In this document: in pieces, positions 1 through 64,000 of the stretch
How the letters are laid out: each line of letters starts with the position of its first letter
Position numbering within the stretch: position 1 is the stretch's first letter
NCBI GenBank assembly: GCA_020851455.1
Contig: JADZCT010000018.1
Location: 62,001 to 126,000, forward strand
Reading direction: 5' to 3'
DNA from: Gemmatimonadaceae bacterium
Lineage (GTDB): Bacteria > Gemmatimonadota > Gemmatimonadetes > Gemmatimonadales > Gemmatimonadaceae
Length of the DNA stretch: 64,000 nucleotides
Position numbers and translations under genes: made by a program
Notes under the pieces: model-generated
The model's input: the letters and a program-made list of their open reading frames with translations, nothing else
Told to the model about the DNA's origin: nothing
Database searches by the model: none

Positions 1-1
1 G

Positions 2-526
2 CACCTCATGACGCGGGAGAGCCGCGCGCCGGTGATCGTCCTCGAGGACCGGCCGTTCCTCGACGGCCCTGAGGTGTTCGTCCGCAGGATGATCGAGACG
101 GGCGAGATGCCGGCCGCGCACGCGGACCTCTACTACACGCTCTTCCAGCAGACGCTGCACCACGAGCGGATCCGCCTGCCCGATCTGACCGTCTACCTGC
201 GCACCGAACCGGCGCTGCTCGAAAAGCGGCGCGCCTCGCGCGCGGCCGGCGGCGACGAATATGCCCGGACGATCACGATCGAGTACCTGCGGCAGATTCA
301 CGACTGTTACGAGGAAATCGTCGCTCACTGGCGCGGCACGCTGCGCAAGTACCAGGAGGTCGCGATCGTCCCGCCGGACTCCGAGATCCTGGTCCTTCCC
401 GCGGAGATAGACATGTACGACCACCCGGACTACGTGCACGTGGCCGCCGGCACGATCCGCGAGAAGATCCGGCGCATGGTGGCGGCCCGAAAGTCAGCAA
501 ACGGGAACGGCGGGAATGGACGCTGA
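2..526 (+). CDS. Deoxynucleoside kinase family protein, 5' end outside window
   Basis: Probable nucleoside salvage kinase that phosphorylates deoxynucleosides in the cytoplasm. The frame is already open at the left edge, so the N-terminus and P-loop lie upstream; an internal ATG at 8 is not the likely start. What remains matches the C-terminal two thirds of the family: an acidic-Arg motif EDRPFLD in the place of the usual ERS motif, the strand LTVYLRTEP that follows it, a KRRASR lid-type basic stretch, and the ITIEYLRQIHDCYEE helix that normally ends in a tyrosine-rich substrate loop. The stop overlaps the next gene's ATG by 11 bases, and that gene is a second member of the same family. Substrate is not predictable from this fragment. 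Confidence 0.75.
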   Translation, partial: HLMTRESRAPVIVLEDRPFLDGPEVFVRRMIETGEMPAAHADLYYTLFQQTLHHERIRLPDLTVYLRTEPALLEKRRASRAAGGDEYARTITIEYLRQIHDCYEEIVAHWRGTLRKYQEVAIVPPDSEILVLPAEIDMYDHPDYVHVAAGTIREKIRRMVAARKSANGNGGNGR

Positions 527-1451
527 CGTCCTGCTCGTGCGCGAAGATCCCGCGATCAAGCGCCATGAGATCGCGCACCGGCTCACCCGGGTGGAGCGGC
601 GGCTGCTCACGTATCTGGCGCGCAGCCAGACGCTCGTTGCCTGCTGCGGGAACATCGGCGCGGGCAAGAGCTCGCTCGTGAAGCTCCTGGCGTACAGCAC
701 CGGGATGAACGCCCTCTTCGAGCTGCCCGACGACGGATTCGAGGACCACATCACGCAGAACCCTTCGCTCCTGCCGCTCCTCGCCACGGCCAAGCACTCG
801 GCAAAGCGTACTCTCGGGCGGTACTACGGCGCGATCAACGAGTTCATAGACGTGCAATCGCGCTCGGCGAACGGCAGCGCGGCGTGGGAGGAGGCAAAGA
901 AGCGGCTGGAGCAGAGCGCGCTCGACATCCAGCACGCGTACCTCGACCTTCGCAAGATGCAGCTGCAGGCGGCGCCCCACCTGGTGGCCTCGACCTGCAT
1001 TGACGGCTCTCCGCTGGCCGACCGATTCGCATTCTGCGAAGTGCTGCACAACGACATGGACGTGCCGTACCTGACGGATCAAGCGCTTGCCGTCATTGAC
1101 GGGCGGCTGGAAGAGGAGTTCCGCGGCCTTGCACGGCCGGGTCTGCTCATACTGCTGAAGAGTCCGATCGAGGCGCTGCTCCGGAACATCGCCGAGCGCA
1201 GGCGGGACGAGGAGGCGCCCGGCAGCGGAGCGGCATCCGACACGCTGCCGGAGGGACTGGTGCGGCTCGTACGGGCGCTGAACGCGCGCTACGACGCGTT
1301 CGTGGAGACCGTCCGCGCCACGGGATGGTACCGCGGCCCGGTGCTGATGATTGACGTCTCGGAGATTGACTTCGTGTCGAACGTAAGACACCTGATCGCG
1401 GTATATGAAGGTATCGAATCGCTGCTCGTGCCCCGGGAGTTCCGCGCCTGA
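516..1451 (+). CDS. Deoxynucleoside kinase-like protein (long form)
   Basis: Second nucleoside-kinase-like P-loop enzyme, 311 residues, longer than the usual 210-230. A 40-residue N-terminal helix precedes the Walker A motif GNIGAGKS (residues 45-52). The acidic-Arg motif appears as DGSPLADRFAF (about 163-173), and a strand LLILLKSP followed by an Arg-rich lid NIAERRRDEE is present near 210-226. The stretch 100-150 is a helical insertion. It starts inside the upstream kinase gene and its TGA shares one base with the ATG of the following AarF gene, so the three are probably co-transcribed. Lactobacilli carry tandem dAK/dGK genes whose products pair; a similar heterodimer with the upstream protein is possible but is inference. 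Function beyond the fold is unproven. Confidence 0.7.
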   Translation: MDADVLLVREDPAIKRHEIAHRLTRVERRLLTYLARSQTLVACCGNIGAGKSSLVKLLAYSTGMNALFELPDDGFEDHITQNPSLLPLLATAKHSAKRTLGRYYGAINEFIDVQSRSANGSAAWEEAKKRLEQSALDIQHAYLDLRKMQLQAAPHLVASTCIDGSPLADRFAFCEVLHNDMDVPYLTDQALAVIDGRLEEEFRGLARPGLLILLKSPIEALLRNIAERRRDEEAPGSGAASDTLPEGLVRLVRALNARYDAFVETVRATGWYRGPVLMIDVSEIDFVSNVRHLIAVYEGIESLLVPREFRA

Positions 1452-2872
1452 TGCTGCACACGATCCGCGTTGCCGTCGCCGCCCTGCCGCTGGCGCTATC
1501 GTTCCTCCGCGACCACAGGAGATGGCTGCTCTGGGGCGCCCGGGCGCACCGCACGCCGGAGTTCCACCAGCAGCGCGCCAAGCGGCTCGTCCGGGCGATC
1601 GTGAACCTGGGCCCGAGCTTCGTAAAGATCGCCCAGGTCTTCGCGTCGCGGGCCGACCTGGTGCCGGAGCCTTACCTTGGCGCGCTCGGCACCCTCGTTG
1701 ACCAGGTTCCTCCCCTGCCGTTCGCCCACGTCGAGCGCACCGTCGGGGCAGCTTATGGCCGCGGCGTGGATGAGGTATTCGAGGCGTTCGAGCGCACGCC
1801 AGTGGCATCCGCATCGCTCGCGCAGGTTCACCGCGCGCGCTTCAAAGGAGAAACCGTTGCGGTGAAGATCCTGAGGCCAAACGTCGAGGCCCAGGTCGCG
1901 GCCGACGTGAGGGCCGCACGGACGATCCTGAAGTGGCTCGACCGGTGGTGGGGGCATCCGCATATCCGGCGCGAACTGACGGCGCTCGACGCGTTCGAGG
2001 TGCGCGTCCGTGAGGAAGTGGACTTCCGGCTGGAAGGGGCCTATGCAACCACGATCCGCAAGAACTTCGAGGGTAACCGGCGGCTCGTCATCCCGCGCAT
2101 CCACACCGAGATGACGCGCCAGCGCGTGCTGGTAATGGAGTTCATCGAAGGCACCCGGATCGATCGCATAGACCCCGGCGCCGATGGCGCGCTGGACCCG
2201 AAGCATATCGTGCAGACACTGGTCGAGATCTACGTGCAGATGGAGCTCATTGACGGGCTCTTCCACGCCGACCCGCACCCAGGCAACGTGCTCTTTACCC
2301 CCGACGGCCGGATCGCGCTGCTGGACTTCGGCGCGGTGGTGAGGGTGCCGATCGAGATGCGGCGCGCGCTCGTCCACACGTCCATCGCCGCAATCCGCCG
2401 CGACGCCGACGCGGTGATCCAGGGGTTCACGGACCTGGGGCTCGTACCGCCGGGCTCGGACCGGGCCGCTCTGGTGGAAATTGCGCGAACGCTGATCGGG
2501 CAGGCGTATTCCCGGACGACGATGCGCGAGCGGATTGACACGCTGCTCGCCAATCGCGTGATGCAGGCGCTCTTCGACTCGCCGATTACACTCGTCCCCG
2601 AGGCAGTGTACTTCGCGCGCGCGGCGGCGTTGATCGAGGGAATCGGCACGCGCTACGACCCCTACTTCCAGATCATTCCGGTAGCCAGCCCGGTCGTGCT
2701 GAGGATGCGTACGCGGATCCTCCGATCGCTTGGTGAGAATCCGCGGCCGAGCGTGGCGGAGATCGCAACGGTTGCGGGATACACGCTGGGCCGCGCGGCC
2801 CGGTGGGTAGCCGACCTCGCCGGCCGTCAGAGGCCGAGGTCGGCCAGCGCCGACGCAACCTCCTCCGCGTGA
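1451..2872 (+). CDS. ABC1/AarF/UbiB-family atypical kinase
   Basis: A 473-residue member of the UbiB/ADCK protein-kinase-like family, linked in other bacteria to isoprenoid quinone synthesis or lipid homeostasis. Visible family marks, in order: the N-terminal KxGQ-type segment (here FVKIAQVFASRADLVP, with Ala in the usual Gly place), the Ala-rich loop ASASLAQVHRA instead of a P-loop, the ATP lysine in AVKILRP, the catalytic-loop HADPHPGN near residue 273, and the metal-binding LLDFGAV near 292. The Lys-to-Gln and Ala-rich features are what make the family unorthodox kinases. Translation is coupled to the upstream kinase through TGATG. The last 15 codons overlap the end of the convergent bcp gene. 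Which quinone or lipid it serves cannot be told. Confidence 0.9.
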   Translation: MLHTIRVAVAALPLALSFLRDHRRWLLWGARAHRTPEFHQQRAKRLVRAIVNLGPSFVKIAQVFASRADLVPEPYLGALGTLVDQVPPLPFAHVERTVGAAYGRGVDEVFEAFERTPVASASLAQVHRARFKGETVAVKILRPNVEAQVAADVRAARTILKWLDRWWGHPHIRRELTALDAFEVRVREEVDFRLEGAYATTIRKNFEGNRRLVIPRIHTEMTRQRVLVMEFIEGTRIDRIDPGADGALDPKHIVQTLVEIYVQMELIDGLFHADPHPGNVLFTPDGRIALLDFGAVVRVPIEMRRALVHTSIAAIRRDADAVIQGFTDLGLVPPGSDRAALVEIARTLIGQAYSRTTMRERIDTLLANRVMQALFDSPITLVPEAVYFARAAALIEGIGTRYDPYFQIIPVASPVVLRMRTRILRSLGENPRPSVAEIATVAGYTLGRAARWVADLAGRQRPRSASADATSSA

Positions 2873-3312
2873 CCGTCTGCCTTCACCTTCGCGAACACGC
2901 GCTTCACCTTCCCGTCCGGGCCAATGATGAACGTGGTGCGCTCGATTCCCATGCTCTTGCGCCCGTACAGCGTCTTCTCGACCCACACGCCGTAGCGTTC
3001 GGCGACCGCGTGGTCTTCGTCAGCGAGCAGGGGGAACGGGATCGCAAACTTCTGCTTGAACTTCACGTGACTCGCGACCGAATCCGGTGATACCCCCAGG
3101 ATCACCGCATCGCCGGCGCTGAAGCGCGGAAAAAGGTCGCGAAATCCGCATGCCTCAGTAGTGCATCCGGGCGTGTCGTCCTTGGGATAGAAGTACAGGA
3201 TGACCGTCTTGCCCAGAAGGCTTCCGAGTGAGAGGCGGTCGCCGGTGTCCGTTTCGAGGTCGAAATCCGGTGCCAGATCGCCAATGGCTACATTACTACT
3301 CACATTACTCAT
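2827..3312 (-). CDS. bcp: Thiol peroxidase, BCP/PrxQ-type peroxiredoxin
   Basis: Reduces hydrogen peroxide and organic hydroperoxides in the cytoplasm, normally recycled by thioredoxin. The 161-residue protein has the AhpC/TSA thioredoxin fold with the peroxidatic cysteine in TPGCTTEAC (Cys50) and a second cysteine five residues on (Cys55), the spacing of the intramolecular-disulfide BCP subclass. YFYPKDDTPGC, VLGVSPDS and the final TTFIIGPDGKV strand are typical. The ATG at 3312 was chosen because it gives the family length and has GGGGAA upstream; the open frame extends a further 107 codons but that part is low-quality sequence lying over IS debris. The 3' end overlaps aarF by 46 bases on the opposite strand. 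Confidence 0.95.
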   Translation of the reverse strand: MSNVSSNVAIGDLAPDFDLETDTGDRLSLGSLLGKTVILYFYPKDDTPGCTTEACGFRDLFPRFSAGDAVILGVSPDSVASHVKFKQKFAIPFPLLADEDHAVAERYGVWVEKTLYGRKSMGIERTTFIIGPDGKVKRVFAKVKADGHAEEVASALADLGL

Positions 3313-3417
3313 CTTGATTCCCCGCGAGTGGTCGCTGAAGCGCGCCAACCATGAATAGACAGTATTGTGGGCTGGGATGGAATAGGGCGTTGCGGATCCC
3401 CTCGGTACAATCCGGGT

Positions 3418-3669
3418 TGATTGGTGACACCACAAACCGGGATGATGGGTGACACTCCTCCTAAACTGCATCGCCGACCCTTGGTGGGGGGGGGCTGGGC
3501 GATGCCCTGGTTGGAGACAGCACCCGTGGAACAGCGTGAACAGTTCATCGACGACGACCGGCGCGACGTGATCGTGGACCACCTGCCGTTTGTGGCTGAG
3601 CATGATGATCATCATCTGGCCGCTATCTGGCATCTCATGGCGGTCGATACCGCGATGGGCGGGCGCTGA
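3418..3669 (+). mobile_element. Fragment of an IS481-family element end with truncated transposase start
   Basis: Two 13-base direct repeats of the type TGATKGGTGACAC (3418-3430 and 3443-3455, one mismatch, 25 bases apart) resemble the end region of IS481-type elements. They are followed at 3502 by a small frame whose first residues, MPWLETAPVEQREQFIDD, look like the start of an IS481 transposase. After about 20 residues the similarity stops and the frame runs through unrelated sequence to a TGA at 3667-3669 that overlaps the next ATG. No integrase core (DDE) is present and no right end was found, so this is a relic. Identification rests on recalled family appearance, not a database match, hence moderate confidence. 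The bases 3313-3417 before it hold nothing else recognisable apart from the bcp upstream region. Confidence 0.45.
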
Positions 3670-4226
3670 TGTTGGCGGTCAGGGTGCTACTGGCGGTTGG
3701 GGTGGCGACCGTCGCATCGGGGACGTCCCGGCCATCGGCGGCGGGGCGGCCATGGCCCAGGCCCGAGCGGGCGGACACCGCGTACGTTCGCCAGCATTAC
3801 GTCAAGCGTGAGTACCGGCTGCCCATGCGCGACGGGGTGGAGCTGTTTACGGCGGTGTACGCGCCGCGCGACGCATCGCCAACGCGGCGGTATCCGATAC
3901 TCATGACGCGTACCCCGTTCTCCATTGCGCCATATGGCGCGGACGCCTATCCGCAGACGCTCGGACCGGACGAATTCACACTTCATGATGGTTACATCTT
4001 TGTGTATCAGGATGTGCGCGGCCGGTACATGTCCGGTGGCATCTTCGAGAACGTACGTCCGCTTGTCCCGGACGCGGCGAAACGTCGTGATCCCCGCCTG
4101 GCCGATGAAGCGACGGACACCTACGACACCATCGCCTGGCTGCTCGCACATACCGCGGGGAACAACGGGCGGGTGGGGATCTGGGGCATCAGCTACGGCG
4201 GGTTCTATGCCGTGCAGGGTGTCTGA
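3669..4226 (+). CDS. CocE/NonD-family hydrolase, N-terminal part of frameshifted gene
   Basis: First half of an alpha/beta-hydrolase of the CocE/NonD (X-Pro dipeptidyl-peptidase S15-like) family, which hydrolyses esters or acyl-amides. Residues 1-18 form a signal-peptide-like hydrophobic start. Family marks are RDGVELFTAVYAP (about 54-67), the strand with YPILMTRTPF, the YQDVRGRY segment near 113-120 and the nucleophile elbow GISYGG with Ser175. Ten residues later the frame ends at TGA, exactly where the family normally continues with an HPALxAxSPQAP segment; that continuation is in another frame, beginning at 4226. A duplicated GT in GGTGTCTG at about 4219-4224 would explain the shift. ATG overlaps the stop of the preceding IS relic frame. 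Alone this half lacks the catalytic Asp and His. Confidence 0.8.
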   Translation: MLAVRVLLAVGVATVASGTSRPSAAGRPWPRPERADTAYVRQHYVKREYRLPMRDGVELFTAVYAPRDASPTRRYPILMTRTPFSIAPYGADAYPQTLGPDEFTLHDGYIFVYQDVRGRYMSGGIFENVRPLVPDAAKRRDPRLADEATDTYDTIAWLLAHTAGNNGRVGIWGISYGGFYAVQGV

Positions 4227-5617
4227 TGTCGCATCACCCGGCGCTCGCCGCCGTGTCACCGCAGGCGCCGCTCACGGACATGTTCTTCGAGGACTATCAT
4301 CATAACGGCGCGCTCACGCAGGGCTATTTTACATCGTATCCGATTTTTGGAATACCGAGGCCCGCCCCGACGCCGGATCACTGGTGGCTGCCGGCTTTTC
4401 TCCGCCTCGATTCCCTGTCGCAGCCGGACGACTACCGGTGGCAACTGTCGCTTGGCGCGGTGAGCACCTTCGGGCGGCGGTTCTACCCGGGGAATACGCT
4501 CTGGCGGGATATTACCGCCCACCCGAACTACGATGCGTTCTGGCAGAATCGCTCGGCGGTGCGGCCATTGCGGGGTGTGACGGCCGCCGTGCTGGTGGTG
4601 GGCGGGTGGTTCGATGGCGAGGATCTCTACGGCCCGTTTGCGGTGGCACGAGCGCTGCGCAGGAACAATCCCGGAGCTCGTGTCTCGATGGTCGTCGGTC
4701 CGTTCGGGCATCGCGGTTGGACACAGACCGGGTCGGCACGCACGATGATCGGAAAACTGTACTTTGGCGATTCGCTGGCGTTGCGGTACCAGCGCGAGGT
4801 CGAGGCGCCATTTTTTCGCGGCCATCTGAAGAGTGAGGGCGCGGGGCCGCCGCCTGATGCCCTGATGTTCGATACGGGGCGGAAGGCGTGGCGGACCTTC
4901 GCAAACTGGCCGGCGGCTGCACAGCAGCAACGTTTCTACTTTCACACCGACGGAACCCTGTCGCGGGTCAGGCCGGAACCAGCGTCGGCATTGCGGCAGT
5001 ATGTCAGCGATCCGCGCACGCCGGTGCCCACGGGATGCGAGGGCCCGACGCTGACTGACTTCACGCACTACATGGCGGACAATCAACGCTGCTTCGATGG
5101 TCGTCCCGACGTGCTGACATTCCAGAGCGACGTGCTGACGGAGGATTTGACGGTTGCCGGCCCGATTTCGGCCAGCCTCCGCGTGTCCATCTCGGGCACC
5201 GATGCCGACTTCGTGGTGAAGCTGATAGACGTGTACCCGATGAGTGGAGATTCGACCGTCGGTGATCCAACGGCGCCGGCGGAACTAGCGGGCTACCAGC
5301 AACTGGTGCGGGGTGAGATCATGCCCGGGCGCTTCCGGAATTCCTTTGCGCGGCCCGCGCCGTTCCGCCCCGATCAAGCGCAGACCGTGACGGTAGCGCT
5401 GCAGGACGTGTTGCACACCTTTCGACGCGGGCATCGTCTCATGGTGCAGGTCCAAAGTTCCTGGTTCCCGATGTTCGCTCGTAATCCACAGACGTACTTT
5501 GCGAACCAGCACACAGCGCCGGCGGCATCGTACAAGCCCATCACGGTCCGTGTCAGCACCGGCGGCGGTGACGCGAGTGCCGTTGACCTTCCCATCATTC
5601 GCGGGGGGCGGGGATAG
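4226..5617 (+). CDS. CocE/NonD-family hydrolase, C-terminal part of frameshifted gene
   Basis: Second half of the split hydrolase. It opens directly with HPALAAVSPQAPLTD, the segment that follows the nucleophile elbow in the family, then the HHNGA motif near 25-29. The acid of the triad is in GGWFDGEDLYG (about 126-136) and the histidine in GPFGHRGW (His162). From about 250 on there is the jelly-roll C-terminal domain of the family, with the typical PFRPDQAQTVTVAL and GHRLMVQVQSSWFP strands. Read together, the two parts give a normal length of about 645 residues. An ATG at the junction (TGATG) could allow reinitiation, so two polypeptides that reassemble are conceivable, but a sequencing error or pseudogene is simpler. 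The gene sits between insertion-sequence relics. Confidence 0.8.
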   Translation: MSHHPALAAVSPQAPLTDMFFEDYHHNGALTQGYFTSYPIFGIPRPAPTPDHWWLPAFLRLDSLSQPDDYRWQLSLGAVSTFGRRFYPGNTLWRDITAHPNYDAFWQNRSAVRPLRGVTAAVLVVGGWFDGEDLYGPFAVARALRRNNPGARVSMVVGPFGHRGWTQTGSARTMIGKLYFGDSLALRYQREVEAPFFRGHLKSEGAGPPPDALMFDTGRKAWRTFANWPAAAQQQRFYFHTDGTLSRVRPEPASALRQYVSDPRTPVPTGCEGPTLTDFTHYMADNQRCFDGRPDVLTFQSDVLTEDLTVAGPISASLRVSISGTDADFVVKLIDVYPMSGDSTVGDPTAPAELAGYQQLVRGEIMPGRFRNSFARPAPFRPDQAQTVTVALQDVLHTFRRGHRLMVQVQSSWFPMFARNPQTYFANQHTAPAASYKPITVRVSTGGGDASAVDLPIIRGGRG

Positions 5618-5775
5618 CTGCCGCTGACCGCGCCAGGACCCCGGTAGATGACGCCGCGCTTCATCACAAACGCACATGCTCGACGGTGGTGATGACGTTC
5701 CCCCCGCCATTCCCGCCAGAGTGAGCTAGACAATCGGGCCCCAATTGGTCGAGCTTAGCGCCGACCGGAGGCCCC

Positions 5776-6042
5776 ATGAAGAAGGCCCGTTTCACGACCG
5801 GGCAGATCATCGCGATCCTGCAGGAGCACGCCGCCGGCACCGAGCCGGGCGAGCTGATTCGCCGCCACGGCATCTCGCGGGCGACGCTGTACCACTGGAA
5901 GAAGCAGTACGGCAGCCTCGAGGTCAGCGACGCGAAGCGGCTGAAGGCGCTGGAAGACGAGAATCGCCGGCTCAAGCGGCTGGTGGCCGACCAAGCGCTC
6001 AATCTCCAGATACTTAAGGACGTCCTGGGAAAAGAGCGCTGA
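5776..6042 (+). CDS. IS3-family transposase OrfA (helix-turn-helix)
   Basis: An 88-residue OrfA of an IS3-family element. It starts MKKARFTTGQIIAIL, has the HTH_Tnp_1 core with GISRATLYHWKKQYG, and ends in the leucine-zipper-like stretch KALEDENRRLKRLVADQ that mediates OrfA/OrfAB assembly. This is the complete usual length for the orfA of the IS407/IS1400-like group. An OrfB frame begins about 4 bases before the stop, as expected for programmed frameshifting, but is cut short, so OrfA is left without a catalytic partner. Confidence 0.85.
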   Translation: MKKARFTTGQIIAILQEHAAGTEPGELIRRHGISRATLYHWKKQYGSLEVSDAKRLKALEDENRRLKRLVADQALNLQILKDVLGKER

Positions 6043-6170
6043 CCACCGACGTGCGCCGGGCGGTGGTCAGGCAGGTGCGAGGGCGCTACGACGTGAGCGA
6101 GCGATATGCGTGCCGCAGTCTGGGGTTCGAGCGCACCGCGCCGCGTCGCCCCGGCGCGCCGCGCTGCGTC
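6039..6170 (+). pseudogene. IS3-family orfB remnant (N-terminal stub)
   Basis: In the frame overlapping the end of orfA, translation from CTG at 6039 gives LTTDVRRAVVRQVRGRYDVSERYACRSLGF, which matches the usual opening of an IS3 OrfB (a helix followed by SxRRACRxLG). After about 35 codons the similarity is lost and the sequence runs into the opposite-strand relic. The HTH_21 and rve integrase domains are absent. Confidence 0.6.
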
Positions 6171-6187
6171 GGTCACCGCCCGCTGGA

Positions 6188-6442
6188 TCACCGTCTCTCC
6201 AGGGCGAACTGCCCGATCTTCGCGTGCAGGCTCTTCATATCCACGGCCGGTTCACTCCGCTGCCCCTCCGTGAATACATCGGCCGCACCCTTCAGCAACT
6301 GCTCCTTCCACGCCGTGACCTGGGCGGGGTGTACATCAAAGCGCTTCGCAAGCTCGGCGAGGGTGCCTTCGTGCCGCTCCGCCGCGAGGGCGACCTTGGC
6401 CTTGAACCCGGGAGCGTGGTTCCTGCCGGCCCGCTCGGGCAT
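6188..6442 (-). CDS. IS3-family transposase OrfA, C-terminally truncated (second element)
   Basis: An 84-residue frame starting MPERAGRNHAPGFKAKVAL with the helix-turn-helix DVHPAQVTAWKEQLL and the following ALHAKIGQ-type segment, typical of the IS3-family orfA subgroup that differs from the one encoded 150 bases away on the other strand. It breaks off at IGQFALERR, where the family normally continues with LENDFLxxALK. A GTG start 18 codons upstream is possible, but the ATG at 6442 fits the family start. No OrfB follows. Confidence 0.75.
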   Translation of the reverse strand: MPERAGRNHAPGFKAKVALAAERHEGTLAELAKRFDVHPAQVTAWKEQLLKGAADVFTEGQRSEPAVDMKSLHAKIGQFALERR

Positions 6443-6543
6443 CAGGGACTCCTCCAGAGATAGGCGAATCTTCGCCCGGGGAGCCCCCCTGTCCACTCAG
6501 CTGTTCAGAAAACCGGGACCACTTCTAACGGGAGCAGCGGCAG

Positions 6544-7638
6544 CTACGCAGGGATGATCGCGGGCGGCCGCGACATCTCGCGCAGCCATCGGAAGTGCGA
6601 CGCGATCGCGGCACGCAGCGTGGGGTGGAAGTTGTACTCCAACCCGTGCTTCCCGCACACCTCCTGCACTATCGGCGCAATATCCGGGTAGTGGATATGG
6701 CTGACGCTCGGGAACAGGTGGTGCTCGATCTGGTAGTTGAGTCCGCCAAGGTACCACGTCCACAGCCGGTTTCCACGGGCGAAGTCCACCGTCGTCGCCA
6801 CCTGGTGCGCCGCCCACTCGTTCGCAACACGCTCGACGGGCGCCCCAGGCGGAGGCGGAACGAAATCGGCCTCCTCTACCGTATGCGCCATCTGGAACAC
6901 GACAGCAATCACCACGCCGAGGACGAGGTTGGTGACCAGGTACCAGATGAGCACGGTGAGCACGGGGTGCAGGACAAGCGGAATGGCCAGGAAGAGCGAG
7001 CCCCATGCAAGCTTGCCAAGGATGAACAGCGCCAGTTCGAATCCCTTCGGCCTCTCGATCTCGGCCTGGCCGATCCGCCCCGTGGCTACGTTCATGTAGT
7101 CGTCCACCCACTGCCACTTCAGCGTAGTCATGCCGTAAAGCACCCACAGGTAGTAGTGCTGCGCACGATGGAACGCGTAGTGCTTCTGCTGCGGGGCGAG
7201 CCGGCCGAACACCCCGACATTGATGTCATCGTCCACGCCGGGGATGTTGGTGAACCCGTGATGCAATACGTTGTGCTTGTGATGCCACACGTAGGAGCTG
7301 GCGCCCATCAGGTCGAAGAAGAACGCCATCACGCGGTTGATCACCGCGCTCCTGGAGTAGCTGCCATGGCCGGCGTCGTGGGGAATGTTGAACCCGATGC
7401 CTGCGACTGAGAGGGCAAGGCTGACGGAGAAGGCGAGCGCCTCCCACCATACCGTGCTGAAGAACACGAGGCCGGTATACGAGGCCGCCATCCAGACCAG
7501 CAGGATGAACGATTTGCGGTACATCGCGAACGGCGCCCTGACCGGGCGGCCGCACCCGTCGAGGTAGGCGTTGACGCGCGCCTGGAGTTCCTTGCGGAAG
7601 TCCGTGCGGACGTTGAAGCGGATGGGAACTGGGGGCAT
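6544..7638 (-). CDS. Membrane fatty acid desaturase (acyl-lipid/acyl-CoA type)
   Basis: A di-iron membrane desaturase of 364 residues that inserts a double bond into fatty acyl chains. The three histidine boxes are intact: HDAGH (87-91), HHKHNVLHH (119-127) and QIEHH (303-307). The Gln in the third box is the mark of front-end or linoleoyl-CoA-type desaturases. Hydrophobic segments at about 43-62, 66-84, 203-224 and 227-250 give the usual two hairpins. No cytochrome b5 domain is fused, so electrons come from a separate donor. It lies directly beside the IS relics and is transcribed alone on the minus strand; the 122 bases between it and argF show no clear terminator. Confidence 0.93.
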   Translation of the reverse strand: MPPVPIRFNVRTDFRKELQARVNAYLDGCGRPVRAPFAMYRKSFILLVWMAASYTGLVFFSTVWWEALAFSVSLALSVAGIGFNIPHDAGHGSYSRSAVINRVMAFFFDLMGASSYVWHHKHNVLHHGFTNIPGVDDDINVGVFGRLAPQQKHYAFHRAQHYYLWVLYGMTTLKWQWVDDYMNVATGRIGQAEIERPKGFELALFILGKLAWGSLFLAIPLVLHPVLTVLIWYLVTNLVLGVVIAVVFQMAHTVEEADFVPPPPGAPVERVANEWAAHQVATTVDFARGNRLWTWYLGGLNYQIEHHLFPSVSHIHYPDIAPIVQEVCGKHGLEYNFHPTLRAAIASHFRWLREMSRPPAIIPA

Positions 7639-7760
7639 TCGTGAAATCTACCGGGTGAGAGGGGGCGCCACTCCGGGCGAATTCGCCGGACCGCGTGAGG
7701 TCGCAACGCCGATCATCGGCGCAGCCGCGCCCGACGCGCGGGCTGGGCCACCCGAGGGCA

Positions 7761-8729
<969 letters not shown>

Positions 8730-8783
8730 GGGAGAGGCGGAATCTAGCCAGCCTGCGGCCCTTTTGCGCCGGACGGCGAGGGA

Positions 8784-8812
8784 TTGATGCGACGCCCTTT
8801 GGCACGTACAGT
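8784..8812 (+). promoter_or_regulatory. Putative sigma70 promoter of the coiled-coil membrane gene
   Basis: TTGATG at 8784-8789 and TACAGT at 8807-8812 are separated by 17 bases, each matching 4 of 6 consensus positions. The gene starts 36 bases downstream with AGGGAGG as ribosome binding site. Confidence 0.45.
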
Positions 8813-8847
8813 CAGGGTAGAACCGGCGCCCTCCAGGGAGGCCCCAA

Positions 8848-9288
8848 ATGCCGGTGGCGGTACGGTTGTCGCGGAACTTCTACGAACGCTTTGGCGACGA
8901 CGCGACGAACGAACTCATCGCACTGCTGAACGACGTGGACTTCACCTATCGCACCGAACTGAAGGACGCATTCGCCGGGAGTCTCGCGGTGTTCGACGCG
9001 AAACTCGAGCAGCGCATCGCCGAGGCGACAGCGCGGTTCGACGCGCGATTCGCCGAGGTCGAGGCCAGGTTCGACGCACGATTGGCCGAGATCGAGGCCA
9101 GGTTCGACAAGCGGTTCACGGCGATAGAAGGGAGGTCGGAACAGCGCTTCGCGGCAGTTGACCTCGCCATTGCGAACCTGGCTGGTGAGATGAAGGGAAT
9201 GCAGTCATCCCTGCTGCGGTGGATGTTCGCATTCTGGGTTGCGAGCACGGCCGCCACCATCAGCGCGATGGCGGCGTTCGCGCACTGA
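8848..9288 (+). CDS. Coiled-coil protein with hendecad repeats and C-terminal membrane anchor
   Basis: A 146-residue protein of unknown function. Residues 1-50 form an amphipathic region (MPVAVRLSRNFYERFGDD). Residues 62-105 are four consecutive 11-residue repeats of the form xRFDxRFAEIE, the hendecad pattern of a near-straight, right-handed coiled coil. Residues about 123-143 are a hydrophobic helix rich in Trp, Ala and Thr that should anchor the C-terminus in the inner membrane. The shape recalls DUF1640/CCDC90-like tail-anchored coiled-coil proteins, but no family can be named firmly. A good ribosome binding site and a promoter-like pair precede it, and a strong hairpin follows, so it is an independent unit. 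Confidence 0.8.
   Translation: MPVAVRLSRNFYERFGDDATNELIALLNDVDFTYRTELKDAFAGSLAVFDAKLEQRIAEATARFDARFAEVEARFDARLAEIEARFDKRFTAIEGRSEQRFAAVDLAIANLAGEMKGMQSSLLRWMFAFWVASTAATISAMAAFAH
9031..9162 (+). repeat. Four tandem 33-bp coding repeats (hendecads)
   Basis: Four imperfect 33-base units inside the coiled-coil gene, the second and third most alike (both beginning GCCAGGTTCGAC). Each encodes one 11-residue repeat, so copy number could vary between strains without changing frame. Confidence 0.75.
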
Positions 9289-9302
9289 CAAGCGGATGGT
9301 GC

Positions 9303-9332
9303 CGGCCGGGCCATGTGGCGACGGCCCGGCCG
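9303..9332. terminator. Bidirectional terminator-like hairpin
   Basis: Perfect 10-bp inverted repeat CGGCCGGGCC / GGCCCGGCCG with a 10-base loop, lying between the convergent coiled-coil gene and the aminotransferase gene. There is no T-run, as is common in GC-rich genomes. Confidence 0.65.
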
Positions 9333-9342
9333 TGCCCGGCCA

Positions 9343-10632
9343 CTACCGCACGGCCATCAGCGATTCGCGCAGGCGCGGCAACACAACCTTGATCTCGTCG
9401 GTCGAGACAGCGCCAACCGACAGCCGGAACCACCCCGTTTCCTCACGCGCTCCAAAGGCCTGGAACGGCACCACGGCGAGCCCGCACGAGCGCAGCAGGT
9501 AGCGGCGGATGTCGTCGTTCGTCGCCATGACGGAACCATCGGGAGCCTTGCGCCCGTTCAGCGCGAACCGGGCGCTGAGGTAGATGGCTCCCAGCGGTGG
9601 CGTAGAGTCAACCGGGAAGCCCTCCTTCCGGAGCGTGGCGATGCCGTCGGCCAGGAGCCGCAGCCGCTCTTCGACCTTGGGGAGCATCACGGCGTGGAAC
9701 GCATCCACCTCCCGCGCGGCGCCGAGCAACTCCGCCGTAGCGAGTTGGGCCGGACGCGGCGCCCACGCCCCAACGTGGGTCAGCAGGTCGCTCATCCCCT
9801 TGATCACGTCGTCGGGCCCGACCGCCCACCCGACCCTCAGTCCGGTTGCCGCAAACGCCTTCGAAATGCCATCCACGAACACGGTATAGCGCTTCATCTC
9901 CGGCCGAAGGCCAACGGGCGTGCGATGGTTCGCGCCGCCGAACGTGAGCATCCAGTACATCTGGTCGTACAGCACGTACAGCGGGCGCTCACCTCCGGCG
10001 GCGCGCCGCGCATTCTCCTCGAGCACGAGGTCGCAGATCGCCGCGAGTTGCGGCTCCGGGAAGAGCGTGCCCGCGGGATTCATGGGCGAGCAGAGGACGA
10101 GCAGCGTTGCGCCGCCGATGTGGCGGGCCAGTTGGTCCGCCGTGGGCAGAAAGCCGGACTCCGGGCCGCACGGCACCTCGACGGGGATGGCGCCGACGAT
10201 GGGCGCGTAATACTCGTTGCTCCAGCTCGGCACGGGGTACACCACGCGCTCGCCGGGGTTGACGAGCACGCGATACGCGCCATAGATCGCCGGGCGTCCG
10301 CCGCCGCAGACCATGACGTTCGCTTCTCCGTAATCGAGGCCGAGGCGCTGCGTGTACGACTGCGCAACCGCCTTGCGCAGCGCGGGCATCCCCGACGACG
10401 GCGGGTAGTTCGACTCCGTTGCAGCGCGTGCCGCGATTCCGCCTGAAAGGAGTGTGGGCACGGGGAAGTGCGCGGGCGAGAAGTCGCCGACGGTGAGGTT
10501 GCAGACGGGGCGGCCAGTCGCCACGAGATCGCGCACTTCGGCCGAGATGGCGAGGATCTGCGAAGGCCTGAGGGTGGCGGCGAGCGAGGCCAGCCGGGCA
10601 GCGGCGCCACGTGGCGATGCGGTTCCAGTCAT
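9343..10632 (-). CDS. PLP-dependent class I/II aminotransferase
   Basis: Fold-type I aminotransferase, cytoplasmic. The PLP-binding lysine is Lys258 in GISKAFAATGLRVG, with the Arg of the same motif at 266. SPMNPAGT (Asn185) and the LYDQMYW segment (Asp223) provide the ring-nitrogen contact. The substrate-side opening LTVGDFSPAHFPVP resembles aspartate-type aminotransferases but is not diagnostic; valine/alanine- or aromatic-type activity is possible. The ATG at 10632 was chosen over a frame extending to 10761, because the latter would run into the end of hslU and adds 43 residues without family character. It lies 49 bases downstream of hslU and may be co-transcribed with it. Confidence 0.88.
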   Translation of the reverse strand: MTGTASPRGAAARLASLAATLRPSQILAISAEVRDLVATGRPVCNLTVGDFSPAHFPVPTLLSGGIAARAATESNYPPSSGMPALRKAVAQSYTQRLGLDYGEANVMVCGGGRPAIYGAYRVLVNPGERVVYPVPSWSNEYYAPIVGAIPVEVPCGPESGFLPTADQLARHIGGATLLVLCSPMNPAGTLFPEPQLAAICDLVLEENARRAAGGERPLYVLYDQMYWMLTFGGANHRTPVGLRPEMKRYTVFVDGISKAFAATGLRVGWAVGPDDVIKGMSDLLTHVGAWAPRPAQLATAELLGAAREVDAFHAVMLPKVEERLRLLADGIATLRKEGFPVDSTPPLGAIYLSARFALNGRKAPDGSVMATNDDIRRYLLRSCGLAVVPFQAFGAREETGWFRLSVGAVSTDEIKVVLPRLRESLMAVR

Positions 10633-10681
10633 GAATGAAGAATACACACGCCCGCCCGTCGCGGCAGGCAACATGGGCGCG

Positions 10682-12175
<1,494 letters not shown>

Positions 12176-12583
12176 GAAATTACACCATTGCCCGCTCCAT
12201 CCGGTTTATGCGCAAGCCATACTGCCACCGCGACTTAGAGTCAGGTCCGATCTGTCCGTGTAATCCTCACACGACTGGCGGGCGTTCCCCGATGCCCGAA
12301 CGAGCCGCGATGGGCCAATCTACCGATGCCGATCGCGCTCGTCGTTTGCGCGTCGGTGCCGGAAACGTGGCCGGATCCCCGCTCGAGTTTGCGCGGATCG
12401 TGGGGGCGCTGGGGAGAGCGCTGTGCGCGCCTCGCGGGGTTCGGCCACGGCAGTAGTGCGGCGGCGCCAGCGCTGATGGGCGATCCACGAGCCCTGGCGC
12501 GGCGCCGTTTGCGCTTTCAGGCCTCCGGGTCGGCCGCGCCGTGCGGGTGGCCCACGTTCATGCGTACGCTGCCGCCCGGCGCC
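12176..12583. other. 408-bp gap between hslV and hslU, nothing recognised
   Basis: Short open frames on both strands here are Arg/Pro-rich and show no family character, no good ribosome binding site and no coding-like third-position pattern that stands out. No tRNA, hairpin terminator or clear promoter was found. In most bacteria hslV and hslU are nearly contiguous, so this may be a decayed insertion or a leader region for hslU. Confidence 0.5.
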
Positions 12584-13123
12584 TCAGCGATCCGGCTCGA
12601 GTACGGTGATGTTGGTATTGGAAAAGATGCAGATCTCGCCGGCGATCGTGAGCGACTTCTGTACAATCTCGCGTGGCGTCATTTGCGTTTCACGCAGCAG
12701 AGCGCGCGCCGCGGCAAGGGCGAATGGCCCGCCGGACCCAATCGCGAGCGCTCCGTCCTCGGCCTCGATCACCTCGCCGCTGCCCGAAAGTACGAACCCG
12801 TGCTTCGCGTCGGCTGCGATGAGCTGGGCTTCGAGCCGACGCAGCACCCGGTCGGACCGCCACTCCTTCGCGAGGTCCACAGCGGCTCGCGGCAGGTTGT
12901 CGGGGAAGCGGTCAATCTTCTCCTCGAACTTGTCGAAGAGCGTGAACGCATCGGCCACGGCGCCGGCGAAGCCGGCCACGATGGCACCGCCCTTGAGCAC
13001 GCGCACCTTCTGCGCGTTCGACTTCATCACGGTCTCGCCCAGAGTCACCTGGCCGTCGCCGCCAATGGCAACCTTGCCATCTCGCCGGACGCAGAGGATG
13101 GTAGTAGCGTGAAACTGCTGCAT
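12584..13123 (-). CDS. hslV: ATP-dependent protease proteolytic subunit HslV
   Basis: The proteasome-beta-like peptidase of HslUV, 179 residues. The catalytic threonine is in HATTILCVRRDGKV (Thr7) and becomes N-terminal after removal of a six-residue propeptide. GGDGQVTLG, the lysine in VMKSNAQKVRVL, and GFAGAVADAFTLFDKFE are standard. The C-terminal half carries GSGGPFALAAARALL and the metal-site region SLTIAGEICIFSN. The ATG at 13123 gives the family length; a much longer open frame upstream is a shadow of the divergent dehydratase. It starts 30 bases from that divergent gene. Confidence 0.96.
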   Translation of the reverse strand: MQQFHATTILCVRRDGKVAIGGDGQVTLGETVMKSNAQKVRVLKGGAIVAGFAGAVADAFTLFDKFEEKIDRFPDNLPRAAVDLAKEWRSDRVLRRLEAQLIAADAKHGFVLSGSGEVIEAEDGALAIGSGGPFALAAARALLRETQMTPREIVQKSLTIAGEICIFSNTNITVLEPDR

Positions 13124-13153
13124 GGCAATGAAGCTAACGGAGTGTGAATCCAC

Positions 13154-14122
13154 ATGGCCTGGCCCATCGCTTTCGACGACGTCCTCGCCGCGCGCGACCG
13201 CATCGCGCCGTTCATCGGACCCACGCCGCTGCGTGAGTACCCGCTGCTCGATGACTTGATTGGGCACGGGATCCGCATCTGGGTGAAGCACGAGAACCAC
13301 CAGCCCACGCAGAGCTTCAAGGTTCGCAACGGGCTCTCGAGCATAACCGCGCTGACGACCGAAGAGCGAGAGCGCGGCGCCATCGGCGCCAGCACCGGGA
13401 ACCATGGGCAGGGTGTGGCGTACGCCGGCAAGCAGCTGGGCGTGCCGGTCACGATCTGCGTGCCAGCGGGCAACAACCCCGGGAAGAACGCTGCGATCCG
13501 CGCGCTTGGCGCCGAGCTCATCGAGGGCGGCACGACGTACGATGACGCCGCCGCAGCGTGCGACCGCATCCGACGCGAGCGCGGCATGACGCTCGTGCAC
13601 TCGACGAACAACCGCAACGTCATCGCCGGCGCGGCAACGATGACCCTCGAGATCATCGGGCAGGAGCCGTCCCTCGACGCGCTCATCATCGCCGTTGGCG
13701 GAGGATCGCAGGCCGTGGGCGCGCTCACCGTACTGGCGGCACGCGCGCCGCACGTACAGGTGTATGCCGTTGGAGCGGCCGGCGCGCCGGGGCAGTACGA
13801 ATCGTGGCGACAGGGGAGGCGGATGAGCGGCTTCCCCGCAGAGACGTTCGCCGAGGGGATCGCGACCGGAGCGGCGTACGAGGCGACATTCGACGCTCTG
13901 AAGGAAGGCCTCGCCGGATTCGTCACGGTAGACGAGGATGCGCTGTACGCAGCCGTGCGCGACCTCATCTCCATGACGCACAACCTCACGGAGGGAGCGG
14001 GGGCTGCGGGGCTGGCGGGCCTCCGCGTGCTGGCTCCGGAACTTGCCGGCAAGCGCGTGGCGATCGTGCTGTCGGGCGGCAACCTCTCGACGGACGCGCT
14101 CGAGCGCCTGTACGGGCCTTGA
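13154..14122 (+). CDS. PLP-dependent threonine/serine dehydratase-like lyase
   Basis: Fold-type II PLP enzyme of 322 residues resembling catabolic threonine dehydratase or threo-3-hydroxyaspartate ammonia-lyase. The PLP lysine is Lys56 in QSFKVRNG (family consensus SFKxRGA). The Asn loop STGNHGQGVAYA lies near 80-91 and the phosphate-binding glycine run VGGGSQAVG near 175-183. There is no C-terminal ACT regulatory domain, so it is not the isoleucine-regulated IlvA form. The Val-Arg-Asn after the lysine departs from the usual Ile-Arg-Gly, so the substrate may differ. Divergent from hslV, convergent with xerC. Confidence 0.85.
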   Translation: MAWPIAFDDVLAARDRIAPFIGPTPLREYPLLDDLIGHGIRIWVKHENHQPTQSFKVRNGLSSITALTTEERERGAIGASTGNHGQGVAYAGKQLGVPVTICVPAGNNPGKNAAIRALGAELIEGGTTYDDAAAACDRIRRERGMTLVHSTNNRNVIAGAATMTLEIIGQEPSLDALIIAVGGGSQAVGALTVLAARAPHVQVYAVGAAGAPGQYESWRQGRRMSGFPAETFAEGIATGAAYEATFDALKEGLAGFVTVDEDALYAAVRDLISMTHNLTEGAGAAGLAGLRVLAPELAGKRVAIVLSGGNLSTDALERLYGP

Positions 14123-14162
14123 TGCGAGTGTTCGAGCGGTGGTACGGACCCGATGGAAAGGC

Positions 14163-15095
14163 TCAGGCGCGGGGATGCGCCTTCCGGTGCGCTTCCTTGA
14201 GCCGCTCGATACTGGTGTGCGTGTAGATCTGCGTGGTGGAAATGGAGGCGTGGCCAAGCAGCTCCTGCACCGCGCGAAGGTCGGCCCCGGCGTCGAGCAG
14301 GTGAGTGGCGAAGGTATGCCGCAGCGAGTGAGTCGAGAGCCCGGCGCCCTCGTCAACCCGTTCCAGCCACCGCTTCATGGTGGCCTGAACAGCCCGCACC
14401 GTGAGCCGTCTGGCGCGTGGGCCCACGAACAATGCCGTCCGGTCGGCCCTCTGGCCTGCCTGGGCGAGCAACGCATCACGCACGCGTTCGTACTCCCGCA
14501 AGGCGCGTTGCGCGTGCTCACCGACTGGCACGATCCGCTCTTTGCGTCCCTTGCCGCGCACTTTCACCAGGCCGGCAAGCAGGTCGAGGTCGGCGCGATT
14601 GACGCCCACCAGCTCGGAAACGCGCAGGCCGGAAGAGTAGAACAGCTCGACAATCGCGAGGTCGCGCACGTCCGCCAGCCGTCCCCCGGCGGCCCGCATC
14701 TGCATGGCGGCCAGGAGGGTTTCGACCTGCGACCGGTCGAGGTGCCCCGGGAGGTGCTTGTCGAGCTTCGGCGTGCCAACCGCGCGCGCGGGGTTGTTGG
14801 CTACGATCTCCTGACGGTTCAGCCAGGCGTAGAAAGAGCGAATCGCACTCAGGGCGCGCGCGGCGCTCCGGCGTGAGATGCCCCGCTGGGAGAGGCGCGC
14901 GAGATAGGCACGGATCGCCGCCCTGTCCACCCGTTCCCACGACAGACCGCCCTCGCCAAGATACGGGCCCGCAAACGCCGCGAACTGCCGCAGATCGCGC
15001 GCGTACGCCTTCACCGTGTTTGACGAGACGTCGCGCTCCTTCGCGAGGTGCTCGAGAAAGGCGGCGACGAAATCCGGCGCCGCAGCGTCGTTCAC
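14163..15095 (-). CDS. xerC: Tyrosine recombinase XerC/XerD type
   Basis: Site-specific recombinase that resolves chromosome dimers at dif with FtsK. All catalytic residues are present: Arg158 (SSGLRVSEL), Lys182 (GKGRKER), His256 and Arg259 (HSLRHTFATHLL), His282 (LGHAS) and the nucleophile Tyr291 (TTQIYTH). The N-terminal SAM-like DNA-binding domain spans about 6-95. At 310 residues it has the length of a housekeeping Xer protein, and its position among hslUV, trmFO and topA is the classic chromosomal xerC context. XerC and XerD cannot be told apart with certainty by eye. Confidence 0.93.
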   Translation of the reverse strand: MNDAAAPDFVAAFLEHLAKERDVSSNTVKAYARDLRQFAAFAGPYLGEGGLSWERVDRAAIRAYLARLSQRGISRRSAARALSAIRSFYAWLNRQEIVANNPARAVGTPKLDKHLPGHLDRSQVETLLAAMQMRAAGGRLADVRDLAIVELFYSSGLRVSELVGVNRADLDLLAGLVKVRGKGRKERIVPVGEHAQRALREYERVRDALLAQAGQRADRTALFVGPRARRLTVRAVQATMKRWLERVDEGAGLSTHSLRHTFATHLLDAGADLRAVQELLGHASISTTQIYTHTSIERLKEAHRKAHPRA

Positions 15096-15129
15096 GGCCG
15101 GGCCGCCTCTTCGGGCGATCGGGGCTGGG

Positions 15130-15702
15130 TCACCAGAAGAACTTCCGCAGCCCCGACGGTTGCTGCGCCGTTTGATGCTTGCGGTACATGTGCAGATACA
15201 TCAAGCCGCCGGTCATCGTCATCGCCACCAGAGCGAGCCCCCAGAGCATGGCGACAACCAGCCCGCCGTCCCCGAACGCCTCGCCGCTGTGCAGCCGGTA
15301 GAGGAACGGCTTATCGGCGTAGTCCTCCGTCGCCAGCAGCGCACCGGTCAACGCGTGTATGCGCAGAAGCTTGTCTTCTCCGCCAGTCGGCTTGCCAAGA
15401 AAGACCGACACCGTCGGTGGATCGCCCTTGAGCTTCAGCTCGACCTTGTCAACCGGGGCGCCCGAAGCGCTGGCTTCGGCGGTCCGCAGGGCGCGGGTGA
15501 GCACTGCTGCCGTCGTCGTATCGGATGCATTGAGCCGCACGTCGCTCACGACATCGCGTAGGCGCTCGCGCTCGGTCTCTTCGGCGCCAAAGAACTCGGT
15601 GAACGCAACCAGCACGCCGGTTGCCGCGGCCCAGAGGATGAAGATGGCCGCGACCCAACTCACCCAGCGGTGCCAGAGCCGCAGCGACTTGATGGTAATC
15701 AT
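15130..15702 (-). CDS. PepSY-associated membrane protein
   Basis: A 190-residue inner-membrane protein with two transmembrane helices. The first (about 12-35) belongs to the PepSY_TM signature LRLWHRWVSWVAAI; the loop between (about 40-145) carries a PepSY-like sequence with VELKLKGDPPTVSVFLG and the LRIHALTGALLATEDY strand; the second helix is about 146-170. Such proteins are often linked to iron or siderophore uptake and reductase systems, but the single PepSY unit here is shorter than those. The C-terminus is basic and cytoplasmic. The ATG at 15702 removes an Arg-rich false extension. It follows xerC on the same strand after 34 bases. Confidence 0.82.
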   Translation of the reverse strand: MITIKSLRLWHRWVSWVAAIFILWAAATGVLVAFTEFFGAEETERERLRDVVSDVRLNASDTTTAAVLTRALRTAEASASGAPVDKVELKLKGDPPTVSVFLGKPTGGEDKLLRIHALTGALLATEDYADKPFLYRLHSGEAFGDGGLVVAMLWGLALVAMTMTGGLMYLHMYRKHQTAQQPSGLRKFFW

Positions 15703-15756
15703 ACGGAGTAAGAATAGGGCGTTGGACGGCGTGGCGCAGCGGGCGTATGATTCGGC

Positions 15757-16482
15757 ATGATACTTGGCGTCGCGGGAATGATCGGCTGCGGCAAGACCAC
15801 GCTGTCGCGGGCGCTGGCGCAGCGGTTTGGCCTGCAACTCGCCCTCGAGAGCGTCGGCGACGAGAATCCCTGGCTTACGCAGTTCTACTCCGGGCCGGAC
15901 TGTATGCGCACCTACGGCCTGCACCTTCAGCTTCACTTCCTTGCAACGCGCTTCAAGGCGATGCGCCGGATGCGGGCGATGGGCGGGAGCTGGGTGCTCG
16001 ACCGCACGTGGTACGAGGACGCCGAGATCTTCGCGCGCGGCCTCTACGAGCAGGGGTACATGAGCGAGGCCGACTGGACGCTGTACGAGATGCTTTACGG
16101 CGAGCTGCTCCACGCCCCTGCGGCGCGACCGCCGCGACTCCTCATCTACCTCGAAGGCCCGCTCTCGACGATCCTGGGTCGCATCGCAACGCGAGGGCGT
16201 CCCGGCGAGCGCGACGCCGACCCGGAGTACTTCGCGGCGCTGCACGAGCGATACGCCCGGTGGATCGCGGTGTTCAGGCACTGCCCGGTGCTGCGACTGG
16301 ATGTCCGGGAATACGACGTCATTGGCGACCCGGCAGCGGTAGAGGGAATCGTGGCGCGCCTGCGCCGCCAGATCGAAGGGGACCTCCCTCAGACCGAGCT
16401 GTGGCCTGGCGCCGTGGATGCCAGCGACACGCCGTTTGCCCCCGCCCAGGCCCGAAGGTCTCGCAAGGCGCGCTCGGCGTAA
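15757..16482 (+). CDS. Deoxynucleoside kinase
   Basis: Third deoxynucleoside-kinase-family gene in the window, complete at 241 residues. The P-loop is GMIGCGKT (7-14), preceded only by MILGVA, so the start is well placed. ESVGDENPWLTQFY is the substrate-loop Glu region, DRTWYEDAEIFA (about 81-92) is the acidic-Arg motif with its FA helix, and the lid has RIATRGRPGE. It resembles dAK/dGK-type enzymes more closely than the two genes at the left edge. The last 31 codons lie antisense over the end of trmFO, and the C-terminal tail ARRSKARSA-like is basic and probably unstructured. Confidence 0.88.
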   Translation: MILGVAGMIGCGKTTLSRALAQRFGLQLALESVGDENPWLTQFYSGPDCMRTYGLHLQLHFLATRFKAMRRMRAMGGSWVLDRTWYEDAEIFARGLYEQGYMSEADWTLYEMLYGELLHAPAARPPRLLIYLEGPLSTILGRIATRGRPGERDADPEYFAALHERYARWIAVFRHCPVLRLDVREYDVIGDPAAVEGIVARLRRQIEGDLPQTELWPGAVDASDTPFAPAQARRSRKARSA

Positions 16483-17765
16483 CGCCGCTTTCGCTGCACT
16501 TTGTCGCGCGGCGCTTCTGGCAGTTCTTCGAGCAGGCCGAGATTGGCGTTCATTGGCTGGAAGTGCGCTGGGTCCGCCTCGCGCAGGTAGCGGTAGAGCG
16601 CGCCGATCATCGTCGTAGGCGGCGGCAGCACCGGCCCCTCGCCTCGCAGCAGCCGGTCGAGGTTAATCGCGCCGATGAGTCCCGTAGCGGTGCTCTCGGT
16701 ATAGCCCTCGACGCCCGTGACCTGCCCGGCGAACAGGAGCAGCGGGTCGTCGCGAACCGAGAGGTGCGGCGTGAGTGCAGCGGGCGAGTTCACGTACGAG
16801 TTGCGGTGGATCGAGCCGTACCGCAGGAACTCGGCGTTCTCGAGCCCCGGGATGGTCCGGAAGACCCGCTGCTGCCCGGGAATGCGCAGGCGCGTCTGGA
16901 AGCCAACCAGGTTGCGCATGCGGCCGGCTCGGTCCTCTGCGCGGAGCTGCACCACGGCGTACGGGCGACGCCCGGTGCGGGGATCCCGCAGTCCCACCGG
17001 CTTCATCGGGCCGAAGCGGAGCGTGTCGGGGCCGCGTCGCGCCATTTCCTCAATGGGCATGCACCCCTCGAAGTACGGCGCCTGGTCGAACTCATGCGCC
17101 GTGAACTGGTCGGCGGCGGCCAGCGCCGCAACGAACGCCTCGTACTGTTCCCTCTCCATCGGGCAGTTCAGGTATCCGCCCTCGCCCCCGGCCGCGTGCA
17201 GCCCTTCTCCCGCCAGCGTCTCCTTGCCGTAGCGGGAGGCGGAGAACACGATGGAGCGGTCTATTGACTCCGCGCTGACGATCGGCGCGATGGCGTCGTA
17301 GAAGGCGAGCGACTCGAGCCCGAGCCGCGTCCTGATTCGCTCCGCGAGCGCATCGCTCGTGAGGGGGCCGGTGGCGACGATGCCGGGCGACGGAAGGTCG
17401 GTTGCCTCCTCGCGCACCACGCGCACATTGGGGTGCGCGGTCACACGATCGTGCACACCGGCCGAGAAGATGTCGCGATCCACCGTCAGCGCGGTTCCGC
17501 CGGGGATACGGGCCGCGTCGGCCGACTCCAGCACGACCGAGCCAAGCAAACGCATTTCGGCCTTGAGGAGGCCATGCGCGTTGGTCTCGTCGGTACTCTT
17601 GAACGTGTTCGAGCAGACGAGTTCCGCGAGCCGGTCGGTCTTGTGCGCGGCGGTCCCCTTCACACCGCGCATCTCGTGCAGCACGACACGGTGGCCGCGT
17701 TCGGCAAGCTGAAACGCCGCCTCCGAACCCGCCAGCCCGCCCCCCACGACATGAACCTCAGCCAT
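16389..17765 (-). CDS. trmFO: Methylenetetrahydrofolate-tRNA-(uracil-5-)-methyltransferase TrmFO
   Basis: Flavin- and folate-dependent enzyme that makes 5-methyluridine at position 54 of tRNAs. The FAD-binding motif VVGGGLAGSEAA starts the protein (residues 5-16). ELVCSNTFKS near 48-57 and YFEGCMPIEEMARRG near 233-247 contain the two catalytic cysteines. The C-terminal FAGQVTGVEGYTESTATGL and HFQPMNANLGLL segments are family signatures. At 458 residues it is slightly longer than usual because of a tail that reads over the convergent kinase gene (94-base overlap). Downstream of topA and the porin on the same strand, a widespread topA-trmFO-xerC-hslVU neighbourhood. Confidence 0.96.
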   Translation of the reverse strand: MAEVHVVGGGLAGSEAAFQLAERGHRVVLHEMRGVKGTAAHKTDRLAELVCSNTFKSTDETNAHGLLKAEMRLLGSVVLESADAARIPGGTALTVDRDIFSAGVHDRVTAHPNVRVVREEATDLPSPGIVATGPLTSDALAERIRTRLGLESLAFYDAIAPIVSAESIDRSIVFSASRYGKETLAGEGLHAAGGEGGYLNCPMEREQYEAFVAALAAADQFTAHEFDQAPYFEGCMPIEEMARRGPDTLRFGPMKPVGLRDPRTGRRPYAVVQLRAEDRAGRMRNLVGFQTRLRIPGQQRVFRTIPGLENAEFLRYGSIHRNSYVNSPAALTPHLSVRDDPLLLFAGQVTGVEGYTESTATGLIGAINLDRLLRGEGPVLPPPTTMIGALYRYLREADPAHFQPMNANLGLLEELPEAPRDKVQRKRRYAERALRDLRAWAGANGVSLASTAPGHSSV

Positions 17766-17803
17766 CGCTCACCCTGGTAGCGGCGTCGGGTTGCCGCGCG
17801 CGA

Positions 17804-19093
17804 TCAGAAGAATAGCTGCCACCGCAGTTGCAGGAGGCGCTCCATGCGGCGGTTGCCCAGCCGCGCGCCTCCGGTGAACGTCGTTTGCTGGTATGCGGCC
17901 TGCAGGTGTATGAGGCGGCTGAGATACCAGTTGAGGACCGCGCCGGCCTCGACGGCGCCGCGCGCCGAAGCGGACGAATCGGCGTACATGGGAAACGCTT
18001 CGTCGCCCACGCGGAGCGCCGCAACGCGCGCGCCGGCCTGCCATGCACCCCAATGCCCGCTGGCCGGGTCGAATGGCTTGCGCGGCGTGAGCCCGTCCGG
18101 GCCCGACGGTTCACCCGTCAGGCTGTACTGTGCGCTAACGAGCCATGCGTTGGTCCGGACCGTTGCCGCCGAGGCACCGCGGGCAACGGCCTGCGAGTTC
18201 GCGAACCACTCCGCCATCGCGCCGAACGGGCCCTGGTGGAAGTACGCGAACGCCCCGTTTCTCGTGTGACGGCCGGCGGCCCGCACGCCCTGGCCTTCGC
18301 TGTAGGCAAAGAACGTCTGCGCCGCCTGGGTCTTGAACCTCGGGAGTCGCGCAGCCCCACCCGCGACGCCGCGCTCGAGGCCCGTGGATCCGTTGAAGGC
18401 AATTCCAACGCCCTGCTCCACCCCGCCCACCGTGTGGCGGTACGGCTTGAACCATGCGCGGTAGGTCACGTCCTTTGCGGCGGTGGCGTCGCCGTCCTGT
18501 GTTGCCCCGCCGTCGGGCGCCCCGTCAAAGACGCCCAGCGAGGCCTCCACCGCATCGGTCACCACCGGCCCGGTCACGAGTATCCCGACGTCACGGCTCG
18601 CGTGAAGGTTCGACGCGAGCGACCGCTCCGGGAAGAGCAGTGTTGCAACCGATATGTACCGTTCGAGGCCAACCGGCGTTTTCTGTTTCCCGGCGCGCAT
18701 CCACCAACCGCCTCCCAGTCCGGCGTCCACGTATGCATCCTGCACCGGCGACGACGCCGACGAGGGGCCGACTTCGAACATGATTCGCGCAGCGACGCCG
18801 GGAAACAGGTTCGCGTCGAGGATGACGCTCGCGCGTTTCACGGCAAGGTTGCTTCCGGGCGCGGGCGTGCTGTCGCCGAGCAGCGCCAGTGCGTCGAACA
18901 TCGCATACGCGCGCAACTTCAACTGCTTCGTACGGTCCGCCGAGTGGATGCGAAGGCCGCCGTCGTCGAACGCGACCAGCCCCGAATCCCGGGCAGGAGG
19001 CGACGTTCGCGGCTGTGCACCAGCAGCCGTGACAGCAGCGAGCGCCGCTGTCACGGCCAGGGCGTGGAGGCCTGCCTTCACGCGATGCAGCAC
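17804..19093 (-). CDS. Phosphate-selective porin (OprO/OprP-like) outer-membrane protein
   Basis: A 429-residue outer-membrane beta-barrel. A signal peptide (ending AVTAAGAQ, about residue 24) precedes a string of amphipathic strands. Family marks are the RAGKQKTPVGLERY stretch near 125-139, followed by LLFPERSLASNL, and a C-terminal strand ending in aromatic WQLFF, the signal for barrel insertion. The start is taken as GTG at 19093, 12 bases after the topA stop; a second GTG at 19081 is also possible and ribosome binding sites are weak, so coupling to topA is likely. Despite the family name, the anion specificity is not certain. Confidence 0.82.
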   Translation of the reverse strand: MLHRVKAGLHALAVTAALAAVTAAGAQPRTSPPARDSGLVAFDDGGLRIHSADRTKQLKLRAYAMFDALALLGDSTPAPGSNLAVKRASVILDANLFPGVAARIMFEVGPSSASSPVQDAYVDAGLGGGWWMRAGKQKTPVGLERYISVATLLFPERSLASNLHASRDVGILVTGPVVTDAVEASLGVFDGAPDGGATQDGDATAAKDVTYRAWFKPYRHTVGGVEQGVGIAFNGSTGLERGVAGGAARLPRFKTQAAQTFFAYSEGQGVRAAGRHTRNGAFAYFHQGPFGAMAEWFANSQAVARGASAATVRTNAWLVSAQYSLTGEPSGPDGLTPRKPFDPASGHWGAWQAGARVAALRVGDEAFPMYADSSASARGAVEAGAVLNWYLSRLIHLQAAYQQTTFTGGARLGNRRMERLLQLRWQLFF

Positions 19094-19104
19094 GCCGGCC
19101 CGGC

Positions 19105-21582
19105 TCAGGATTGTGCGTCCGCTTCGGCGGCCGTTTCGACCTGCTCCGGCGCGGCCCATTCGTTGCCGCACTTCAGGCACCGCCGGTAGTTGCCGCGCGC
19201 GCGGGTGGACTTCGCCTCGGCGCCGACGAAGCCGCACTCCGGGCACTTCTCGGCAACGGGCTTGTCCCAGCAGACGAAGTCGCAGTTGGGGTAGTTCTCG
19301 CACCCATAGAACGCCTTGCCGCGCTTCTTGGAGCGCCTGGCCGCGATATCGCCGCCGTCCTTCGGGCACTTGACGCCCGTCGGCATGGAACGGGTACCAC
19401 GGCACTTCGGGAAGGTGGAGCATCCGAGGAAGTCGCCCGAGCGTCCGTGCCTGATCACCATCTGCTTGCCACAAACCGGGCAGAGGTGCGCGGTGAGCTG
19501 CGGCGGCTGCCGCTCGCCCTTGATGGGCCGCGTGTACTTGCACGCCTTCGGATGATTCTCGCAGGCGACGAACGGCCCGAAGAACCCGGCCTTGGCTACG
19601 AGTTTTCCGCCGCAGACCGGACACTTTTCCTTGTCGAGGGCCGAGAGGTCGTGTGCCTCCTGGATGAGCGACTCGTAGTTCACGGACCCAAGCGACTTGT
19701 CGAACGGCCCATAGAACTCCTTCAGCACTCGCTGCCAGCCAAGCCGGCCTTCCTCGACCTTGTCGAGCTCGCCTTCCATGCCGGCGGTAAAGCCGACGTC
19801 GAACTCGTCGGGGAACTGCTTGACCATCACCTTCTCGACCGATTCCCCGAGGGGTGTCGGGAAGAACCGGCGCTGCTCGAGGTCGGCGTAGTGCCGGTCG
19901 GTAAGCGTCGAGATGATGGATGCGTAGGTCGAGGGGCGCCCGATACCGAGGCGCTCGAGTTCCTTCACGAGACTCGCCTCCGAGAAGCGCGGCGGCGGCT
20001 CGGTGAAGTGCTGCGTTGGCGTGATCGCCTTCACAGGGGCCTGCTCGCCAAGCTCAATCGGCGGCAGGGCCTGTTCGTCTTCGAGCGCGCGGCTTTCGCC
20101 CTCCTCGCGCGTCTCGCGGTAGAGCGAAAGGAAGCCCGGGAACTTGATCACCGAACCGGTGGCGCGGAATAGGTACTGGCGCCGCGCGTCAATGGCGAAA
20201 TCCACCGTCGTGGTGTCGAACACGGCGGGTGCCATCTGGCTGGCCATGAACCGCTGCCAGACGAGCTGGTAGAGCCTGAACTGCTCGGCCGTGAGGTGCT
20301 GTTGCACTGCCTCCGGGGTGCGCGCCGGGTCGGTGGGGCGGATGCCCTCGTGCGCGTCCTGCGCGGTGCTGTCGCCGGCCGCGCCGTAGTGCATCGGCGA
20401 CTTCGCGAGGAACTCCGCGCCGTATTCCTTCGACAGCCACGCCCTCGCCTGGTCAACCGCGCCAGCGCTGACCCTCGTCGAGTCCGTGCGCATGTATGTG
20501 ATCAGGCCCACCGATCCTTCGGCACGGCCGAGCTCGATGCCCTCGTACAGGTTCTGCGCGAGCCGCATCGTCCGCTTCGAGCCGAAGCCTAGCTTCTTTG
20601 CCGCTTCCTGCTGGAGGGTGCTCGTCTTGAACGGCTCCGCCGGGTTCTTGCGGCGCTCACGCCGCTTGACGTCGGTGACGCCGAAGGATGTTCGCGAAAC
20701 AAGATCGGCGGTGATCCGGTCCGCGGCGACCTTGTCGGGAATCTCCGGCTTCTGTCCGTCAATGTGATGAAGCTTGGCCGTGAACTCCTGGCTGCCATGT
20801 GCAAGCGTGGCTGCGATGGTCCAGTACTCGACCGGCTTGAACGCACGGATGTCGCGCTCACGCTCGACGAGGAGCCGCAGGGCAACGGTCTGAACGCGGC
20901 CAGCAGAGAGGCCCTTCTTCACGGTCTTCCAGAGGACAGGGCTGGCCTTGTAGCCGACGAGGCGGTCGAGCACGCGGCGCGCCTGCTGCGCGTCAACCTT
21001 GCGCTGGTCAATGTGTCCCGCGCTCTCGACGGCCTTGATGACAGCGTCCTTCGTGATCTCATGGAACAGCACGCGCCGCGCCGGCGGCGCGCCCTTGCCC
21101 CGGATCTGCGACTGCACGTGCCACGCTATCGCCTCACCCTCGCGGTCAGGGTCGGTGGCGATGTACACGGCGCTGGCTCCGCGCGCGGCCTGCTTGAGCT
21201 CGGCGACCGTCTTCTCCTTGCCCGGGATGGTCACGTACTCCGGCTCGAAGCCGTTGTCGAGGTCAATCCCAAGCGTCTTGGCGGGCAGGTCGCGGATGTG
21301 CCCCACGGTCGCCTTCACGGCGTAGCGCGGGCCGAGGTACTTGCCTATCGTCTTCGCCTTGGCGGGCGACTCGACGATCACCAGCGCGCGGCCACCGACG
21401 GCGGCGGCCACGCCGGGGGCAATCATGTGCGAACCGGTGTCGGCGAGGGCGGCGATGCGCCGCGGCGCCTTCCGCTTCGCAGCGCCTGGCTTGGCGGCCT
21501 TCGCCTTCACCGTCTTCTTCTTCTTCGCCCCGCCTGCCTTCGCAGCCCGGGCCGTGGTCGAGGTCTTCTTTTTCGTTGCCAT
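19105..21582 (-). CDS. topA: DNA topoisomerase I with N-terminal basic tail
   Basis: Type IA topoisomerase that relaxes negative supercoils. The toprim domain begins with ALVIVESPAKAKTIGKYL near residue 66 and includes DPDREGEAIAWH; the active-site tyrosine is in GLITYMRTDSTR; HEGIRPTD and GIGRPSTYA are also conserved. The C-terminus has four zinc-ribbon units; the third keeps only one cysteine of its first CxxC pair (CPKDGG). Residues 1-45 form a Lys/Ala-rich histone-tail-like extension (MATKKKTSTTARAAKAGG onward), unusual at this end of the protein. The ATG at 21582 was chosen because this tail has a normal coding bias while the further upstream frame covers a promoter. Confidence 0.95.
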   Translation of the reverse strand: MATKKKTSTTARAAKAGGAKKKKTVKAKAAKPGAAKRKAPRRIAALADTGSHMIAPGVAAAVGGRALVIVESPAKAKTIGKYLGPRYAVKATVGHIRDLPAKTLGIDLDNGFEPEYVTIPGKEKTVAELKQAARGASAVYIATDPDREGEAIAWHVQSQIRGKGAPPARRVLFHEITKDAVIKAVESAGHIDQRKVDAQQARRVLDRLVGYKASPVLWKTVKKGLSAGRVQTVALRLLVERERDIRAFKPVEYWTIAATLAHGSQEFTAKLHHIDGQKPEIPDKVAADRITADLVSRTSFGVTDVKRRERRKNPAEPFKTSTLQQEAAKKLGFGSKRTMRLAQNLYEGIELGRAEGSVGLITYMRTDSTRVSAGAVDQARAWLSKEYGAEFLAKSPMHYGAAGDSTAQDAHEGIRPTDPARTPEAVQQHLTAEQFRLYQLVWQRFMASQMAPAVFDTTTVDFAIDARRQYLFRATGSVIKFPGFLSLYRETREEGESRALEDEQALPPIELGEQAPVKAITPTQHFTEPPPRFSEASLVKELERLGIGRPSTYASIISTLTDRHYADLEQRRFFPTPLGESVEKVMVKQFPDEFDVGFTAGMEGELDKVEEGRLGWQRVLKEFYGPFDKSLGSVNYESLIQEAHDLSALDKEKCPVCGGKLVAKAGFFGPFVACENHPKACKYTRPIKGERQPPQLTAHLCPVCGKQMVIRHGRSGDFLGCSTFPKCRGTRSMPTGVKCPKDGGDIAARRSKKRGKAFYGCENYPNCDFVCWDKPVAEKCPECGFVGAEAKSTRARGNYRRCLKCGNEWAAPEQVETAAEADAQS

Positions 21583-21684
21583 TCGTGTGCTTGCACTCTG
21601 GCGCCGCGGGGCGCCGTCAGGATCGGGATCGTTGGCCACGGGGCGACCGTCCAACCCGGAACCGGCCGACCCGTCAGCCCCCGC

Positions 21685-21713
21685 TCTATAGTAGTACTGG
21701 GCGGGAGTGGCAA
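21685..21713 (-). promoter_or_regulatory. Sigma70-like promoter of topA
   Basis: On the minus strand, TTGCCA (21713-21708) and TATAGA (21690-21685) are 17 bases apart, 5/6 and 4-5/6 consensus matches. It lies within the 133 bases between aroK and topA and leaves a leader of about 95 bases. It implies that topA can be transcribed apart from aroCK. Confidence 0.6.
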
Positions 21714-21715
21714 TC

Positions 21716-22282
21716 CTAGTCCGGTCTGTCTCCCTTCGCAAGCGCAACTATAGAATCAACCACTTCATTCGCCCGACGGAAATCAACTCTAACTATATGA
21801 TCTGCAAGAAGATAGCGCGCCTCCCGACTCGCCAGCAGTCGGCGAAGTTCTCCGATCGGGTCGGGCCTGCGCAGCAACGGACGGTCCTGGGCCGCCCCGG
21901 CCATACGATCGAGCGCCCGCTCAGGCGTGACCTGCAAATAGATGACTTTCGCTGGTGGCCTCAACGCTTCGAGGCACCCCGGGTTGGCAATCCAGCCGCC
22001 ACCGGGCGCGATCACGTACCCGCCAAGCCCGTGCAGCTCTTCGGTGAGGCACCGCTCGATTTCACGGAAGTACGGCTCACCCCGCGCCCCGAATATCTCG
22101 GCTATGCTCATCCCCTCGCGGCGCACGATCTCGGCGTCGAAGTCGAGGAAGTTGCGGTTGAGCCGGCGCGCCACCTCCTCTCCGACGGTCGTCTTTCCCG
22201 ATCCCGGAAGGCCGACGAGGATGACGTGCGGGACCGCGGGATCAGCGGCCGAGACGGGCTGCGACGTGCGAAACGTAGGCAT
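21716..22282 (-). CDS. aroK: Shikimate kinase
   Basis: Phosphorylates shikimate in the aromatic amino acid pathway. The Walker A is GLPGSGKTT (about 24-32), the shikimate-binding Asp is in FLDFDAEIVRREG, the RGEPYFREIE segment and the Gly-rich loop APGGGW are typical, and the lid Arg is in AAQDRPLL. The ATG at 22282 lies inside the end of aroC (41-base overlap); no start codon lies between it and the P-loop, so the overlap is genuine or nearly so. Together with aroC this makes a two-gene aromatic operon. Confidence 0.94.
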   Translation of the reverse strand: MPTFRTSQPVSAADPAVPHVILVGLPGSGKTTVGEEVARRLNRNFLDFDAEIVRREGMSIAEIFGARGEPYFREIERCLTEELHGLGGYVIAPGGGWIANPGCLEALRPPAKVIYLQVTPERALDRMAGAAQDRPLLRRPDPIGELRRLLASREARYLLADHIVRVDFRRANEVVDSIVALAKGDRPD

Positions 22283-23447
22283 CGAGGTTGCGCCTGAGTT
22301 CGTCCAGTGAATCGCCGCCGAATTTCTCCGTCACGGCATCGGCGAGCACGAGCGCGGCCATGGCCTCGGCGATGACGCCCATCGCGGGCACCGCTGTCAC
22401 GTCTGATCGCTCAGCCGCCGCCATCGCCGGCTCTCCCGTCGCGAAGTCCACCGTGGCGAGCGGCTTCATGAGCGTCGAGATCGGCTTCATCGCAACGCGA
22501 ATCACCAGCGGCTCGCCAGTGGTGATCCCGCCTTCGAGGCCCCCCGCGCGGTTGGTGCGGCGCCGAACGTGCCCGCGGCGCTCGTAGCCGGCGCCGGGCG
22601 CGGGCTCCATTTCGTCATGTACCTCCGCGCCGCTCCGCCGGGCGGCTTCGAAGCCAGCGCCGAACTCCATGCCCTTCACGGCCGGAATCGAGAGGATGGC
22701 CTGCGCGAGACGCCCGTCAAGCTTGCGATCCCAGCTAACGTGGCTGCCGAGCCCCACGGGCAGGTTCCGCACGATCACCTCGGCGATCCCGCCAGCGGTG
22801 TTCCCTGCTTTCCTGAGGTCGTCAATCCGCGCGATCATACGCGCTTCGGCGTCCTTGTCGAGGGTGCGAACCGGCGACGGGTCGGCGGCCGCGTTGAGAT
22901 CGCCGGGCAGCTCGGCGGGAACGACTGCGTCTATTCCGCCGAGGTGGATTACGTGCGACCCGATGGTGATCCCGACTTCCGCGAGCAGCCGCTTCGCGAT
23001 CGCGCCGCATGCCACGCGCGCCGTTGTCTCGCGCGCCGAGGCGCGTTCGAGAATATCGCGCGCGTCGGAGCGATTGTACTTGAAGATTCCCGAGAGGTCC
23101 GCGTGGCCCGGACGCACGCGGGTCAGTCGGCGTTTGCGGCCCGAGGCGTAGTCTTCGGGGCGCGGCGCGGGGTCCATGATCTCGTGCCAGTTCTTCCAGT
23201 CCCGATTGCGCACGAGCGCGGCGACGGGCGAACCAAGGGTCTCACCAGCGCGCACGCCGCTGAGGAACTCGATGGTGTCGTGCTCGATCTGCATGCGACG
23301 GCCGCGGCCGTAGCCCTGCTGGCGCCGGGCCAACTCGGCGTCAACGTCGGCGGCGGCGAGCGGAACCCCCGCCGGCAAGCCCTCGACTACGGCCACGAGG
23401 CCCGGCCCGTGGGATTCACCCGCAGTAGTGAAGCGAATGCGTGTCAT
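22242..23447 (-). CDS. aroC: Chorismate synthase
   Basis: FMN-dependent last step of the shikimate pathway, making chorismate from EPSP. Signatures: TTAGESHGPGL at residue 7, the GYGRGRRMQIE stretch, RPGHADLSGIFKY, the DARDILERASARETTARVA helix and NRAGGLEGGITTG. Length 401 is normal. Its end overlaps aroK by 41 bases. It follows the pil operon on the same strand but is separated from it by a hairpin. Confidence 0.97.
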   Translation of the reverse strand: MTRIRFTTAGESHGPGLVAVVEGLPAGVPLAAADVDAELARRQQGYGRGRRMQIEHDTIEFLSGVRAGETLGSPVAALVRNRDWKNWHEIMDPAPRPEDYASGRKRRLTRVRPGHADLSGIFKYNRSDARDILERASARETTARVACGAIAKRLLAEVGITIGSHVIHLGGIDAVVPAELPGDLNAAADPSPVRTLDKDAEARMIARIDDLRKAGNTAGGIAEVIVRNLPVGLGSHVSWDRKLDGRLAQAILSIPAVKGMEFGAGFEAARRSGAEVHDEMEPAPGAGYERRGHVRRRTNRAGGLEGGITTGEPLVIRVAMKPISTLMKPLATVDFATGEPAMAAAERSDVTAVPAMGVIAEAMAALVLADAVTEKFGGDSLDELRRNLDAYVSHVAARLGR

Positions 23448-23535
23448 GCGACGAAAGATGCGGCAAGGCGTGGCGGCGGGAAGTGCATGTCATGCCCCGA
23501 AAGGCGGCGAGGAGGGGTACCGGCAATTGCGAGAC

Positions 23536-23561
23536 GGGCCCGGCTTGTCGCTGCCGGGCCC
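23536..23561 (-). terminator. Hairpin after pilQ
   Basis: Perfect 9-bp inverted repeat GGGCCCGGC / GCCGGGCCC with an 8-base loop, 34 bases beyond the pilQ stop and 89 bases before the aroC start. No T-run follows. Confidence 0.6.
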
Positions 23562-23594
23562 GCCTGTGCAGTGGAATCCTCCGCGCGACGCGGA

Positions 23595-25541
23595 TTACGG
23601 CTTGCGGGGCCGCGCCACTTCGCCTTCGTCAACGATGTGGGGCGTGATGATGATGAGCAGGTCCTTCTTGCGTTCCGTTACCTCGGACTGCGAGAAAAGC
23701 CGTCCGATGCCCGGCAGGTCCATCAGCATCGGGATGCCCGAGCGGTTGCGGACCAGTTCCGTCTGCGTCAGGCCGCCGATCACGGCGCTCTCGCCGTCGG
23801 AGACGAGCACCTGGGTCTGGGCGGTGTGCTTGTTGGTGCTTGGCCCTGCCACCGTGATCGTCGTGAGCTGTTGCTGCTCGGCATAGACGTCGAGCAGTAC
23901 CTGGCGGTTGGCGGTCACGTGGGGAGTAACCTTGAGCTGAATGCCCACATCCTGCCGCTGGATCTGGGGCGCAACTGCCTGTATCTGGCCAGGAACGACC
24001 GGTGGCGTGAGGAGGAAGGCGATGTTCGCGCCGGAGAAGAGCGTCGCTTCCTTGTTGTCCACCGTCGTGGCGCTCGGCTCGGCCTGCACGTCGGTGAGCT
24101 GCACGGAGCTGAGTGCGTCGAGGAAGCTGGTCAGGTTGAAGCCGCCGAGCACCTTGTTGTGGATGATGGTCAGCGACGAGTTGCCCTTGTACAGGCGCTG
24201 CGAGTTGCCCACACCGGCGAAGCCGTCGCCGGCAAGGTTCACGCGCTGCTCGCCGGGGATGCCCGGGCGCGGGTTGAGCGAGTTGGAGAACGTGCTTGCG
24301 GTGCCGAGGTCGTACGCGAGGCCGAGCTGCTCGGTGCCCGTGCGGTCAACCGAGATGATCTTGGCCTTGATGGTGATCTGCGGCGTGCGGACGTCGAGGT
24401 CGCGGATGTACGACTCGATATCGGCGAGGCGGGCCAGGGTCTCGGTGATGATCACCGAGTTGGTCTTCTCGTCGGAGCTGACGCTTCCGCGCGCGCTGCA
24501 CGTGGTGGCACCGGACGGCGCCGCCGCGCCGGGAGCCGCCGGAGCCGCGCCGCCGGCCGCCGCCCCGCCGCCCGGTGCTCCGCCGCAGCCGGCGCCGAGC
24601 AGCGAGCGCACCGTGTTCGCCATCTGGTCGGCCTTCGTGTAGTTGACCTGGACGACGTGCGTATAGAGCGGCTCGACCGCCGCGCGGTCGGCCAGGTTCT
24701 TGTAGCTGTCAACGGAGATGATGCCCGTCGTGGAGTCCTCGACGGCCGCAAGGTTCAGCGGATCCAGGATCGTCTTGAAGGCGACGTCCCACGGCTGGTC
24801 AACGATCGTGGCGCGCACCGTGCCCGTGACGGACGGCCCCAGGACGATTGTCTTGCCGCTGAAGTTCGCGAAGTACACCGCCACCTCGCGGATCTCCGCG
24901 TCGTGGAAGGCAACGCTGATCCGGGGCTGCTGCGAGCGCGCCTGGCCCTGCGGGTTGGCCGCGGCGTTGGGCGTGCCAATGCGCGGGTTCGAAGCGCCGC
25001 TGAGTGTAGGCAGATCCGTGGACGCGGTCGTAGCTGCCGGCTGCGGCGGTTTCGGCGCGCCCTGTGCTGCGCCCTGCACCGAAACGGCGGTCACGACCGG
25101 CTTGCCCTGCCCCTGCGCCTGCCAGGCGGCGAACTCCGACGGGCCTGAAACGGACACCCGCACGTCCTGCTCGCCATGCACGACCGTGTAGGCGCGCGCT
25201 TCGTCCAGCTCGAGCACCACGCGAACCACTTCCGCGCTGAACTGCGCGAACCTGACGTTCGCGATGCCGGCGCGCGAGACCTTGTCGTACATCTTCGCCG
25301 GGATGCCAAGCGTGGCGCCCTTGATGTCAACGACGACCCGCCGTCCGTTGTCGAGCGCGAAGTCCATGACGTCAACGTCACCCTGAACGGCGATGATCAC
25401 GTCGGCGCGTCCGGTGGCGGGAACGACGCTCAGTGCGGTTACCGCGCCTGGCGCCGCCGGGTGTGGCGGCCTGGCAGCGCCCGTGACGCCAAGGAGCAGC
25501 GTGGCGGACGCAAGCGCCGCGTGAATCCTGGTTCGCCTCAT
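23595..25541 (-). CDS. pilQ: Type IV pilus secretin PilQ
   Basis: Outer-membrane secretin through which the pilus fibre passes. A signal peptide is followed by an AMIN domain (about 35-135, with VVVDIKGATLGIP), which normally binds peptidoglycan. A Pro/Ala/Gln linker leads to the secretin N0/N1 region starting near RISVAFHDAEIREVAVYFANFSG, an interrupted N-domain with a Gly/Ala/Pro-rich insertion flanked by two cysteines (about residues 310-345), and the secretin core with VTPHV, the VPxLxDLPGIGRLF-like MLMDLPGIGRLFSQ, and the final KKDLLIIITPHIV. Last gene of pilMNOPQ, 3 bases after pilP. No pilotin gene was seen nearby. Confidence 0.95.
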   Translation of the reverse strand: MRRTRIHAALASATLLLGVTGAARPPHPAAPGAVTALSVVPATGRADVIIAVQGDVDVMDFALDNGRRVVVDIKGATLGIPAKMYDKVSRAGIANVRFAQFSAEVVRVVLELDEARAYTVVHGEQDVRVSVSGPSEFAAWQAQGQGKPVVTAVSVQGAAQGAPKPPQPAATTASTDLPTLSGASNPRIGTPNAAANPQGQARSQQPRISVAFHDAEIREVAVYFANFSGKTIVLGPSVTGTVRATIVDQPWDVAFKTILDPLNLAAVEDSTTGIISVDSYKNLADRAAVEPLYTHVVQVNYTKADQMANTVRSLLGAGCGGAPGGGAAAGGAAPAAPGAAAPSGATTCSARGSVSSDEKTNSVIITETLARLADIESYIRDLDVRTPQITIKAKIISVDRTGTEQLGLAYDLGTASTFSNSLNPRPGIPGEQRVNLAGDGFAGVGNSQRLYKGNSSLTIIHNKVLGGFNLTSFLDALSSVQLTDVQAEPSATTVDNKEATLFSGANIAFLLTPPVVPGQIQAVAPQIQRQDVGIQLKVTPHVTANRQVLLDVYAEQQQLTTITVAGPSTNKHTAQTQVLVSDGESAVIGGLTQTELVRNRSGIPMLMDLPGIGRLFSQSEVTERKKDLLIIITPHIVDEGEVARPRKP

Positions 25542-25544
25542 GAC

Positions 25545-26222
25545 TTATGGCCTCCGTGCGGCCGGGGCGGCCGTCTTGTCGATTACCAGCGTTTCCGACC
25601 GCCTCAATCCGAACTCGTCAATGTCGAGGGTGACGCTCTCGCGCGTGATGCGCGCGACCTTCATGCGTCCGAGCGCCTGCCCGACGCGCACGCCGTACTT
25701 CTCGCCGGTGCTGTTGTCGGTCAGCAGCGCGATGGACCGCCTGCCAGCCGGCTCCTCGTCGAAGATCACACCCGTGAGCACCAGGTCGGTGATGATCGGG
25801 CGAAGCTCGCCTGAGAGCATCAGCGACACGAAGGGATCGCGGCGCCCGTCGGCCGTGTACGTGAACGCTTCGCGCAGGACTGTCACGGTTGCGCGACGGC
25901 CAGCCTCGGCAACGCTGCCGCTTCCGCGCTGCGGCGCAGGCGCTTTGGACTGCGCTGGAGCCGGCGCTTTGGACTGCGCTGGAGCCGGCGCATTGGAGGG
26001 CGCCTTGGACGGTGGCGCGGTCGGCTGCTTGCCCTGCTGCTGCTCGGCGCCGACGCGCTCGGCCGCCTTCGTCTGCTCGTTCGTCTTCGCGGCCGCCTGC
26101 TTCGCGGCGTTGATCGGCGCCTGGATGTTGGGCGGCCTCACGACCTGCGCGGGCGCCAGCGACGGGGCTCCTGCGCAGCAGACAACCGCCGCGAGGATTG
26201 CAACTGTGCGCGTCATCATCAA
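25545..26222 (-). CDS. pilP: Pilus assembly protein PilP-like
   Basis: Periplasmic link between PilNO and PilQ. A hydrophobic start (MMMTRTVAILAAVVCC) acts as signal peptide; unlike classic PilP there is no clean lipobox. Residues about 30-105 are a low-complexity Ala/Pro/Gln/Lys stretch, and the folded beta domain begins at GRRDPFVSL, the PilP hallmark, continuing with LTGVIFDEEPAGRRSIALL and the GQALGRMKVARI strands. Start overlaps the pilO stop by 4 bases (ATGA). Two exact 24-base repeats encode SKAPAPAQ twice in the linker. Confidence 0.85.
   Translation of the reverse strand: MMMTRTVAILAAVVCCAGAPSLAPAQVVRPPNIQAPINAAKQAAAKTNEQTKAAERVGAEQQQGKQPTAPPSKAPSNAPAPAQSKAPAPAQSKAPAPQRGSGSVAEAGRRATVTVLREAFTYTADGRRDPFVSLMLSGELRPIITDLVLTGVIFDEEPAGRRSIALLTDNSTGEKYGVRVGQALGRMKVARITRESVTLDIDEFGLRRSETLVIDKTAAPAARRP
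25939..25986 (-). repeat. Exact 24-bp tandem duplication in the pilP linker
   Basis: Two identical adjacent 24-base units (starting GGCGCTTTGGACTGCG on the plus strand), encoding SKAPAPAQ in each copy. Being in-frame, slippage here would only change linker length. Confidence 0.8.
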
Positions 26223-26842
26223 CGCCCCCCGCCCGGCGGCTTTGGAGTTGCGCTGCCTGGAGCGGTGCGAATCACGTATGTCTGGATGCCGAACGTGGCA
26301 ACCAGCGGCTGAGTGCCGGGCGCTGCCTTGGCCGTCGCGGCAGCTGGCTGCAACGACAGGTTGATGGGCGCGACGACACGGTTGAGCGACGCGATGTTCG
26401 CGAGCACGCGCGCGATGTCGTGGTAGGCGCCGTTGAGCTTGATCTGGTAGCGGTACGTATCGAACATTTCGCCTTCGATCGGCGGCTGCGGGTCGAGGCC
26501 CGCGAGGTCGGACCCCACGCGCCTCGCCGCGTTCGACACGTCGTCAATCAGGGCGTTGACCTGGTTGTTCGCGGGCACGAGGGTGCGCAGCAGGTCGAGG
26601 TTCGTCCGGAGCGAGTCGGACTCGGCCTTGATCTTCACGGTGTTGCCGCGCGCGAGCTGCGCGCGCACGCGCTGGTTGATCGCGTTCAGCGAGTCAACAT
26701 GCTCGGCGGTAATCGCGATACCGCCGACTCCGCTGTTCTTTGGGCTGTCCACGAAGTACCAGTAGGCAGCGGCGCCGATGATTGCCAGGATCCCGGCGGC
26801 AAGAAGGGCCTGGTCGCGCTGGCTGGTGGGAAGGCCTGCCAT
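26219..26842 (-). CDS. pilO: Type IV pilus inner-membrane protein PilO
   Basis: Bitopic alignment-complex protein that pairs with PilN. A short cytoplasmic start with QRDQALLAAGIL leads into one transmembrane helix (about 13-31), a coiled-coil stretch (about 45-95) and the ferredoxin-like periplasmic domain with FDTYRYQIKLNGAYHDIARVL, the family's most conserved piece. 207 residues, normal length. It begins 2 bases after pilN and overlaps pilP by 4. Confidence 0.92.
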   Translation of the reverse strand: MAGLPTSQRDQALLAAGILAIIGAAAYWYFVDSPKNSGVGGIAITAEHVDSLNAINQRVRAQLARGNTVKIKAESDSLRTNLDLLRTLVPANNQVNALIDDVSNAARRVGSDLAGLDPQPPIEGEMFDTYRYQIKLNGAYHDIARVLANIASLNRVVAPINLSLQPAAATAKAAPGTQPLVATFGIQTYVIRTAPGSATPKPPGGGR

Positions 26843-26844
26843 GG

Positions 26845-27600
26845 CTATCGCACCCCGACGGTGAGCGGAACGCGCCGGATCTGGGTGGAGTCCGGGTGGC
26901 TTATCCGCATTTCAATCGTGAACTCCGTCACTTCCGTGTTGGCCGGCGGGGCGAGCACGTTGTCCGTGCGGGCAAGCGTGACATTCTCGAGCCACGGCGA
27001 ATCCTCGAGCTGCCGCACGAAGCGGGTTAGCGCCTGGATGTCCACCGTCTGCCCTACGATCCGGAGCGTGACCGCCGCCGCCGCGGCCGCTTCATCAGCT
27101 TCCGCCTTGGCCGCGGCCGCGCTCTTCCCGGACCCGCCCTTGGACACGCCGGCCTCCGCCTCCGGCCCAACCGCCGGGACGGCGCTCGTCTGCTGGAGCG
27201 AGCGCAGCCAGGTATAAGGCGGCAGCGCGCGCGACACTTCCTCCATCACGTGCGGCCACACGAAACGCGAGCCGTCAATTGTCCTGATGACCCGTATCTG
27301 CCGGAGGAGCGAGTCGCGCTGCGCGGTTGCGGCGGTCATCTCGGCGAGCACAGCGGCGAACCGCGTCGAATCGGCAACGGCTGTGCGCTCCTTCTCGGCG
27401 AGGTCCTTCTCGCGGGCGCTCGTCCGCATGTACATGAACGCCGTTGCGCCGATGCCGATCGCAACGCCCACGACCGCCGTGGCGAGCCACGGGTCGCGGA
27501 CGCGCTCGCTGACGGACGCGAACGCCGCCCGGAAGTCGAACGACGCACCGCGGGTGCGCTTCGTCTTGCGCGCGCCTGGCAGCAGGTTGATTTCGATCAT
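26845..27600 (-). CDS. pilN: Type IV pilus inner-membrane protein PilN
   Basis: Starts with the INLLP motif (MIEINLLPGARK) that binds the groove of PilM in the cytoplasm. A basic stretch is followed by a transmembrane helix (about 39-58), a coiled coil, and a periplasmic ferredoxin-like domain with WLRSLQQ and LEDSPWLENVTL. An Ala/Lys/Glu-rich insertion near 145-175 lengthens it to 251 residues, against about 200 usually. Lies 16 bases after pilM. Confidence 0.93.
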   Translation of the reverse strand: MIEINLLPGARKTKRTRGASFDFRAAFASVSERVRDPWLATAVVGVAIGIGATAFMYMRTSAREKDLAEKERTAVADSTRFAAVLAEMTAATAQRDSLLRQIRVIRTIDGSRFVWPHVMEEVSRALPPYTWLRSLQQTSAVPAVGPEAEAGVSKGGSGKSAAAAKAEADEAAAAAAVTLRIVGQTVDIQALTRFVRQLEDSPWLENVTLARTDNVLAPPANTEVTEFTIEMRISHPDSTQIRRVPLTVGVR

Positions 27601-27616
27601 CGTTCGATCCGCGCGT

Positions 27617-28660
27617 TCAGGCGGGCTGGCGCAGGGCCAGGCCGATGGGAAGCATCAGGAGAGGAGCCACCTCGTCAGTGACGAGGCCTTCGAGCGCTCC
27701 GTCACGGACGGTGAGCGACGCCAGTGGGTTTGCCTGCGTGACGGGAATCCGGAGCCGCGCGCCAAGCGCATCGGCGAGCCCCGGGATGCGGGCACCGCCG
27801 CCGCACACGTACAGGCTCGTGAGCTGCTCAGCCGACCGGGACGACGAGGCAAGGAAGGCAACCGCGCGCTCGATGCCGACGGCGATCTCCTCGCCCCTGC
27901 GCTCGATCACCGCGTCGAGGTCCGGCGTGCGATCGTAGCCCTGGAGCAGATCAGAGGCCGCCTCCGGAGAGAGGCCGCGGTCGCGCTGCAGATCCTCGCG
28001 AAGCCGCCGCGTCCCGACTGTGATGTCGCGCGTCAGCACCGGGACGCCCTCGTCCAGGATGTTCACGTTGGTCACGTCGTGACCGATGTTCGCCAGCGCC
28101 ACCACGCCAGACATGGCCTCGGGATAGCTGCGTTCGAAAGCGTTGTGAAGGGCAAACGCATCCACATCAACGACGGTCGGGGTGAGCCCCGCGTCGCTCA
28201 TCACGCGTGTCTTAGCCTCGATCAGCTCGCGCTTGGCCGCGACGAACAGCACGCTCATCTCCGGCGTGTCGCCGTCGGGGTCGAGGATCTGGAAGTCAAA
28301 CTCCACCGAGTCCACGTCGAATGGCACGTGCTGCTCGGCTTCCCATCGCATCAACTCCCGCGCCTGCTGCTCCTTCACGCGCTCGATCTGGATCTTCTTG
28401 ATGATCACGTCGCGGCCGCCAACGGCTATCGCGACCTCCTTCGACTCCACGCCGGCAGCAAGCAGCGTGGACGTGACGGCCTCGGTGACGATGCCCGGGT
28501 CCATGATCTCGCCTTCGACCACGGCGTCGGCAAGGAGCGGCGTGATCGCGACCTTGACCAGTTCGGGATCCGACCGGCCATGGTCAATCACGGCCACCTT
28601 TACGAGGCCTGATCCGATGTCGAGACCCACCGTGGTCTTCTTCCGTCCGAAGAGCGCCAT
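27617..28660 (-). CDS. pilM: Type IV pilus actin-like ATPase PilM
   Basis: Cytoplasmic FtsA-like protein that anchors the PilNO complex to the inner face of the membrane. The actin-fold phosphate loop is TVGLDIGSGLVKVAVID at residues 10-26; ALANIGHDVTNVNIL and YVCGGGARIPGL are the other nucleotide-site segments. 347 residues, normal. The ATG at 28660 starts the typical MALFGRKKTTVGLDIG; 31 upstream codons of open frame are non-coding. First gene of pilMNOPQ, preceded by 275 bases that also hold a hairpin closing the minor-pilin operon. Confidence 0.95.
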   Translation of the reverse strand: MALFGRKKTTVGLDIGSGLVKVAVIDHGRSDPELVKVAITPLLADAVVEGEIMDPGIVTEAVTSTLLAAGVESKEVAIAVGGRDVIIKKIQIERVKEQQARELMRWEAEQHVPFDVDSVEFDFQILDPDGDTPEMSVLFVAAKRELIEAKTRVMSDAGLTPTVVDVDAFALHNAFERSYPEAMSGVVALANIGHDVTNVNILDEGVPVLTRDITVGTRRLREDLQRDRGLSPEAASDLLQGYDRTPDLDAVIERRGEEIAVGIERAVAFLASSSRSAEQLTSLYVCGGGARIPGLADALGARLRIPVTQANPLASLTVRDGALEGLVTDEVAPLLMLPIGLALRQPA

Positions 28661-28935
28661 GCCAGAGTCCGGTGAACGAGCCGAGGGGGTGTTCAGCCGC
28701 GAACGGAGCGGCCGGTCCTCTCGTTTCCCAACTATATACAGCGGGGGGATCAACTTGCCTCTTCGTCAATCCCGGTGTCAATAGACGTCCTGCGCCAACT
28801 CCGCGTCACCACTTGCACTTAGCCACCGCCGACGGATACGCACGCCAGCATTCCCGCCCGCAAGGCGGGCATCCGCGAGAAAACACGAACGGGATGGCAA
28901 ACAGGTAACACGGGTGGGGGCTCCGGCTACCCTGA
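28661..28935. other. Spacer between minor-pilin operon and pilMNOPQ
   Basis: 275 bases without a gene. Near the pilin side is the hairpin listed separately. Nearer pilM, the minus strand carries an AT-richer stretch (TATATA at about 28734-28739) that may be a -10 element, but no -35 at acceptable spacing was found. Confidence 0.5.
28853..28869 (-). terminator. Hairpin after the minor-pilin genes
   Basis: CCCGCC / GGCGGG with a 5-base loop, 67 bases after the stop of the last prepilin-like gene. Short stem and no T-run, so only a modest call. Confidence 0.4.
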
Positions 28936-29376
28936 TCAGGGCACGGCAACGCACCCGTTCGGCGAAATCACGGCCAGTCGCGCCCCTCGCGACGCTCCCG
29001 TGTCGGCCTGCACGGCCGCGAGGCACCAAAGGCCGGCAATTGCCCGAAACCGGCCGCTTCGGGCCGAGGCGCGAACCCGCACCAGCGCGAGCCGTGGCTG
29101 CACGACGACCGCCTCTACGCGGGCGCTCTCGCCAGGCGCAACGGCCAGGAGTCTGGCCCCGGCCGGGGCGGCCGGCGCCGCGCTGTCGAGTTGCGTCGCA
29201 AGGGCCGCGGCAAGCGTGCGCTCGGCCAGCACCGCCGCACGCGCCTCAGTGTGGGCGGCGACGGCGGAGCGAGACTCGCCCACAGCGGTCTCAACGGCCA
29301 GCGCTCCGAGCAGCGACGCCGCAACCAGGACGGCTATCGCCAGGAGCGCCGCATACCCTGGCCTGCGCCGTGTCAC
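28936..29376 (-). CDS. Minor pseudopilin, PilX/GspK-like start
   Basis: A 146-residue protein beginning MTRRRPGYAALLAIAVLVAA, a short basic head followed by a long hydrophobic helix, as in PilX or GspK-type proteins that lack the Glu5 of major pilins. The rest (TEARAAVLAERTLAAALATQL and an Ala-rich beta region) fits a small pseudopilin head. The GTG start overlaps the stop of the preceding pilin gene as GTGA. Probably sits in a pilus-tip initiation complex with the two genes before it. No N-terminal methylation motif can be recognised with certainty, so function is inferred from context. Confidence 0.6.
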   Translation of the reverse strand: MTRRRPGYAALLAIAVLVAASLLGALAVETAVGESRSAVAAHTEARAAVLAERTLAAALATQLDSAAPAAPAGARLLAVAPGESARVEAVVVQPRLALVRVRASARSGRFRAIAGLWCLAAVQADTGASRGARLAVISPNGCVAVP

Positions 29377-30182
29377 CGCGGGGACGCGCCCCGGACAGCC
29401 CAGTGCCGCACGGCCAGCGGCGCCAGCCCGCCGCCAGAGGCTGGACGGAACGCAACCGTCAACACCGCGTCGGCCGCGATCGAGTAGGCCAGCCCGGTAT
29501 CGCGCGGCGATGCAAATGGCCCGGCAACCGGTTGGGCCGGCCCGCAGGCAGGCGTGCAGCGCCGGTAGCCAAGCCACCAGCGCGAGTCGGCCGCGCGGTA
29601 GAGCGCCCAGCGCACGCGCCGCCTCACGCGAACTGGAGCGCCGGGCAGCACTCCCGGTGGGAACGATCCGGCCAGGGAAAGGGAGTACACCGGGCGGCGC
29701 AGTGCGCTGTCGGCAGCAGTGCGAAGCACGCCGTCCGCAGGGCAGCCGGCGCCGTCTCCTCTCTCCACGACTGCCACGACGGTACGCGAGTGCCACACAC
29801 CGCCGGTGTCTCTGGCCGCGAGTGCATCACCCGGCTCGATCGGCTGGCGCCATGCGGTGTACGGGTCGCCGACATCAGTGGCGGCGGACGGCAGGACCAC
29901 CGCCAACGGCGCGACGACGCACGCTACCGACACGCCGACATGCGAATCGAGTTCCAGCGCCGTGTCGCCGCGCACCTCGACCCCGGGCCACCAAGCGGCA
30001 GCAATCTCCGGACCGAGCAGGTGCGCGACGTCGCGGGCGAGTTGCGCGGCCACGTCGCTGGCGGCCGACGCCCGGAGCCGGCGCTCTGCCACGGAAAGCA
30101 GGCCTGCGCCGAGCGTTCCCGCGATGCCGGCGAGCACGAGCGCCACGAGCAGCTCCGGTAGGGACGCGGCCCGGCGCGTCAC
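29373..30182 (-). CDS. Minor pilin with class III-type prepilin signal
   Basis: A 269-residue prepilin-like protein. MTRRAASLPELLVALVLAG carries a type IV prepilin signal in which Glu follows at +4 after cleavage (RAA|SLPELL), with Ala replacing the usual Gly at -1. The hydrophobic helix is followed by a large beta domain containing four cysteines (including CTPAC), plausible for a tip adhesin-like or PilW-type minor pilin. The GTG at 30182 overlaps the preceding stop by 4 bases, the same arrangement as the next gene; a GTG 9 bases further upstream is an alternative. Confidence 0.7.
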   Translation of the reverse strand: MTRRAASLPELLVALVLAGIAGTLGAGLLSVAERRLRASAASDVAAQLARDVAHLLGPEIAAAWWPGVEVRGDTALELDSHVGVSVACVVAPLAVVLPSAATDVGDPYTAWRQPIEPGDALAARDTGGVWHSRTVVAVVERGDGAGCPADGVLRTAADSALRRPVYSLSLAGSFPPGVLPGAPVRVRRRVRWALYRAADSRWWLGYRRCTPACGPAQPVAGPFASPRDTGLAYSIAADAVLTVAFRPASGGGLAPLAVRHWAVRGASPR

Positions 30183-30529
30183 GGCCGACACGCAACCTCT
30201 CCCTCCACCACCAGAGGCGGCCCCGCGCGCGGCGCGATGGTGGTCTCGGCGAATGCCCAGCCGCCCCCGGCGCGCTCCGCCGCCCACCGCGACACTGCGA
30301 CCCCGGCGCGGCCCTCGCCGCTGGTATCGCGTGCCGCGCATGGCCTGCGGGAGAGCATGGAGAGGCGTTCAACGGCGAGGATCGCCGCCCCGCTCCTGAG
30401 GCCCGCCCTCGCCCGGGCCGCGCCTATGACGCCGAAACCTGCCGCGAGCATCGCGCCCGCGACGCCAAGCATCGTCGTCGCCGCCAGCGCCTCGACGACC
30501 GAGAATCCACGCGCACGCGGAGGTGCCAT
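30179..30529 (-). CDS. Minor pilin (PilV-like prepilin)
   Basis: A 116-residue prepilin. MAPPRARGFSVVEALAATTMLG shows a clean prepilin peptidase site (RARG|FSVVEA, Glu at +5) followed by a hydrophobic helix. The short C-terminal part resembles PilV/GspI-type minor pilins. The ATG at 30529 gives a nine-residue leader; a longer frame upstream is Arg-rich junk. First of three coupled genes, 140 bases after the histidine kinase gene. Confidence 0.78.
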   Translation of the reverse strand: MAPPRARGFSVVEALAATTMLGVAGAMLAAGFGVIGAARARAGLRSGAAILAVERLSMLSRRPCAARDTSGEGRAGVAVSRWAAERAGGGWAFAETTIAPRAGPPLVVEGEVACRP

Positions 30530-30669
30530 GGCCGCAAGCTCGTGGGGCCGCCGCGCCGCGCCCGCACCGATTTCGCGGCGTGCGGTGCCATTCCGTTCCG
30601 GGCAGAGACGGCCGGCCGCGCCGCCGCGCCTGATTCGGCTATGCCGCCACGCGCACGGGCAGCGCCGTG

Positions 30670-31515
30670 CTACCGCTCTACATGCACGGGCAGCACGATG
30701 TGGAATGCCGCCCCTCCCTCGCGGGAGCGCTGCGCCCACACAATTCCGTCCATCGAGTCTACCACGCGGCGTACGACCGTGAGGCCAAGCCCGACCCCGC
30801 CGTCGGGCGCCTTGGCGGTGAAGAACGGCTCGAAGATCTTCTCGAGGTTCTCGTGGTGGAACCCCTGCCCCGAGTCGGCGACCACGACCTTCACGACTTC
30901 GTCCACATCCAGCGACTCGAGCCAGCTCGACAGGCGGTCGTCCTTGCGGCGCGGATGGATGATGCGGCCCGCGTCTGTATCGGTGCGGCGCTTGGCGGCA
31001 TCGAGCAGCGCCAGGCGGTTCAGCCGCTCGGCCCAGATGACGAGACGGCCGCCCTCAGGCATCGCCGCGGCCGCGTTGAGGACGAGGTTCGCGATCGCCT
31101 GCTCGAGGTCAACCGCGCTGCCCCGGGTGGGCTTGGGCGCATCGGAGAGCTGCAGATCAACCTCGATACGCTTGAGCACGCCCTGTTCCGACAGGAATCC
31201 CAGCGTGTCGCGCACGGCGGCGTTGAAGTCGGTACCGGTTTCCTTCGCGTGCGGGCGCACGAAGTCGAGGAACCCGTCGCGCAGCTTCACGATGCGGAAC
31301 GCCTCGCGCTGCAGGGCGGCAACGGTGGCCTTCAGTTCCGGCGCGACCTTGGCGTCGAGCGTATGGGCGTAGTTCACTATCGCCGTGACGGGATTGCCTA
31401 TCTCGTGCAGGAGCATCGCCACCATCCTGCCCCCGCTAGCCAGCCGCTCCAACTGCTCGCGCTGCTCCACGTTCTCGGCGCGCAGCCGCTCGATCTCACC
31501 AGTGTCTTTGGTCAT
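30670..31515 (-). CDS. Soluble sensor-less histidine kinase
   Basis: A 281-residue cytoplasmic kinase with no membrane segment and no recognisable sensor domain. Residues 6-30 form a coiled coil (EIERLRAENVEQREQLERL); the H-box is MLLHEIGNPVTAIVNYAH with His37; then HATPase_c with the N-box (AIANLVLNAAAAM), G1 (VADSGQGF), F-box (IFEPFFTAK) and G2 (GVGLGLTVV). Resembles the catalytic half of NtrB/PilS-type kinases. The 20-base overlap with the upstream gene couples it to the glycosyltransferases; no receiver lies downstream, so it may act on PilR or another regulator elsewhere. Confidence 0.85.
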   Translation of the reverse strand: MTKDTGEIERLRAENVEQREQLERLASGGRMVAMLLHEIGNPVTAIVNYAHTLDAKVAPELKATVAALQREAFRIVKLRDGFLDFVRPHAKETGTDFNAAVRDTLGFLSEQGVLKRIEVDLQLSDAPKPTRGSAVDLEQAIANLVLNAAAAMPEGGRLVIWAERLNRLALLDAAKRRTDTDAGRIIHPRRKDDRLSSWLESLDVDEVVKVVVADSGQGFHHENLEKIFEPFFTAKAPDGGVGLGLTVVRRVVDSMDGIVWAQRSREGGAAFHIVLPVHVER

Positions 31516-33250
31516 CGGGCCGGATGGGTTGGAGAATGGACGGCGCTTCCCGCCGACTGGCCTTCCCCTGCCAACGGTTGGCGCCGTCCAATGAGTCGTT
31601 GGCGGCGAGGGCGCTGTCGGCGCGTTCGATAATGTACTCGAACGCCTTACGGTAGAATCCCCACGCAATTGCCTCCCTCGACACCGTGCGCGCCCGGCGG
31701 AACTCCGCGACCTCCAGGTAGCACGCGGCCAGCCCGGCGCGCGTCAGGGGAAGGTCGGGCTCCAGTTCCAGCGCCTTCTGGTAGAGCGGAATTGCCGCCG
31801 GGCAGATATGCGCCTCGCGGTACCTGTGGGCCAAGTCCTGGTACACTGCGTAGTACGATGGGAACAGGGCGATTGCGTAGCGCCACTCGCGCTCGGCGTC
31901 GCGTGGCCGGTGCTCATCGAACAGCCGTCCCCCGCTTGCATAGTGCGCCTTGAAGCTCAGCGGCTCGTCCTCGATCATCGTGTCGAACACGGTGTCGGAA
32001 TCCTTCCACGTGAGCTGGCGCTCCGCGCTCTTCGCGGCACCGAGCATCAGCACCACCGCGAGAGCGCCCGCCGCAACGGTGCTCCATTCGCGACGCAGTC
32101 CGGCAAGGCGCTGCTCGATCCATGGCACCAGCGACCCTGCGAGGAGCACGACCGCCACGCTCGGTACGAGCAGTGTGCGCTCGGCGATGAGGATGCCCGT
32201 AGGAATGAGAATGTTGGCCACAGGCGCAAGGCATACCGCGATCCACGCGAGCGCGAAGGTGACGAACGGGAAGCGGCGCGCGGAGACGATCGCGAGCACG
32301 GCCAGGCAGAGGAGCAGGAGCGCTCCGGCCGCATGCCCGGGCGCGAGTGTCGTGAGCACCGGCACATGGCGCGGCGAATAGTCGGCGTAGAGCTGGGCGG
32401 GCCAGACGAGCAATCGTCCGAACTCCGGCACGAGGGCGAGCATCACCCACGTGCGCTGGGCCATGCCGAGGCCCCTGAGCGCAGGATGCTCGGTATCGCC
32501 GGCAGCGTCTCCCGTCACCCACACCCGTATCGCGAAGACGATGCCCGCAACGAACGCCAGCCAGACCAGGAGCGACCCAAGTTCGGAAGCCCGTACGCGC
32601 CACGGGCGCGTGTCGCGCACGGCGAAGGCCTCCGCCACGACGAGCAGCGCGGGCAGGACGATCGCGTTCTCTTTGAAGAGCGCCCCGAGCAGATACACCG
32701 CGACGATCAGCCCCTTCGTTTCGCGATCCACCGCAAGCCCGTCGCGACGGGCGGCGAGGTAGATCGCCGTGCCGCCCACGAGCGAGATCGCTGCCCACAG
32801 CTCGCCCTGCCCCACCACATTCCCGACCGCCTCCACGTGCACCGGATGCACCGCGTATAGCGCGGCCGCCACCCATGCCGCCCGGCGCGGAAGCACCTGC
32901 AGCGCGAGCGCGTACACCAGAGCGCAAAGCGCCGCGTACAGGACGACGTTCATCACGTGAAAGACCAGCGGCGTGCCGCCGCCCGCGGCCCACTGCAGGA
33001 TGAACCCCAGGATCGTGAGGGGCCGGTACAGGGCGCCGTTCCGGATCGCGGGCCAGTAGGTGTCGCCGAAGGCGTTCCACCAGTGCGCGATGTTGTGGAC
33101 GGTATCGTTCTCGACGATGATCCAGCGGTCGTCGTAGGCGAAGCCGTTCGCAAGGCTCGTGAACGACGCGAGCAGGGCCAGGCCAATGACGCCCAGCACG
33201 GCCCGCTCGTACGAACGCGGGTCGGTACCCTCGGGAACCAGCGGCCTCAA
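31496..33250 (-). CDS. TMTC-like GT-C mannosyltransferase with TPR repeats
   Basis: A 584-residue polytopic membrane protein. The acidic pair in the first outer loop (FAYDDRWII near residues 38-46) matches the DD/DE catalytic motif of GT-C O-mannosyltransferases of the TMTC/DUF1736 kind. About ten hydrophobic helices fill residues 15-410, and the C-terminus (about 440-550) has TPR-like repeats such as IPLYQKALELEPDLP. TMTC proteins use a lipid-linked sugar to glycosylate proteins. Between a DPM1-like GT2 gene (which would make the lipid-linked donor) and a pilus-region kinase, it is a candidate for surface-protein glycosylation. Confidence 0.8.
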   Translation of the reverse strand: MRPLVPEGTDPRSYERAVLGVIGLALLASFTSLANGFAYDDRWIIVENDTVHNIAHWWNAFGDTYWPAIRNGALYRPLTILGFILQWAAGGGTPLVFHVMNVVLYAALCALVYALALQVLPRRAAWVAAALYAVHPVHVEAVGNVVGQGELWAAISLVGGTAIYLAARRDGLAVDRETKGLIVAVYLLGALFKENAIVLPALLVVAEAFAVRDTRPWRVRASELGSLLVWLAFVAGIVFAIRVWVTGDAAGDTEHPALRGLGMAQRTWVMLALVPEFGRLLVWPAQLYADYSPRHVPVLTTLAPGHAAGALLLLCLAVLAIVSARRFPFVTFALAWIAVCLAPVANILIPTGILIAERTLLVPSVAVVLLAGSLVPWIEQRLAGLRREWSTVAAGALAVVLMLGAAKSAERQLTWKDSDTVFDTMIEDEPLSFKAHYASGGRLFDEHRPRDAEREWRYAIALFPSYYAVYQDLAHRYREAHICPAAIPLYQKALELEPDLPLTRAGLAACYLEVAEFRRARTVSREAIAWGFYRKAFEYIIERADSALAANDSLDGANRWQGKASRREAPSILQPIRPDDQRHW

Positions 33251-33254
33251 GCGG

Positions 33255-33956
33255 TCACCGGCCGAAGTTGAACTTTGCGATGTGCCAGAGGGCAGCCACT
33301 CCGTCCTTCCACCCGATCTTCTTGCCCTCGGCGTACGTGCGGCCAGAGTAGGAGATTGGCACCTCGAATATCCTCGCGCGCGCCTGCGCCAGCCGCGCGG
33401 TCACCTCGGGCTCGAAGCCGAACCTGTCGGATGTGAGGCGGAGGGCGCGCGCGACCTCGCCACGGATCGCCTTGTAGCACGTTTCCATGTCGGTGAGGTT
33501 GAGGTTCGTCGCCATGTTGCTGAAGAGCGTGAGCACGAAGTTGCCCACCGAGTGCCAGAAGTAGAGAACGCGGTGCGGGCCGCCGAGGAACCGCGAGCCG
33601 AAGACGGCGTCGGCGCGTCCGTCAACGATCGGCTCGAGAAGCGCGGGCCAGTCGGCCGGGTCGTACTCGAGGTCCGCGTCCTGCACGATCACGACATTCC
33701 CGGTGCTCGCCGCGAGCGCGGTGCGGATCGCCGCCCCCTTGCCGCGGTTCACATCGTGGAAGAGCAGCTTGTCTATCCGCCCGGCAGCGAGCATCGAGCG
33801 GAGGATGTCAACCGTGCCGTCGCGCGAGCAGTCGTCAACGCAGATGATCTCCTTGCGCACGGGCACGGCCCGCACCTGCTCGACGATCGTCTCGATCGTG
33901 GCATGCTCGTTGTACACGGGAATCAGCACCGAGAGCGTGAGGTCGGCCGGGTCCAT
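33255..33956 (-). CDS. GT2 glycosyltransferase, dolichol/polyprenyl-phosphate mannosyltransferase-like
   Basis: Soluble or membrane-associated GT-A enzyme that moves a sugar from a nucleotide donor to polyprenyl phosphate. LSVLIPVYNE is the N-terminal nucleotide-binding strand, CVDDCSRDGT the next, NRGKGAAIRTAL the family loop, and VQDADLEYDP holds the DxD metal site. SRFLGG and the METCYKAIRG segment are typical of DPM1-like proteins without a C-terminal membrane domain. The ATG at 33956 starts right before the conserved core; an ATG at 34049 adding a 31-residue Pro/Arg-rich head is possible. Confidence 0.88.
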   Translation of the reverse strand: MDPADLTLSVLIPVYNEHATIETIVEQVRAVPVRKEIICVDDCSRDGTVDILRSMLAAGRIDKLLFHDVNRGKGAAIRTALAASTGNVVIVQDADLEYDPADWPALLEPIVDGRADAVFGSRFLGGPHRVLYFWHSVGNFVLTLFSNMATNLNLTDMETCYKAIRGEVARALRLTSDRFGFEPEVTARLAQARARIFEVPISYSGRTYAEGKKIGWKDGVAALWHIAKFNFGR

Positions 33957-34101
33957 GGGCGTGCGCCCGCGAAGGCGCGGGGGCGCGTCAATGCCCGCGG
34001 GCGGCGTGCGCGCGCCCGAAGTCCGGGGGAACTCGCTCGGATGTGTCATCGGTCAGTCGCTCGCTGGCGGCGTTTGGGGGCGGATGGCGAAAGCGCGAAT
34101 C

Positions 34102-35673
34102 TCATGGAACCCACTCCACGCGAAACGCCACGGCGCCACCCGGAAGAGTATCCACCGGGACGAGCCGCGGCGAACCGGCGGCAGGCGACGTGAGGTCTGC
34201 GGCGTCGGCCTCGAAGGCGCCCGGGTAGAACACGGCCCATGCTGCGTGCCCTGCGTGAAGGAGGGCGCGCAGGCTGGCAACGGGCTGGCGCAGCGACGTG
34301 CCCGCGAGATATTCGTCCGCCGTGAGCACGTGGACCGGCACCACTGGCCGTCCCGTGTACAGGTAGACGAGCGGCTCGCCTTCCGTGGCCACGACGTCGC
34401 CGGGAGCCGTGTGCGCGTTCACCCAGTCCACCACCGGCCTGAGCTGCGCGGCGTTCGCCCCCTGCGCGACGTTGGCCCATCCCCGCGAGATGCCCCGCGC
34501 GCTGTAGAACGCCGCGCCGGCCACCGCGATGGCCGCTGCCGCGGCGAGCGACGCGGCCGCCGCCCGCACCATCGGTGGCGACGCCGCGTGACGCGCGAAC
34601 GCGAGCGTCTCGCTCGCCCCTGCCGCCAACACCAGCGCGGCCAGCGGCCATACCGCCCACGCAAACCGATCGGGCGCATAGGGCCAGAAGACCACGATCA
34701 GCGCGTATGCCGCGGCCGCGAGGCAGAACGCCTGCGACCGCAGCCACGCCTTGTGGAAGCCCAGCGCGAAGACGGTCGCCACCAGGACAACCAGCAACGG
34801 CCGGACGGTCCGCAGCCCCACGGGAAAGAACACGATCGCCAGCGTGCGGCGTAGCGCCGTCACATTCTGGCGCGCAACATCGGCGAGGAACTGCGCGCCG
34901 CGCTCGCGCACGGCGTCGAGCAGCCACGGGAGGTACGGGCCGTACGCTCCCCGGAGCGGCGGAGCGAGTTCGGCCGCGTGCGCCGCGCTCCACGCCTGCC
35001 ACGGAAGTACGAACGCGAGCATCGCAGCCAACGCCAGGAGCGCTTCGCGCCTTCGCCGCGCGAGGACGAGCGCGAGCGGAATCGCCGGCACGAACGCGAG
35101 GCCCGTGGACCGCACCAGCGCGGCCGCGCCCGCGAGCGCGCCCGCCAGCATCGCCGCCCGGGCGCCGCCATCGCGCGCCGCACGGTCGGCAGCAAACAGC
35201 GCCAGCACCGAGATGACGAGGAAGAGCGGCTCGGCGAAGAGGACGCCGTCGAGCACCAGCACCGGGAGCGTGACCGCGAACACCGTCGTTGCCACCGCCG
35301 CCCAGCGCGGGTCGAGTCGCAGGCACCGAATGCCGTACGCGCACGCCAGGGCCGCGGCCGTTGCCGCGAGCACCGGCGGCACCCAGCGCAGCAACGCCAT
35401 GTTCGCGGGAAAGCCGGGCCACAGCTTCCACAGGCCGGCGAGCAGCAGCGGCCAGCCCGGCGGGTAGTGCACCGCCGCCGGCGCGCCCATCAGGTGGACG
35501 AATCTGTAGCCCTCGCCCGACGCAAGCGCGCGCGCAGTGATCAGGTAAACGCCATCGTCCCAGAACACACCGGCAGGGTGAGCGGCCTGGACGGAAACCG
35601 CAACGGCGAGAACCGCGAGGCCCGCCGCGACCGGGGCGAGGAACGCGGTTCGCCGGACGCCCTCCGCGTTCAC
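34102..35673 (-). CDS. GT-C family membrane glycosyltransferase (ArnT/GT39-like)
   Basis: A 523-residue polytopic protein with about eleven hydrophobic helices. The first outer loop contains WDDGVYLITARALASGEGY, the Asp-Asp and following Gly-rich pattern of ArnT/PMT-type GT-C enzymes that take sugar from a polyprenyl-phosphate donor. HYPPGWPLL and RSTGL are also seen in that group. The C-terminal soluble domain (about 390-523) is Ala/Val-rich. It overlaps the pilR stop by 4 bases (ATGA), so its expression is tied to the pilus regulators. Confidence 0.8.
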   Translation of the reverse strand: MNAEGVRRTAFLAPVAAGLAVLAVAVSVQAAHPAGVFWDDGVYLITARALASGEGYRFVHLMGAPAAVHYPPGWPLLLAGLWKLWPGFPANMALLRWVPPVLAATAAALACAYGIRCLRLDPRWAAVATTVFAVTLPVLVLDGVLFAEPLFLVISVLALFAADRAARDGGARAAMLAGALAGAAALVRSTGLAFVPAIPLALVLARRRREALLALAAMLAFVLPWQAWSAAHAAELAPPLRGAYGPYLPWLLDAVRERGAQFLADVARQNVTALRRTLAIVFFPVGLRTVRPLLVVLVATVFALGFHKAWLRSQAFCLAAAAYALIVVFWPYAPDRFAWAVWPLAALVLAAGASETLAFARHAASPPMVRAAAASLAAAAAIAVAGAAFYSARGISRGWANVAQGANAAQLRPVVDWVNAHTAPGDVVATEGEPLVYLYTGRPVVPVHVLTADEYLAGTSLRQPVASLRALLHAGHAAWAVFYPGAFEADAADLTSPAAGSPRLVPVDTLPGGAVAFRVEWVP

Positions 35674-37061
35674 GATTCGACCCCGTAGCGCGACAGCTTG
35701 CGGTGAAGCGTGGAAGGGTCAATGCCAAGCGCTTCCGCCGCCCGCGTCTTGTTCCCACCCTCCGACTGGAGCACCCACTGGATGTAGGCGCGCTCCACGG
35801 CGTCGAGCGTCGGGTTTGGCGCGGCGCGGTCGGAAACGAGCGGCTCCGCACGGTGTTCGGTGATCCGCTCCGGAAGCGCGGCGCGGTCAACCACCTCGCC
35901 CGCCGTGAGGATCACCGCGCGCTCGATCGCGTTCTCGAGTTCGCGTACGTTCCCGGGCCATGCGTACGAAGCCAGGGCTTCCAGGGCGCCGTCGCTGAGG
36001 CGCTTCGGCGCCACGCCATGCCGCTCGCACGCGCGGACGAGGAATCCGTCGGCGAGCATTGGAATGTCGTCGGAGCGCTCGCGGAGCGGCGGCAGGTGAA
36101 TGCTGATCACGTTCAGCCGGTAGAAGAGGTCGCGCCGGAAGTTGCCGCGCTTGATTTCCTCATCGAGGTCGCGGTTCGTGGCCGCGATGATTCGCGTGTC
36201 TATCGGGATCGGCTCGGTCGCCCCGACCGGGATCACCTCGCGATGCTGGAGCACGCGAAGCAGCTTCACCTGGGTCGCGGGCGTAGTCTCGCCAATCTCG
36301 TCGAGGAAGAACGTTCCGCCCTGCGCCGCAGTGAACAGCCCCGCCTTGTCCTTCACCGCGCCGGTGAAGGATCCCTTCACGTGCCCGAAGAGTTCGCTTT
36401 CGAGCAGCCCCTCGGGGAGCGCGCCGCAGTTGATCGAGAGGAACGGCCCCTCCGCGCGCTGCGACAGCTCGTGGACGAAGCGAGCCACGACCTCCTTCCC
36501 GGTCCCCGACTCGCCAAGGATGAGCACGGTCGAGTCCGTAGGCGCCACCGCTTCGGCAAGGCCCAGCGCGGCCAGCCACTTCCGGTTCGTACCGATCGGC
36601 GCGAGACTCGACGTGCGGTCGCGCCGCCTGATCTCCTGCTTGAGCGTGGTGTTCTCGACGCGAAGCGTGCGGTGCTCGGCGGCGCGGCGAAGAATCGCGA
36701 CCAGTTCATCGTTCCGGAACGGCTTCTGGATGTAATAGAAGGCGCCCTCGTTCACGGCCTGCATCGCGGTCTGCAGCGTCGCCTGCGCCGTCATGAGGAT
36801 CACCGGGGTATCGGGGTCGTGCTCGCGCGCGGCCATGAGGACCGCCAGCCCGCCGACGCCCGGCATGCGCACGTCGGAGAGCACGATGTCGGGTGAACCC
36901 GTGGCGATCACGTCAAGCGCGGCCTTGCCGTTGTCGGCCAGGATCGGGTCGAATCCTTCGTTCCTCAGGAGGATCTGAAGGGTCTCGCGTATGCCCGCTT
37001 CGTCGTCAACGACGAGCACACGGGGGCGCTGGCCGGGAAACGCAGGCGTGCGTGCACTCAT
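35670..37061 (-). CDS. pilR: Sigma54-dependent response regulator, PilR/NtrC type
   Basis: A 463-residue activator. Receiver domain 13-125 with phospho-acceptor Asp63 (LSDVRMPG) and Lys113; AAA+ domain with Walker A GESGTGKE (183-190), the sigma54-contacting loop GSFTGA (230-235, Ser for the usual Ala) and Walker B FFLDEIGE; Fis-type HTH at the end (NKTRAAEALGIDPSTLHRKL). Lies 40 bases after the membrane histidine kinase gene, its obvious partner. By analogy with PilSR it would switch on pilin genes from sigma54 promoters; no major pilin gene is in this window. Confidence 0.92.
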   Translation of the reverse strand: MSARTPAFPGQRPRVLVVDDEAGIRETLQILLRNEGFDPILADNGKAALDVIATGSPDIVLSDVRMPGVGGLAVLMAAREHDPDTPVILMTAQATLQTAMQAVNEGAFYYIQKPFRNDELVAILRRAAEHRTLRVENTTLKQEIRRRDRTSSLAPIGTNRKWLAALGLAEAVAPTDSTVLILGESGTGKEVVARFVHELSQRAEGPFLSINCGALPEGLLESELFGHVKGSFTGAVKDKAGLFTAAQGGTFFLDEIGETTPATQVKLLRVLQHREVIPVGATEPIPIDTRIIAATNRDLDEEIKRGNFRRDLFYRLNVISIHLPPLRERSDDIPMLADGFLVRACERHGVAPKRLSDGALEALASYAWPGNVRELENAIERAVILTAGEVVDRAALPERITEHRAEPLVSDRAAPNPTLDAVERAYIQWVLQSEGGNKTRAAEALGIDPSTLHRKLSRYGVES

Positions 37062-37101
37062 GCGGTAGCCCCCGAAATCGTACGGATGTGGGCGCGACTC
37101 G

Positions 37102-38775
37102 TCATGCGGATCCTCCGCCGGGCATGGAAGCGTGAACCGGCAGCATTACGGTGAACGTCGTCCCGTGGTCGCCCGTATCCACGAGCACCACGCCGCCGTG
37201 TGCCTCGACGGCGCGGTACGCAATCGGGAGCCCCAGGCCGCTGCCTCCCTGCTTGGTGGTCGCGAACGGCTCGAAGAGCCGGTCACGGAGCGTGGCGTCT
37301 ATGCCGGGGCCGTCATCGTGCACAACGATCGCGATGGCGCCGCGCTCGAGCGACGCGACCCCGCGCGGCACGCCGCCAGGGCCCACGCGCCTTACGCTCA
37401 CCTCCACGGCGGCGCCCGTCGGGCTTGCCTGGACGGCATTGAGCGTCAGGTTGAACACCACCCGGTGCAACAGGTCCTCGTCGCCATCCACAACGCCCGG
37501 GCCATCTGCCACGTAGGCCGTCACGGTGACTCCGCCGGGTTTCGATGGATGCTCGGCCGCAAGCCGGCAGGCACCGCGGACTACCTGGGAGACGTCAACC
37601 GGGTCGCGCCGGGTCACCCGGACGCGCGCAAAGTCGAGAAACTCGGAGAGCAGCCGGGAAAGGCGGTCGGACTCGCGCACGATCAGGTTGCCGAGCGTGC
37701 GCTCGTCGTCCGTCGCCGCGCGGCGCGCGGAGAGCTGCTCGACCGCGCTGCGGATCGAGGCAAGCGGATTCTTGATCTCGTGCGCCAGGGAGGCGGAAAG
37801 CTCGGCCACGGCTTCGAGCCGCTCGGCGCGAAGGTGAAGCTGCTCGAGCCGCTTCTGGTCGGAGATGTCCTGGAAGATCGCGGTGATCGTACGTTCCGCT
37901 GCGCCGCCACCGGTGTCGGTTGACGTGGTCGTGACGCCCAGCGGGACCGTAACGGAGCCGCGACGCAGGATTCCCTCCGTGCGGCCACCGCCGCCGCTTC
38001 CGTCGTCGGCCGCGCGGCGGATCGCCGCAGCCAGCCCCGGCGCTATGCGGTCGAGATCCGCAAGAATCGGCGACCCGATGCGCTCTGTAAGGTCCAGCCC
38101 GAGAAGCGAGCCCGCCGCGGGATTGGCGAAGAGCAGTTCGCCGCCGCGGCTCACGCTCATGATGCCGCTGCGGATGTTGCGGAGGATGTCGGCGTCGCGG
38201 AGCTGCACCCGATACAGCTCGGCGGCCGCGCCCACGCCAGCCGCCTTCAGCTGCACCGCGATGTAGCTCGCCCCCACCCCCGAGAGGGAGAAGACGATGA
38301 GCTGCAGCGCCAGCGCCACCGGATCCTGCGGCAGGGCCTGCAGCATCACCACGTCGCCCGTGTAGAGAACCAGCCCGAGCGCAGTGACCAGGAGCGCCCC
38401 GCCAAACGGCAGCACGATCGCTGCCACCGCGTTCACGAGGATGTACAGCGCAGCGAACTGGCCGTCCGTCACGTGCACGACGCTCGTGACCAGCGCTACG
38501 TCCGCGGCCGCCTGCAGGTAGAAGAATCCGCGCGTGAGCGGGTGCTGGCGGATGTCGGACCAGGCGAATGACGCTATCGTGACAAAATGCGCGATGATGA
38601 ACGCGAGCGTCGCGACGAGCGTCTTGTCGTTGTCCGAGTTCCGCCACGACGCGATCGCCGCAATAATGATCGCCCATGCGAGCGAGAGGCGCGCCACGTA
38701 GACCCAGCGGACCAGCCGCCTGGGTTCCAGTACCGCCTGCCATCTCCGATCACCCGGGCCTGCGAGTTCCATCAC
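37102..38775 (-). CDS. pilS: Membrane histidine kinase, PilS type
   Basis: A 557-residue sensor kinase. Six hydrophobic helices occupy about 27-175, as in PilS, which senses pilin levels in the membrane. A PAS domain follows (about 195-305), then the H-box SLAHEIKNPLASIRSAVEQL with His332 and an HATPase domain (NLTLNAVQASP, DDGPGID, LFEPFATTKQGGSGLGL). The start is one of two adjacent ATGs at 38775 and 38772. First gene of a minus-strand run that continues through pilR, three glycosyltransferases and the pilin genes. Confidence 0.92.
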   Translation of the reverse strand: MMELAGPGDRRWQAVLEPRRLVRWVYVARLSLAWAIIIAAIASWRNSDNDKTLVATLAFIIAHFVTIASFAWSDIRQHPLTRGFFYLQAAADVALVTSVVHVTDGQFAALYILVNAVAAIVLPFGGALLVTALGLVLYTGDVVMLQALPQDPVALALQLIVFSLSGVGASYIAVQLKAAGVGAAAELYRVQLRDADILRNIRSGIMSVSRGGELLFANPAAGSLLGLDLTERIGSPILADLDRIAPGLAAAIRRAADDGSGGGGRTEGILRRGSVTVPLGVTTTSTDTGGGAAERTITAIFQDISDQKRLEQLHLRAERLEAVAELSASLAHEIKNPLASIRSAVEQLSARRAATDDERTLGNLIVRESDRLSRLLSEFLDFARVRVTRRDPVDVSQVVRGACRLAAEHPSKPGGVTVTAYVADGPGVVDGDEDLLHRVVFNLTLNAVQASPTGAAVEVSVRRVGPGGVPRGVASLERGAIAIVVHDDGPGIDATLRDRLFEPFATTKQGGSGLGLPIAYRAVEAHGGVVLVDTGDHGTTFTVMLPVHASMPGGGSA

Positions 38776-38913
38776 CGGGGCGCGCCTTGGAGGTCCATGT
38801 GTCGCACCGCTTGCGTTGCAGAATGCGTGACTTTCAACATGACCCCCGCAGTGGCCATTTGCAACAGTGCTTCACCGGGAGCAAGCCGACGGGAAATTCG
38901 CTAACATTATGCA

Positions 38914-39357
38914 ATGGCGGCGGATAGCACGCGACGCGCACGGCCATCGCCCTCCGCGGTGGTCATCCCTGACGATGAACTCGAGACGCGAGCCAGCCGA
39001 TCCGGAGGGCCGGGCGGCCAGCACGTGAACACTTCGTCCACTCGCGTCGAGGTACTCTGGCGCCTCGGCGAGTCGCGCGCCGTGACCGACGACCAGCGCG
39101 AGCGGATCCGTCGCCGGCTCGCCACGCGCCTCGACGCCGAAGGCAACGTGCGCGTGACAGCGTCCGACACGCGAAGCCAGCGGCAGAACCGCGCCCTCGC
39201 AGAGCAGCGACTGGCTGAGTTGGTGGCGGAGGCGCTCCATGTGCCACGCGCGCGCAGGAAGACCAGGCCGGGACGCGCCGCGGTCGAGCGCCGCCTCGAA
39301 GCGAAGCACCGCCAGTCGGAACGGAAGAGGGAGCGTCGCCGCGGCGCCGAAGACTGA
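38914..39357 (+). CDS. arfB: Alternative ribosome-rescue factor ArfB (peptidyl-tRNA hydrolase)
   Basis: Rescues ribosomes stalled without a stop codon by hydrolysing the peptidyl-tRNA. The GGQ loop is present as SGGPGGQHVNTSSTRVE (about 30-46), and the C-terminal tail is strongly basic (RRKTRPGRAAVERRLEAKHR), as needed to enter the empty mRNA channel. 147 residues, the family length, and no codon-recognition domain. Divergent from pilS across 138 bases in which no confident promoter was found. Confidence 0.93.
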   Translation: MAADSTRRARPSPSAVVIPDDELETRASRSGGPGGQHVNTSSTRVEVLWRLGESRAVTDDQRERIRRRLATRLDAEGNVRVTASDTRSQRQNRALAEQRLAELVAEALHVPRARRKTRPGRAAVERRLEAKHRQSERKRERRRGAED

Positions 39358-39386
39358 AGCCGAGCCAATCGCACACCAGGGCACAG

Positions 39387-41120
39387 ATGCAGGTTCCAAA
39401 ACTCGTCACGACGCTGAAGTCCTACGACCGCCGCCAGTTCGGCGCTGATCTCGTCGCGGGTGTAATCGTAGGCATAGTGGCGATCCCGCTGGCGATTGCC
39501 TTCGCGATCGCGAGCGGCGTGCCGCCCGAGCGCGGGCTCTACACGGCGATCGTCGCGGGCTTCATCATCTCCGCTCTGGGCGGCTCGCGCGTGCAGATCG
39601 GCGGGCCAACAGGCGCGTTTGTCGTGATCGTGTACGGTATCGTCCAGCGCTACGGCATTGACGGCCTCGCGGCTGCCACCCTCATGGCGGGCGTGATCCT
39701 TGTCGCCATGGGAGCGCTGGGGTTCGGGTCCGTCATCAAGTTCGTGCCCAAGCCGGTGGTAATCGGCTTCACGAGCGGAATCGCGGTGATCATCTTCTCG
39801 GGCGAGGTCAAGGATTTCCTGGGCCTCCGGATGGGCGATGTGCCCGCTCACTTCGTCGAGAAGTGGCAGGCGTTCGCGCAGCACTCCGGCACGGTGAACC
39901 CCGACGCCGTCATCGTGGCGCTTGTTACGATGCTCGTGCTGGTTTACGGCGCGAAGCTCACGCGGCGCGTGCCGGCGCCGTTCGTCGCCCTCCTCCTTGG
40001 CACCGCGGTCGCTCACGTCTTCAAGCTCGACGTCGAGACCGTGGGGAGCCGCTTTGGCGCGGTTAGCGCAACGCTGCCTGCGCCCGCGCTGCCGCACATC
40101 CAGTTCGGCCACCTCCGCGAGCTGGCCGCGCCGGCCTTCACCATTGCGATGCTGGGCGCTGTGGAGTCGTTGCTCTCGGCGGTCGTGTCGGACGGCATGA
40201 TCGGCGGGCGCCACCGGTCGAACGTGGAGCTCGTGGCGCAGGGCGTAGCCAACATCGCCTCGCCCATCTTTGGCGGGATTCCCGCCACCGGCGCGATCGC
40301 GCGCACTGCCACCAACGTCAAGAGCGGCGGCCGGACGCCCGTGGCCGGTATGACGCACGCCATCACGCTCTTCGTAATCATGCTCTTCCTCGGCAAGTGG
40401 GCAGCGATGATCCCGCTCGCCACGCTTGCCGCGATTCTCGTGATGGTCGCCTACCATATGAGCGAGTGGCGGTCGTTCCGCACGGAGCTCACGGCACCGA
40501 AGAGCGACGTAGCCGTGCTCCTCGCGACGTTTTTCCTCACCGTGCTCGTGGACCTGACAGTCGCAATCGCGGTCGGGAGGGTGGCTGCAGCATTCATGTT
40601 CATGCGCCGCATGGCCGAGGTCACGAACGTGCGCGCGTTCGTCCCCGAGAACGGCGAGCCAGACGATTTCGCAACCGACCCCCACGCGGTACAGCGCCGC
40701 GCGGGGCCGCGCGGCGTCGAGATCTATGAAGTGGACGGGCCGTTCTTCTTCGGCGCCGCTGAATCGTTCAAGGAGACGATTCGTCAGATAGCGCGGTCGC
40801 CGAAGGTGCTCATCCTGCGGATGCGCAACGTGCCCGTGATTGATTCGTCGGGGATGCACGCCCTGCGCGACGTAGTGCGCGACGCGCGTCGTGAGGGCAC
40901 GCTCGCGCTCCTCTCCGACGTGCACACGCAGCCCTTCATGGCGCTCAGCCACTCCGCGCTGCTGGATGAGATCGGCGAAGAGAACCTGTTTGGGAACGTG
41001 GACGACGCGCTCAACCGCGCGCGCGCACACCTGGGGCTGCCTGAAGTGCCGCGGCCGGAGTTCGCAACGCCGACCGTGGCGCGTGAAACGCCGGCGGGCG
41101 GCGTGCCACGGGCTGAATAG
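39387..41120 (+). CDS. SulP-family anion transporter with STAS domain
   Basis: Inner-membrane SLC26/SulP carrier of sulfate, bicarbonate or other anions, 577 residues. RRQFGADLVAGVIVGIVAIPLAIAFAIASG is the N-terminal signature spanning helices TM1-TM2; GPTGAFVVIVYGI and the AVESLLSAVVSDGMIGGRHRSNVEL stretch are the transport-core motifs. The region 20-430 is membrane-embedded and 460-555 is a cytoplasmic STAS domain (LRMRNVPVIDSSGMHALRDV). Substrate cannot be set from sequence alone; sequences of this type include bicarbonate transporters (BicA). Follows arfB after 29 bases. Confidence 0.93.
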   Translation: MQVPKLVTTLKSYDRRQFGADLVAGVIVGIVAIPLAIAFAIASGVPPERGLYTAIVAGFIISALGGSRVQIGGPTGAFVVIVYGIVQRYGIDGLAAATLMAGVILVAMGALGFGSVIKFVPKPVVIGFTSGIAVIIFSGEVKDFLGLRMGDVPAHFVEKWQAFAQHSGTVNPDAVIVALVTMLVLVYGAKLTRRVPAPFVALLLGTAVAHVFKLDVETVGSRFGAVSATLPAPALPHIQFGHLRELAAPAFTIAMLGAVESLLSAVVSDGMIGGRHRSNVELVAQGVANIASPIFGGIPATGAIARTATNVKSGGRTPVAGMTHAITLFVIMLFLGKWAAMIPLATLAAILVMVAYHMSEWRSFRTELTAPKSDVAVLLATFFLTVLVDLTVAIAVGRVAAAFMFMRRMAEVTNVRAFVPENGEPDDFATDPHAVQRRAGPRGVEIYEVDGPFFFGAAESFKETIRQIARSPKVLILRMRNVPVIDSSGMHALRDVVRDARREGTLALLSDVHTQPFMALSHSALLDEIGEENLFGNVDDALNRARAHLGLPEVPRPEFATPTVARETPAGGVPRAE

Positions 41121-41140
41121 TTCGCGGTCGCGAACCCGCC

Positions 41141-41926
41141 CTACCTCACCCCAAAGGTCAGGCCGAGGCGGAAGGTGATGAAGTCCGCGGCGCTCCTGAT
41201 CGGCGTGATCACGGGCGTGGACTGCGTGTTGTCAATCCGGATGCTGTTCCGGTTCAGGTACTGGATGTCGGAGTTCTTGTGCACCTGCGCTCCGAGGTCG
41301 AGGGCGATGGGGCGCGCGCCGCCCGAGAGGGGTATGTAGAGGCCGCCGCCCCAGAGCGTGGTGAAGCCGCCGTCGCTGAAGTTCTGCGATTCCGCGAACT
41401 GCTTGTCGTAGCTCTGCGACCCGGCAACCGATGAAGTGGTGAAGAAGTACGAGAACCCGATGCTCCCCGACACGTACGGCCGCACCCCGCGCGTTGGCGC
41501 CATGAGCTGGAGCCCAGCCGCGCCAAAGACGATGTTGTTGGACGTGGTGACGTCAACGTCAATGAGGCCGAGCGCGCCACCGCCCAGCGGTTGCCGCCGC
41601 GTCGTGCTTCCGTAGATGAGATAGCCGAGTTCGGCGCGCAAAGCGACGATGCCGTCCTCGTCGAACGTGTGGAGCACGTTTCCGGCAAGTCCGAATGCGC
41701 CGTTCACGTAGTCGCGGAACACACCTTGCGGGCTCGCATAGGTGAAGCCGCCCCCGACGAAGGTCGTCGCGGGGCCTCGTTCCTCGAATGGCTGGGCAGG
41801 GCGCGGACGCCGCTCTACGACCTGCGCGCCGGCCGAGGCCGCCGCGGCGGCGATCGCCATCGCCGCCGCGGATGTTGCGAGAACGAGTCGCATGCTGCCC
41901 GGCCGGGCGGCCCGCAAGAGCGCCAT
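41141..41926 (-). CDS. Outer-membrane beta-barrel protein
   Basis: A 261-residue exported barrel. The signal peptide spans about residues 1-34 (hydrophobic run AIAAAAASAGAQ before cleavage). The mature part has alternating strands such as TTFVGGGFTYAS, VALRAELGYLIYG and ends with FITFRLGLTFGVR, the terminal strand recognised by the Bam machinery. This is the general OmpW/OprF-like small-barrel type; no ligand can be named. The ATG at 41926 lies 7 bases after the upstream protease stop, with AAAGAACGG as a possible ribosome site; an ATG at 41893 is the alternative. Confidence 0.75.
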   Translation of the reverse strand: MALLRAARPGSMRLVLATSAAAMAIAAAAASAGAQVVERRPRPAQPFEERGPATTFVGGGFTYASPQGVFRDYVNGAFGLAGNVLHTFDEDGIVALRAELGYLIYGSTTRRQPLGGGALGLIDVDVTTSNNIVFGAAGLQLMAPTRGVRPYVSGSIGFSYFFTTSSVAGSQSYDKQFAESQNFSDGGFTTLWGGGLYIPLSGGARPIALDLGAQVHKNSDIQYLNRNSIRIDNTQSTPVITPIRSAADFITFRLGLTFGVR

Positions 41927-41933
41927 CCGTTCT

Positions 41934-44408
41934 TTACCGCGGCACCCTGAAGTAAAGTTCCGGCCAGCCGTCGTCGCCGTAGGGGTCGCCGGGGGGCACG
42001 TAGAGCACCGGCGAGAGCGCAGGCACGACGCCCTTCTCCCGGTAGCGCCTGATGTCATCGGCAATGGACTGCCAGTGCGCCTTCGACGCATCGTCGGCGG
42101 CGCCGGCAACCTTCTGCGCGGCCGCGTCGGCGAGCCGCGTGAGCTCGAACGACGCGATTGCCCGCACCTCAGGCGAGGCCGCCGAATCGGCCGTGAGGAG
42201 GATGAGCCGGTCACTCACCGCGCGCTGCGTCACGTTCTGCAGCGCGCCGAGCTTGGCGCCTTGCTGCGCTGGCCCGTTCCACGTGCCATTCACGAGCGTG
42301 CGGATTGCCTCGGTTAGCGTGAAGGAGTTCGTCTGGTGCGCGGTCTGCTGCACCATTCGCGCAGCCCGCTCGCGCTGGAGGATGCCGTCCACGACCATCT
42401 GCGCCAGCCCGCGCGCGGTGCCAAGCTCGTCGAACGCGGGGTAGGTGCGCGTGCCTGGCAGCTCGACGTTCCCGGTCGCGTCGAGCCGCGGCGCGAAGAG
42501 CGCGAGCACCGTGTCGGGAATCGCGAGTTCCTTCGGGTCGAGGGCACTCATGAGCTGGGCCATCGCGGCGCGCTGCTGCGCGGGCGGAATCATCCGCGTG
42601 GCCGTTTGCCCGTCGCCGCGGACTGCGTTTGCGTACTCGAGCCCGCCCAGGTTCTTCGTTACGCCGTTGATCGCGAAGCGGTGGAAGTAATAGAGGAGCG
42701 GGAAGCGGTCCTGCAGGATCGAGAGCGGCTCGCCGGCGCGCACGTTGCGCAGCCCGAACCCGTCGAGCGCGATCCGCCGCGCGGCCATCTGCCGTGTGAA
42801 GAACTCGCCCGGGTTGGCTGCGTCGTCCCAGAGACTGGTGCGCGGGTCCGCCGCGTTTTCGGGGCGCGCGTCGCCGTCGCTGAGGTAGAGGTAGCCCTTC
42901 TTCAGGCCGTCGGCGACGATCGCCTTGAGCGAGTCGGCTTCCGTAGCGGGCGGGAAGATGCCGTATCCCCAGCGAATCGCCCACACGTCGTACGCACCCG
43001 GCCCGCGGGCGTATGCCTGCGAGAGGTCAATCGCGCCGTCCTTCACCAGCACGCGCGGCGCTGGGTAATCCATCACCGAGCCGCGCTCGTACGTGCTCGC
43101 GATGTAATTGTGCCCGAGTCCAAGCGTGTGGCCCACTTCGTGCGCGCTCACCTGCCGGATGCGCTTCAGCACGAACGAGGTATCGGCGGGCGTCGGGTCG
43201 GCGCCCATGAGCGCGGCGTAGAGGTTGTAGTCGGTGCGGTTGCGGTGCGAGTCGAGCCGCGCCATTCCCTTCAGCATCTCGCCCGTGCGCGGGTCGGTGA
43301 TTGCTCCACCCACGCTCCATCCGCGCTCGTTGCGATTCTCCCACTGCACCACGTTGTAGCGGATGTCCATGGGGTCGGCGCCCTCGGGGAGCAGCTCGAC
43401 CTTGAAGCCGCCCTTGAGGCCGGCCTGGTCGAACGCCTCCTCCCAGAAGCGGACGCCCTCGAGCGTGGCGGTGCGCAATGGCTCCGGAATGCCGCGGTCC
43501 ACGTAGTAAACGATCGGGTTCTTGATCGGGCTCTTCGGGTCATTGGGGTTCACGCGCTCGAGGCGGTGACGCCCTGCCCACGCCTTTTCGAGCTGTCCCT
43601 GCATCGGGGTCGCGTAGTCCTTGAAACGAACGCCAAAATAGCCCACGCGCGGGTCGGCCTCGCGCGGGCGGAAGTTCGAGTCCGGAAGACGCACGAGCGA
43701 GATGTGCTGGCGGAAGTCGAGCGCCGAGCCGTCGGGCGCCATGCGGCCCGCGATCCCGCCGGGCGCGCCCTGCGCAACGAGCGTGAGCGCGATGTCAATC
43801 TCGGTATTGTCGGCGTAACCCTTGGTGTACGGGTTGTACGGGCGCGAGCGATCGCGCGCAATCGTGTACGTGCCCTGGCCGCCGCGGCCAAGGGAGCGCG
43901 CGATGTTGTTCCAGTCGCGGTACACGAGGTCGGTGGCGTCCACGAGGAGCCGACCGCCTTCATCGGCGAGGATGGGAAGCGAGAACACCGTGCTGTTGGG
44001 GAACGCCTCGCGCACGGTACGGAGGTTGTCCGGCCCATACGTGGAGCGAAACGCGGTGTTCTGAAAGGTCACCAGCATCCGGTCGCCGAAACGGTGGAAG
44101 AGCGGCACGTACGCGCCGCCGCCGGATCCGCGGTCGAGTCCCACGGGGTTCGAGCCAAGTCCCGTCGGGAGCGTCGTGAGCAGGAGCATCTCGGTCGAAT
44201 CGCGAAGCTCGAAGAGCACCTGGCTCGTGCGGTCGTTCGTGTACACGGGAACGAATCCGTCGCGCTTCACGAAGCCGGCGGTGCGCTCGGCGATGGTTGC
44301 TGCCGGGCGCTGTTGCTGCTGGCCCTGCTGCGCGAAGGCGAACGAGGCGCCCGCTGCAAGGATCGCTGCCTGGCGCATGGAGGCGCCCACTCGGGGGATG
44401 ATTCGCAT
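41934..44408 (-). CDS. Secreted zinc-dependent metalloprotease, DUF5117/DUF5118 type
   Basis: An 824-residue exported protease. Signal peptide to about residue 26, then a beta-rich DUF5117-like domain, then the metzincin zinc motif HEVGHTLGLGH (423-433), followed by VMDYPAPRV about 15 residues on, acting as Met-turn. The C-terminal helical region ends FRVPR. Such large proteases are widespread in Bacteroidota and Gemmatimonadota envelopes; their targets are unknown. The ATG at 44408 has GGAAG before it and begins the signal peptide; the open frame upstream is non-coding. Followed at 7 bases by the barrel gene. Confidence 0.9.
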   Translation of the reverse strand: MRIIPRVGASMRQAAILAAGASFAFAQQGQQQQRPAATIAERTAGFVKRDGFVPVYTNDRTSQVLFELRDSTEMLLLTTLPTGLGSNPVGLDRGSGGGAYVPLFHRFGDRMLVTFQNTAFRSTYGPDNLRTVREAFPNSTVFSLPILADEGGRLLVDATDLVYRDWNNIARSLGRGGQGTYTIARDRSRPYNPYTKGYADNTEIDIALTLVAQGAPGGIAGRMAPDGSALDFRQHISLVRLPDSNFRPREADPRVGYFGVRFKDYATPMQGQLEKAWAGRHRLERVNPNDPKSPIKNPIVYYVDRGIPEPLRTATLEGVRFWEEAFDQAGLKGGFKVELLPEGADPMDIRYNVVQWENRNERGWSVGGAITDPRTGEMLKGMARLDSHRNRTDYNLYAALMGADPTPADTSFVLKRIRQVSAHEVGHTLGLGHNYIASTYERGSVMDYPAPRVLVKDGAIDLSQAYARGPGAYDVWAIRWGYGIFPPATEADSLKAIVADGLKKGYLYLSDGDARPENAADPRTSLWDDAANPGEFFTRQMAARRIALDGFGLRNVRAGEPLSILQDRFPLLYYFHRFAINGVTKNLGGLEYANAVRGDGQTATRMIPPAQQRAAMAQLMSALDPKELAIPDTVLALFAPRLDATGNVELPGTRTYPAFDELGTARGLAQMVVDGILQRERAARMVQQTAHQTNSFTLTEAIRTLVNGTWNGPAQQGAKLGALQNVTQRAVSDRLILLTADSAASPEVRAIASFELTRLADAAAQKVAGAADDASKAHWQSIADDIRRYREKGVVPALSPVLYVPPGDPYGDDGWPELYFRVPR

Positions 44409-44485
44409 CACGGTTGCTTCCGGTTGAGGGGTAAGGACGCGCCGGAGACCGGCCAGCGGCGCGCGGACGATGCCGGGGAAAGGCG

Positions 44486-45274
44486 CTATGGCTTGACCAG
44501 CGCCTTCACCGACGCGGGAAGATCGAACGCCGATGGGTCCACCTTGTCGAACTCGACGGTCGTGAACGTGATGTTCGCCGGGCCGGCAGGGGTGCGCTGC
44601 TCGAGCTGCGTGGGGAACTTGATTCCGTCGAAGTCGCCCCACTTCGAGAACACCGTGGTCGCCTCGACGGATCCCTCGCTCGACTGAACCGCGCCCGAGA
44701 AGCCGGCAAGCAGCCCCGATCCAGCGTCGAAGTACTCGAACCCTTCCTGCCCGTCGCGGGTGAGGCGAACCTTGTAGCACTTGCGCCCCTCGAAGTCGGC
44801 GAGCCCCACGGTCTCGGCCTTGGTGTAGTTCGCGGGGTCCTGCATGTTCGAGAAGAAGTCGGCGTTGCTCTTGATGGACGCGAGTTGCGCGCCCTTGATG
44901 AGCTGGGCGCCCGCCATCGGGTTCACTACCCACGCCACCGTGCCGTCGAAGCCCGTCACGATGTCGCCGATCTGCGGGATCGTCATCTTCTGGATGAACT
45001 TGTTGGGCTTGGCGCGCAGGACTTCCATCGTCGCGTCAATGCCCATCGCTGGCATCGTCATGGATGCGACCATACGGATGGACGTGTGCTTGTCGAGCGC
45101 CGCGCGCGTGCCGGCCGCGGTGTTGTGCTTTTCCATCAGGGCGGCCGGGGTCGGCAGCTCCTGGGAGGCGGCAACGGCTGGCGCGGCGGACGCCAACAGC
45201 GCGCCCAGCGCCGCGGGCAGCGCGATTGCATGCGGAGTGGCAGCGGCGAGGGAGCGGAGGGGTGACTGGCGCAC
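44486..45274 (-). CDS. Periplasmic LolA-like/outer-membrane lipoprotein-sorting-type protein
   Basis: A 262-residue exported protein with signal peptide about 1-38 (ALLASAAPAVAAS). The mature part starts with ELPTPAALMEKHNTAAGTRAAL and follows the half-barrel pattern of LolA/DUF4292-type proteins (KFIQKMTIPQIGDIVTGFDGTVAWVVNP, FEYFDAGSGLLAG, FPTQLEQRTPAG). Lipid or lipoprotein binding in the periplasm is likely but unproven. The GTG at 45274 has GAAGG seven bases upstream. Precedes the DUF5117 protease on the same strand by 77 bases. Confidence 0.72.
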   Translation of the reverse strand: MRQSPLRSLAAATPHAIALPAALGALLASAAPAVAASQELPTPAALMEKHNTAAGTRAALDKHTSIRMVASMTMPAMGIDATMEVLRAKPNKFIQKMTIPQIGDIVTGFDGTVAWVVNPMAGAQLIKGAQLASIKSNADFFSNMQDPANYTKAETVGLADFEGRKCYKVRLTRDGQEGFEYFDAGSGLLAGFSGAVQSSEGSVEATTVFSKWGDFDGIKFPTQLEQRTPAGPANITFTTVEFDKVDPSAFDLPASVKALVKP

Positions 45275-45305
45275 TTGGCCTTCGGGTATTGGGTTGGCCC
45301 CAAAT

Positions 45306-45809
45306 CTAGGGAGCGCCCACCCCGGCGGCGAGCGCCGTGGAAATCCTGTCGCGCTGGCGGTCGCTGCCGCGCATGACCACCGCGAGCAGGTTGTTGTTCT
45401 GCACGAGCTCATGGGGCGTGGCCCAGGGCGATTCCGTGCCCGAGGGAGCGAGCGTCACCGGGTCGAGCCGCGCCACTGCCGCCTTTCGCGCGGCAGAGTC
45501 GGCGTACACGTACGCGGCGAGCGTTGCGGCGCCGAGCCTGTAGGCAATCACCGGCGCGCCCATCCACTGGAGCGCCTTCACCGAGTCGAACCGCTGTGGA
45601 GCGAGCCCAGCATCAACGAGCCGCCTGGTGAGCGCGGCTTCGGTCCAGAGCCCTGTTGACGGCGCAGTGGCCGCGGTGGCAGCCGCGACCTCGGCCGCCT
45701 CGACGCGCTCGCGCGCGGCCTTCCCGATCCGCGCCCCCTTCTGCTCGGCGCTCTCGCACGAGGCGAGCATCACGATCGCAAGGAGCGCAGCGCGGCCCGG
45801 GGATCCCAT
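45306..45809 (-). CDS. Putative lipoprotein of unknown function
   Basis: A 167-residue protein with a short lipoprotein signal: MGSPGRAALLAIVMLASC, lipobox LASC with Cys18 as lipidation site. The mature part begins with an Ala/Glu-rich helix and contains RFDSVKALQWMGAPVIAYRLG and a strand VYADSAARKAAVARLD. No family recognised. Lies 31 bases before the LolA-like gene and may be expressed with it. Confidence 0.7.
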   Translation of the reverse strand: MGSPGRAALLAIVMLASCESAEQKGARIGKAARERVEAAEVAAATAATAPSTGLWTEAALTRRLVDAGLAPQRFDSVKALQWMGAPVIAYRLGAATLAAYVYADSAARKAAVARLDPVTLAPSGTESPWATPHELVQNNNLLAVVMRGSDRQRDRISTALAAGVGAP

Positions 45810-45830
45810 GCGGATAATGTATCAACGCAA

Positions 45831-45862
45831 CACGGGCACCCGCGTGCGCGGATGCCCGTGTG
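45831..45862 (-). terminator. Strong hairpin terminator between two lipoprotein genes
   Basis: ACACGGGCA ... TGCCCGTGT (9 perfect pairs) with an inner CCGCG/CGCGG stem and a TG centre, one A-C mismatch between the two stems. It sits 31 bases after the DUF3332 gene and 21 bases before the start of the next gene on the same strand. Confidence 0.75.
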
Positions 45863-45893
45863 TCCCGCCCGGAGGCAGGGCAGTCAAGCGGAG

Positions 45894-46391
45894 CTAGAAC
45901 TGCGGAACCAACTGGCCCGCGCCGTTCACCGTGAACGCCTTCGTCTCGGTGCGGCCGTTGGCGAAGCGCGTGGTGGAGGTGATCGTCTCCGATCCCGTAG
46001 CCTGGAACATCGTCGTGGTGCTCTGCACGCCCGACGCGTTTGACACCTCGACTACCTGCGTGCGGCCCGACTCATCGGTCTTGAACGACTCGGCGACCTT
46101 CGTGCCGTCGTGCTCGGTGACCTTGAGCGACGCCGTCATCGGGTTCGTGCCGGTCCAGAACTCGATCGAGTTGATGACCACAGCGTCGAGCAGACCGGCG
46201 ATGCCATAAACAGGGAGGATCGGCCCGATGATGAGAAACACCAGCTCCTGCGCCCACTTGTTGCCGCCGCCGATGCTCTTGTTCCACGACCACACATTGC
46301 GCGTGGCCTGGAAGCTGCCGAAGCAGCCGGTGGAGACCATCGCCGCGGTGGCAAGTGCGATCAGGGCAGAACGCGAACGGGAACGACGCAT
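45894..46391 (-). CDS. DUF3332-family lipoprotein
   Basis: A 165-residue envelope lipoprotein. Start MRRSRSRSALIALATAAMVSTGC with lipobox STGC (Cys23). The body has NKSIGGGNKWAQELVFLII, a hydrophobic stretch IIGPILPVYGIAGLLDAVV, and NSIEFWTGTNP, the signature of DUF3332. Function unknown. The ATG at 46391 is preceded by a perfect AGGAGG, which decides the start against an in-frame upstream codon. Confidence 0.85.
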   Translation of the reverse strand: MRRSRSRSALIALATAAMVSTGCFGSFQATRNVWSWNKSIGGGNKWAQELVFLIIGPILPVYGIAGLLDAVVINSIEFWTGTNPMTASLKVTEHDGTKVAESFKTDESGRTQVVEVSNASGVQSTTTMFQATGSETITSTTRFANGRTETKAFTVNGAGQLVPQF

Positions 46392-46500
46392 AAGTGTCCA
46401 TCCTCCTGTTGCGGTGGGAGTGCCATCACGAATCCTGAGCCAGCCAGATCGCATTCACGCTACGGGATGGACGCGAAGTTCGCAAACCCCGCGCGGCGAA

Positions 46501-46516
46501 CGTGACCGGCGTCACG
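46501..46516. promoter_or_regulatory. Palindrome upstream of DUF3332 gene and Hsp15 gene
   Basis: CGTGAC-CGGC-GTCACG, a perfect 6-bp-arm palindrome in the 179-base divergent region, next to AT-rich sequence (TATTAC at 46524). It could be an operator or an element overlapping a -35 box (GTGACC). Only proposed from symmetry. Confidence 0.3.
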
Positions 46517-46570
46517 GATGTCATATTACATTCATGATGCGGTCAAGCAGCGCCACTTGCCCGACGAGCC

Positions 46571-46984
46571 GTGGGTAACCGGGGCGTCGGCAGCGACAGC
46601 GCCGCCCACGGCTCCGTACGAGTGGACAAATGGCTCTGGGCGGCGCGCTTCTTCAAGACGCGCGCGCAGGCGAGCGAGGCCGTCGGCGGCGGGAAGGTGG
46701 AAGTCGGCGGCGAGCGGGTGAAACCCGCGCGCGCGTTGCGAGCGGGAGACGTGGTACGGATCCGGCTCGGCCCGTACGAGTACGTGGTCACGGTACTCTC
46801 GGTGAGCGACAAGCGCGGGCCGGCCGCCGTTGCGCGCACTCTGTACGAAGAGACCGTCGAGTCGCGCGAACGGCGCGAGCGCCTTGCGTGGAATCTGCAC
46901 CACGCAGCGCCCGTCATCGAACCCGGGAGAGGCCGCCCCACAAAGAAGGATCGGCGTGAGCTGGACCGGACGCGACGCCGCTAG
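46571..46984 (+). CDS. hslR: Hsp15-like S4-domain RNA-binding protein
   Basis: Small ribosome-associated S4 protein. VRVDKWLWAARFFKTRAQA (about 16-34) is the S4 alpha-L signature; GKVEVGGERVKPARALRAGD is the rest of the domain; the basic tail RGRPTKKDRRELDRTRRR resembles Hsp15, which binds 50S subunits carrying stalled nascent chains. The annotated GTG at 46571 gives 137 residues; a GTG at 46622, directly before DKWLWAARF, is also plausible. Confidence 0.85.
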   Translation: MGNRGVGSDSAAHGSVRVDKWLWAARFFKTRAQASEAVGGGKVEVGGERVKPARALRAGDVVRIRLGPYEYVVTVLSVSDKRGPAAVARTLYEETVESRERRERLAWNLHHAAPVIEPGRGRPTKKDRRELDRTRRR

Positions 46985-47062
46985 GGTCGGCCGCCTGCAA
47001 CTCAGGGTGTGGCACCACTTCACCCGGTTCGACCGCTACCGAACGCTGGGCGCCACGCCTGG

Positions 47063-47749
47063 TCAGTCGGCGCGTGATGCGGCGAGCCGGCGGAGCGTGT
47101 CGTCGTCCAGGCGATGGCCGCCGTCGAACGACACCGCCTCGAACTCCACCCCCGCCTCACGCAGGATCGCGTGCTGGGCGTCGAGCACCTTTGGCGTGAG
47201 GTACTTGTCGCGCGTGCCGCAGACGTAGCTGATCCGCATCTGGGGCTCCCGCGCCACGAGCGCGCGCCAGTCCACCTCGGGCGGCGCTGACGCAGCCCAG
47301 ATCGCCAGCCGCTCCGGGTGTATGTTCCCGCCTGCCACCCAGCGGACCGCAACGCCGCCTCCCTGCGAGAAGCCGACCACCGTCACCGGCGGCAGCGCGC
47401 CCGCGAACGACTCGCGCACCCTCGCGTGCAGTGAGTCGAGGTACGCCGTGGTGTCGGCAATGTCCCACGCGCGCTCGGCGCGCGTGAGCCAGGTGGCGCC
47501 GGTGGGTGCGTCGCGCGAGACCGCTGGCCCGACGTAGTGCCGGTTGAGCGCCTCGGGGGCGATGACGAGCCGCGTGCCGTCGTCGAGGGCGTGCGCCATG
47601 TGGAGTATCTCGACCGCACCCATCGCCTGGCCGTGGAGCACGTACCAGAGTCCGCGCACGGCCGGCCCTGGCTCCGGCCCGAACGACGCGACCAGCGCGG
47701 TGCGTCGCACCTGGATGGGTTCGGTGCGGATAGCTGACGAATCGGGCAT
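47063..47749 (-). CDS. Phospholipase/carboxylesterase-type alpha/beta hydrolase
   Basis: A 228-residue serine esterase. Nucleophile elbow VVGFSQGGG (about 135-143), acid in CGTRDKYLTP and His in GGHRLDDD near the end, the order of the abhydrolase_2 family (EstB/LYPLA-like). VLHGQAMGA is the oxyanion-hole strand. No signal peptide, so cytoplasmic. ATG at 47749 gives the family length. Convergent with the Hsp15-like gene, separated by 78 bases that show nothing notable. Confidence 0.82.
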   Translation of the reverse strand: MPDSSAIRTEPIQVRRTALVASFGPEPGPAVRGLWYVLHGQAMGAVEILHMAHALDDGTRLVIAPEALNRHYVGPAVSRDAPTGATWLTRAERAWDIADTTAYLDSLHARVRESFAGALPPVTVVGFSQGGGVAVRWVAGGNIHPERLAIWAASAPPEVDWRALVAREPQMRISYVCGTRDKYLTPKVLDAQHAILREAGVEFEAVSFDGGHRLDDDTLRRLAASRAD

Positions 47750-47868
47750 GAGACGGAATCTACGCGGCAAGAAACTGTGCAACGAACCGCAGGGCAGGCT
47801 GCACCACGAGTCATCACTGCGGCGACCTGCCGCCCGGCCAGGTGCAGGATCGGCGTGCATGGTTGCCC

Positions 47869-50800
47869 TCACCGCCTGACAAGCACCGGCCCCCAGTTGA
47901 TCCCGGGACGGATCCCCGTCCACACCTCCACCGGACCCACCAGGCTCTCCGTGCGGTGCGCCTTGCCTCCAAGAACCACCGCAACGCTGTCACCAGGCGA
48001 GAATGCGCGCCCGGTGACGGCCCGCGGTATGCCGTCAATCGCGAAAGCGCACCGGCCGTCGGGGAAGACCTGGATGTCCACGGTGACCCATCCACCGCGC
48101 TTCTGGGCCGGAGTGAGTTCGTAGCCGCGCAGCATCCGCGGTCCGGTGAGCCCGCCGCGCTCTCCGCCCGGCATCCCTTCGCCCTGCGGCAGCCCGGCGG
48201 CACACTCGCCCGCGGGACGGGCAGGAGGAAGTCCGCCGGTAAGATGATCCCAGCGCCTCAGCTCCGCCGGCGCCACGGCCATCACCCACACGCCCGCGGT
48301 CTGCCATTGCAATGCGGTCAGGCGCACGCTCACCATGGCGTGCACGGCAAGCCCATCGGCCGGAGAGAACAGGCGGGCGGAGTGCACGCCGCTGTCGAAG
48401 GTGGAGTCGCCATTGAGCGACAGCACCCGCTGCCCATCCTTCGCCGCAATGAACGGCCGCGGGTACCCAAAGGACACCCATCGGGAGGAATTGATTGCCT
48501 CCCACCGCTCGGCCAACGCCTCGTTCGCCGGGGCGGATGCAGCCGCGCTGGTCGAGGACGGAGCCGGCTTCGCAACGTCAATCGCGGCAGTGTCCACCAG
48601 CCACCCACCCACCGACGCAACGACCCGGCCGGCACCGGCGGCAACCGGCGACACAACGCCATCGGCGCTCACGCGCACGACCATCGTGTCCAGCGATGTC
48701 CAGGTGACGCCAACCACCGGGTACGGCTCGCCACGCTGGTCAACGCCGCGCACGGCGAGCCGGGCCCGCTCGTCGGCGCGCAGCGGCGCGGGCGGCGCGA
48801 CCGTCCGCGCGCTCGCCAGGTGCGGCGTTGGCACGGAGCCGTCGGCGAAGGTCACGATGGCAACCGGCTCGGGCCACGCAACGCGCCTCAACGACCCCGC
48901 GCCATCGGTCCGGCCAACCATCCATACGTCGCCGTCTTCATCGGGAACGCCATAGCCGGCGGCGAAGAACTCGCCGTTCCTCGAGGCGACATACGCTGCA
49001 GCCCCTTCGTGGATGGGCCTGTACGACCACGAGACGACGTCCAGCGCGACGAGCGCTCTTGCGGTGTCGTTGCGCACGGAAAGGAGCACCTCGCGCGGGC
49101 CGCGCCAGCCCAGCGGCTCCGCCGCGGCGCCGCCGGGTGCGGTGGCGCAGCGTTCGCCGGTTCCGTCTGGCCCGATGACGCACACCTCCGGCGTGCGGTC
49201 AATGAAGAAGGTGCGGCCGAAGGCAATGAGCCCGCCGCCCGGCGACCACATGGGGTTCGCTTCGTATGCGTCGGTGCGCGTGAGACGGCGAACGGCGCCG
49301 CTCCGCACGTCGAGGACGCCAAGGTCGGTGTGCTCGTGGGCGTCCCATCGCTGCGTAAGGAAAGCAAGGAAGCGCTCGTCGGGCGAAAGATCGCCCTCCA
49401 CATCATCGCCGGGGGCATTCGTCATCCGCTGCTCGGCGCCGTCCGCGGTGCGGCGAAAGATGTCAATGCCGCCGCTGTCGCCCACCGTGCGGTGGTAAAT
49501 GAGGTCGCCGGACGAGAGGCGAAGGCCGTGGGCGTAGCCCCTCGCCGCGTCCGTCTCCTGGCTCACCGAAAGCGGCGTGAAAGTGCGGTTCATCCGCAGC
49601 GGACCCGACACGAGGAACGTCGAAGCGCTCAGTGGCGCGCGCGCAGTCACGAGCACGCTGTCGTGCGGCGCGCGCAGCTCGATCCACGCGCGGGCGGACG
49701 TCTGCCGCCGGAGCGCGCTCGCTCCCAGCGCGAGCGCGGCAACGGCGACCACGGCGGCGCCGGCAATCGCACCCACCCGCCACCGGCGCCTGAGCCCCAG
49801 CGGCACGCGCGGCAACCCCACGCTCGCCAGCTCCGCGGCCGCGGCAACGCCCGCAAACTGCCGCCATAACGCGGCGGTCGGGCGCCAGTCCCCTTCCTTG
49901 CGCGCGCGGCGAAGGTCGGACACAAAGAGATCGCCGACGGGACGCACGTCGTTCGAGCGCACGAAGTGCTCGATTGCAAGCTGCGGCTTTGCCCCCGGGG
50001 CGCTGGCGTACGCCGTGCCCAGCGCGCGGTGCGCCTCGCGTAGCGCCGCATCGGGCGCGGCAGCCAACACCGCGTTGGCGATTTCGTCGTGCGCGATCGC
50101 CCAACGCGCCCCTGCCGCCCGAACGAATCCGCGCTGCTCGAGCGATTGCAGGTGCGCGACGACGTCTTCCTCGCGCAGGCCCGCGCCAGGGGCGAGCATT
50201 ACCGTCAGGAGCGGCATCCCGGCCGCGGAAAGCAAGCGCGCGATCGCCAGGTCGGGCCCGTCGAGCGCGGCGATCCGGCGATCGAGCGCCGATCCCCGGG
50301 CAAGGAGCGCATCGAGCTGCGCCGGGTCGGTGCACCGCCACGTGCCTTCCTCGATGCAAAGCACGCAGCGGTCGAGCGCGAGTTGGAGCGTCTCCACCAC
50401 GCCAAGGGGCTGGCCGCCGCTTGCCCCGTGCAGCGCCTTGCCCAACACGGCTGCCCACGCTTCGTCGGGCAATGTGGCGATGCTCGAAACGAGATCGGCC
50501 ACGGCCTGTGCATCGAGCGGATCGAGCGCGAGCGACTCAACCGACTGCCACAGCAAGATGGGGTCCTCACTCGGCCGCGCGGCGGTCACCGCCATCGCAC
50601 GTGCGCCATCGAGCCGCGCGATCATGGCCAGGATCACGGCGCGCGACTCGGGGTCGGCCCAGTGGAGGTCGTCAACGAGAATCGCGAGCGGCGCCTCGTC
50701 AGCCACCAGGTGCGCAAGCTCGGCCAGCGCGAGCGCACGGCGCAGAACCGCGTCGCCCCCGGCGGCCGCTTCCGGCTGCGCGGTGAACACCGACGAGAGC

Positions 50801-51882
50801 GCGGGGTTCATCGCGACGAGCGTGGCCGCGGCGCTTTCGCCCAGTGCGGCGGCGCCCGGCAGGCGCGCCATCGCTCCGGCAACGTCGGCCGCGGCGGCGA
50901 ATGGAACGTGCCGCTCCGCCGACTGGATCTGCACCCCCGCGATGCGCGAACGCTTTGCCTTGAGCCGCGCGGCAAAATCCTGCAGGAGCCGCGACTTGCC
51001 CATCCCCGCGGACGCGGTGACGTGAACGTGCGAGAACCCGCCCGCGCGCGCCTGGCTCCAGTGCTCGATGAGCCGCGCGAACTCGCGCTCCCTGCCAACC
51101 AGGTCGGTAACGAACGCGATCCCCGCGCGCACGCCGCCCGGAATCGCGTCGCTCCGAAGCGAAGCGCGCGCCTCGGCGATCGAGGACCGCGTTGCCGGCT
51201 CGGGGGCTATCTCCTCGGCGAGCAGGAATCGCTCGATCGAGTCGGCCTCGGCGGTGGCACCCAGAGGGTCGCTCGATGCGAGCAGCGCCTCGAGCACCAG
51301 CCTGTGGCCGGTCTGCGCCCACGGATCGCCGTCGCGCGCGCGCCGCGCCAGCGCCACGCCCTCCCGGAAACGCCCGGCAGCCAGCGCCTCACGCGCCGCC
51401 TTCTCCGCGCAGCGTACGAAGAGCCCTCGCAGCCGGCTGCGTTCGGTATCGGCCCAGCGCTCGAACTCGCCGGCGCCAGGAAGCGAAAGCGGCGCCAGAA
51501 ACTCCCCCCTGTAGCAGTCCACCGCCGCCTGGCAGCGGCCCGCATCCACCTCGGCGCAGAACCGGTCGCGGTCGCTCTCGAGCGGGCACGTCAGCGCGAT
51601 CTCGGATCCCGAGGTAGCCATCACGCAGTCGCCGAGGCGCCGCCTGATGTGCCACGCCGTCTGGCGGAGGGCGTGGCGGCCTGCTTCCGGAGCCAAGTCG
51701 GGCCAAAGCATTCCGACCAGTTCGTCGCGGCCAGCCGTCCGGCGGGGTGCGCAGGCCAGGTAGGCCAGCAGGGCCGACGGCTTCCCAGGCCCGAACCGCG
51801 CGCCGGCCGCGTCGCCCCGCTCGGCGCTGCACGCCCCGAGCGTCAGGATCACCAGCGACGGCAGGTCGTCGGCCGGAGTCAT
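47869..51882 (-). CDS. Transmembrane BTAD-AAA regulator with TolB-like propeller, Big_2 and jelly-roll-like domains
   Basis: A 1337-residue multidomain protein. In order: winged-helix DNA-binding region of the SARP/AfsR type (about 8-105), BTAD helical repeats (about 105-245), an AAA ATPase with Walker A ASAGMGKS (near 291-298) and Walker B ILVDDLHWAD, a helical region, one transmembrane helix (about 702-725, preceded by RRRWR), a beta-propeller with TolB/PD40 blades (GDLSPDERFLAF, NPMWSPGGGLIAFGRT), a Big_2-like stretch (VTWTSLDTMVVRVSADGVVSPVAAG) and a C-terminal beta region of about 200 residues resembling a LamG/concanavalin fold. The positive residues before the helix put the DNA-binding half inside and the propeller outside. 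ATG 51882 is favoured over GTG 51900 because GAGG lies upstream. Ligand and target genes unknown. Confidence 0.85.
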   Translation of the reverse strand: MTPADDLPSLVILTLGACSAERGDAAGARFGPGKPSALLAYLACAPRRTAGRDELVGMLWPDLAPEAGRHALRQTAWHIRRRLGDCVMATSGSEIALTCPLESDRDRFCAEVDAGRCQAAVDCYRGEFLAPLSLPGAGEFERWADTERSRLRGLFVRCAEKAAREALAAGRFREGVALARRARDGDPWAQTGHRLVLEALLASSDPLGATAEADSIERFLLAEEIAPEPATRSSIAEARASLRSDAIPGGVRAGIAFVTDLVGREREFARLIEHWSQARAGGFSHVHVTASAGMGKSRLLQDFAARLKAKRSRIAGVQIQSAERHVPFAAAADVAGAMARLPGAAALGESAAATLVAMNPALSSVFTAQPEAAAGGDAVLRRALALAELAHLVADEAPLAILVDDLHWADPESRAVILAMIARLDGARAMAVTAARPSEDPILLWQSVESLALDPLDAQAVADLVSSIATLPDEAWAAVLGKALHGASGGQPLGVVETLQLALDRCVLCIEEGTWRCTDPAQLDALLARGSALDRRIAALDGPDLAIARLLSAAGMPLLTVMLAPGAGLREEDVVAHLQSLEQRGFVRAAGARWAIAHDEIANAVLAAAPDAALREAHRALGTAYASAPGAKPQLAIEHFVRSNDVRPVGDLFVSDLRRARKEGDWRPTAALWRQFAGVAAAAELASVGLPRVPLGLRRRWRVGAIAGAAVVAVAALALGASALRRQTSARAWIELRAPHDSVLVTARAPLSASTFLVSGPLRMNRTFTPLSVSQETDAARGYAHGLRLSSGDLIYHRTVGDSGGIDIFRRTADGAEQRMTNAPGDDVEGDLSPDERFLAFLTQRWDAHEHTDLGVLDVRSGAVRRLTRTDAYEANPMWSPGGGLIAFGRTFFIDRTPEVCVIGPDGTGERCATAPGGAAAEPLGWRGPREVLLSVRNDTARALVALDVVSWSYRPIHEGAAAYVASRNGEFFAAGYGVPDEDGDVWMVGRTDGAGSLRRVAWPEPVAIVTFADGSVPTPHLASARTVAPPAPLRADERARLAVRGVDQRGEPYPVVGVTWTSLDTMVVRVSADGVVSPVAAGAGRVVASVGGWLVDTAAIDVAKPAPSSTSAAASAPANEALAERWEAINSSRWVSFGYPRPFIAAKDGQRVLSLNGDSTFDSGVHSARLFSPADGLAVHAMVSVRLTALQWQTAGVWVMAVAPAELRRWDHLTGGLPPARPAGECAAGLPQGEGMPGGERGGLTGPRMLRGYELTPAQKRGGWVTVDIQVFPDGRCAFAIDGIPRAVTGRAFSPGDSVAVVLGGKAHRTESLVGPVEVWTGIRPGINWGPVLVRR

Positions 51883-51931
51883 GACACTAAACTGCCTCAC
51901 AGGAGCGTCGGATGCACGTCGGCCCCGCCGC

Positions 51932-51960
51932 TGGAGCCGGCGGCGCCGCGCTGATATTAT
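51932..51960 (+). promoter_or_regulatory. Putative promoter of the 51-residue membrane protein
   Basis: TGGAGC (51932-51937) and TATTAT (51955-51960) are 17 bases apart; the -10 matches 5 of 6 positions, the -35 only 3. The start codon follows after 25 bases. Located in the 103-base divergent region shared with the large regulator gene. Confidence 0.4.
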
Positions 51961-51985
51961 TCCCCGTCCACCACGGAGCGGCAGA

Positions 51986-52141
51986 GTGCCAGAAGAACGC
52001 TACAATCCGCACAACAAGGGCTGGGGCGCGGCGGCGCTCATCATCACCCTCGCGATCCTCGCGAACGTCACGGCCTATACGATCCACAAGGCAACGTACC
52101 TCAAGCCGGACAAGTCCAGGCAAGAGGCGGCACAGCACTAG
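51986..52141 (+). CDS. Small single-pass membrane protein
   Basis: A 51-residue protein beginning (GTG) MPEERYNPHNKGWG, then a hydrophobic helix (about 15-36, AALIITLAILANVTAYTI), and a basic-acidic tail with KATYLKPDKSRQEAAQH. No family recognised. The GTG start is preceded by GGAGCGGCAGA; the open frame extends further upstream but there it is Arg-rich. It is encoded divergently from the large BTAD regulator and ends 74 bases before a strong terminator shared with infA. Confidence 0.6.
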   Translation: MPEERYNPHNKGWGAAALIITLAILANVTAYTIHKATYLKPDKSRQEAAQH

Positions 52142-52214
52142 ACGCACCGGCCGGGCCGGCGGCGCAGGGCGGGCTCGGCCCAACGGTACGATGGCTGGCC
52201 CGGGAACGAACGAA

Positions 52215-52243
52215 GGGCGATGCGCCAAACCGGCGCGTCGCCC
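52215..52243. terminator. Bidirectional terminator between small ORF and infA
   Basis: 12-bp stem GGGCGATGCGCC / GGCGCGTCGCCC (one G-T pair) with loop AAACC, flanked by GAA and CCCTTT, so both directions have a short A/T tail. The flanking genes converge on it. Confidence 0.8.
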
Positions 52244-52265
52244 CCTTTGCTTGCCCCCGTGCCGC

Positions 52266-52487
52266 TCAGTTCTTGTGGCGAAAGGTGATCCTGCCCCGGC
52301 TCAGGTCGTACGGCGACACCTCGACCGACACCCTGTCACCCTGCAGCACCCGGATGCGGAACCTCCGCATCTTGCCGGCCATTGTCGCGAGCACGTCGTG
52401 CCCGTTCGTCAGGTGCACGCGGAAGGTCGCGCTGGGCAGCACTTCCGTAACCGTTCCTTCGAGTTCGATCGCTTCTTCCTTCGCCAT
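52266..52487 (-). CDS. infA: Translation initiation factor IF-1
   Basis: The 73-residue S1-like OB-fold factor that binds the ribosomal A site with IF-2 and IF-3. [18 protein letters not shown], the FRVHLTNGH strand, [15 protein letters not shown] and [14 protein letters not shown] are the standard family segments. It is alone on its strand here rather than in the ribosomal-protein cluster. Confidence 0.97.
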
Positions 52488-52516
52488 TGAGCCCTGACCT
52501 GGGGGACAGGCCCACC

Positions 52517-52545
52517 GTGACCGACTGGCGGGCCGGGGATATTCT
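52517..52545 (+). promoter_or_regulatory. Putative promoter of the M20D amidohydrolase gene
   Basis: GTGACC (52517-52522) and TATTCT (52540-52545), 17 bases apart, each 4 of 6 consensus positions, with the start codon 44 bases downstream. Confidence 0.35.
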
Positions 52546-52588
52546 TGTAATTGTAGTGCCGCCGGGTCACCCTAACCAGCCACCGACC

Positions 52589-53944
52589 ATGCCCACCGGA
52601 ACCCAGCGCCCCACGGCCGCCTTCGCGGCAGCCGCGATCCTGGCCTCCATGGCCGTCCTCCCCGCAGCCGCACCGGCGCAGGGCAGGCAGCCAGTGCCAG
52701 GTCAGGCCACCCGCTACGAATCCGACATCGCCGCGGTCATGGACAGCGTCGTTTTGTGGCGCCGCGACATTCACGAGCACCCCGAGCTCGGCAACCGCGA
52801 GGTGCGCACGTCGAAGCTCGTGGCCGACCGGCTCCGCGCGCTTGGCATCGAGGTGCGCGCCAACGTTGCAAAGACCGGCGTTGTCGGTGTGCTCCGCGGC
52901 GGGAAGCCGGGCCGCACGGTGGCGCTCCGCGCCGATATGGACGCCCTCCCGGTCACCGAGCAGACGGACCTGCCCTTCAAGTCGAAGGTGACGAGCACCT
53001 ATGGCGGCCAGGCGGTTGGCGTGATGCACGCCTGCGGCCACGACGCCCACACCGCAATGCTGCTCGGCGCTGCCACGGTGCTGGCGAAGCACCGCGCCGA
53101 GCTTCCGGGCACGGTGGTTTTCCTCTTCCAGCCCGCCGAGGAAGGCCCGCCACCGGGTGAGACCGGCGGCGCCGCCGACATGGTGAAGGAGGGCGCGCTC
53201 GACAACCCGAAGGTTGACGCAGTCTTCGGGCTGCACACCTGGCCCGACACCGCAGGGCGGATATCGTACAGGCCGCGCGGGGCGATGTCGGCATCCGACG
53301 TGCTCAACATCGTGGTGGTCGGGCGGCAGACGCACGGCGCGGTGCCGTGGCGAGGCGTGGATCCGATCACCGTCTCCAGCCAGATAGTGAACGCACTCCA
53401 GACGATCGTGTCGCGCCAGACCGACATCGGGGCCGGCCCCGCGATAGTGACGGTCGGCACGATCAACGGCGGCGTACGCCACAACATCATCCCCGACAGC
53501 GTGGTGATGACCGGCACGATCCGCACCTTTGACGCGACCGCGCGGACGGAAATACACGCCAGCATCAGGCGCATGGCCACGCAGATAGCCGCGGCGTCGG
53601 GCGCAACGGCCCGCGTCACGATCGGCATGGGGACGGACATGGTGTACAACGACCCCGCGCTCACGGCGCAGATGGGCCCGACGATCGAGCGCGTGACGGG
53701 CGGGCACGTGAACACGAACGGCGCATGGACGCCGTCGGAGGACTTCTCCGAGTACACGAAGAACATCCCGGGGCTGTTCGTCTTCCTGGGCGTCAACGCC
53801 CCTGGTGTCACCGTCGAGCAGGCCGCCGCCAACCACTCGCCGCTCTACTTCGTGAACGAAGACGCGCTCCCCACCGGCGTGCGCGCGCTCGTTTCGCTGG
53901 CGACCGACTACCTCGCCCAGGCGCCGGCGAAGCGGACTCCGTAG
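52589..53944 (+). CDS. Exported M20D-family amidohydrolase
   Basis: A 451-residue metal-dependent peptidase/amidohydrolase. A signal peptide (about 1-31, ending APAQG) sends it to the periplasm. The fold marks are IHEHPELGNREVRTS, the metal ligand region LRADMDALPV and MHACGHDAHTAMLLGAA, the catalytic EE in FQPAEEG, and the dimerisation-domain segment with VGTINGGVRHNIIPDSV; a C-terminal ligand lies in TPSEDFSEY. Related enzymes hydrolyse N-acyl amino acids or hippurate; substrate unknown. The ATG at 52589 begins the signal peptide. It is 13 bases before pnuC. Confidence 0.9.
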   Translation: MPTGTQRPTAAFAAAAILASMAVLPAAAPAQGRQPVPGQATRYESDIAAVMDSVVLWRRDIHEHPELGNREVRTSKLVADRLRALGIEVRANVAKTGVVGVLRGGKPGRTVALRADMDALPVTEQTDLPFKSKVTSTYGGQAVGVMHACGHDAHTAMLLGAATVLAKHRAELPGTVVFLFQPAEEGPPPGETGGAADMVKEGALDNPKVDAVFGLHTWPDTAGRISYRPRGAMSASDVLNIVVVGRQTHGAVPWRGVDPITVSSQIVNALQTIVSRQTDIGAGPAIVTVGTINGGVRHNIIPDSVVMTGTIRTFDATARTEIHASIRRMATQIAAASGATARVTIGMGTDMVYNDPALTAQMGPTIERVTGGHVNTNGAWTPSEDFSEYTKNIPGLFVFLGVNAPGVTVEQAAANHSPLYFVNEDALPTGVRALVSLATDYLAQAPAKRTP

Positions 53945-53957
53945 TGCAAGCGGCGCG

Positions 53958-54557
53958 GTGAACCCGGTCGAGCTGGTCGCGGTTGCGTTCGGCCTCGTAA
54001 GCGTGGCGCTCTCGGCGCGCGAGCACATAGTCGCGTGGCCCACGGCGATCGTGAACGTGGGGCTGTTCTTCTTCCTGTTCTGGGAAGCACGGCTCTACGC
54101 CGACTCGGTGCTGCAGCTCGTTTACCTCTCGCTCTCGGTGTACGGGTGGTGGGCATGGCTGCACGGCGGCGCGGCGCGCGGCGCCCTCCGCGTCTCGCGC
54201 GGCACGCGGCGCCTCTGGCTGCTCACACTCCCCGCCACCATTGGCGCCGGGTTCGCGCTGGGGGCATTCCTCGAGAGGCACACCGACTCGCCCGTGCCCT
54301 TCCTCGACGCGCTCCTCACCACGACAAGCCTGCTCGCGCAGTGGATGATGACGCGCAAGATCCTCGAGAACTGGGTGCTGTGGATCGTCGTTGACATCGT
54401 GTACGTGCCGACGTTCATCGCGCGCGGGCTGCCGTGGACGGCGCTTCAGTACGGCGTGTTCCTCATCCTCGCGTGGATGGGGTTCGTGGGGTGGCGGGCT
54501 TCGTGGCGCGCCGACCGGGCCGGCACCCCGCCAACGCAGGCGGCGCCGGCGCAATGA
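53958..54557 (+). CDS. pnuC: Nicotinamide riboside transporter PnuC
   Basis: Inner-membrane carrier for nicotinamide riboside, 199 residues, about seven hydrophobic helices. The family core is seen in WPTAIVNVGLFFFLFWEARLYAD, SLSVYGWWAW and the later WIVVDIVYVPTFIARGL. Facilitated entry is driven by phosphorylation inside the cell; the next gene encodes a matching kinase and starts within the pnuC stop (ATGA). PnuT (thiamine) and PnuX (riboflavin) belong to the same family, but the kinase neighbour favours the nicotinamide riboside substrate. Confidence 0.9.
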   Translation: MNPVELVAVAFGLVSVALSAREHIVAWPTAIVNVGLFFFLFWEARLYADSVLQLVYLSLSVYGWWAWLHGGAARGALRVSRGTRRLWLLTLPATIGAGFALGAFLERHTDSPVPFLDALLTTTSLLAQWMMTRKILENWVLWIVVDIVYVPTFIARGLPWTALQYGVFLILAWMGFVGWRASWRADRAGTPPTQAAPAQ

Positions 54558-55153
54558 CGGTCCGGATCGTCGTGACCGGCCCCGAGTGCACGGGCAAGAC
54601 GACCCTGGCCGCTGCACTTGCCGACTCGATTGGCGCCAAGTGGGTGCCCGAGGCGGCCCGGCTCTACGCCGAGCGCGCTGCGCGCCGGGGACGCACTCTC
54701 AGCGCGGGCGACGTGGAGCCGATCGCGCGGGCGCAGATGAGGGCCGAAGACGCCGCGCTCCGGACTGGCCGCGGTGACAGTGCCATGGGCTATCGCGGCG
54801 ATGGTGCTGGCGCACGGGCCACGACCCGTCCACCCGCCCGCCTCGTGCTCGACACCGACCTCGTAAGCACCGCGGTGTACGCGCAGCACTATTACGGCCT
54901 CGACGTGCCATGGATCAGCGCGGCCGCGCTCGAGCGGCGCGGCAACCTCTACGTGCTCGCCGCGCCCGACATCCCGTGGGTCGCAGACGGCATCCGCGAC
55001 CGCCCCGCCGCCCGCGAGGCCATGTTCGCCCAGTTCCAGCGCGCGCTGCAGCGCATCGGGGCGAACGTCGTCGAGGTGCGTGGGCTCGGCGACGCGCGCT
55101 TCCAGGCCGCGATCAAGGAAGTGCGCTCGCTCCTCGAAGGGGAGCGCAAGTGA
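54554..55153 (+). CDS. NadR-type nicotinamide riboside kinase
   Basis: A 199-residue P-loop kinase resembling the C-terminal domain of NadR. Walker A is VTGPECTGKTTLA (7-19); VPEAARLYAE follows as in NadR; LDTDLVSTAVYA is the acidic strand; DIPWVADGIRDRP near 150-162 contains the lid-like Asp/Arg residues. No HTH and no adenylyltransferase domain. The start shares ATGA with the end of pnuC, so import and trapping of the nucleoside are produced together. A stretch 80-92 (MGYRGDGAGARAT) is an unusual glycine-rich insertion. Confidence 0.85.
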   Translation: MTVRIVVTGPECTGKTTLAAALADSIGAKWVPEAARLYAERAARRGRTLSAGDVEPIARAQMRAEDAALRTGRGDSAMGYRGDGAGARATTRPPARLVLDTDLVSTAVYAQHYYGLDVPWISAAALERRGNLYVLAAPDIPWVADGIRDRPAAREAMFAQFQRALQRIGANVVEVRGLGDARFQAAIKEVRSLLEGERK

Positions 55154-55186
55154 GCGCGTGCGTGGCCTCGCGATGATCGCGACGCG

Positions 55187-56548
55187 ATGATCGCGCAAGC
55201 GGCGGCATTCACACAGGCGGCCGCGCTCGCACAGGCGCCGATCGCCGAGCAGCCAGTGTCGGAACTCGCCACCGCCGCGCTCCAGGCCACAATCACCGCC
55301 GGCCTCGCGCTCGTCTGCCTCTGGGTGTGGCGGCGCACGCGCGAGCCCCACTTCGCGTGGTGGGCAGTGGCCTTTGGCATCTACGACCTCCGCATCGGCG
55401 CAATCTCCGCGTTCCTCGCAACAGGGAACCGCGCCTGGCTGTTCTGGCACCAGGTCGTCACCGGCTGGACCGCCCTCGCGCTCTTCTGGGCAGCGATGGT
55501 CTTTGCCCACCGGCCGCAGTGGCGCCGCTGGTACTGGGCGCTGCTCGCCTTCCCGCTCGTCTGGAGCGATATCGCCGTCAACCGGCTCGAGAACTTCGCC
55601 CTCGCCGCCGCGCCGGCGGTGATCTTCATCTCCGCGACGACACTCTGGACGGGCGTCGTGCTGCTCCGCCACCGGAAGCCAGCCACGCGCACGGCGTCCA
55701 CGATCCTTGGCTGGACCTTCCTCGCGTGGGGCGTGCACCACCTCGACTACCCGATCCTCCGCGCGCAGGGAGCATGGCTCCCGTGGGGATACTACCTCGA
55801 CATCTTCTTCGTGCTCGGCGTGGGCGCGGGGATCCTCCTCCTCGTGAACGCCGACCTCGCGAGCCGGCTCCAGGCCCGCACGGCGGAACTCGAGCGGCTC
55901 TCGCGGCTCATGGTGCGGCAGCACGAGGACGAGCGCCACCGGCTCTCCATCGCCCTGCACGACGAAACGGCGCAGGTATTCGCCGCAGTGAAGATGCAGC
56001 TCGGCGTGGTGCGTGAGCAGGTGAACCCGGCCGCAGCGGCGGTGCTGGACCGCGCTATCACGCTTTTCGACGACGGTATCCAGGGCGTGCGGCGCGTGAC
56101 GCGCGACCTCCGCCCCGCCCTCCTCGACGACCTCGGCCTCCTACCCGCCCTTCGCTCGCTCGTTGGCGAGTTCGTCGAGCAACAACGCCTTCGCGTGACG
56201 TTCGACGCGCCGCAGGACCTTCCGGTGATGCCCAGCGACGCCGAAGTCGCGGTGTACCGCGCCGTGCAGGAAGCGCTCACCAACGTCAGCCGCCACGCCA
56301 GCGGGGCCGCGGCGCGCGTGCGGGTGGCCGCCGACGCCAACGCGCTGCGGGTGGAAGTGAGCGACGACGGCCCCGGGCTCGCCGCCCCCGACACCCTCGC
56401 CCGCGCCGACGCCGAGGGGCACCTCGGCATCACCGGCATGCGCGAGCGCATCGGCGCGCTGGGGGGCGACCTCCGCGTGGAGTCCACGCCCGGGCGCGGC
56501 CTGCGGCTCTCGATCACGATCCCCGTCGCGGAAGACCGCGCAATGTGA
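55187..56548 (+). CDS. NarL-type sensor histidine kinase with multi-pass sensor
   Basis: A 453-residue kinase. Residues about 28-215 contain six or seven hydrophobic helices and no periplasmic loop domain, so the sensor is the membrane part. A coiled coil (SRLQARTAELERLSRLM) leads to HisKA_3 with RHRLSIALHDETAQ, His in ALHDE; HATPase_c follows (YRAVQEALTNVSRHA, DDGPGL, HLGITGMRERIGALGG). Directly upstream of a LuxR-type response regulator whose GTG/ATG region overlaps or abuts this stop. Confidence 0.92.
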   Translation: MIAQAAAFTQAAALAQAPIAEQPVSELATAALQATITAGLALVCLWVWRRTREPHFAWWAVAFGIYDLRIGAISAFLATGNRAWLFWHQVVTGWTALALFWAAMVFAHRPQWRRWYWALLAFPLVWSDIAVNRLENFALAAAPAVIFISATTLWTGVVLLRHRKPATRTASTILGWTFLAWGVHHLDYPILRAQGAWLPWGYYLDIFFVLGVGAGILLLVNADLASRLQARTAELERLSRLMVRQHEDERHRLSIALHDETAQVFAAVKMQLGVVREQVNPAAAAVLDRAITLFDDGIQGVRRVTRDLRPALLDDLGLLPALRSLVGEFVEQQRLRVTFDAPQDLPVMPSDAEVAVYRAVQEALTNVSRHASGAAARVRVAADANALRVEVSDDGPGLAAPDTLARADAEGHLGITGMRERIGALGGDLRVESTPGRGLRLSITIPVAEDRAM

Positions 56549-56559
56549 GAGAATTCCGG

Positions 56560-57225
56560 ATGGCTCCGATTCGCGTTATGGTGGTGGACGACCACGCTGT
56601 GGTGCGTGAAGGGATCCGCCACGTGCTCGGCGACCCGGAGCGGTACGCCGTGGTCGCCGAGGCATCGAGCGCGGCCGAGGCAATCGAGCGCGTCGCGAGC
56701 GCGTCGCCCGACGTGATCATCCTCGACATCTCGATGCCCGGCGGGTCCGGGCTAGGTGCCGTGGCGGAACTCGTCGAGCGGGCTCCACGGGCAAAGGTGC
56801 TCATGCTCTCCGTGCACGACGACACCGAGTACGTGATCGAGAGCGTGCACGCAGGGGCGCACGGCTACCTGCGCAAGGATTCCACGCCGGCAGAGCTGCG
56901 CACCGCGATTGCAACCGTGTGCGAAGGGCGGCGGTACTACTCGCCGCAGGTCGCGGGCGTACTCGCGAGCGCCCTGCGGAACGGCGGAGAAGAGCGCCCC
57001 GCCGGCAAGCCGCCGCGCGCAACCGACGTGCTCTCGCCGCGCGAACTGGAGATCCTCGCGCACATCGCCGACGGCGAGACGAGCCGCGAGATTGGCGCGC
57101 TGCTCGGGATCAGCGTGCGCACCGTGGAAGCGCACCGCAACTCGCTCATGCGAAAGCTGGGAGTACGAACCATCGCGGGACTCACGCGGCTGGCGATCGA
57201 GCAGGAGCTCGTCGGGCACGGATGA
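56560..57225 (+). CDS. NarL/FixJ-family response regulator
   Basis: A 221-residue DNA-binding regulator. Receiver 1-120 with Asp56 (IILDISMPGGSG), Ser/Thr switch in MLSVHDD and Lys in YLRKDSTPAEL; LuxR-type HTH near 153-215 (LSPRELEILAHIADGETSREIGALLGISVRTVEAHRN). The ATG at 56560 starts MAPIRVMVVDDH; a GTG at 56545 overlapping the kinase stop would add five residues. Pairs with the preceding kinase; the adjacent TonB receptor is a possible target. Confidence 0.93.
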   Translation: MAPIRVMVVDDHAVVREGIRHVLGDPERYAVVAEASSAAEAIERVASASPDVIILDISMPGGSGLGAVAELVERAPRAKVLMLSVHDDTEYVIESVHAGAHGYLRKDSTPAELRTAIATVCEGRRYYSPQVAGVLASALRNGGEERPAGKPPRATDVLSPRELEILAHIADGETSREIGALLGISVRTVEAHRNSLMRKLGVRTIAGLTRLAIEQELVGHG

Positions 57226-57239
57226 CGTCCACGCCCCTG

Positions 57240-57267
57240 CCTCGCAGCCGCCCGGGGTCCTGCGAGG
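57240..57267 (+). terminator. Hairpin after the response regulator gene
   Basis: CCTCGCA / TGCGAGG perfect 7-bp arms with a 14-base GC-rich loop, 15 bases after the stop. No T-run. Confidence 0.4.
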
Positions 57268-57351
57268 CCCTGCCAGCGGACGACTGCCGGCGCAGCCCGG
57301 TGGAGATTCGCCCGACACGCGAACTGCGTAGTTCTACCTAAGCGGCTCTGT

Positions 57352-57410
57352 AGTCACGCCAATGGTTGCACCCCGCGCAGGGCCGTAACGTGAGCGCGCA
57401 GTCACGCCAA
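57352..57410 (+). repeat. Paired 11-bp direct repeats upstream of the TonB receptor
   Basis: AGTCACGCCAA occurs at 57352-57362 and again at 57400-57410, 48 bases apart start to start, within the 210-base region before the receptor start at 57436. The spacing (about 4.6 helical turns) and position suggest a regulator binding site, possibly for the neighbouring response regulator. Confidence 0.4.
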
Positions 57411-57435
57411 CTCAACCGAGTACGGAGCCGGCCCA

Positions 57436-59655
57436 GTGCTTCACACACCCGCCCGCCGCCTCGCCGCGGCGGCCTCGTCAATTCTCCTCCTCCTCTCCGC
57501 GGCCCCGGCTGCGAGCCACGCGCAGCAGGCGCCCAAGCCCCCGACGGGATCCGCCGGCGCGGCACCGGTCGCGGATTCCACGCTCGGCGCGACGTCGCTG
57601 CGATCGGTGACCATCACCGCCACGCGTGTCACGACCGACGTCCTCAAGGTTGCGGCGCCAGTGAGCGTGATAGACAGCACGCGCATCTCGACCGAGCTTC
57701 CCAACAGCGCGGCCGACCTGCTTCGCGCCGAGCCAGGCGTGGACATCATCGGCACCGGGGTGAACCAGGTGAGGCCAGCGATCCGGGGCCAGCGCGGCCA
57801 GCGTATCCTGCTGCTCGAGGACGGCATCCGCCTCAACAATTCGCGCCGCCAGCAGGACTTTGGCGAACTGCCCGCGCTCGTTGACCCGTCGCAGCTCGCG
57901 CGGGTGGAAGTAGTGCGCGGGGCGGCGTCGGTGCTCTACGGCACCGACGCAATTGGCGGTGTGGTGAACCTCATCACCCGCTCGCCGCGCGCGAACGGCA
58001 TTGACCGTTTCGGCGGCCGGCTCGGCTACCAGTACGGGTCGGAGGGCGCGTTGAGCAAGGTATCGGCAGGCGTGTCTGGATCGAGCGGGCACCTCGCCTA
58101 CTCGCTGGACGGCACGGCGCGGGTGGCAGGCGACTACAGCGCACCAGCGGGCACATACGGCAACGTGCGCCTCACAAACGATACGCCGCTCCAGTACAGC
58201 GGCGTGCGCGACAACAACGCCTCGGCGGCGCTCACATTCACCAGCGCCTCCGGGCACCACCTCTTCGCCAGGTTCGAGCACTACGGCGCCAACGACGCGG
58301 GCTTCGGGTACATTCCGCCCTCGCTCATCGGGTCCGACCCCACGGTAATCCAGATCCGGTACCCATACCAGGAAACGAGCAGGCTCACTTTCGGATTCCG
58401 CTCCGGTACACTCCGCTGGGCAATTGCCGACCGGCTCGACTTCACCGCTTACACGCAGGCCAACCGGCGAAGTCTCGCGCAGCACATCTTCGTGCCGTTC
58501 CCCTCGGGCTCCCTGCCCGGCGCCGGCGTTGACGTGAACACCGCGAACTTCACCAACATCGCGACAACCGGGCTCCGCGCCGAGGCTACCAAGGCAACGT
58601 CGCATGTGATCTTCACGTACGGGAGCGACTTCTACCTCGACGATGCCAGGGGCACCGACTCCAGCACGACGACGATCCTCGGGTTCGGCAAGCCGCAGTC
58701 GCAGGTCAGCAACAGGCCGCAGCTCCCTGACGCCACCCTCGGCAGCTTTGGGATATTTGCGCAAGGGGACATCCGCCCCACGGACCGGTTCTCGGTGATC
58801 CTTGGCGTGCGCGGGCAGTCAACCGCCAGCGCGCCCAGGGAAGCGCTCATCGGCGCGGCCGGCAAGCAGAACCACCAGAGCTCGACGGCCGTGTACTCCG
58901 CCAACGCCGTATACTCGCTCACCGAGCACCTCTCGCTCGTGGGCACGCTCGGGAGCGCCTTCCGCTCGCCAAACCTCGTAGAGCGCTACTTCGATGGCCC
59001 CACGCCCGAGGGGTCCGGCTACCAGAAAGCCACGCCCGACCTCCGCCCCGAGCGGAGCGTGAACCTCGACGGCGGCCTCAAGTACCGCAGCGGGCGGTAC
59101 ACGGGCGAGGTGTCCGCGTTCCGGAACGACATCCGCGACGCAATCATCGTGCAGAAGACCAGCGAGAAACTGAACGGGCTCGACGTGTACCAGAACGTGA
59201 ACATCGGGAAGCTGCGCGCGACGGGAATCGAGGCATCCGGCGAGGTGCAGCTCGACCGTGGTTTCTCGGCGGCCGCCAACTATACCACGCTCAAGTCAAC
59301 GAACGTCACAATGCCCGAGTGGCCGATCGGCGACTCGTACTCGAGCAAGCTCAACCTCGCGCTCCGCTGGGTGTCGAGCGGCGGGCGGTGGTGGGGCGAG
59401 TATTCGGTGCGGCGCAACGGCGAGCAGAAGGACATCGCGGTTGACGCGAGCCCCGTTGGCCGCGTACTCCCCGCGTTCACCGTGCAGAACCTGCGCGGCG
59501 GTATCCGCGCCTGGCAGCTCGGCGCCGTGCGGCAGGACATCACGATTGGCGTGAGCAACCTCGGTAACGTGCTCTATACCGAGGCGGCAAACGCGTCGTT
59601 CTTCCGGCCCGAGCCCGGGCGGACGCTGGTGCTTGGGGTGACGACGACGTTCTGA
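57436..59655 (+). CDS. TonB-dependent outer-membrane receptor
   Basis: A 739-residue TonB-gated receptor. Signal peptide about 1-29 (ASHAQ), TonB box-like VTITATR near 58-64, plug domain (VSVIDSTRISTELPNSAADLLRAEPGV, IRGQRGQRILLLEDGIRLNN, LARVEVVRGAASVLYGTDAIGGVVNLITR) and a 22-strand barrel ending LVLGVTTTF. It resembles BtuB/vitamin or siderophore receptors rather than SusC. Downstream of pnuC, the NR kinase and a two-component system, so an NAD precursor or related vitamin is a reasonable guess for the ligand. GTG start with GGAG before it. No riboswitch motif was recognised in the leader. Confidence 0.92.
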   Translation: MLHTPARRLAAAASSILLLLSAAPAASHAQQAPKPPTGSAGAAPVADSTLGATSLRSVTITATRVTTDVLKVAAPVSVIDSTRISTELPNSAADLLRAEPGVDIIGTGVNQVRPAIRGQRGQRILLLEDGIRLNNSRRQQDFGELPALVDPSQLARVEVVRGAASVLYGTDAIGGVVNLITRSPRANGIDRFGGRLGYQYGSEGALSKVSAGVSGSSGHLAYSLDGTARVAGDYSAPAGTYGNVRLTNDTPLQYSGVRDNNASAALTFTSASGHHLFARFEHYGANDAGFGYIPPSLIGSDPTVIQIRYPYQETSRLTFGFRSGTLRWAIADRLDFTAYTQANRRSLAQHIFVPFPSGSLPGAGVDVNTANFTNIATTGLRAEATKATSHVIFTYGSDFYLDDARGTDSSTTTILGFGKPQSQVSNRPQLPDATLGSFGIFAQGDIRPTDRFSVILGVRGQSTASAPREALIGAAGKQNHQSSTAVYSANAVYSLTEHLSLVGTLGSAFRSPNLVERYFDGPTPEGSGYQKATPDLRPERSVNLDGGLKYRSGRYTGEVSAFRNDIRDAIIVQKTSEKLNGLDVYQNVNIGKLRATGIEASGEVQLDRGFSAAANYTTLKSTNVTMPEWPIGDSYSSKLNLALRWVSSGGRWWGEYSVRRNGEQKDIAVDASPVGRVLPAFTVQNLRGGIRAWQLGAVRQDITIGVSNLGNVLYTEAANASFFRPEPGRTLVLGVTTTF

Positions 59656-59712
59656 CGATCGGCAGTCGGGCTTCCGCGGTGGAGGCCGGCCCACCACGTG
59701 TAAGGATTCGAC

Positions 59713-59740
59713 CGACGCCACTCCAGACGGGGTGGCGTCG
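59713..59740 (+). terminator. Strong terminator hairpin after the TonB receptor
   Basis: 12-bp stem CGACGCCACTCC / GGGGTGGCGTCG (one G-T pair) with an AGAC tetraloop, 58 bases after the stop, separating the receptor from the SusC-like gene. Confidence 0.8.
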
Positions 59741-59883
59741 CTCGCTTGTACCATCGCCGGACCGGCAATAGCTTCGAGGTTGGCGCTGCGTGCGGCGTGA
59801 CTCCGGACAGTCCAGCGGAGTGTCCAGGTGTTCCCCGCCCGCGCCCGTTACCCCCAGCCCCCATCCCGCCAGGAGATATCTCG

Positions 59884-62800
59884 ATGCGGATCCGCAGGTG
59901 CATGCAGCCCATCCGGGCCGCGGCGCTCGGCGCCATGCTTTTCGTGGCTTTCGCGCTCGCCGCCCCCTCCACCGCGGCGGCGCAGGCCGTTGGCCAGATC
60001 TCCGGCACCGCGCGCGACACCGCATCGGGCGCGGGCATCCCCGGCGTTCAGGTGCTCGTCGTCGGCACGCGGCTAACCGCGGTGGCCGACGCCAGCGGCA
60101 AGTACTCCATCTCGGGCGTCCCCGTCGGCACGCACACCATCCAGTTCCGCCGCGTGGGCTTCGGGCCGCGCGACGTGAGCGGGGTAACGGTCACCGCCGG
60201 CGGCACCGCCACCGTGAACGCAGCGCTCACCGCGATCGCGCTCCAGCTCGAGGCCGTGGTAACCACCGGCGTGGTTGATCCCACTTCGGGCACCCGCGTG
60301 CCGTTTACCGTGGGCCACCTCGACATGGCCAACGCGCCCGTGCCGCACGCCAACCCGATGGAAACGCTGCAGGGCAAGATGGCGGGCGTCACCACCCTCA
60401 CCGACGGTCAGCCGGGAAGCGGCACCAACGTGCTCCTCCGCTCGCCCACCAGCATCAACAAGTCGAACAGCCCGCTCATCGTCGTTGACGGCGTGATCCA
60501 GACGCAGGCGTTCGGCGCCAGCACGGCCGACCTCGAGTCAATGGATATCGAGAGCGTCGAGGTAGTGAAGGGCGCCGCGGCGGCCTCGCTTTACGGCTCG
60601 CGCGCATCCAGCGGCGTGATCAGCATCCGCACGCGCCGCGCGGCCGACATGACCCTGGGCGCAACGCGCGTCACCGCCCGCAGCGAGGCGGGCCAGAACT
60701 CGCTCGGCAACGAGATCCCGTGGTCGCGGTACCACTCGTACATGGTGAACGCGTCGGGGCAGTACATCAATGCGGCCGGCGCCGTGGTGCCCCGCAGCCA
60801 GCGCGTGGCCGACTCGGTGTTCCGCCGCTTCCAGGACAAGCCGTTCATCGTGCCCATCTACAACCAGGTGAACGCGTTCTTCCACCCGGGCGGGTTCTAC
60901 AAGAACTCGGTGAACATCGGGCAGAACACGGGGCGCACCAACTGGTTCGGCTCGTTCGTTAACTCGAAGGAAGACGGCGTGATCCTTGGCCACGGTGGGT
61001 ACGGCGAGAACGCCGTGCGCCTCAACCTCGACCACCGTCCCACCGACAACCTCACCCTCTCGTTCAGCGGCTACCACATGCGCGCCCAGCGCGAGGAGAT
61101 CGGCGACCCGTTCTTCCCTCTCATCAATCAGTCGTCCGACGTGAACCTGCGCGTTCCCGACGCCGACGGCACGCCGTACGTGTTCCAGGCCGACTCGTCC
61201 GAGGGGCGCGAGGCCAACCCGCTCTACACGCTCTACAACACCAGCGACTGGACGAAGCGCGCGCGCACGCAGGGCGGGATCGAGGCGCGCTACCGCCCGC
61301 TCGGCTGGCTGGGCTTCGACGCCAACGTGAGCTACGACCGGTCCGACCGCCGCGAGAACTACTTCCTCGACGCGGGCGTCAAGACCGGCACCTACCCGAC
61401 CGGCAGCCCGGGTGAGATCAGCGAGTTCTCCGGCACCACCGACGCGCTCAACTCCGCCGCCAGCGCCAACCTCACCTGGCAGCTTGGCAGCTTCAACGTC
61501 CGCAGCACCGTGCGCGGGCTCATGGAGCGCGAGACCAACCAGACCACGACCGCAGGCGGCACCATCCTCTCTGCGCCGGGCGTACGGTCGCTCAACAACG
61601 CGCAGAGCCGGACCGTCTCGTCGGCGACCACTGAGATCAGGTCGCTCGGCTACTTCGCAACGCTCGGCGCCGACTACGACGGCAAGTACATCTTCGACGG
61701 CCTCGTGCGGCGCGACGGCAGTTCGCTCTTCGGCGAGGCCGAGCGCTGGCACTCGTATTACCGCCTGAGCGGCTCGTACCGCATCTCGCAGGAACCGTGG
61801 TGGCCCTTCCCGGCGTTCAACGAGTTCAAGCTACGCGCCTCGCGCGGCACGGCCGGCGGCCGCCCGAGCTTCAACGACCAGTTCGAGACCTACGCCTTCA
61901 CCGCCGGCGGCGGGCTCGGCAAGTCCACCCTCGGCAACCGCTTCCTCAAGCCCGAACTCTCCACCGAGACGGAAGTCGGCATTGACGCGATCTTCCGCGA
62001 TCGCGTGTCGCTGCAGCTCTCATACGCGCGCAACCGCGTGCAGGACCAGCTCGTCGCGATCCCGCTCGCCAAGATGTACGGCTACCCCTCGCAGTGGCAG
62101 AACGCCGGAACCGTGGAGGGAAACACCATCGAAGGAACGATCGAGGCGCAGATCGTCGCCAAGCCACGGTTCGAGTGGCGGCTGGGGCTCGTGGCCGACC
62201 GCTCGCGCAACAAGATCACCGAGTTCGACCGCTCGTGCTTCACCACCAACACGATCGCGTACCGCTGCGCTGGCGAAACGCTCGGCGCTATGTACGGGTT
62301 CCTGTTCATGACATCTCCCGGACAGCTCCCCGCCGAGGCAGCCGCGCGCGGCTCCGAGTTCCAGTTGAACGACGAAGGCCTGCTCGTCTGGGTGGGCCCC
62401 GGGAACAAGTTCACCGAAGGCGAGACCAAGCGGCTCTGGGGCACCACCGCGACGATCGGCTCGGCGAACTACGGATGGGGAATGCCTATCACGCAGATTG
62501 ACTCGGTGGGCAATCCGCGCGTCGCGAAGATCGGGGACGGTAACCCCGTGGGACACTTTGGCGTCTCGAACGACATCACATGGCGCGGGCTCCGCGTGTA
62601 CGCCCTCGTTGACGTGCAGATGGGCGGCGACGTGTACAACCAGACCCGCCAGCGCATGTACCAGTACGGCCGTCACCGCGACGTGGACCAGGCCGGCAAG
62701 CCGCAGGACCTCAAGAAGCCGGTTGACTACTACGTGTCGCTGTACAACGCCAGCAACATCGTGAACTACTTCGTGGAGAACGCCGGCTTCGTGAAGCTGC

Positions 62801-63027
62801 GCGAGATCTCGCTCACGTACCAGTTCCCGAACAGCCTGCTGCGGCCGCTTGCCCGCGCCGGGGTGAAGGGCGCGCAGTTCTCGATCATCGGGCGCAATCT
62901 CCTCACGTTCACCAGGTACAAGGGCTACGACCCGGAAGTGTTCGGGGCCAACCCGCTCGTGCGGCTCGACAGCTACAGCTACCCGCGCTACCGCACCGTG
63001 ACGAGCGCCCTCCAGGTGAACTTCTGA
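59884..63027 (+). CDS. SusC/RagA-family TonB-linked outer-membrane protein
   Basis: A 1047-residue TonB-dependent transporter of the SusC/RagA group. A signal peptide (about 1-34, ending AAAQA) is followed by a carboxypeptidase-D regulatory-like domain (GQISGTARDTASGAGIPGVQV), then a plug with the family signature NPMETLQGKMAGVTT and SVEVVKGAAAASLYGSRASSGVISIRT, and a large barrel ending FTRYKGYDPEVFGANP and VTSALQVNF. Works with the SusD-like lipoprotein encoded 32 bases later to take up oligosaccharides or peptides. ATG at 59884 follows a perfect AGGAG. Confidence 0.95.
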   Translation: MRIRRCMQPIRAAALGAMLFVAFALAAPSTAAAQAVGQISGTARDTASGAGIPGVQVLVVGTRLTAVADASGKYSISGVPVGTHTIQFRRVGFGPRDVSGVTVTAGGTATVNAALTAIALQLEAVVTTGVVDPTSGTRVPFTVGHLDMANAPVPHANPMETLQGKMAGVTTLTDGQPGSGTNVLLRSPTSINKSNSPLIVVDGVIQTQAFGASTADLESMDIESVEVVKGAAAASLYGSRASSGVISIRTRRAADMTLGATRVTARSEAGQNSLGNEIPWSRYHSYMVNASGQYINAAGAVVPRSQRVADSVFRRFQDKPFIVPIYNQVNAFFHPGGFYKNSVNIGQNTGRTNWFGSFVNSKEDGVILGHGGYGENAVRLNLDHRPTDNLTLSFSGYHMRAQREEIGDPFFPLINQSSDVNLRVPDADGTPYVFQADSSEGREANPLYTLYNTSDWTKRARTQGGIEARYRPLGWLGFDANVSYDRSDRRENYFLDAGVKTGTYPTGSPGEISEFSGTTDALNSAASANLTWQLGSFNVRSTVRGLMERETNQTTTAGGTILSAPGVRSLNNAQSRTVSSATTEIRSLGYFATLGADYDGKYIFDGLVRRDGSSLFGEAERWHSYYRLSGSYRISQEPWWPFPAFNEFKLRASRGTAGGRPSFNDQFETYAFTAGGGLGKSTLGNRFLKPELSTETEVGIDAIFRDRVSLQLSYARNRVQDQLVAIPLAKMYGYPSQWQNAGTVEGNTIEGTIEAQIVAKPRFEWRLGLVADRSRNKITEFDRSCFTTNTIAYRCAGETLGAMYGFLFMTSPGQLPAEAAARGSEFQLNDEGLLVWVGPGNKFTEGETKRLWGTTATIGSANYGWGMPITQIDSVGNPRVAKIGDGNPVGHFGVSNDITWRGLRVYALVDVQMGGDVYNQTRQRMYQYGRHRDVDQAGKPQDLKKPVDYYVSLYNASNIVNYFVENAGFVKLREISLTYQFPNSLLRPLARAGVKGAQFSIIGRNLLTFTRYKGYDPEVFGANPLVRLDSYSYPRYRTVTSALQVNF

Positions 63028-63059
63028 CCGCTCCCCCGACCCCAAGCCGAGACACACGA

Positions 63060-64000
63060 ATGCGACAGATACGAAACTGGGTTGCCATGGCCGGCGGAGC
63101 CGCCCTGATCATGGGCTGCCAGGACCTGGCAGTGACGAACCCCAATCTTGCCGACCGCGAGCGCGCCACGCGCCAGCCAACCACCGTCGAGACGCTCGTC
63201 TCGACGAGCTTCCGCAATTGGTGGCCTGTGGGGCACGGCTACTACCCGGCGTGGGCGCTTGCCACCATCGCCAACGACGTGACCTCGGGCTTTGCCGACT
63301 ACGGCCAGCTCGAGCCGTCGGCCGAGCCGCGATCGGCGTGGAACAACAGTCCCGTAAACAACCGCAACTCCGTGAACGTGAGCCCGTTCAACGCGCTCTA
63401 CGGCACCATCTCGTCGGTGAACGACGCCCTTACCGCGATGGACCAGGGGCTTAGCCTCGGCGACGCCGCCCGTACCGCGCGGGCGCGCGCCGTCGGGAAG
63501 TTCTTGCAGGGCATCTCGCACGGATCGCTGGGGATGCTGTTTGACCAGGCGTACATCGTTGACGAGAAGACGCGGCTCGACACGATCAGGAAGCCGCAGC
63601 TCCAGCCGTACAAGGACGTGCTTGCGGCGGCCGTGGCGCAGATGGACGCGGCGATCGCGATTGCCAACGCCCAGAGTTTCACCATTCCCGCGAGCCCGTG
63701 GCTTTACACCGCGATGAGCTCGGCCGACCTCGTGCGACTCTCGAACTCGTTTGCCGCGCGATTCCTCGCGTACGGGGCTCGCACGCGGGCCGAGCGCGCC
63801 GCGGTTGACTGGAACAAGGTCATCCAGCGGATAGACGCCGGCATCACGACCGACTTTTCGCCCGCCGGCGAGCCCAGCGTGTTCGAGGACAACTGGAAGC
63901 GGCTGCTCGCGCGGCTCCGCACCGTGGGGCGGCCGAGCGACTACGGGCGGCCGAGCTACTGGACGATCGGGCCGGCGGACTCTACCAACGGCTTCGTGAA
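63060..64000 (+). CDS. SusD/RagB-family lipoprotein, 3' end outside window
   Basis: Surface lipoprotein that caps the SusC-like barrel and captures substrate. The frame runs from ATG at 63060 to the right edge (313 codons). Lipobox is ALIMGC with Cys20; next comes DLAVTNPNLADRERATRQPT, the usual opening after lipidation. The TPR-like helices typical of SusD follow (GKFLQGISHGSLGMLFDQAY, QPYKDVLAAAVAQMDAAI, VRLSNSFAARFLAYGARTR). The C-terminal part is missing. Confidence 0.9.
   Translation, partial: MRQIRNWVAMAGGAALIMGCQDLAVTNPNLADRERATRQPTTVETLVSTSFRNWWPVGHGYYPAWALATIANDVTSGFADYGQLEPSAEPRSAWNNSPVNNRNSVNVSPFNALYGTISSVNDALTAMDQGLSLGDAARTARARAVGKFLQGISHGSLGMLFDQAYIVDEKTRLDTIRKPQLQPYKDVLAAAVAQMDAAIAIANAQSFTIPASPWLYTAMSSADLVRLSNSFAARFLAYGARTRAERAAVDWNKVIQRIDAGITTDFSPAGEPSVFEDNWKRLLARLRTVGRPSDYGRPSYWTIGPADSTNGFV

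Follow-up and report, generated by a model that had tools for sequence, protein, structure and literature searches.

Organization of the locus

The window (the whole 64,000-nucleotide stretch of DNA analyzed, from a Gemmatimonadaceae contig) contains a minus-strand gene whose product joins, in this order, a SARP part (winged helix and BTA domain), a STAND ATPase, a transmembrane (TM) helix, a TolB-type β-propeller, a Big-like segment, and a ConA/lectin-like domain (Table 1). As the first-pass annotation had claimed, one frame holds all of these regions without interruption, whether translation starts at GTG 51900, which gives the longest reading, or at ATG 51882, which gives a protein of 1337 amino acids (47869–51882). 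The ATG is the likelier start, and homologues align from about residue 15. Residue numbers in this study are counted from the GTG; the helix previously placed at 702–725, counted from the ATG, corresponds to 708–731.

The same architecture was found in dozens of other genomes in frames of about 1200–1540 amino acids, and full-length homologues occur in many Gemmatimonadota. Because it recurs in this way, the architecture is neither a chance product nor a fusion created by sequencing error, and a frame junction between two genes was ruled out by these full-length homologues. A family alignment of 29 members was used for the counts out of 29 given below.

Table 1. Coordinates of the regulator gene, its encoded domains, and adjacent features in the window
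Feature	Residues	Position	Strand	Evidence
Regulator gene, whole frame		47869..51900	-	Uninterrupted open reading frame
OmpR-type winged helix (SARP DNA-binding domain)	15-110	51571..51858	-	Structure model and AfsR fold match
BTA (bacterial transcriptional activation) domain	111-250	51151..51570	-	Pfam BTAD, fold matches
STAND/AAA nucleotide-binding domain	265-540	50281..51108	-	Pfam AAA_16, conserved motifs, fold
STAND winged-helix and helical region	541-700	49801..50280	-	Structure model, conserved H604-D605
Single TM helix, after RRRWR	about 706-728	49717..49785	-	Hydropathy, family conservation, model
TolB-type β-propeller	743-1026	48823..49674	-	Structure model compared with TolB
Big-like (bacterial Ig-like) segment	1045-1115	48556..48768	-	Pfam PF22359
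ConA/lectin-like domain	1124-1335	47896..48531	-	Structure model fold matches
Putative SARP operator, degenerate (GCCGACG-TGCA-TCCGACG, 11-bp period)		51906..51923	-	Family box
Divergent small gene, one hydrophobic helix	about 51 aa	51986..52141	+	Read from sequence; no family support

The SARP and STAND regions

The N-terminal structure model had a mean pLDDT of 87, with values of mostly 72–97 over the winged helix, whose predicted recognition helix covers residues 71–89. Pfam BTAD was matched at residues 122–240 (E 2.3e-6), and the BTA region gave fold matches to AfsR and EmbR. The protein thus has the SARP arrangement of an OmpR-type winged helix and, after it, a BTA domain, in agreement with the DNA-binding region proposed earlier. 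In the fold comparison of the model, residues 14–250 matched AfsR with a Z score of 16.4 (229 residues aligned, 25% identity), and the profile match to AfsR (E 2.5e-47) extended from the SARP part into the nucleotide-binding domain. The likeness to SARP/AfsR proteins was therefore borne out and can be amended to true homology of the SARP-STAND core with AfsR. On the other hand, the base-contacting residues T88 and R92 of AfsR align with Q80 and H84 of the regulator, which counts against the explanation preferred below. AfsR E76 aligns with D68, which is conserved in 26 of the 29 members and is at most suggestive of a contact with RNA polymerase or its sigma factor.

The AAA ATPase noted previously from ASAGMGKS and LVDDLHWAD was recovered by Pfam AAA_16 at residues 267–431 (E 5e-19). 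Walker A residues G299, G301, and K302, Walker B residues D410 and D411, R442, and the GxP residues G496–P498 were identical in all 29 members, as were H604 and D605 in the following region. The Walker A and B motifs, GxP, and winged-helix histidine typical of the STAND class are accordingly all present. Fold matches were obtained to MalT (Z 18.1), PH0952 (Z 17.7), and also Apaf-1. The first glycine of Walker A is alanine in 20 of the 29 members, which also counts against the explanation preferred below.

The transmembrane helix and its topology

The hydrophobic segment following RRRWR, noted in the first-pass annotation, has the highest hydropathy of any 19-residue stretch in the protein (KD 2.31) and was found at the same aligned position in 29/29 relatives. 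Lysine and arginine were more numerous in the 15 residues before the segment than after it in nearly all 29 sequences, with one or two ties. The model placed a helix at residues 701–734 with a modest pLDDT of 52–73. By these computations, the protein has one N-in/C-out TM helix. It also combines a DNA-binding domain and at least one TM region in one protein, which is the definition of a transmembrane transcriptional regulator (TTR) (PMC10269533).

The number of cysteines in the ectodomain was even (4 or 6) in 29/29 members, and the cytoplasmic number ranged from 0 to 11 with either parity. Two pairs are conserved, C907/C918 in the propeller (27/29) and C1233/C1284 in the ConA-like domain. The even count together with the two pairs fits disulfides formed outside the cytoplasm, and the ectodomain is probably held by two such bonds.

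These data bear on the reading that the protein is soluble, with the segment as an internal helix and the C-terminal half as a cytoplasmic propeller. In a few relatives the segment is weak (KD 1.2–1.5), as this reading would allow, but the conserved position and charge asymmetry of the segment and the even cysteine number in the ectodomain argue against it, and two clearly soluble SARP-STAND-TPR relatives (L121 and L160) have no comparable segment. This reading is strongly disfavoured and very improbable.

The ectodomain

The propeller model matched TolB (2hqs) with a VIA Z score of 19.8 (rmsd 3.5, 250 residues aligned), and Pfam PD40 was matched at residues 870–894. A TolB sequence model was also matched (E 1.7e-7) with a score well below its cutoff; the NCBIfam TolB equivalog, a whole-protein model with a cutoff of 343 bits, scored 30.6 bits. 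Pfam PF22359 (Big-like) was matched at residues 1065–1099 (E 3.3e-6). The TolB/PD40-like blades and the Big_2-like segment of the earlier reading were thus recovered, and its β-rich C-terminal domain was modelled as a ConA/lectin-like fold, with VIA Z scores of 16.2 to the Emp46p CRD and 15.9 to a β-glucanase. The ectodomain model was of moderate quality (pLDDT 71, pTM 0.49) and was built from 7 sequences. By sequence, the ConA-like domain had no convincing match in Pfam or PDB; the window copy had no Pfam match, and three stray family matches occurred among 28 members. Assignment as a GH16 or ConA-like glycosidase was rejected because the catalytic ExDxxE motif is absent in 29/29 members.

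The ectodomain might instead be structural or adhesive, docking in a TolB-like manner to the cell wall or to a complex in the envelope, and the signal sensed by the STAND module would then be cytoplasmic. This is consistent with the low conservation of the propeller (mean identity 0.23, the lowest of the folded parts), with the protein-protein docking by which TolB itself works, and with the different ectodomain of about 300 amino acids carried by relatives. We consider it unlikely: the disulfide cysteines and many residues of the ConA-like domain are strictly kept, and the helix replaces the TPR sensor of AfsR, the usual place of the sensor in STAND proteins.

The first-pass annotation had read the gene as a membrane-spanning one-piece regulator. 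Three observations that would speak against this were looked for: lack of a TM helix, a C-terminal half forming a cytoplasmic TPR or propeller, and a frame junction. None was found; a segment with a positive N-flank occurs in all members, and the C-terminal half was modelled as a TolB-type propeller with Big-like and ConA-like parts, not as a TPR, and has a cysteine pattern that fits export.

The promoter repeat and gene neighbourhood

Promoters of the regulator family carry a direct repeat, TCTGACG-N4-TCTGACG, with an 11-bp period. CTGACG-N5-CTGACG with at most one mismatch was present in 12 of 24 upstream regions, compared with a mean of 0.04 in shuffles and 0–4 for other spacings. The repeat recurs independently in related short-ectodomain regulators (5 of 21 upstream regions; shuffle mean 0.01). 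The box had 24 genomic sites versus 4 for a reversed control, and about 9–10 of the 24 lie directly upstream of a regulator gene. Extra boxes precede neighbouring RCC1/Big and PD40 lipoprotein-like exported-protein genes in one genome (G104) and a gene for an exported FnIII-like protein in another (G090). The 11-bp-period repeat in front of the family genes independently supports a role in activating transcription through DNA binding.

In 5 of the 24 upstream regions no box was present within two mismatches, and several of the regulators concerned differ at residues 83/84; a connection of the box sequence with residue 84 is hinted at, but the independent cases are too few to support it. SARPs are expected to bind direct heptamer repeats that have an 11-bp period and lie close to the −35 region; a repeat with this period occurs in promoters across the family, and the window copy is a degenerate candidate. 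It ends 6 bp before GTG 51900 and is not significant by score alone, two other sites in the window scoring as high; we infer that it is used. A sigma-70-type promoter was not found in front of the regulator gene.

The divergent small gene is a possible partner or target. No neighbouring gene was common to the whole family, so that the context implies no partner or ligand; a syntenic block of pterin-pathway and ParA-like genes was shared by six loci only.

The neighbourhood also bears on a release model, in which site-1/site-2-type proteolysis near the TM helix sets the SARP-STAND half free, leaving the ectodomain the role of a regulated anchor only. The single type II helix, which is Ala/Gly-rich, and the large ectodomain are compatible with it. 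However, no protease gene was found to recur beside family members, and characterized transmembrane regulators, CadC among them, work while still in the membrane (PMC6320335, PMC10269533); we regard release as quite improbable.

Proposed mechanism

The protein is probably a one-component activator, tethered to the membrane and gated by ATP, that responds to something outside the inner membrane by switching on its own gene together with envelope genes. Its periplasmic sensor, with a TolB-type propeller, a Big-like spacer, and a ConA/lectin-like tip, would be joined through the TM helix to the STAND and SARP parts. At rest, an ADP-bound STAND module would restrain the SARP part. Binding of an outside ligand or partner, for which a glycan or an envelope protein is the likeliest candidate, would be relayed through the helix and let the STAND module take up ATP. 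SARP protomers could then bind the 11-bp-period repeats at the promoter and, presumably activating rather than repressing, bring in RNA polymerase by way of sigma region 4, as AfsR does. Candidate targets would be the regulator's own gene and, in some genomes, exported-protein genes in its neighbourhood.

Comparison with known systems

STAND ATPases (AfsR, MalT, Apaf-1, NLRs) are familiar as soluble switches, and the best-known transmembrane regulators carry a simple winged helix. The combination of both in one polypeptide would let an outside factor set an ATP-dependent threshold. With the family-wide 11-bp operator the question becomes testable, since it supplies a site on the DNA, a promoter that may be autoregulatory, and, in one genome, envelope genes as candidate targets. 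The family could also serve as an entry to gene regulation in Gemmatimonadota, a phylum that has been little studied. We give an even chance to the broader view that these proteins form a class of STAND switches that span the membrane and are peculiar to the phylum. In this view, an exported propeller/lectin sensor acts across the membrane to open an NLR-like ATP-gated module, which in turn directly drives the SARP activator controlling envelope proteins, and the ectodomains of related classes are interchangeable.

The SARP and STAND/NOD parts are homologous in sequence and fold to those of AfsR, the Streptomyces SARP-NOD-TPR activator, and the 11-bp-period direct repeats are as described for SARP operators. 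By analogy, ATP-gated autoinhibition would be the obvious model, and the biochemistry of AfsR backs the ATP step as such (PMC10936776). AfsR differs in being soluble with a C-terminal TPR sensor, whereas the regulator has a TM helix and an exported sensor of about 600 amino acids; its base-contact residues and operator sequence are also unlike those of the regulator. MalT shares the STAND fold, and its activity is gated by ATP binding (PMC10936776), but it is soluble, binds DNA through a LuxR-type domain, and binds its inducer through a repeat domain. The propeller resembles that of TolB; the regulator shows no sign of the TolB N-terminal domain, and its propeller belongs to a regulator and not to the Tol-Pal system.

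The CadC/ToxR-type TTRs likewise have an OmpR-type winged helix in the cytoplasm, a single helix in the membrane, and a disulfide-bearing exported sensor (PMC3096576, PMC10269533). Both lack a BTA domain and an ATPase, and their ectodomain fold is unlike that of the regulator, which, with its BTA and AAA regions and propeller and ConA-like ectodomain, falls outside the CadC/ToxR family proper. The text of the TTR survey makes no mention of SARP, BTAD, or Gemmatimonadota (PMC10269533), and a literature search for a membrane SARP or a BTAD-TM-propeller protein found no description. The earlier view that the combination had not been described holds to this extent; as a variant of the known TTR class, it is precedented in kind (PMC10269533). 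The regulator is a new variant that combines transmembrane regulators with AfsR-type SARP-STAND proteins.

Domain organization of the regulator

The first-pass annotation had joined a BTAD/SARP-like region, an AAA ATPase, a single hydrophobic helix, TolB/PD40-like blades, and a beta-rich end in one reading frame. This frame was uninterrupted in the window sequence, and each of its parts was recovered in the analyses below, the blades and the beta-rich end as predicted folds. When 298 genomes of the phylum were searched with the whole protein, full-length relatives (about residues 15–1337, 29–42% identity) turned up in about thirty of them, in stop-free frames of roughly 1300–1540 aa, which rules out an accident or a frame junction as the source of this build. 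Residues are numbered from the GTG codon. Translation more likely starts at the ATG, given that alignments with homologues begin near residue 15 and that only 6 bp separate the putative operator from the GTG.

Pfam matches to BTAD, AAA_16, PD40, and Big-like domains were obtained. The model of residues 1–735 (mean pLDDT 87.3, 21 sequences) contained, in order, a winged helix, a BTA helical domain, a STAND nucleotide-binding domain, a second winged helix, a helical bundle, and a long helix (701–734) of modest confidence. The SARP part matched the fold of AfsR (Z 16.4, 229 residues, 25% identity) and also that of EmbR, and a profile search matched AfsR at 2.5e-47. The ATPase part matched MalT and PH0952 with Z about 18 and an rmsd near 9, the domains having probably swung. 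Among the 29 aligned members of the family with this build (class I), Walker A, Walker B, R442, GxP, and H604-D605 were invariant, with the first Walker A glycine replaced by Ala in 20. By the features tested, the protein is both a SARP and a STAND protein. These motifs, together with the architecture, topology, and promoter box, were shown by computation.

A hydrophobic 19-mer was located at aligned residues 705–715 in nearly all 29 members; in the others it lay nearby. Its KD value was 1.2–2.5, it ranked top in most members, and it was flanked by 1–7 K/R residues before vs 0–3 after, placing positive charge on the N side family-wide. Such a segment was absent from soluble relatives with TPR-like ends, e.g., the own-genome loci L121 and L160. 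In the ectodomain model (pLDDT 70.7, pTM 0.49, seven sequences), a TolB-type propeller matched with Z 19.8 over 250 residues, and a ConA/lectin-like domain with Z about 16. The window protein has four cysteines in its ectodomain, C907, C918, C1233, and C1284, and each was kept in 27–28 of the 29 members. The ectodomain cysteine number was even (4 or 6) in all 29, as would be expected from disulfides outside the cytoplasm, and that of the cytoplasmic half ranged from 0 to 11 with either parity. In none of the 29 members did the ConA-like domain contain the GH16 catalytic motif, so binding appears likelier than hydrolysis.

Coordinates of the regulator gene and associated features
Feature	Location	Description
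Regulator gene	47869–51900 (-)	
GTG codon	51900	
ATG codon	51882	
Repeat before the regulator	51906–51923	GCCGACG-TGCA-TCCGACG, degenerate; not significant on its own score
Box-like sites	37918 and 17262 (+)	PWM 15.4 and 14.0, as high as the site before the regulator; possibly chance
Tiny divergent gene	51986–52141 (+)	Encodes about 51 aa with a single hydrophobic helix; flanked by the regulator and a secreted-looking M20 peptidase
Transporter and following genes	53958–56548 (+)	PnuC-type nicotinamide mononucleotide transporter, NadR-like-looking ATPase-like gene, membrane histidine kinase
Own-genome paralogue	L121:7203–10334 = G000:C45:53202–56333	1043 aa, same contig, about 6 kb left of the window; BTAD-like and AAA_16, helical TPR-like C-terminus, no membrane segment; soluble AfsR-type relative
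Region around a relative's regulator	L132 (G104:C41) 3841–7531	Two extra SARP-like boxes; PD40 lipoprotein-like and RCC1/Big genes adjoining the regulator

Distribution and probable ectodomain replacement

The genome of the window, a 2.96-Mb draft, grouped with Gemmatimonadota. The profile of the ConA-like domain (A3) matched in 58 of the 298 genomes, representing 27 of 119 genera, and most matches closed a frame of 1200–1540 aa; among the shorter frames, some may be interrupted or truncated at a contig end. When about 85,000 species genomes were scanned, full-length relatives occurred only in records called Gemmatimonadota, and one partial relative in a bin named Kuenenia; because the scan relied on six peptide patterns from one protein, there may be distant relatives elsewhere. 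Contig L038 (CALQGY020000160.1) belongs to a bin named Candidatus Kuenenia, yet its SARP-STAND gene is of the Gemmatimonadota type and its match coordinates are identical to those of G219:C160, so that the record name looks wrong.

Class II proteins (loci L141–L152; about 1000–1085 aa) shared the SARP-STAND-helix core and carried a different, unannotated ectodomain of roughly 300 aa with the pattern 'AASVWLSMTPTWG...RYWLLF...SRTNW...WGDGNDI'. In the core tree, classes I and II joined with support 100/99, and class I formed a group of 27 rows (86/92). Deeper branches from another family (e.g., L154, L157, and L159) also had Big-like and ConA-like ends. At least one replacement of the ectodomain therefore seems to have taken place, with an inferred direction.

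A direct repeat upstream of the regulator genes

The established binding sites of SARPs are direct repeats of a heptamer, recurring every 11 bp. The afs box of AfsR consists of such repeats (PMC10936776). When 7-mers repeated at 11 bp were sought upstream of class I genes, TCTGACG-N4-TCTGACG emerged. Of the 24 upstream regions, 12 contained CTGACG-N5-CTGACG when one mismatch was allowed (shuffled sequences: mean 0.04, maximum 1) and 19 when two were allowed (shuffled sequences: mean 0.95, maximum 4). At one mismatch, the other spacings between 7 and 33 gave 0–4 regions. Independent tests weigh most, because the motif was derived from these same sequences. Upstream of class II and class Ib genes, 5 of 21 cases had YTRACG-N5-YTRACG at 11 bp, and none had it at any other spacing tested. 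When 17 whole genomes were scanned for the class I box, allowing one mismatch, 24 sites were found vs 4 for a reversed control pattern, and 9–10 of the 24 were directly upstream of a regulator gene. These counts are uncorrected for kinship, and related sequences are not independent events. The residues aligned to the AfsR base contacts were Q80 and H84 in the window protein and Q80 and Y84 in most of the family.

Candidate targets and proposed mechanism

Three strong boxes surrounded the regulator in genome G104: one before the regulator itself, one before the gene of an exported RCC1/Big protein, next to which a possible outer-membrane protein is encoded downstream, and one before a PD40 lipoprotein-like gene. 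In genome G090, a second box preceded a divergent exported protein, FnIII-like as read from its sequence. Elsewhere, neighbors of the regulator loci varied, and no family-wide partner gene was found among them. Our best guess is that the regulator would control its own gene and a few envelope genes.

In AfsR, the SARP is inhibited by the STAND half until ATP binds (PMC10936776). The signal, ATP step, sign of regulation, and regulon of the window protein are inferred, and by analogy with AfsR the most likely course is as follows. An outside signal would pass via the membrane helix and favor the ATP state of the STAND module; in this state the SARP would be released, occupy its repeats, and recruit RNA polymerase.

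Comparison with known membrane-bound regulators

Transmembrane transcription regulators (TTRs) are described as widespread and as using more than 100 families of DNA-binding domains (PMC10269533). The text of that survey makes no mention of SARP, BTAD, or Gemmatimonadota, and family members may sit unnamed in its tables. The first-pass annotation did not recognize the combination as described. This view holds insofar as our literature search found no description of a membrane-bound SARP, but the TTR class itself is known. The window protein is not a member of the CadC/ToxR family, and it fits the definition of a TTR.

Follow-up and report, generated by a model that had tools for sequence, protein, structure and literature searches.

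A predicted nicotinamide riboside salvage operon and a TonB-dependent receptor cassette probably form two abutting units at a Gemmatimonadaceae locus

The stretch of DNA analysed here (the window; 64,000 nucleotides of a Gemmatimonadaceae contig) carries, according to its open reading frames and their Pfam and NCBIfam matches, genes for an M20 hydrolase, PnuC, a nicotinamide riboside (NR) kinase-like protein, a histidine kinase (HK), a response regulator (RR) and a TonB-dependent receptor, in this order:

52577..53944, + strand: M20D-type amidohydrolase (PF01546; TIGR01891, 327.9 bits; synteny)
53958..54557, + strand: PnuC, predicted NR facilitator, GTG start (PF04973, TIGR01528)
54554..55153, + strand: NadR-kinase-domain-like protein, predicted ribosylnicotinamide kinase (PF13521, TIGR01526 kinase part)
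55187..56548, + strand: HK with a 7-helix membrane part, then HisKA_3 and HATPase_c domains
56560..57225, + strand: NarL/LuxR-type RR (Response_reg and GerE)
57326..57341, + strand: putative operator, dyad 1, GCGTAGTTCTACCTAA
57348..57363, + strand: putative operator, site 2, CTGTAGTCACGCCAAT, 22 bases beyond dyad 1
57436..59655, + strand: TonB-dependent receptor (TBDR), plug and barrel, start codon uncertain

The M20 gene ends 13 bases before pnuC begins, pnuC and the NR-kinase-like gene overlap by ATGA, and 33 bases separate the latter from the HK gene. The RR start was taken as ATG 56560; an alternative GTG at 56545 would overlap the HK end. A preliminary description of the locus had placed pnuC, the NR-kinase-like gene with its ATGA overlap, HK, a LuxR-type RR and a TonB receptor in a row; these five genes were borne out, and the M20 gene upstream of pnuC had been missed. 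Because the same order recurs in relatives at about 45–74% protein identity, the row is not a product of chance. An Rfam scan of positions 45000–64000 returned five matches, each far below its gathering score, and no riboswitch (TPP riboswitches included) at that score, and a sigma-70 and terminator scan found no promoter-like site and 4 terminator-like sites against 2.7 expected.

PnuC matched PF04973 (183 bits, E 6e-54) and TIGR01528 above the equivalog cut-off (84 against 42.45 bits), and its family profile matches the solved PnuC 4qtn. The NR-kinase-like protein matched AAA_28 (PF13521) above cut-off (107.7 bits, E 9e-31) and had two NadR-type PDB matches; its TIGR01526 match (84 of 341 bits) was confined to the kinase region, and the NMN adenylyltransferase and repressor domains were not seen with Pfam or NCBIfam. 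By sequence the two genes look like an NR-salvage pair, with NR as the predicted transport substrate; the PnuC relatives PnuT and PnuX transport other vitamins, according to PMC7749635. The M20 hydrolase has an N-terminus that looks like a signal peptide when judged by eye, and its nearest solved structure is an IAA-amino acid hydrolase homologue. Its gene precedes pnuC in 8/8 family genomes of the window's genus (g1), in 6/6 of the genus g13 genomes examined and in seven of eight named pnuC-linked loci, the eighth being cut. In four loci of genus g23, pnuC and the kinase gene lie between IF-1 and an M28 gene, with neither M20 nor the HK–RR–receptor genes. Across the family, pnuC was found in 86 of 118 genomes. 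NadA is encoded in the window's own genome and in 111/118 family genomes, so NR is probably not essential.

Structure prediction (pLDDT 91.5) gave the N-terminal part of the HK seven long helices and no periplasmic domain, in keeping with the purely membrane-embedded sensor of the preliminary description. Pfam matches to this part were weak and at chance level in 24 members, with none to HisKA_7TM, and a fold search gave nothing below E 0.001, with weak likeness to GPCR/rhodopsin-like bundles. The window HK belongs to a short type. Most called relatives from other lineages measure 572–616 aa, and two of three that were tested carry a GAF domain behind the membrane part. The nearest NCBIfam family of the RR is MctR, below its cut-off.

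The receptor has Plug and barrel domains in Pfam. Its first match, both by sequence profile (161.8 bits) and by Foldseek, was PhuR (8the), and its identity to known TonB-dependent receptors of the same fold is about 20%. None among the best 25 of 30 NCBIfam families reached its cut-off. No His, Cys or Met is invariant across 17 members; for a haem receptor specifically, the invariant columns of the 17 orthologues hold no His and TIGR01785/01786 fell below cut-off. The plug apex is Arg-rich (RRQQDFGE); together with the lack of any invariant His, Cys or Met, this hints at an anionic organic compound as ligand. The plug is nearly identical between pnuC-linked and unlinked members, and linked receptors of the two genera g1 and g13 are about 50–57% identical to that of the window.

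We found a receptor orthologue in 19/118 family genomes, 18 of which carry pnuC, while 68 of the 86 pnuC-bearing genomes have no orthologue. The order M20–pnuC–kinase–HK–RR–receptor occurs in the two genera, in 10 of the 19 receptor-bearing family genomes, and is complete in 10/10 of those belonging to either genus. There the HK–RR genes adjoin the salvage genes with mostly overlapping ends; in most linked loci outside the window the kinase and HK genes overlap by 1–4 bases. More broadly, 33 of 80 named loci have HK and RR ahead of the receptor; pnuC lies close by in 8 of these and not in the other 25. Among unlinked family loci, HK–RR lies beside the receptor in 7/9 (L064 and L065 being without it), and in L066 an extra called gene separates RR from receptor. 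Beyond the linked genomes, PnuC was seen in 10/41 receptor-bearing genomes and not in 31, two of which (L100 and L118) come from records titled 'chromosome'; the receptor thus does not regularly co-occur with a Pnu carrier across these genomes, the family figures being 18/19 against 86/118 overall. Conversely, M20–pnuC–HK–RR is retained in three genomes of the window's genus that have neither receptor nor exact motif; they occupy three separate places on the HK tree and all carry a second PnuC type. In two Aminicenantes loci (L101, L102) another type of two-component system precedes the receptor.

The cassette also abuts unrelated genes, with gaps of −4 to 13 bases in L113, L125, L126, L150 and L157. 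Pfam annotation of selected neighbours of unlinked receptor loci revealed no gene recurring across lineages, so the neighbourhood gives no ligand. These neighbours include genes for a fumarase, an AMP-binding ligase, DUF3179, a PQQ dehydrogenase, Kelch and M15 proteins, as well as cytochrome cd1 with an Alginate_exp porin. The preliminary description had held that finding the receptor beside siderophore or cobalamin genes without pnuC would speak against it: the receptor with HK–RR does occur without pnuC, and no siderophore or cobalamin genes were seen among the annotated neighbours. It had drawn a parallel with Bacteroidota; the named relatives are Gemmatimonadota. We found no paper that connects a two-component system with PnuC and TonB-dependent receptors in the way described here.

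A tandem-dyad motif of the CCGTAGWWCTACGG type lies in the gap between RR and receptor genes. Its total log-odds was 191.5, compared with 50–61 in three shuffled controls. In a held-out test, in which the matrix was learned on the other half of the loci and scored on gaps from the RR stop to the receptor, the motif was present in 28/35 RR–receptor gaps versus 2/39 receptor loci without an RR close by. An earlier version (30/33 versus 1/38) was discarded, since the upstream sequence scored there could reach into the end of the RR gene. Two receptor loci lacking a nearby HK–RR, L111 and L140, bear the motif. Dyads are most commonly spaced 23–24 bases apart (7 and 3 of 35 loci), with few loci above threshold. 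CCGTAGWWCTACGG itself occurs in 2/118 family genomes, at a single place in each, directly upstream of the receptor, and the core of dyad 1 is the sole CGTAGWWCTACS in the 2.96 Mb genome. Site 2 of the window is weak, scoring 7.5 by the matrix and 5.3 when held out, against a cut-off of 5.26.

The RR–receptor gap outscored the 300 bases before M20 in 10/10 linked family loci: 9.4 to 15.1 versus 1.2 to 8.0 in nine of them, and 7.5 versus 4.1 in the window. The best scores before M20 were 8.0 in L059 and 8.2 in the receptor-less L071. Because the motif sits at the receptor and is lower-scoring or absent before M20, the two-component system probably controls the receptor through this putative operator. 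The three genomes that keep HK–RR without receptor or exact motif raise the prospect that the pair may have another target. A search for one in the receptor-less genomes fetched 28 one-mismatch sites; most matches with a matrix score of at least 8 were inside called genes, and five of six intergenic ones were weak (8.0–8.7). One strong lone site (12.9; L195:2999) adjoins the 3′ end of a gene for an EamA transporter.

Besides HK–RR, the commonest companion of the receptor is an uncharacterised multi-helix membrane protein of about 235 aa (31/80 loci). Six loci of an acidobacterial clade encode it and the receptor in a single reading frame; the window has no gene for it. It matched HisKA_7TM (PF16927) weakly in 10/22 members (best E 5.5e-4), showed no profile match to PnuC (0.2%) and had a weak 39-column match to the HK sensor (27%). 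The idea that it replaces PnuC, which is absent from 17/27 loci with the protein and 12/33 without it (Fisher p 0.068), was dropped; a comparison of independent pairs on the receptor tree gave no such association. We tentatively consider, as one joint reading with somewhat less than even chances, that receptor and membrane protein work as a so far undescribed pair that spans both membranes for uptake (or uptake and sensing) and is common to Gemmatimonadota and Acidobacteriota; that in Gemmatimonadota it is governed by a dedicated 7-helix two-component system and tandem-dyad operator, while some Acidobacteriota make a polyprotein with an internal signal peptide; and that the window has lost the membrane-protein half, with PnuC as a neighbouring carrier instead.

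The locus is likely to consist of two abutting units, an NR-salvage operon and a separately controlled receptor cassette, possibly for an anionic ligand. Unit 1 (the M20, pnuC and NR-kinase-like genes) would salvage a NAD precursor: judging by their families, PnuC would admit NR by diffusion and the kinase would trap it as NMN. Unit 2 would comprise HK, RR, tandem-dyad operator and receptor, and in many relatives the small membrane protein. Here the HK, in or at the inner membrane, would respond to the ligand or to an effect of it; the RR would bind the dyads in the gap that separates the RR and receptor genes; and the receptor would take up the ligand with TonB energy. Since unit 2 lies downstream of unit 1 in two genera, HK–RR is probably expressed from the pnuC transcript and the receptor from its own controlled promoter. 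Because the receptor and its two-component system are often carried without a NAD-precursor transporter, the imported compound is probably a different one, taken up in many relatives jointly with the small membrane protein. The HK and receptor trees, which group the pnuC-linked loci alike, agree with the two-unit reading. Observations at odds with two units are the joint order and kinase/HK overlap in the linked loci, the retention of HK–RR without receptor, the weak site 2, the scattered linked HKs, the motif at L111 and L140, and the lone 12.9 site.

The preliminary description instead saw a single dedicated NR import module, receptor included, whose two-component system answers NAD-precursor shortage. 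Its NR-salvage pair and adjoining two-component genes stand, in two genera, and gene order and the PnuC and kinase assignments agree with it. Its proposal that NR crosses the outer membrane through this receptor is not supported, given the 31/41 receptor-bearing genomes without PnuC, the 68/86 pnuC genomes without receptor, the three that keep salvage genes and HK–RR with the receptor missing, and a motif placed at the receptor with no strong counterpart before M20/pnuC and no riboswitch; we regard the model as very improbable. Equally hard to credit, and if anything harder, is that HK–RR serves the salvage operon while the receptor is a passenger, gained in some genomes and lost in others. 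The three g1 genomes, at separate HK-tree positions, would fit this, but HK–RR adjoins the receptor in many pnuC-less loci, and the motif accompanies HK–RR and sits at the receptor, with no similar signal upstream of M20 in most linked loci.

An unlikely, though less remote, alternative is that a cassette once meant for another ligand was recruited beside pnuC in g1 and g13 for a NAD-derived compound, with NMN, NAD or an M20-trimmed NR conjugate crossing the outer membrane. The HKs of linked loci do not form a single clade, so the junction predates its unlinked sisters or arose or spread more than once; an older or repeated junction could mean a function. Recruitment would also accommodate the full order in 10/10 genomes, the second PnuC type of the receptor-less genomes, as though carrier and receptor were matched to each other, and positive plug residues that would suit phosphates. 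Against it stand the near-identity of linked and unlinked plugs, the motif's position, and the prevalence of NadA, by which NR is probably dispensable. Since the five loci of other lineages place the cassette just as close to unrelated genes, an order shared by two genera says little about a common substrate.

The two-unit reading keeps an NR-salvage operon distinct from a receptor cassette; going by neighbourhood alone, the two would be merged. The cassette gains a testable operator, a dedicated HK whose sensor is embedded in the membrane, and a partner protein, which makes its ligand searchable by expression and growth tests.

The closest regulatory parallel considered is PfeRS–PfeA of Pseudomonas aeruginosa, in which an OmpR-type pair with a periplasmic sensor is adjacent to and controls one receptor. 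The window's two-component genes likewise adjoin one TonB-dependent receptor, with putative control, and this adjacency extends across genomes (33/80 named and 7/9 unlinked family loci); unlike PfeRS, the pair is NarL/HisKA_3 with a membrane-embedded sensor. PfeA chains are distant relatives of the window receptor (up to 113.6 bits). The receptor shares its fold with PhuR (haem), Cir, BtuB, OprC and PqqU, from which its low identity and lack of invariant His, Cys and Met set it apart. HisKA_7TM sensors weakly resemble the partner protein and not the membrane part of the window-type HK. The salvage genes resemble the pairing of PnuC with a NadR-type NR kinase; in contrast to NadR, the kinase domain stands alone, and an M20 gene lies ahead of the pair. 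Bacteroidota have receptor–PnuT vitamin pairs, and the window likewise has a receptor and a Pnu-type carrier in one gene row, whereas the receptor here mostly occurs in genomes with no detected Pnu carrier, and the scan of positions 45000–64000 found no TPP riboswitch.

The preliminary description read 53958-59655 of the window as one regulated module for the import of a compound like nicotinamide riboside (NR), receptor included. Its genes, namely pnuC, a NadR-kinase-like NR-kinase gene (nrk), a histidine kinase (HK) with a membrane-embedded sensor, a NarL/LuxR-type response regulator (RR) and a TonB-dependent receptor, were all borne out in place by the ORF list and profile scans, but one gene upstream of pnuC had been overlooked:

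52577-53944, M20D hydrolase with a signal-peptide-like start, preceding pnuC

The hydrolase stands before pnuC in 8/8 family genomes of g1, the genus to which the window belongs (fetched stretches), in 6/6 genomes examined of a second genus, g13, and in seven of the eight named loci linked to pnuC, L092 being the remaining one, cut off there by its contig end. Neighbouring genes were called with an in-house codon-usage script rather than a published program; it overlooked the kinase gene present in the window and reported none in the g1 locus L071. Directly downstream of the row, 59890-63027 encodes a SusC/RagA-type receptor (TIGR04056 above cut-off), which probably belongs to another gene set. 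On the minus strand, 47869-51900 holds a 1343-aa ORF that combines SARP/AfsR-like parts (BTAD, AAA_16) with a PD40 and Big-like stretch at its C-terminus.

PnuC was found in 86 of 118 family genomes (the window's own counted in) and a clear receptor orthologue (at least 370 bits) in 19, a search that scored nine candidates per genome and may have overlooked a few orthologues. In 10 of these 19 (the window's own genome, four further g1 and five g13) the receptor starts 3.1-3.5 kb beyond the point where the pnuC match begins, in the same orientation, and fetched stretches had the order M20-pnuC-nrk-HK-RR-receptor in all 10 linked loci. In the remaining nine it lies elsewhere, away from pnuC, still preceded by HK and RR in seven (exceptions L064 and L065). 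One g13 contig (L082) stops after RR. At four loci of a third genus, g23 (L080, L081, L088 and L089), pnuC and a kinase gene sit between IF-1 and an M28 gene, with no M20, HK, RR or receptor there; two of these genomes carry HK-RR-receptor at a separate place (L068 and L069).

Beyond the family we took the best 80 receptor loci in named genomes (more exist), titled mostly Gemmatimonadota, Acidobacteriota and Aminicenantes. HK and RR orthologues lie upstream of the receptor in 33 of the 80, and pnuC is nearby in 8, all among those 33; both counts keep several loci that duplicate family genomes, which were removed for the kinase tree and the partner/pnuC comparison. PnuC was then sought in the genomes of 42 of the 80 loci (41 genomes; linked, already-seen family and remaining weaker or shorter ones left out). 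It was found in 10 and not detected in 31, two of which are records titled chromosome; assembly gaps may explain some of these absences but hardly all. Counting against a PnuC-free picture, pnuC is present in 18/19 family receptor genomes versus 86/118 overall, with 10 of those 19 coming from the two linked genera. The wider distribution nonetheless argues that NR import, the role first given to the receptor, would not be its general job. Within g1 and g13 the salvage genes and the receptor cassette could share a substrate. Among the Aminicenantes, L101, L102 and L116 have an OmpR-type response regulator followed by the receptor (Pfam run on the L101 member), and L101 and L102 also a HisKA kinase and a sigma-54 activator. 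The receptor of one clade (L110, L137 and L144) is encoded near an Alginate_exp-type porin and a cytochrome cd1/cytochrome c protein.

The receptor consists of plug and barrel, with PhuR the nearest solved structure both by sequence (161.8 bits) and by fold, the latter from a model of pLDDT 69 with a poorly modelled plug apex. The plugs of 17 compared orthologues keep Arg 113, 117, 123, 132, 137 and 138 without exception, but the 17 share no invariant His, Cys or Met. This pattern speaks against conserved side chains that ligate a metal or haem and favours an anionic organic ligand, without pointing to a particular compound.

A further protein, of ~235 aa, accompanies many receptors. This membrane protein has no Pfam match above cut-off, and weak HisKA_7TM likeness and inspection by eye suggest seven helices. 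By tblastn it adjoins the receptor in 31 of the best 80 loci, downstream in 19 and upstream in 12, and it occurs in three family loci, two of them in the genomes of L107 and L126. It is absent beside the receptor in the window. In the pnuC-linked L092 and L093 it begins 3-9 bases past the receptor match, so that the fullest row is M20-pnuC-nrk-HK-RR-receptor-partner. No stop codon separates it from the receptor in six of the 12 upstream cases (L133, L135, L145, L146, L149 and L156, of which L145 shows the end of the partner only and L156 a receptor truncated by the contig end). All six belong to the acidobacterial clade on the receptor tree, L133 under the bare title 'uncultured bacterium', and their receptor part starts, by eye, with an internal signal-peptide-like stretch. 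Such a joint reading frame is a stronger tie between partner and receptor than adjacency.

In 35 gaps from RR stop to receptor start (window counted in), expectation maximisation gave a CCGTAGAACTCCGAAT-like motif, doubled in a number of loci with copies 22-25 bases apart and the first copy palindromic. It scored 191.5 against 50-61 in three shuffles that preserve nothing but base composition. Learned on one half and scored on the other, it passed the 95% shuffle level in 28/35 gaps versus 2/39 receptor loci without RR close by (L107 and loci with <400 bases upstream left out), a test that overstates independence because related sequences stand in both halves. L111 and L140, the two that passed without RR close by, have scores as high as those of true members; the window barely passes (5.3 versus 5.26). 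Its dyad core is the sole CGTAGWWCTACS in the 2.96 Mb genome (reversed-pattern control, 5). CCGTAGWWCTACGG occurs in 2/118 family genomes, at one place each, both ~165-185 bases upstream of the receptor match, and GTANNTCTCCGAAT with zero mismatch in 3/8 g1 genomes, each time at the receptor. The looser CGTAGNNCTACG occurs in 8/14 genomes; six of these have it exclusively at sites distant from the receptor, and there its centre always contains G or C. In a scan of 1.87 Mb of locus sequence no match upstream of M20 or pnuC in a linked locus reached 9.5, a level that the window's own site (7.5) also falls below; by direct scoring, the RR-receptor gap outscores the 300 bases upstream of M20 in 10/10 linked family loci. 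The simplest reading is a putative site of this RR for the receptor. A lone strong match (12.9) lies in one receptor-less genome at L195:2999-3014, where an EamA transporter gene has its 3' end close by.

Linked loci do not group as a single clade, since g1 kinases form a single clade (11 rows, 100/98) and g13-type kinases are sister to those of the unlinked G054, G005 and G089 (100/100); a quick-build receptor tree matches for the rows it includes. Linkage is thus either the older state, later undone, or has arisen or spread repeatedly. Three g1 loci (L071, L072 and L073) have M20-pnuC-HK-RR with RR intact but no receptor, although the contig runs on into an M28 peptidase gene; they amount to three changes on the kinase tree. 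The exact motif is absent from these genomes, and we found no clear other RR target in them. The PnuC tree splits g1, grouping the window, G114, G045 and L166 with g13 (100/98) and placing a second type (G019, G107, G066, G084, G096 and L093) elsewhere (83/53), whereas a quick-build M20 tree keeps g1 together; pnuC (53958-54557 in the window) thus appears to have been exchanged at a fixed position, two types occupying the same slot of the row within one genus. All three receptor-less genomes carry the second type, which counts as a single observation.

Most likely, PnuC would import NR and the kinase step trap it as NMN, probably as salvage rather than a need, since the genome also has NadA. 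The receptor would most likely stand under its own two-component switch, sensing in the membrane. In PfeRS-PfeA a receptor is controlled by its own two-component switch, and we propose that the HK-RR-receptor cassette works likewise; receptor-PnuT pairs are known from Bacteroidota.
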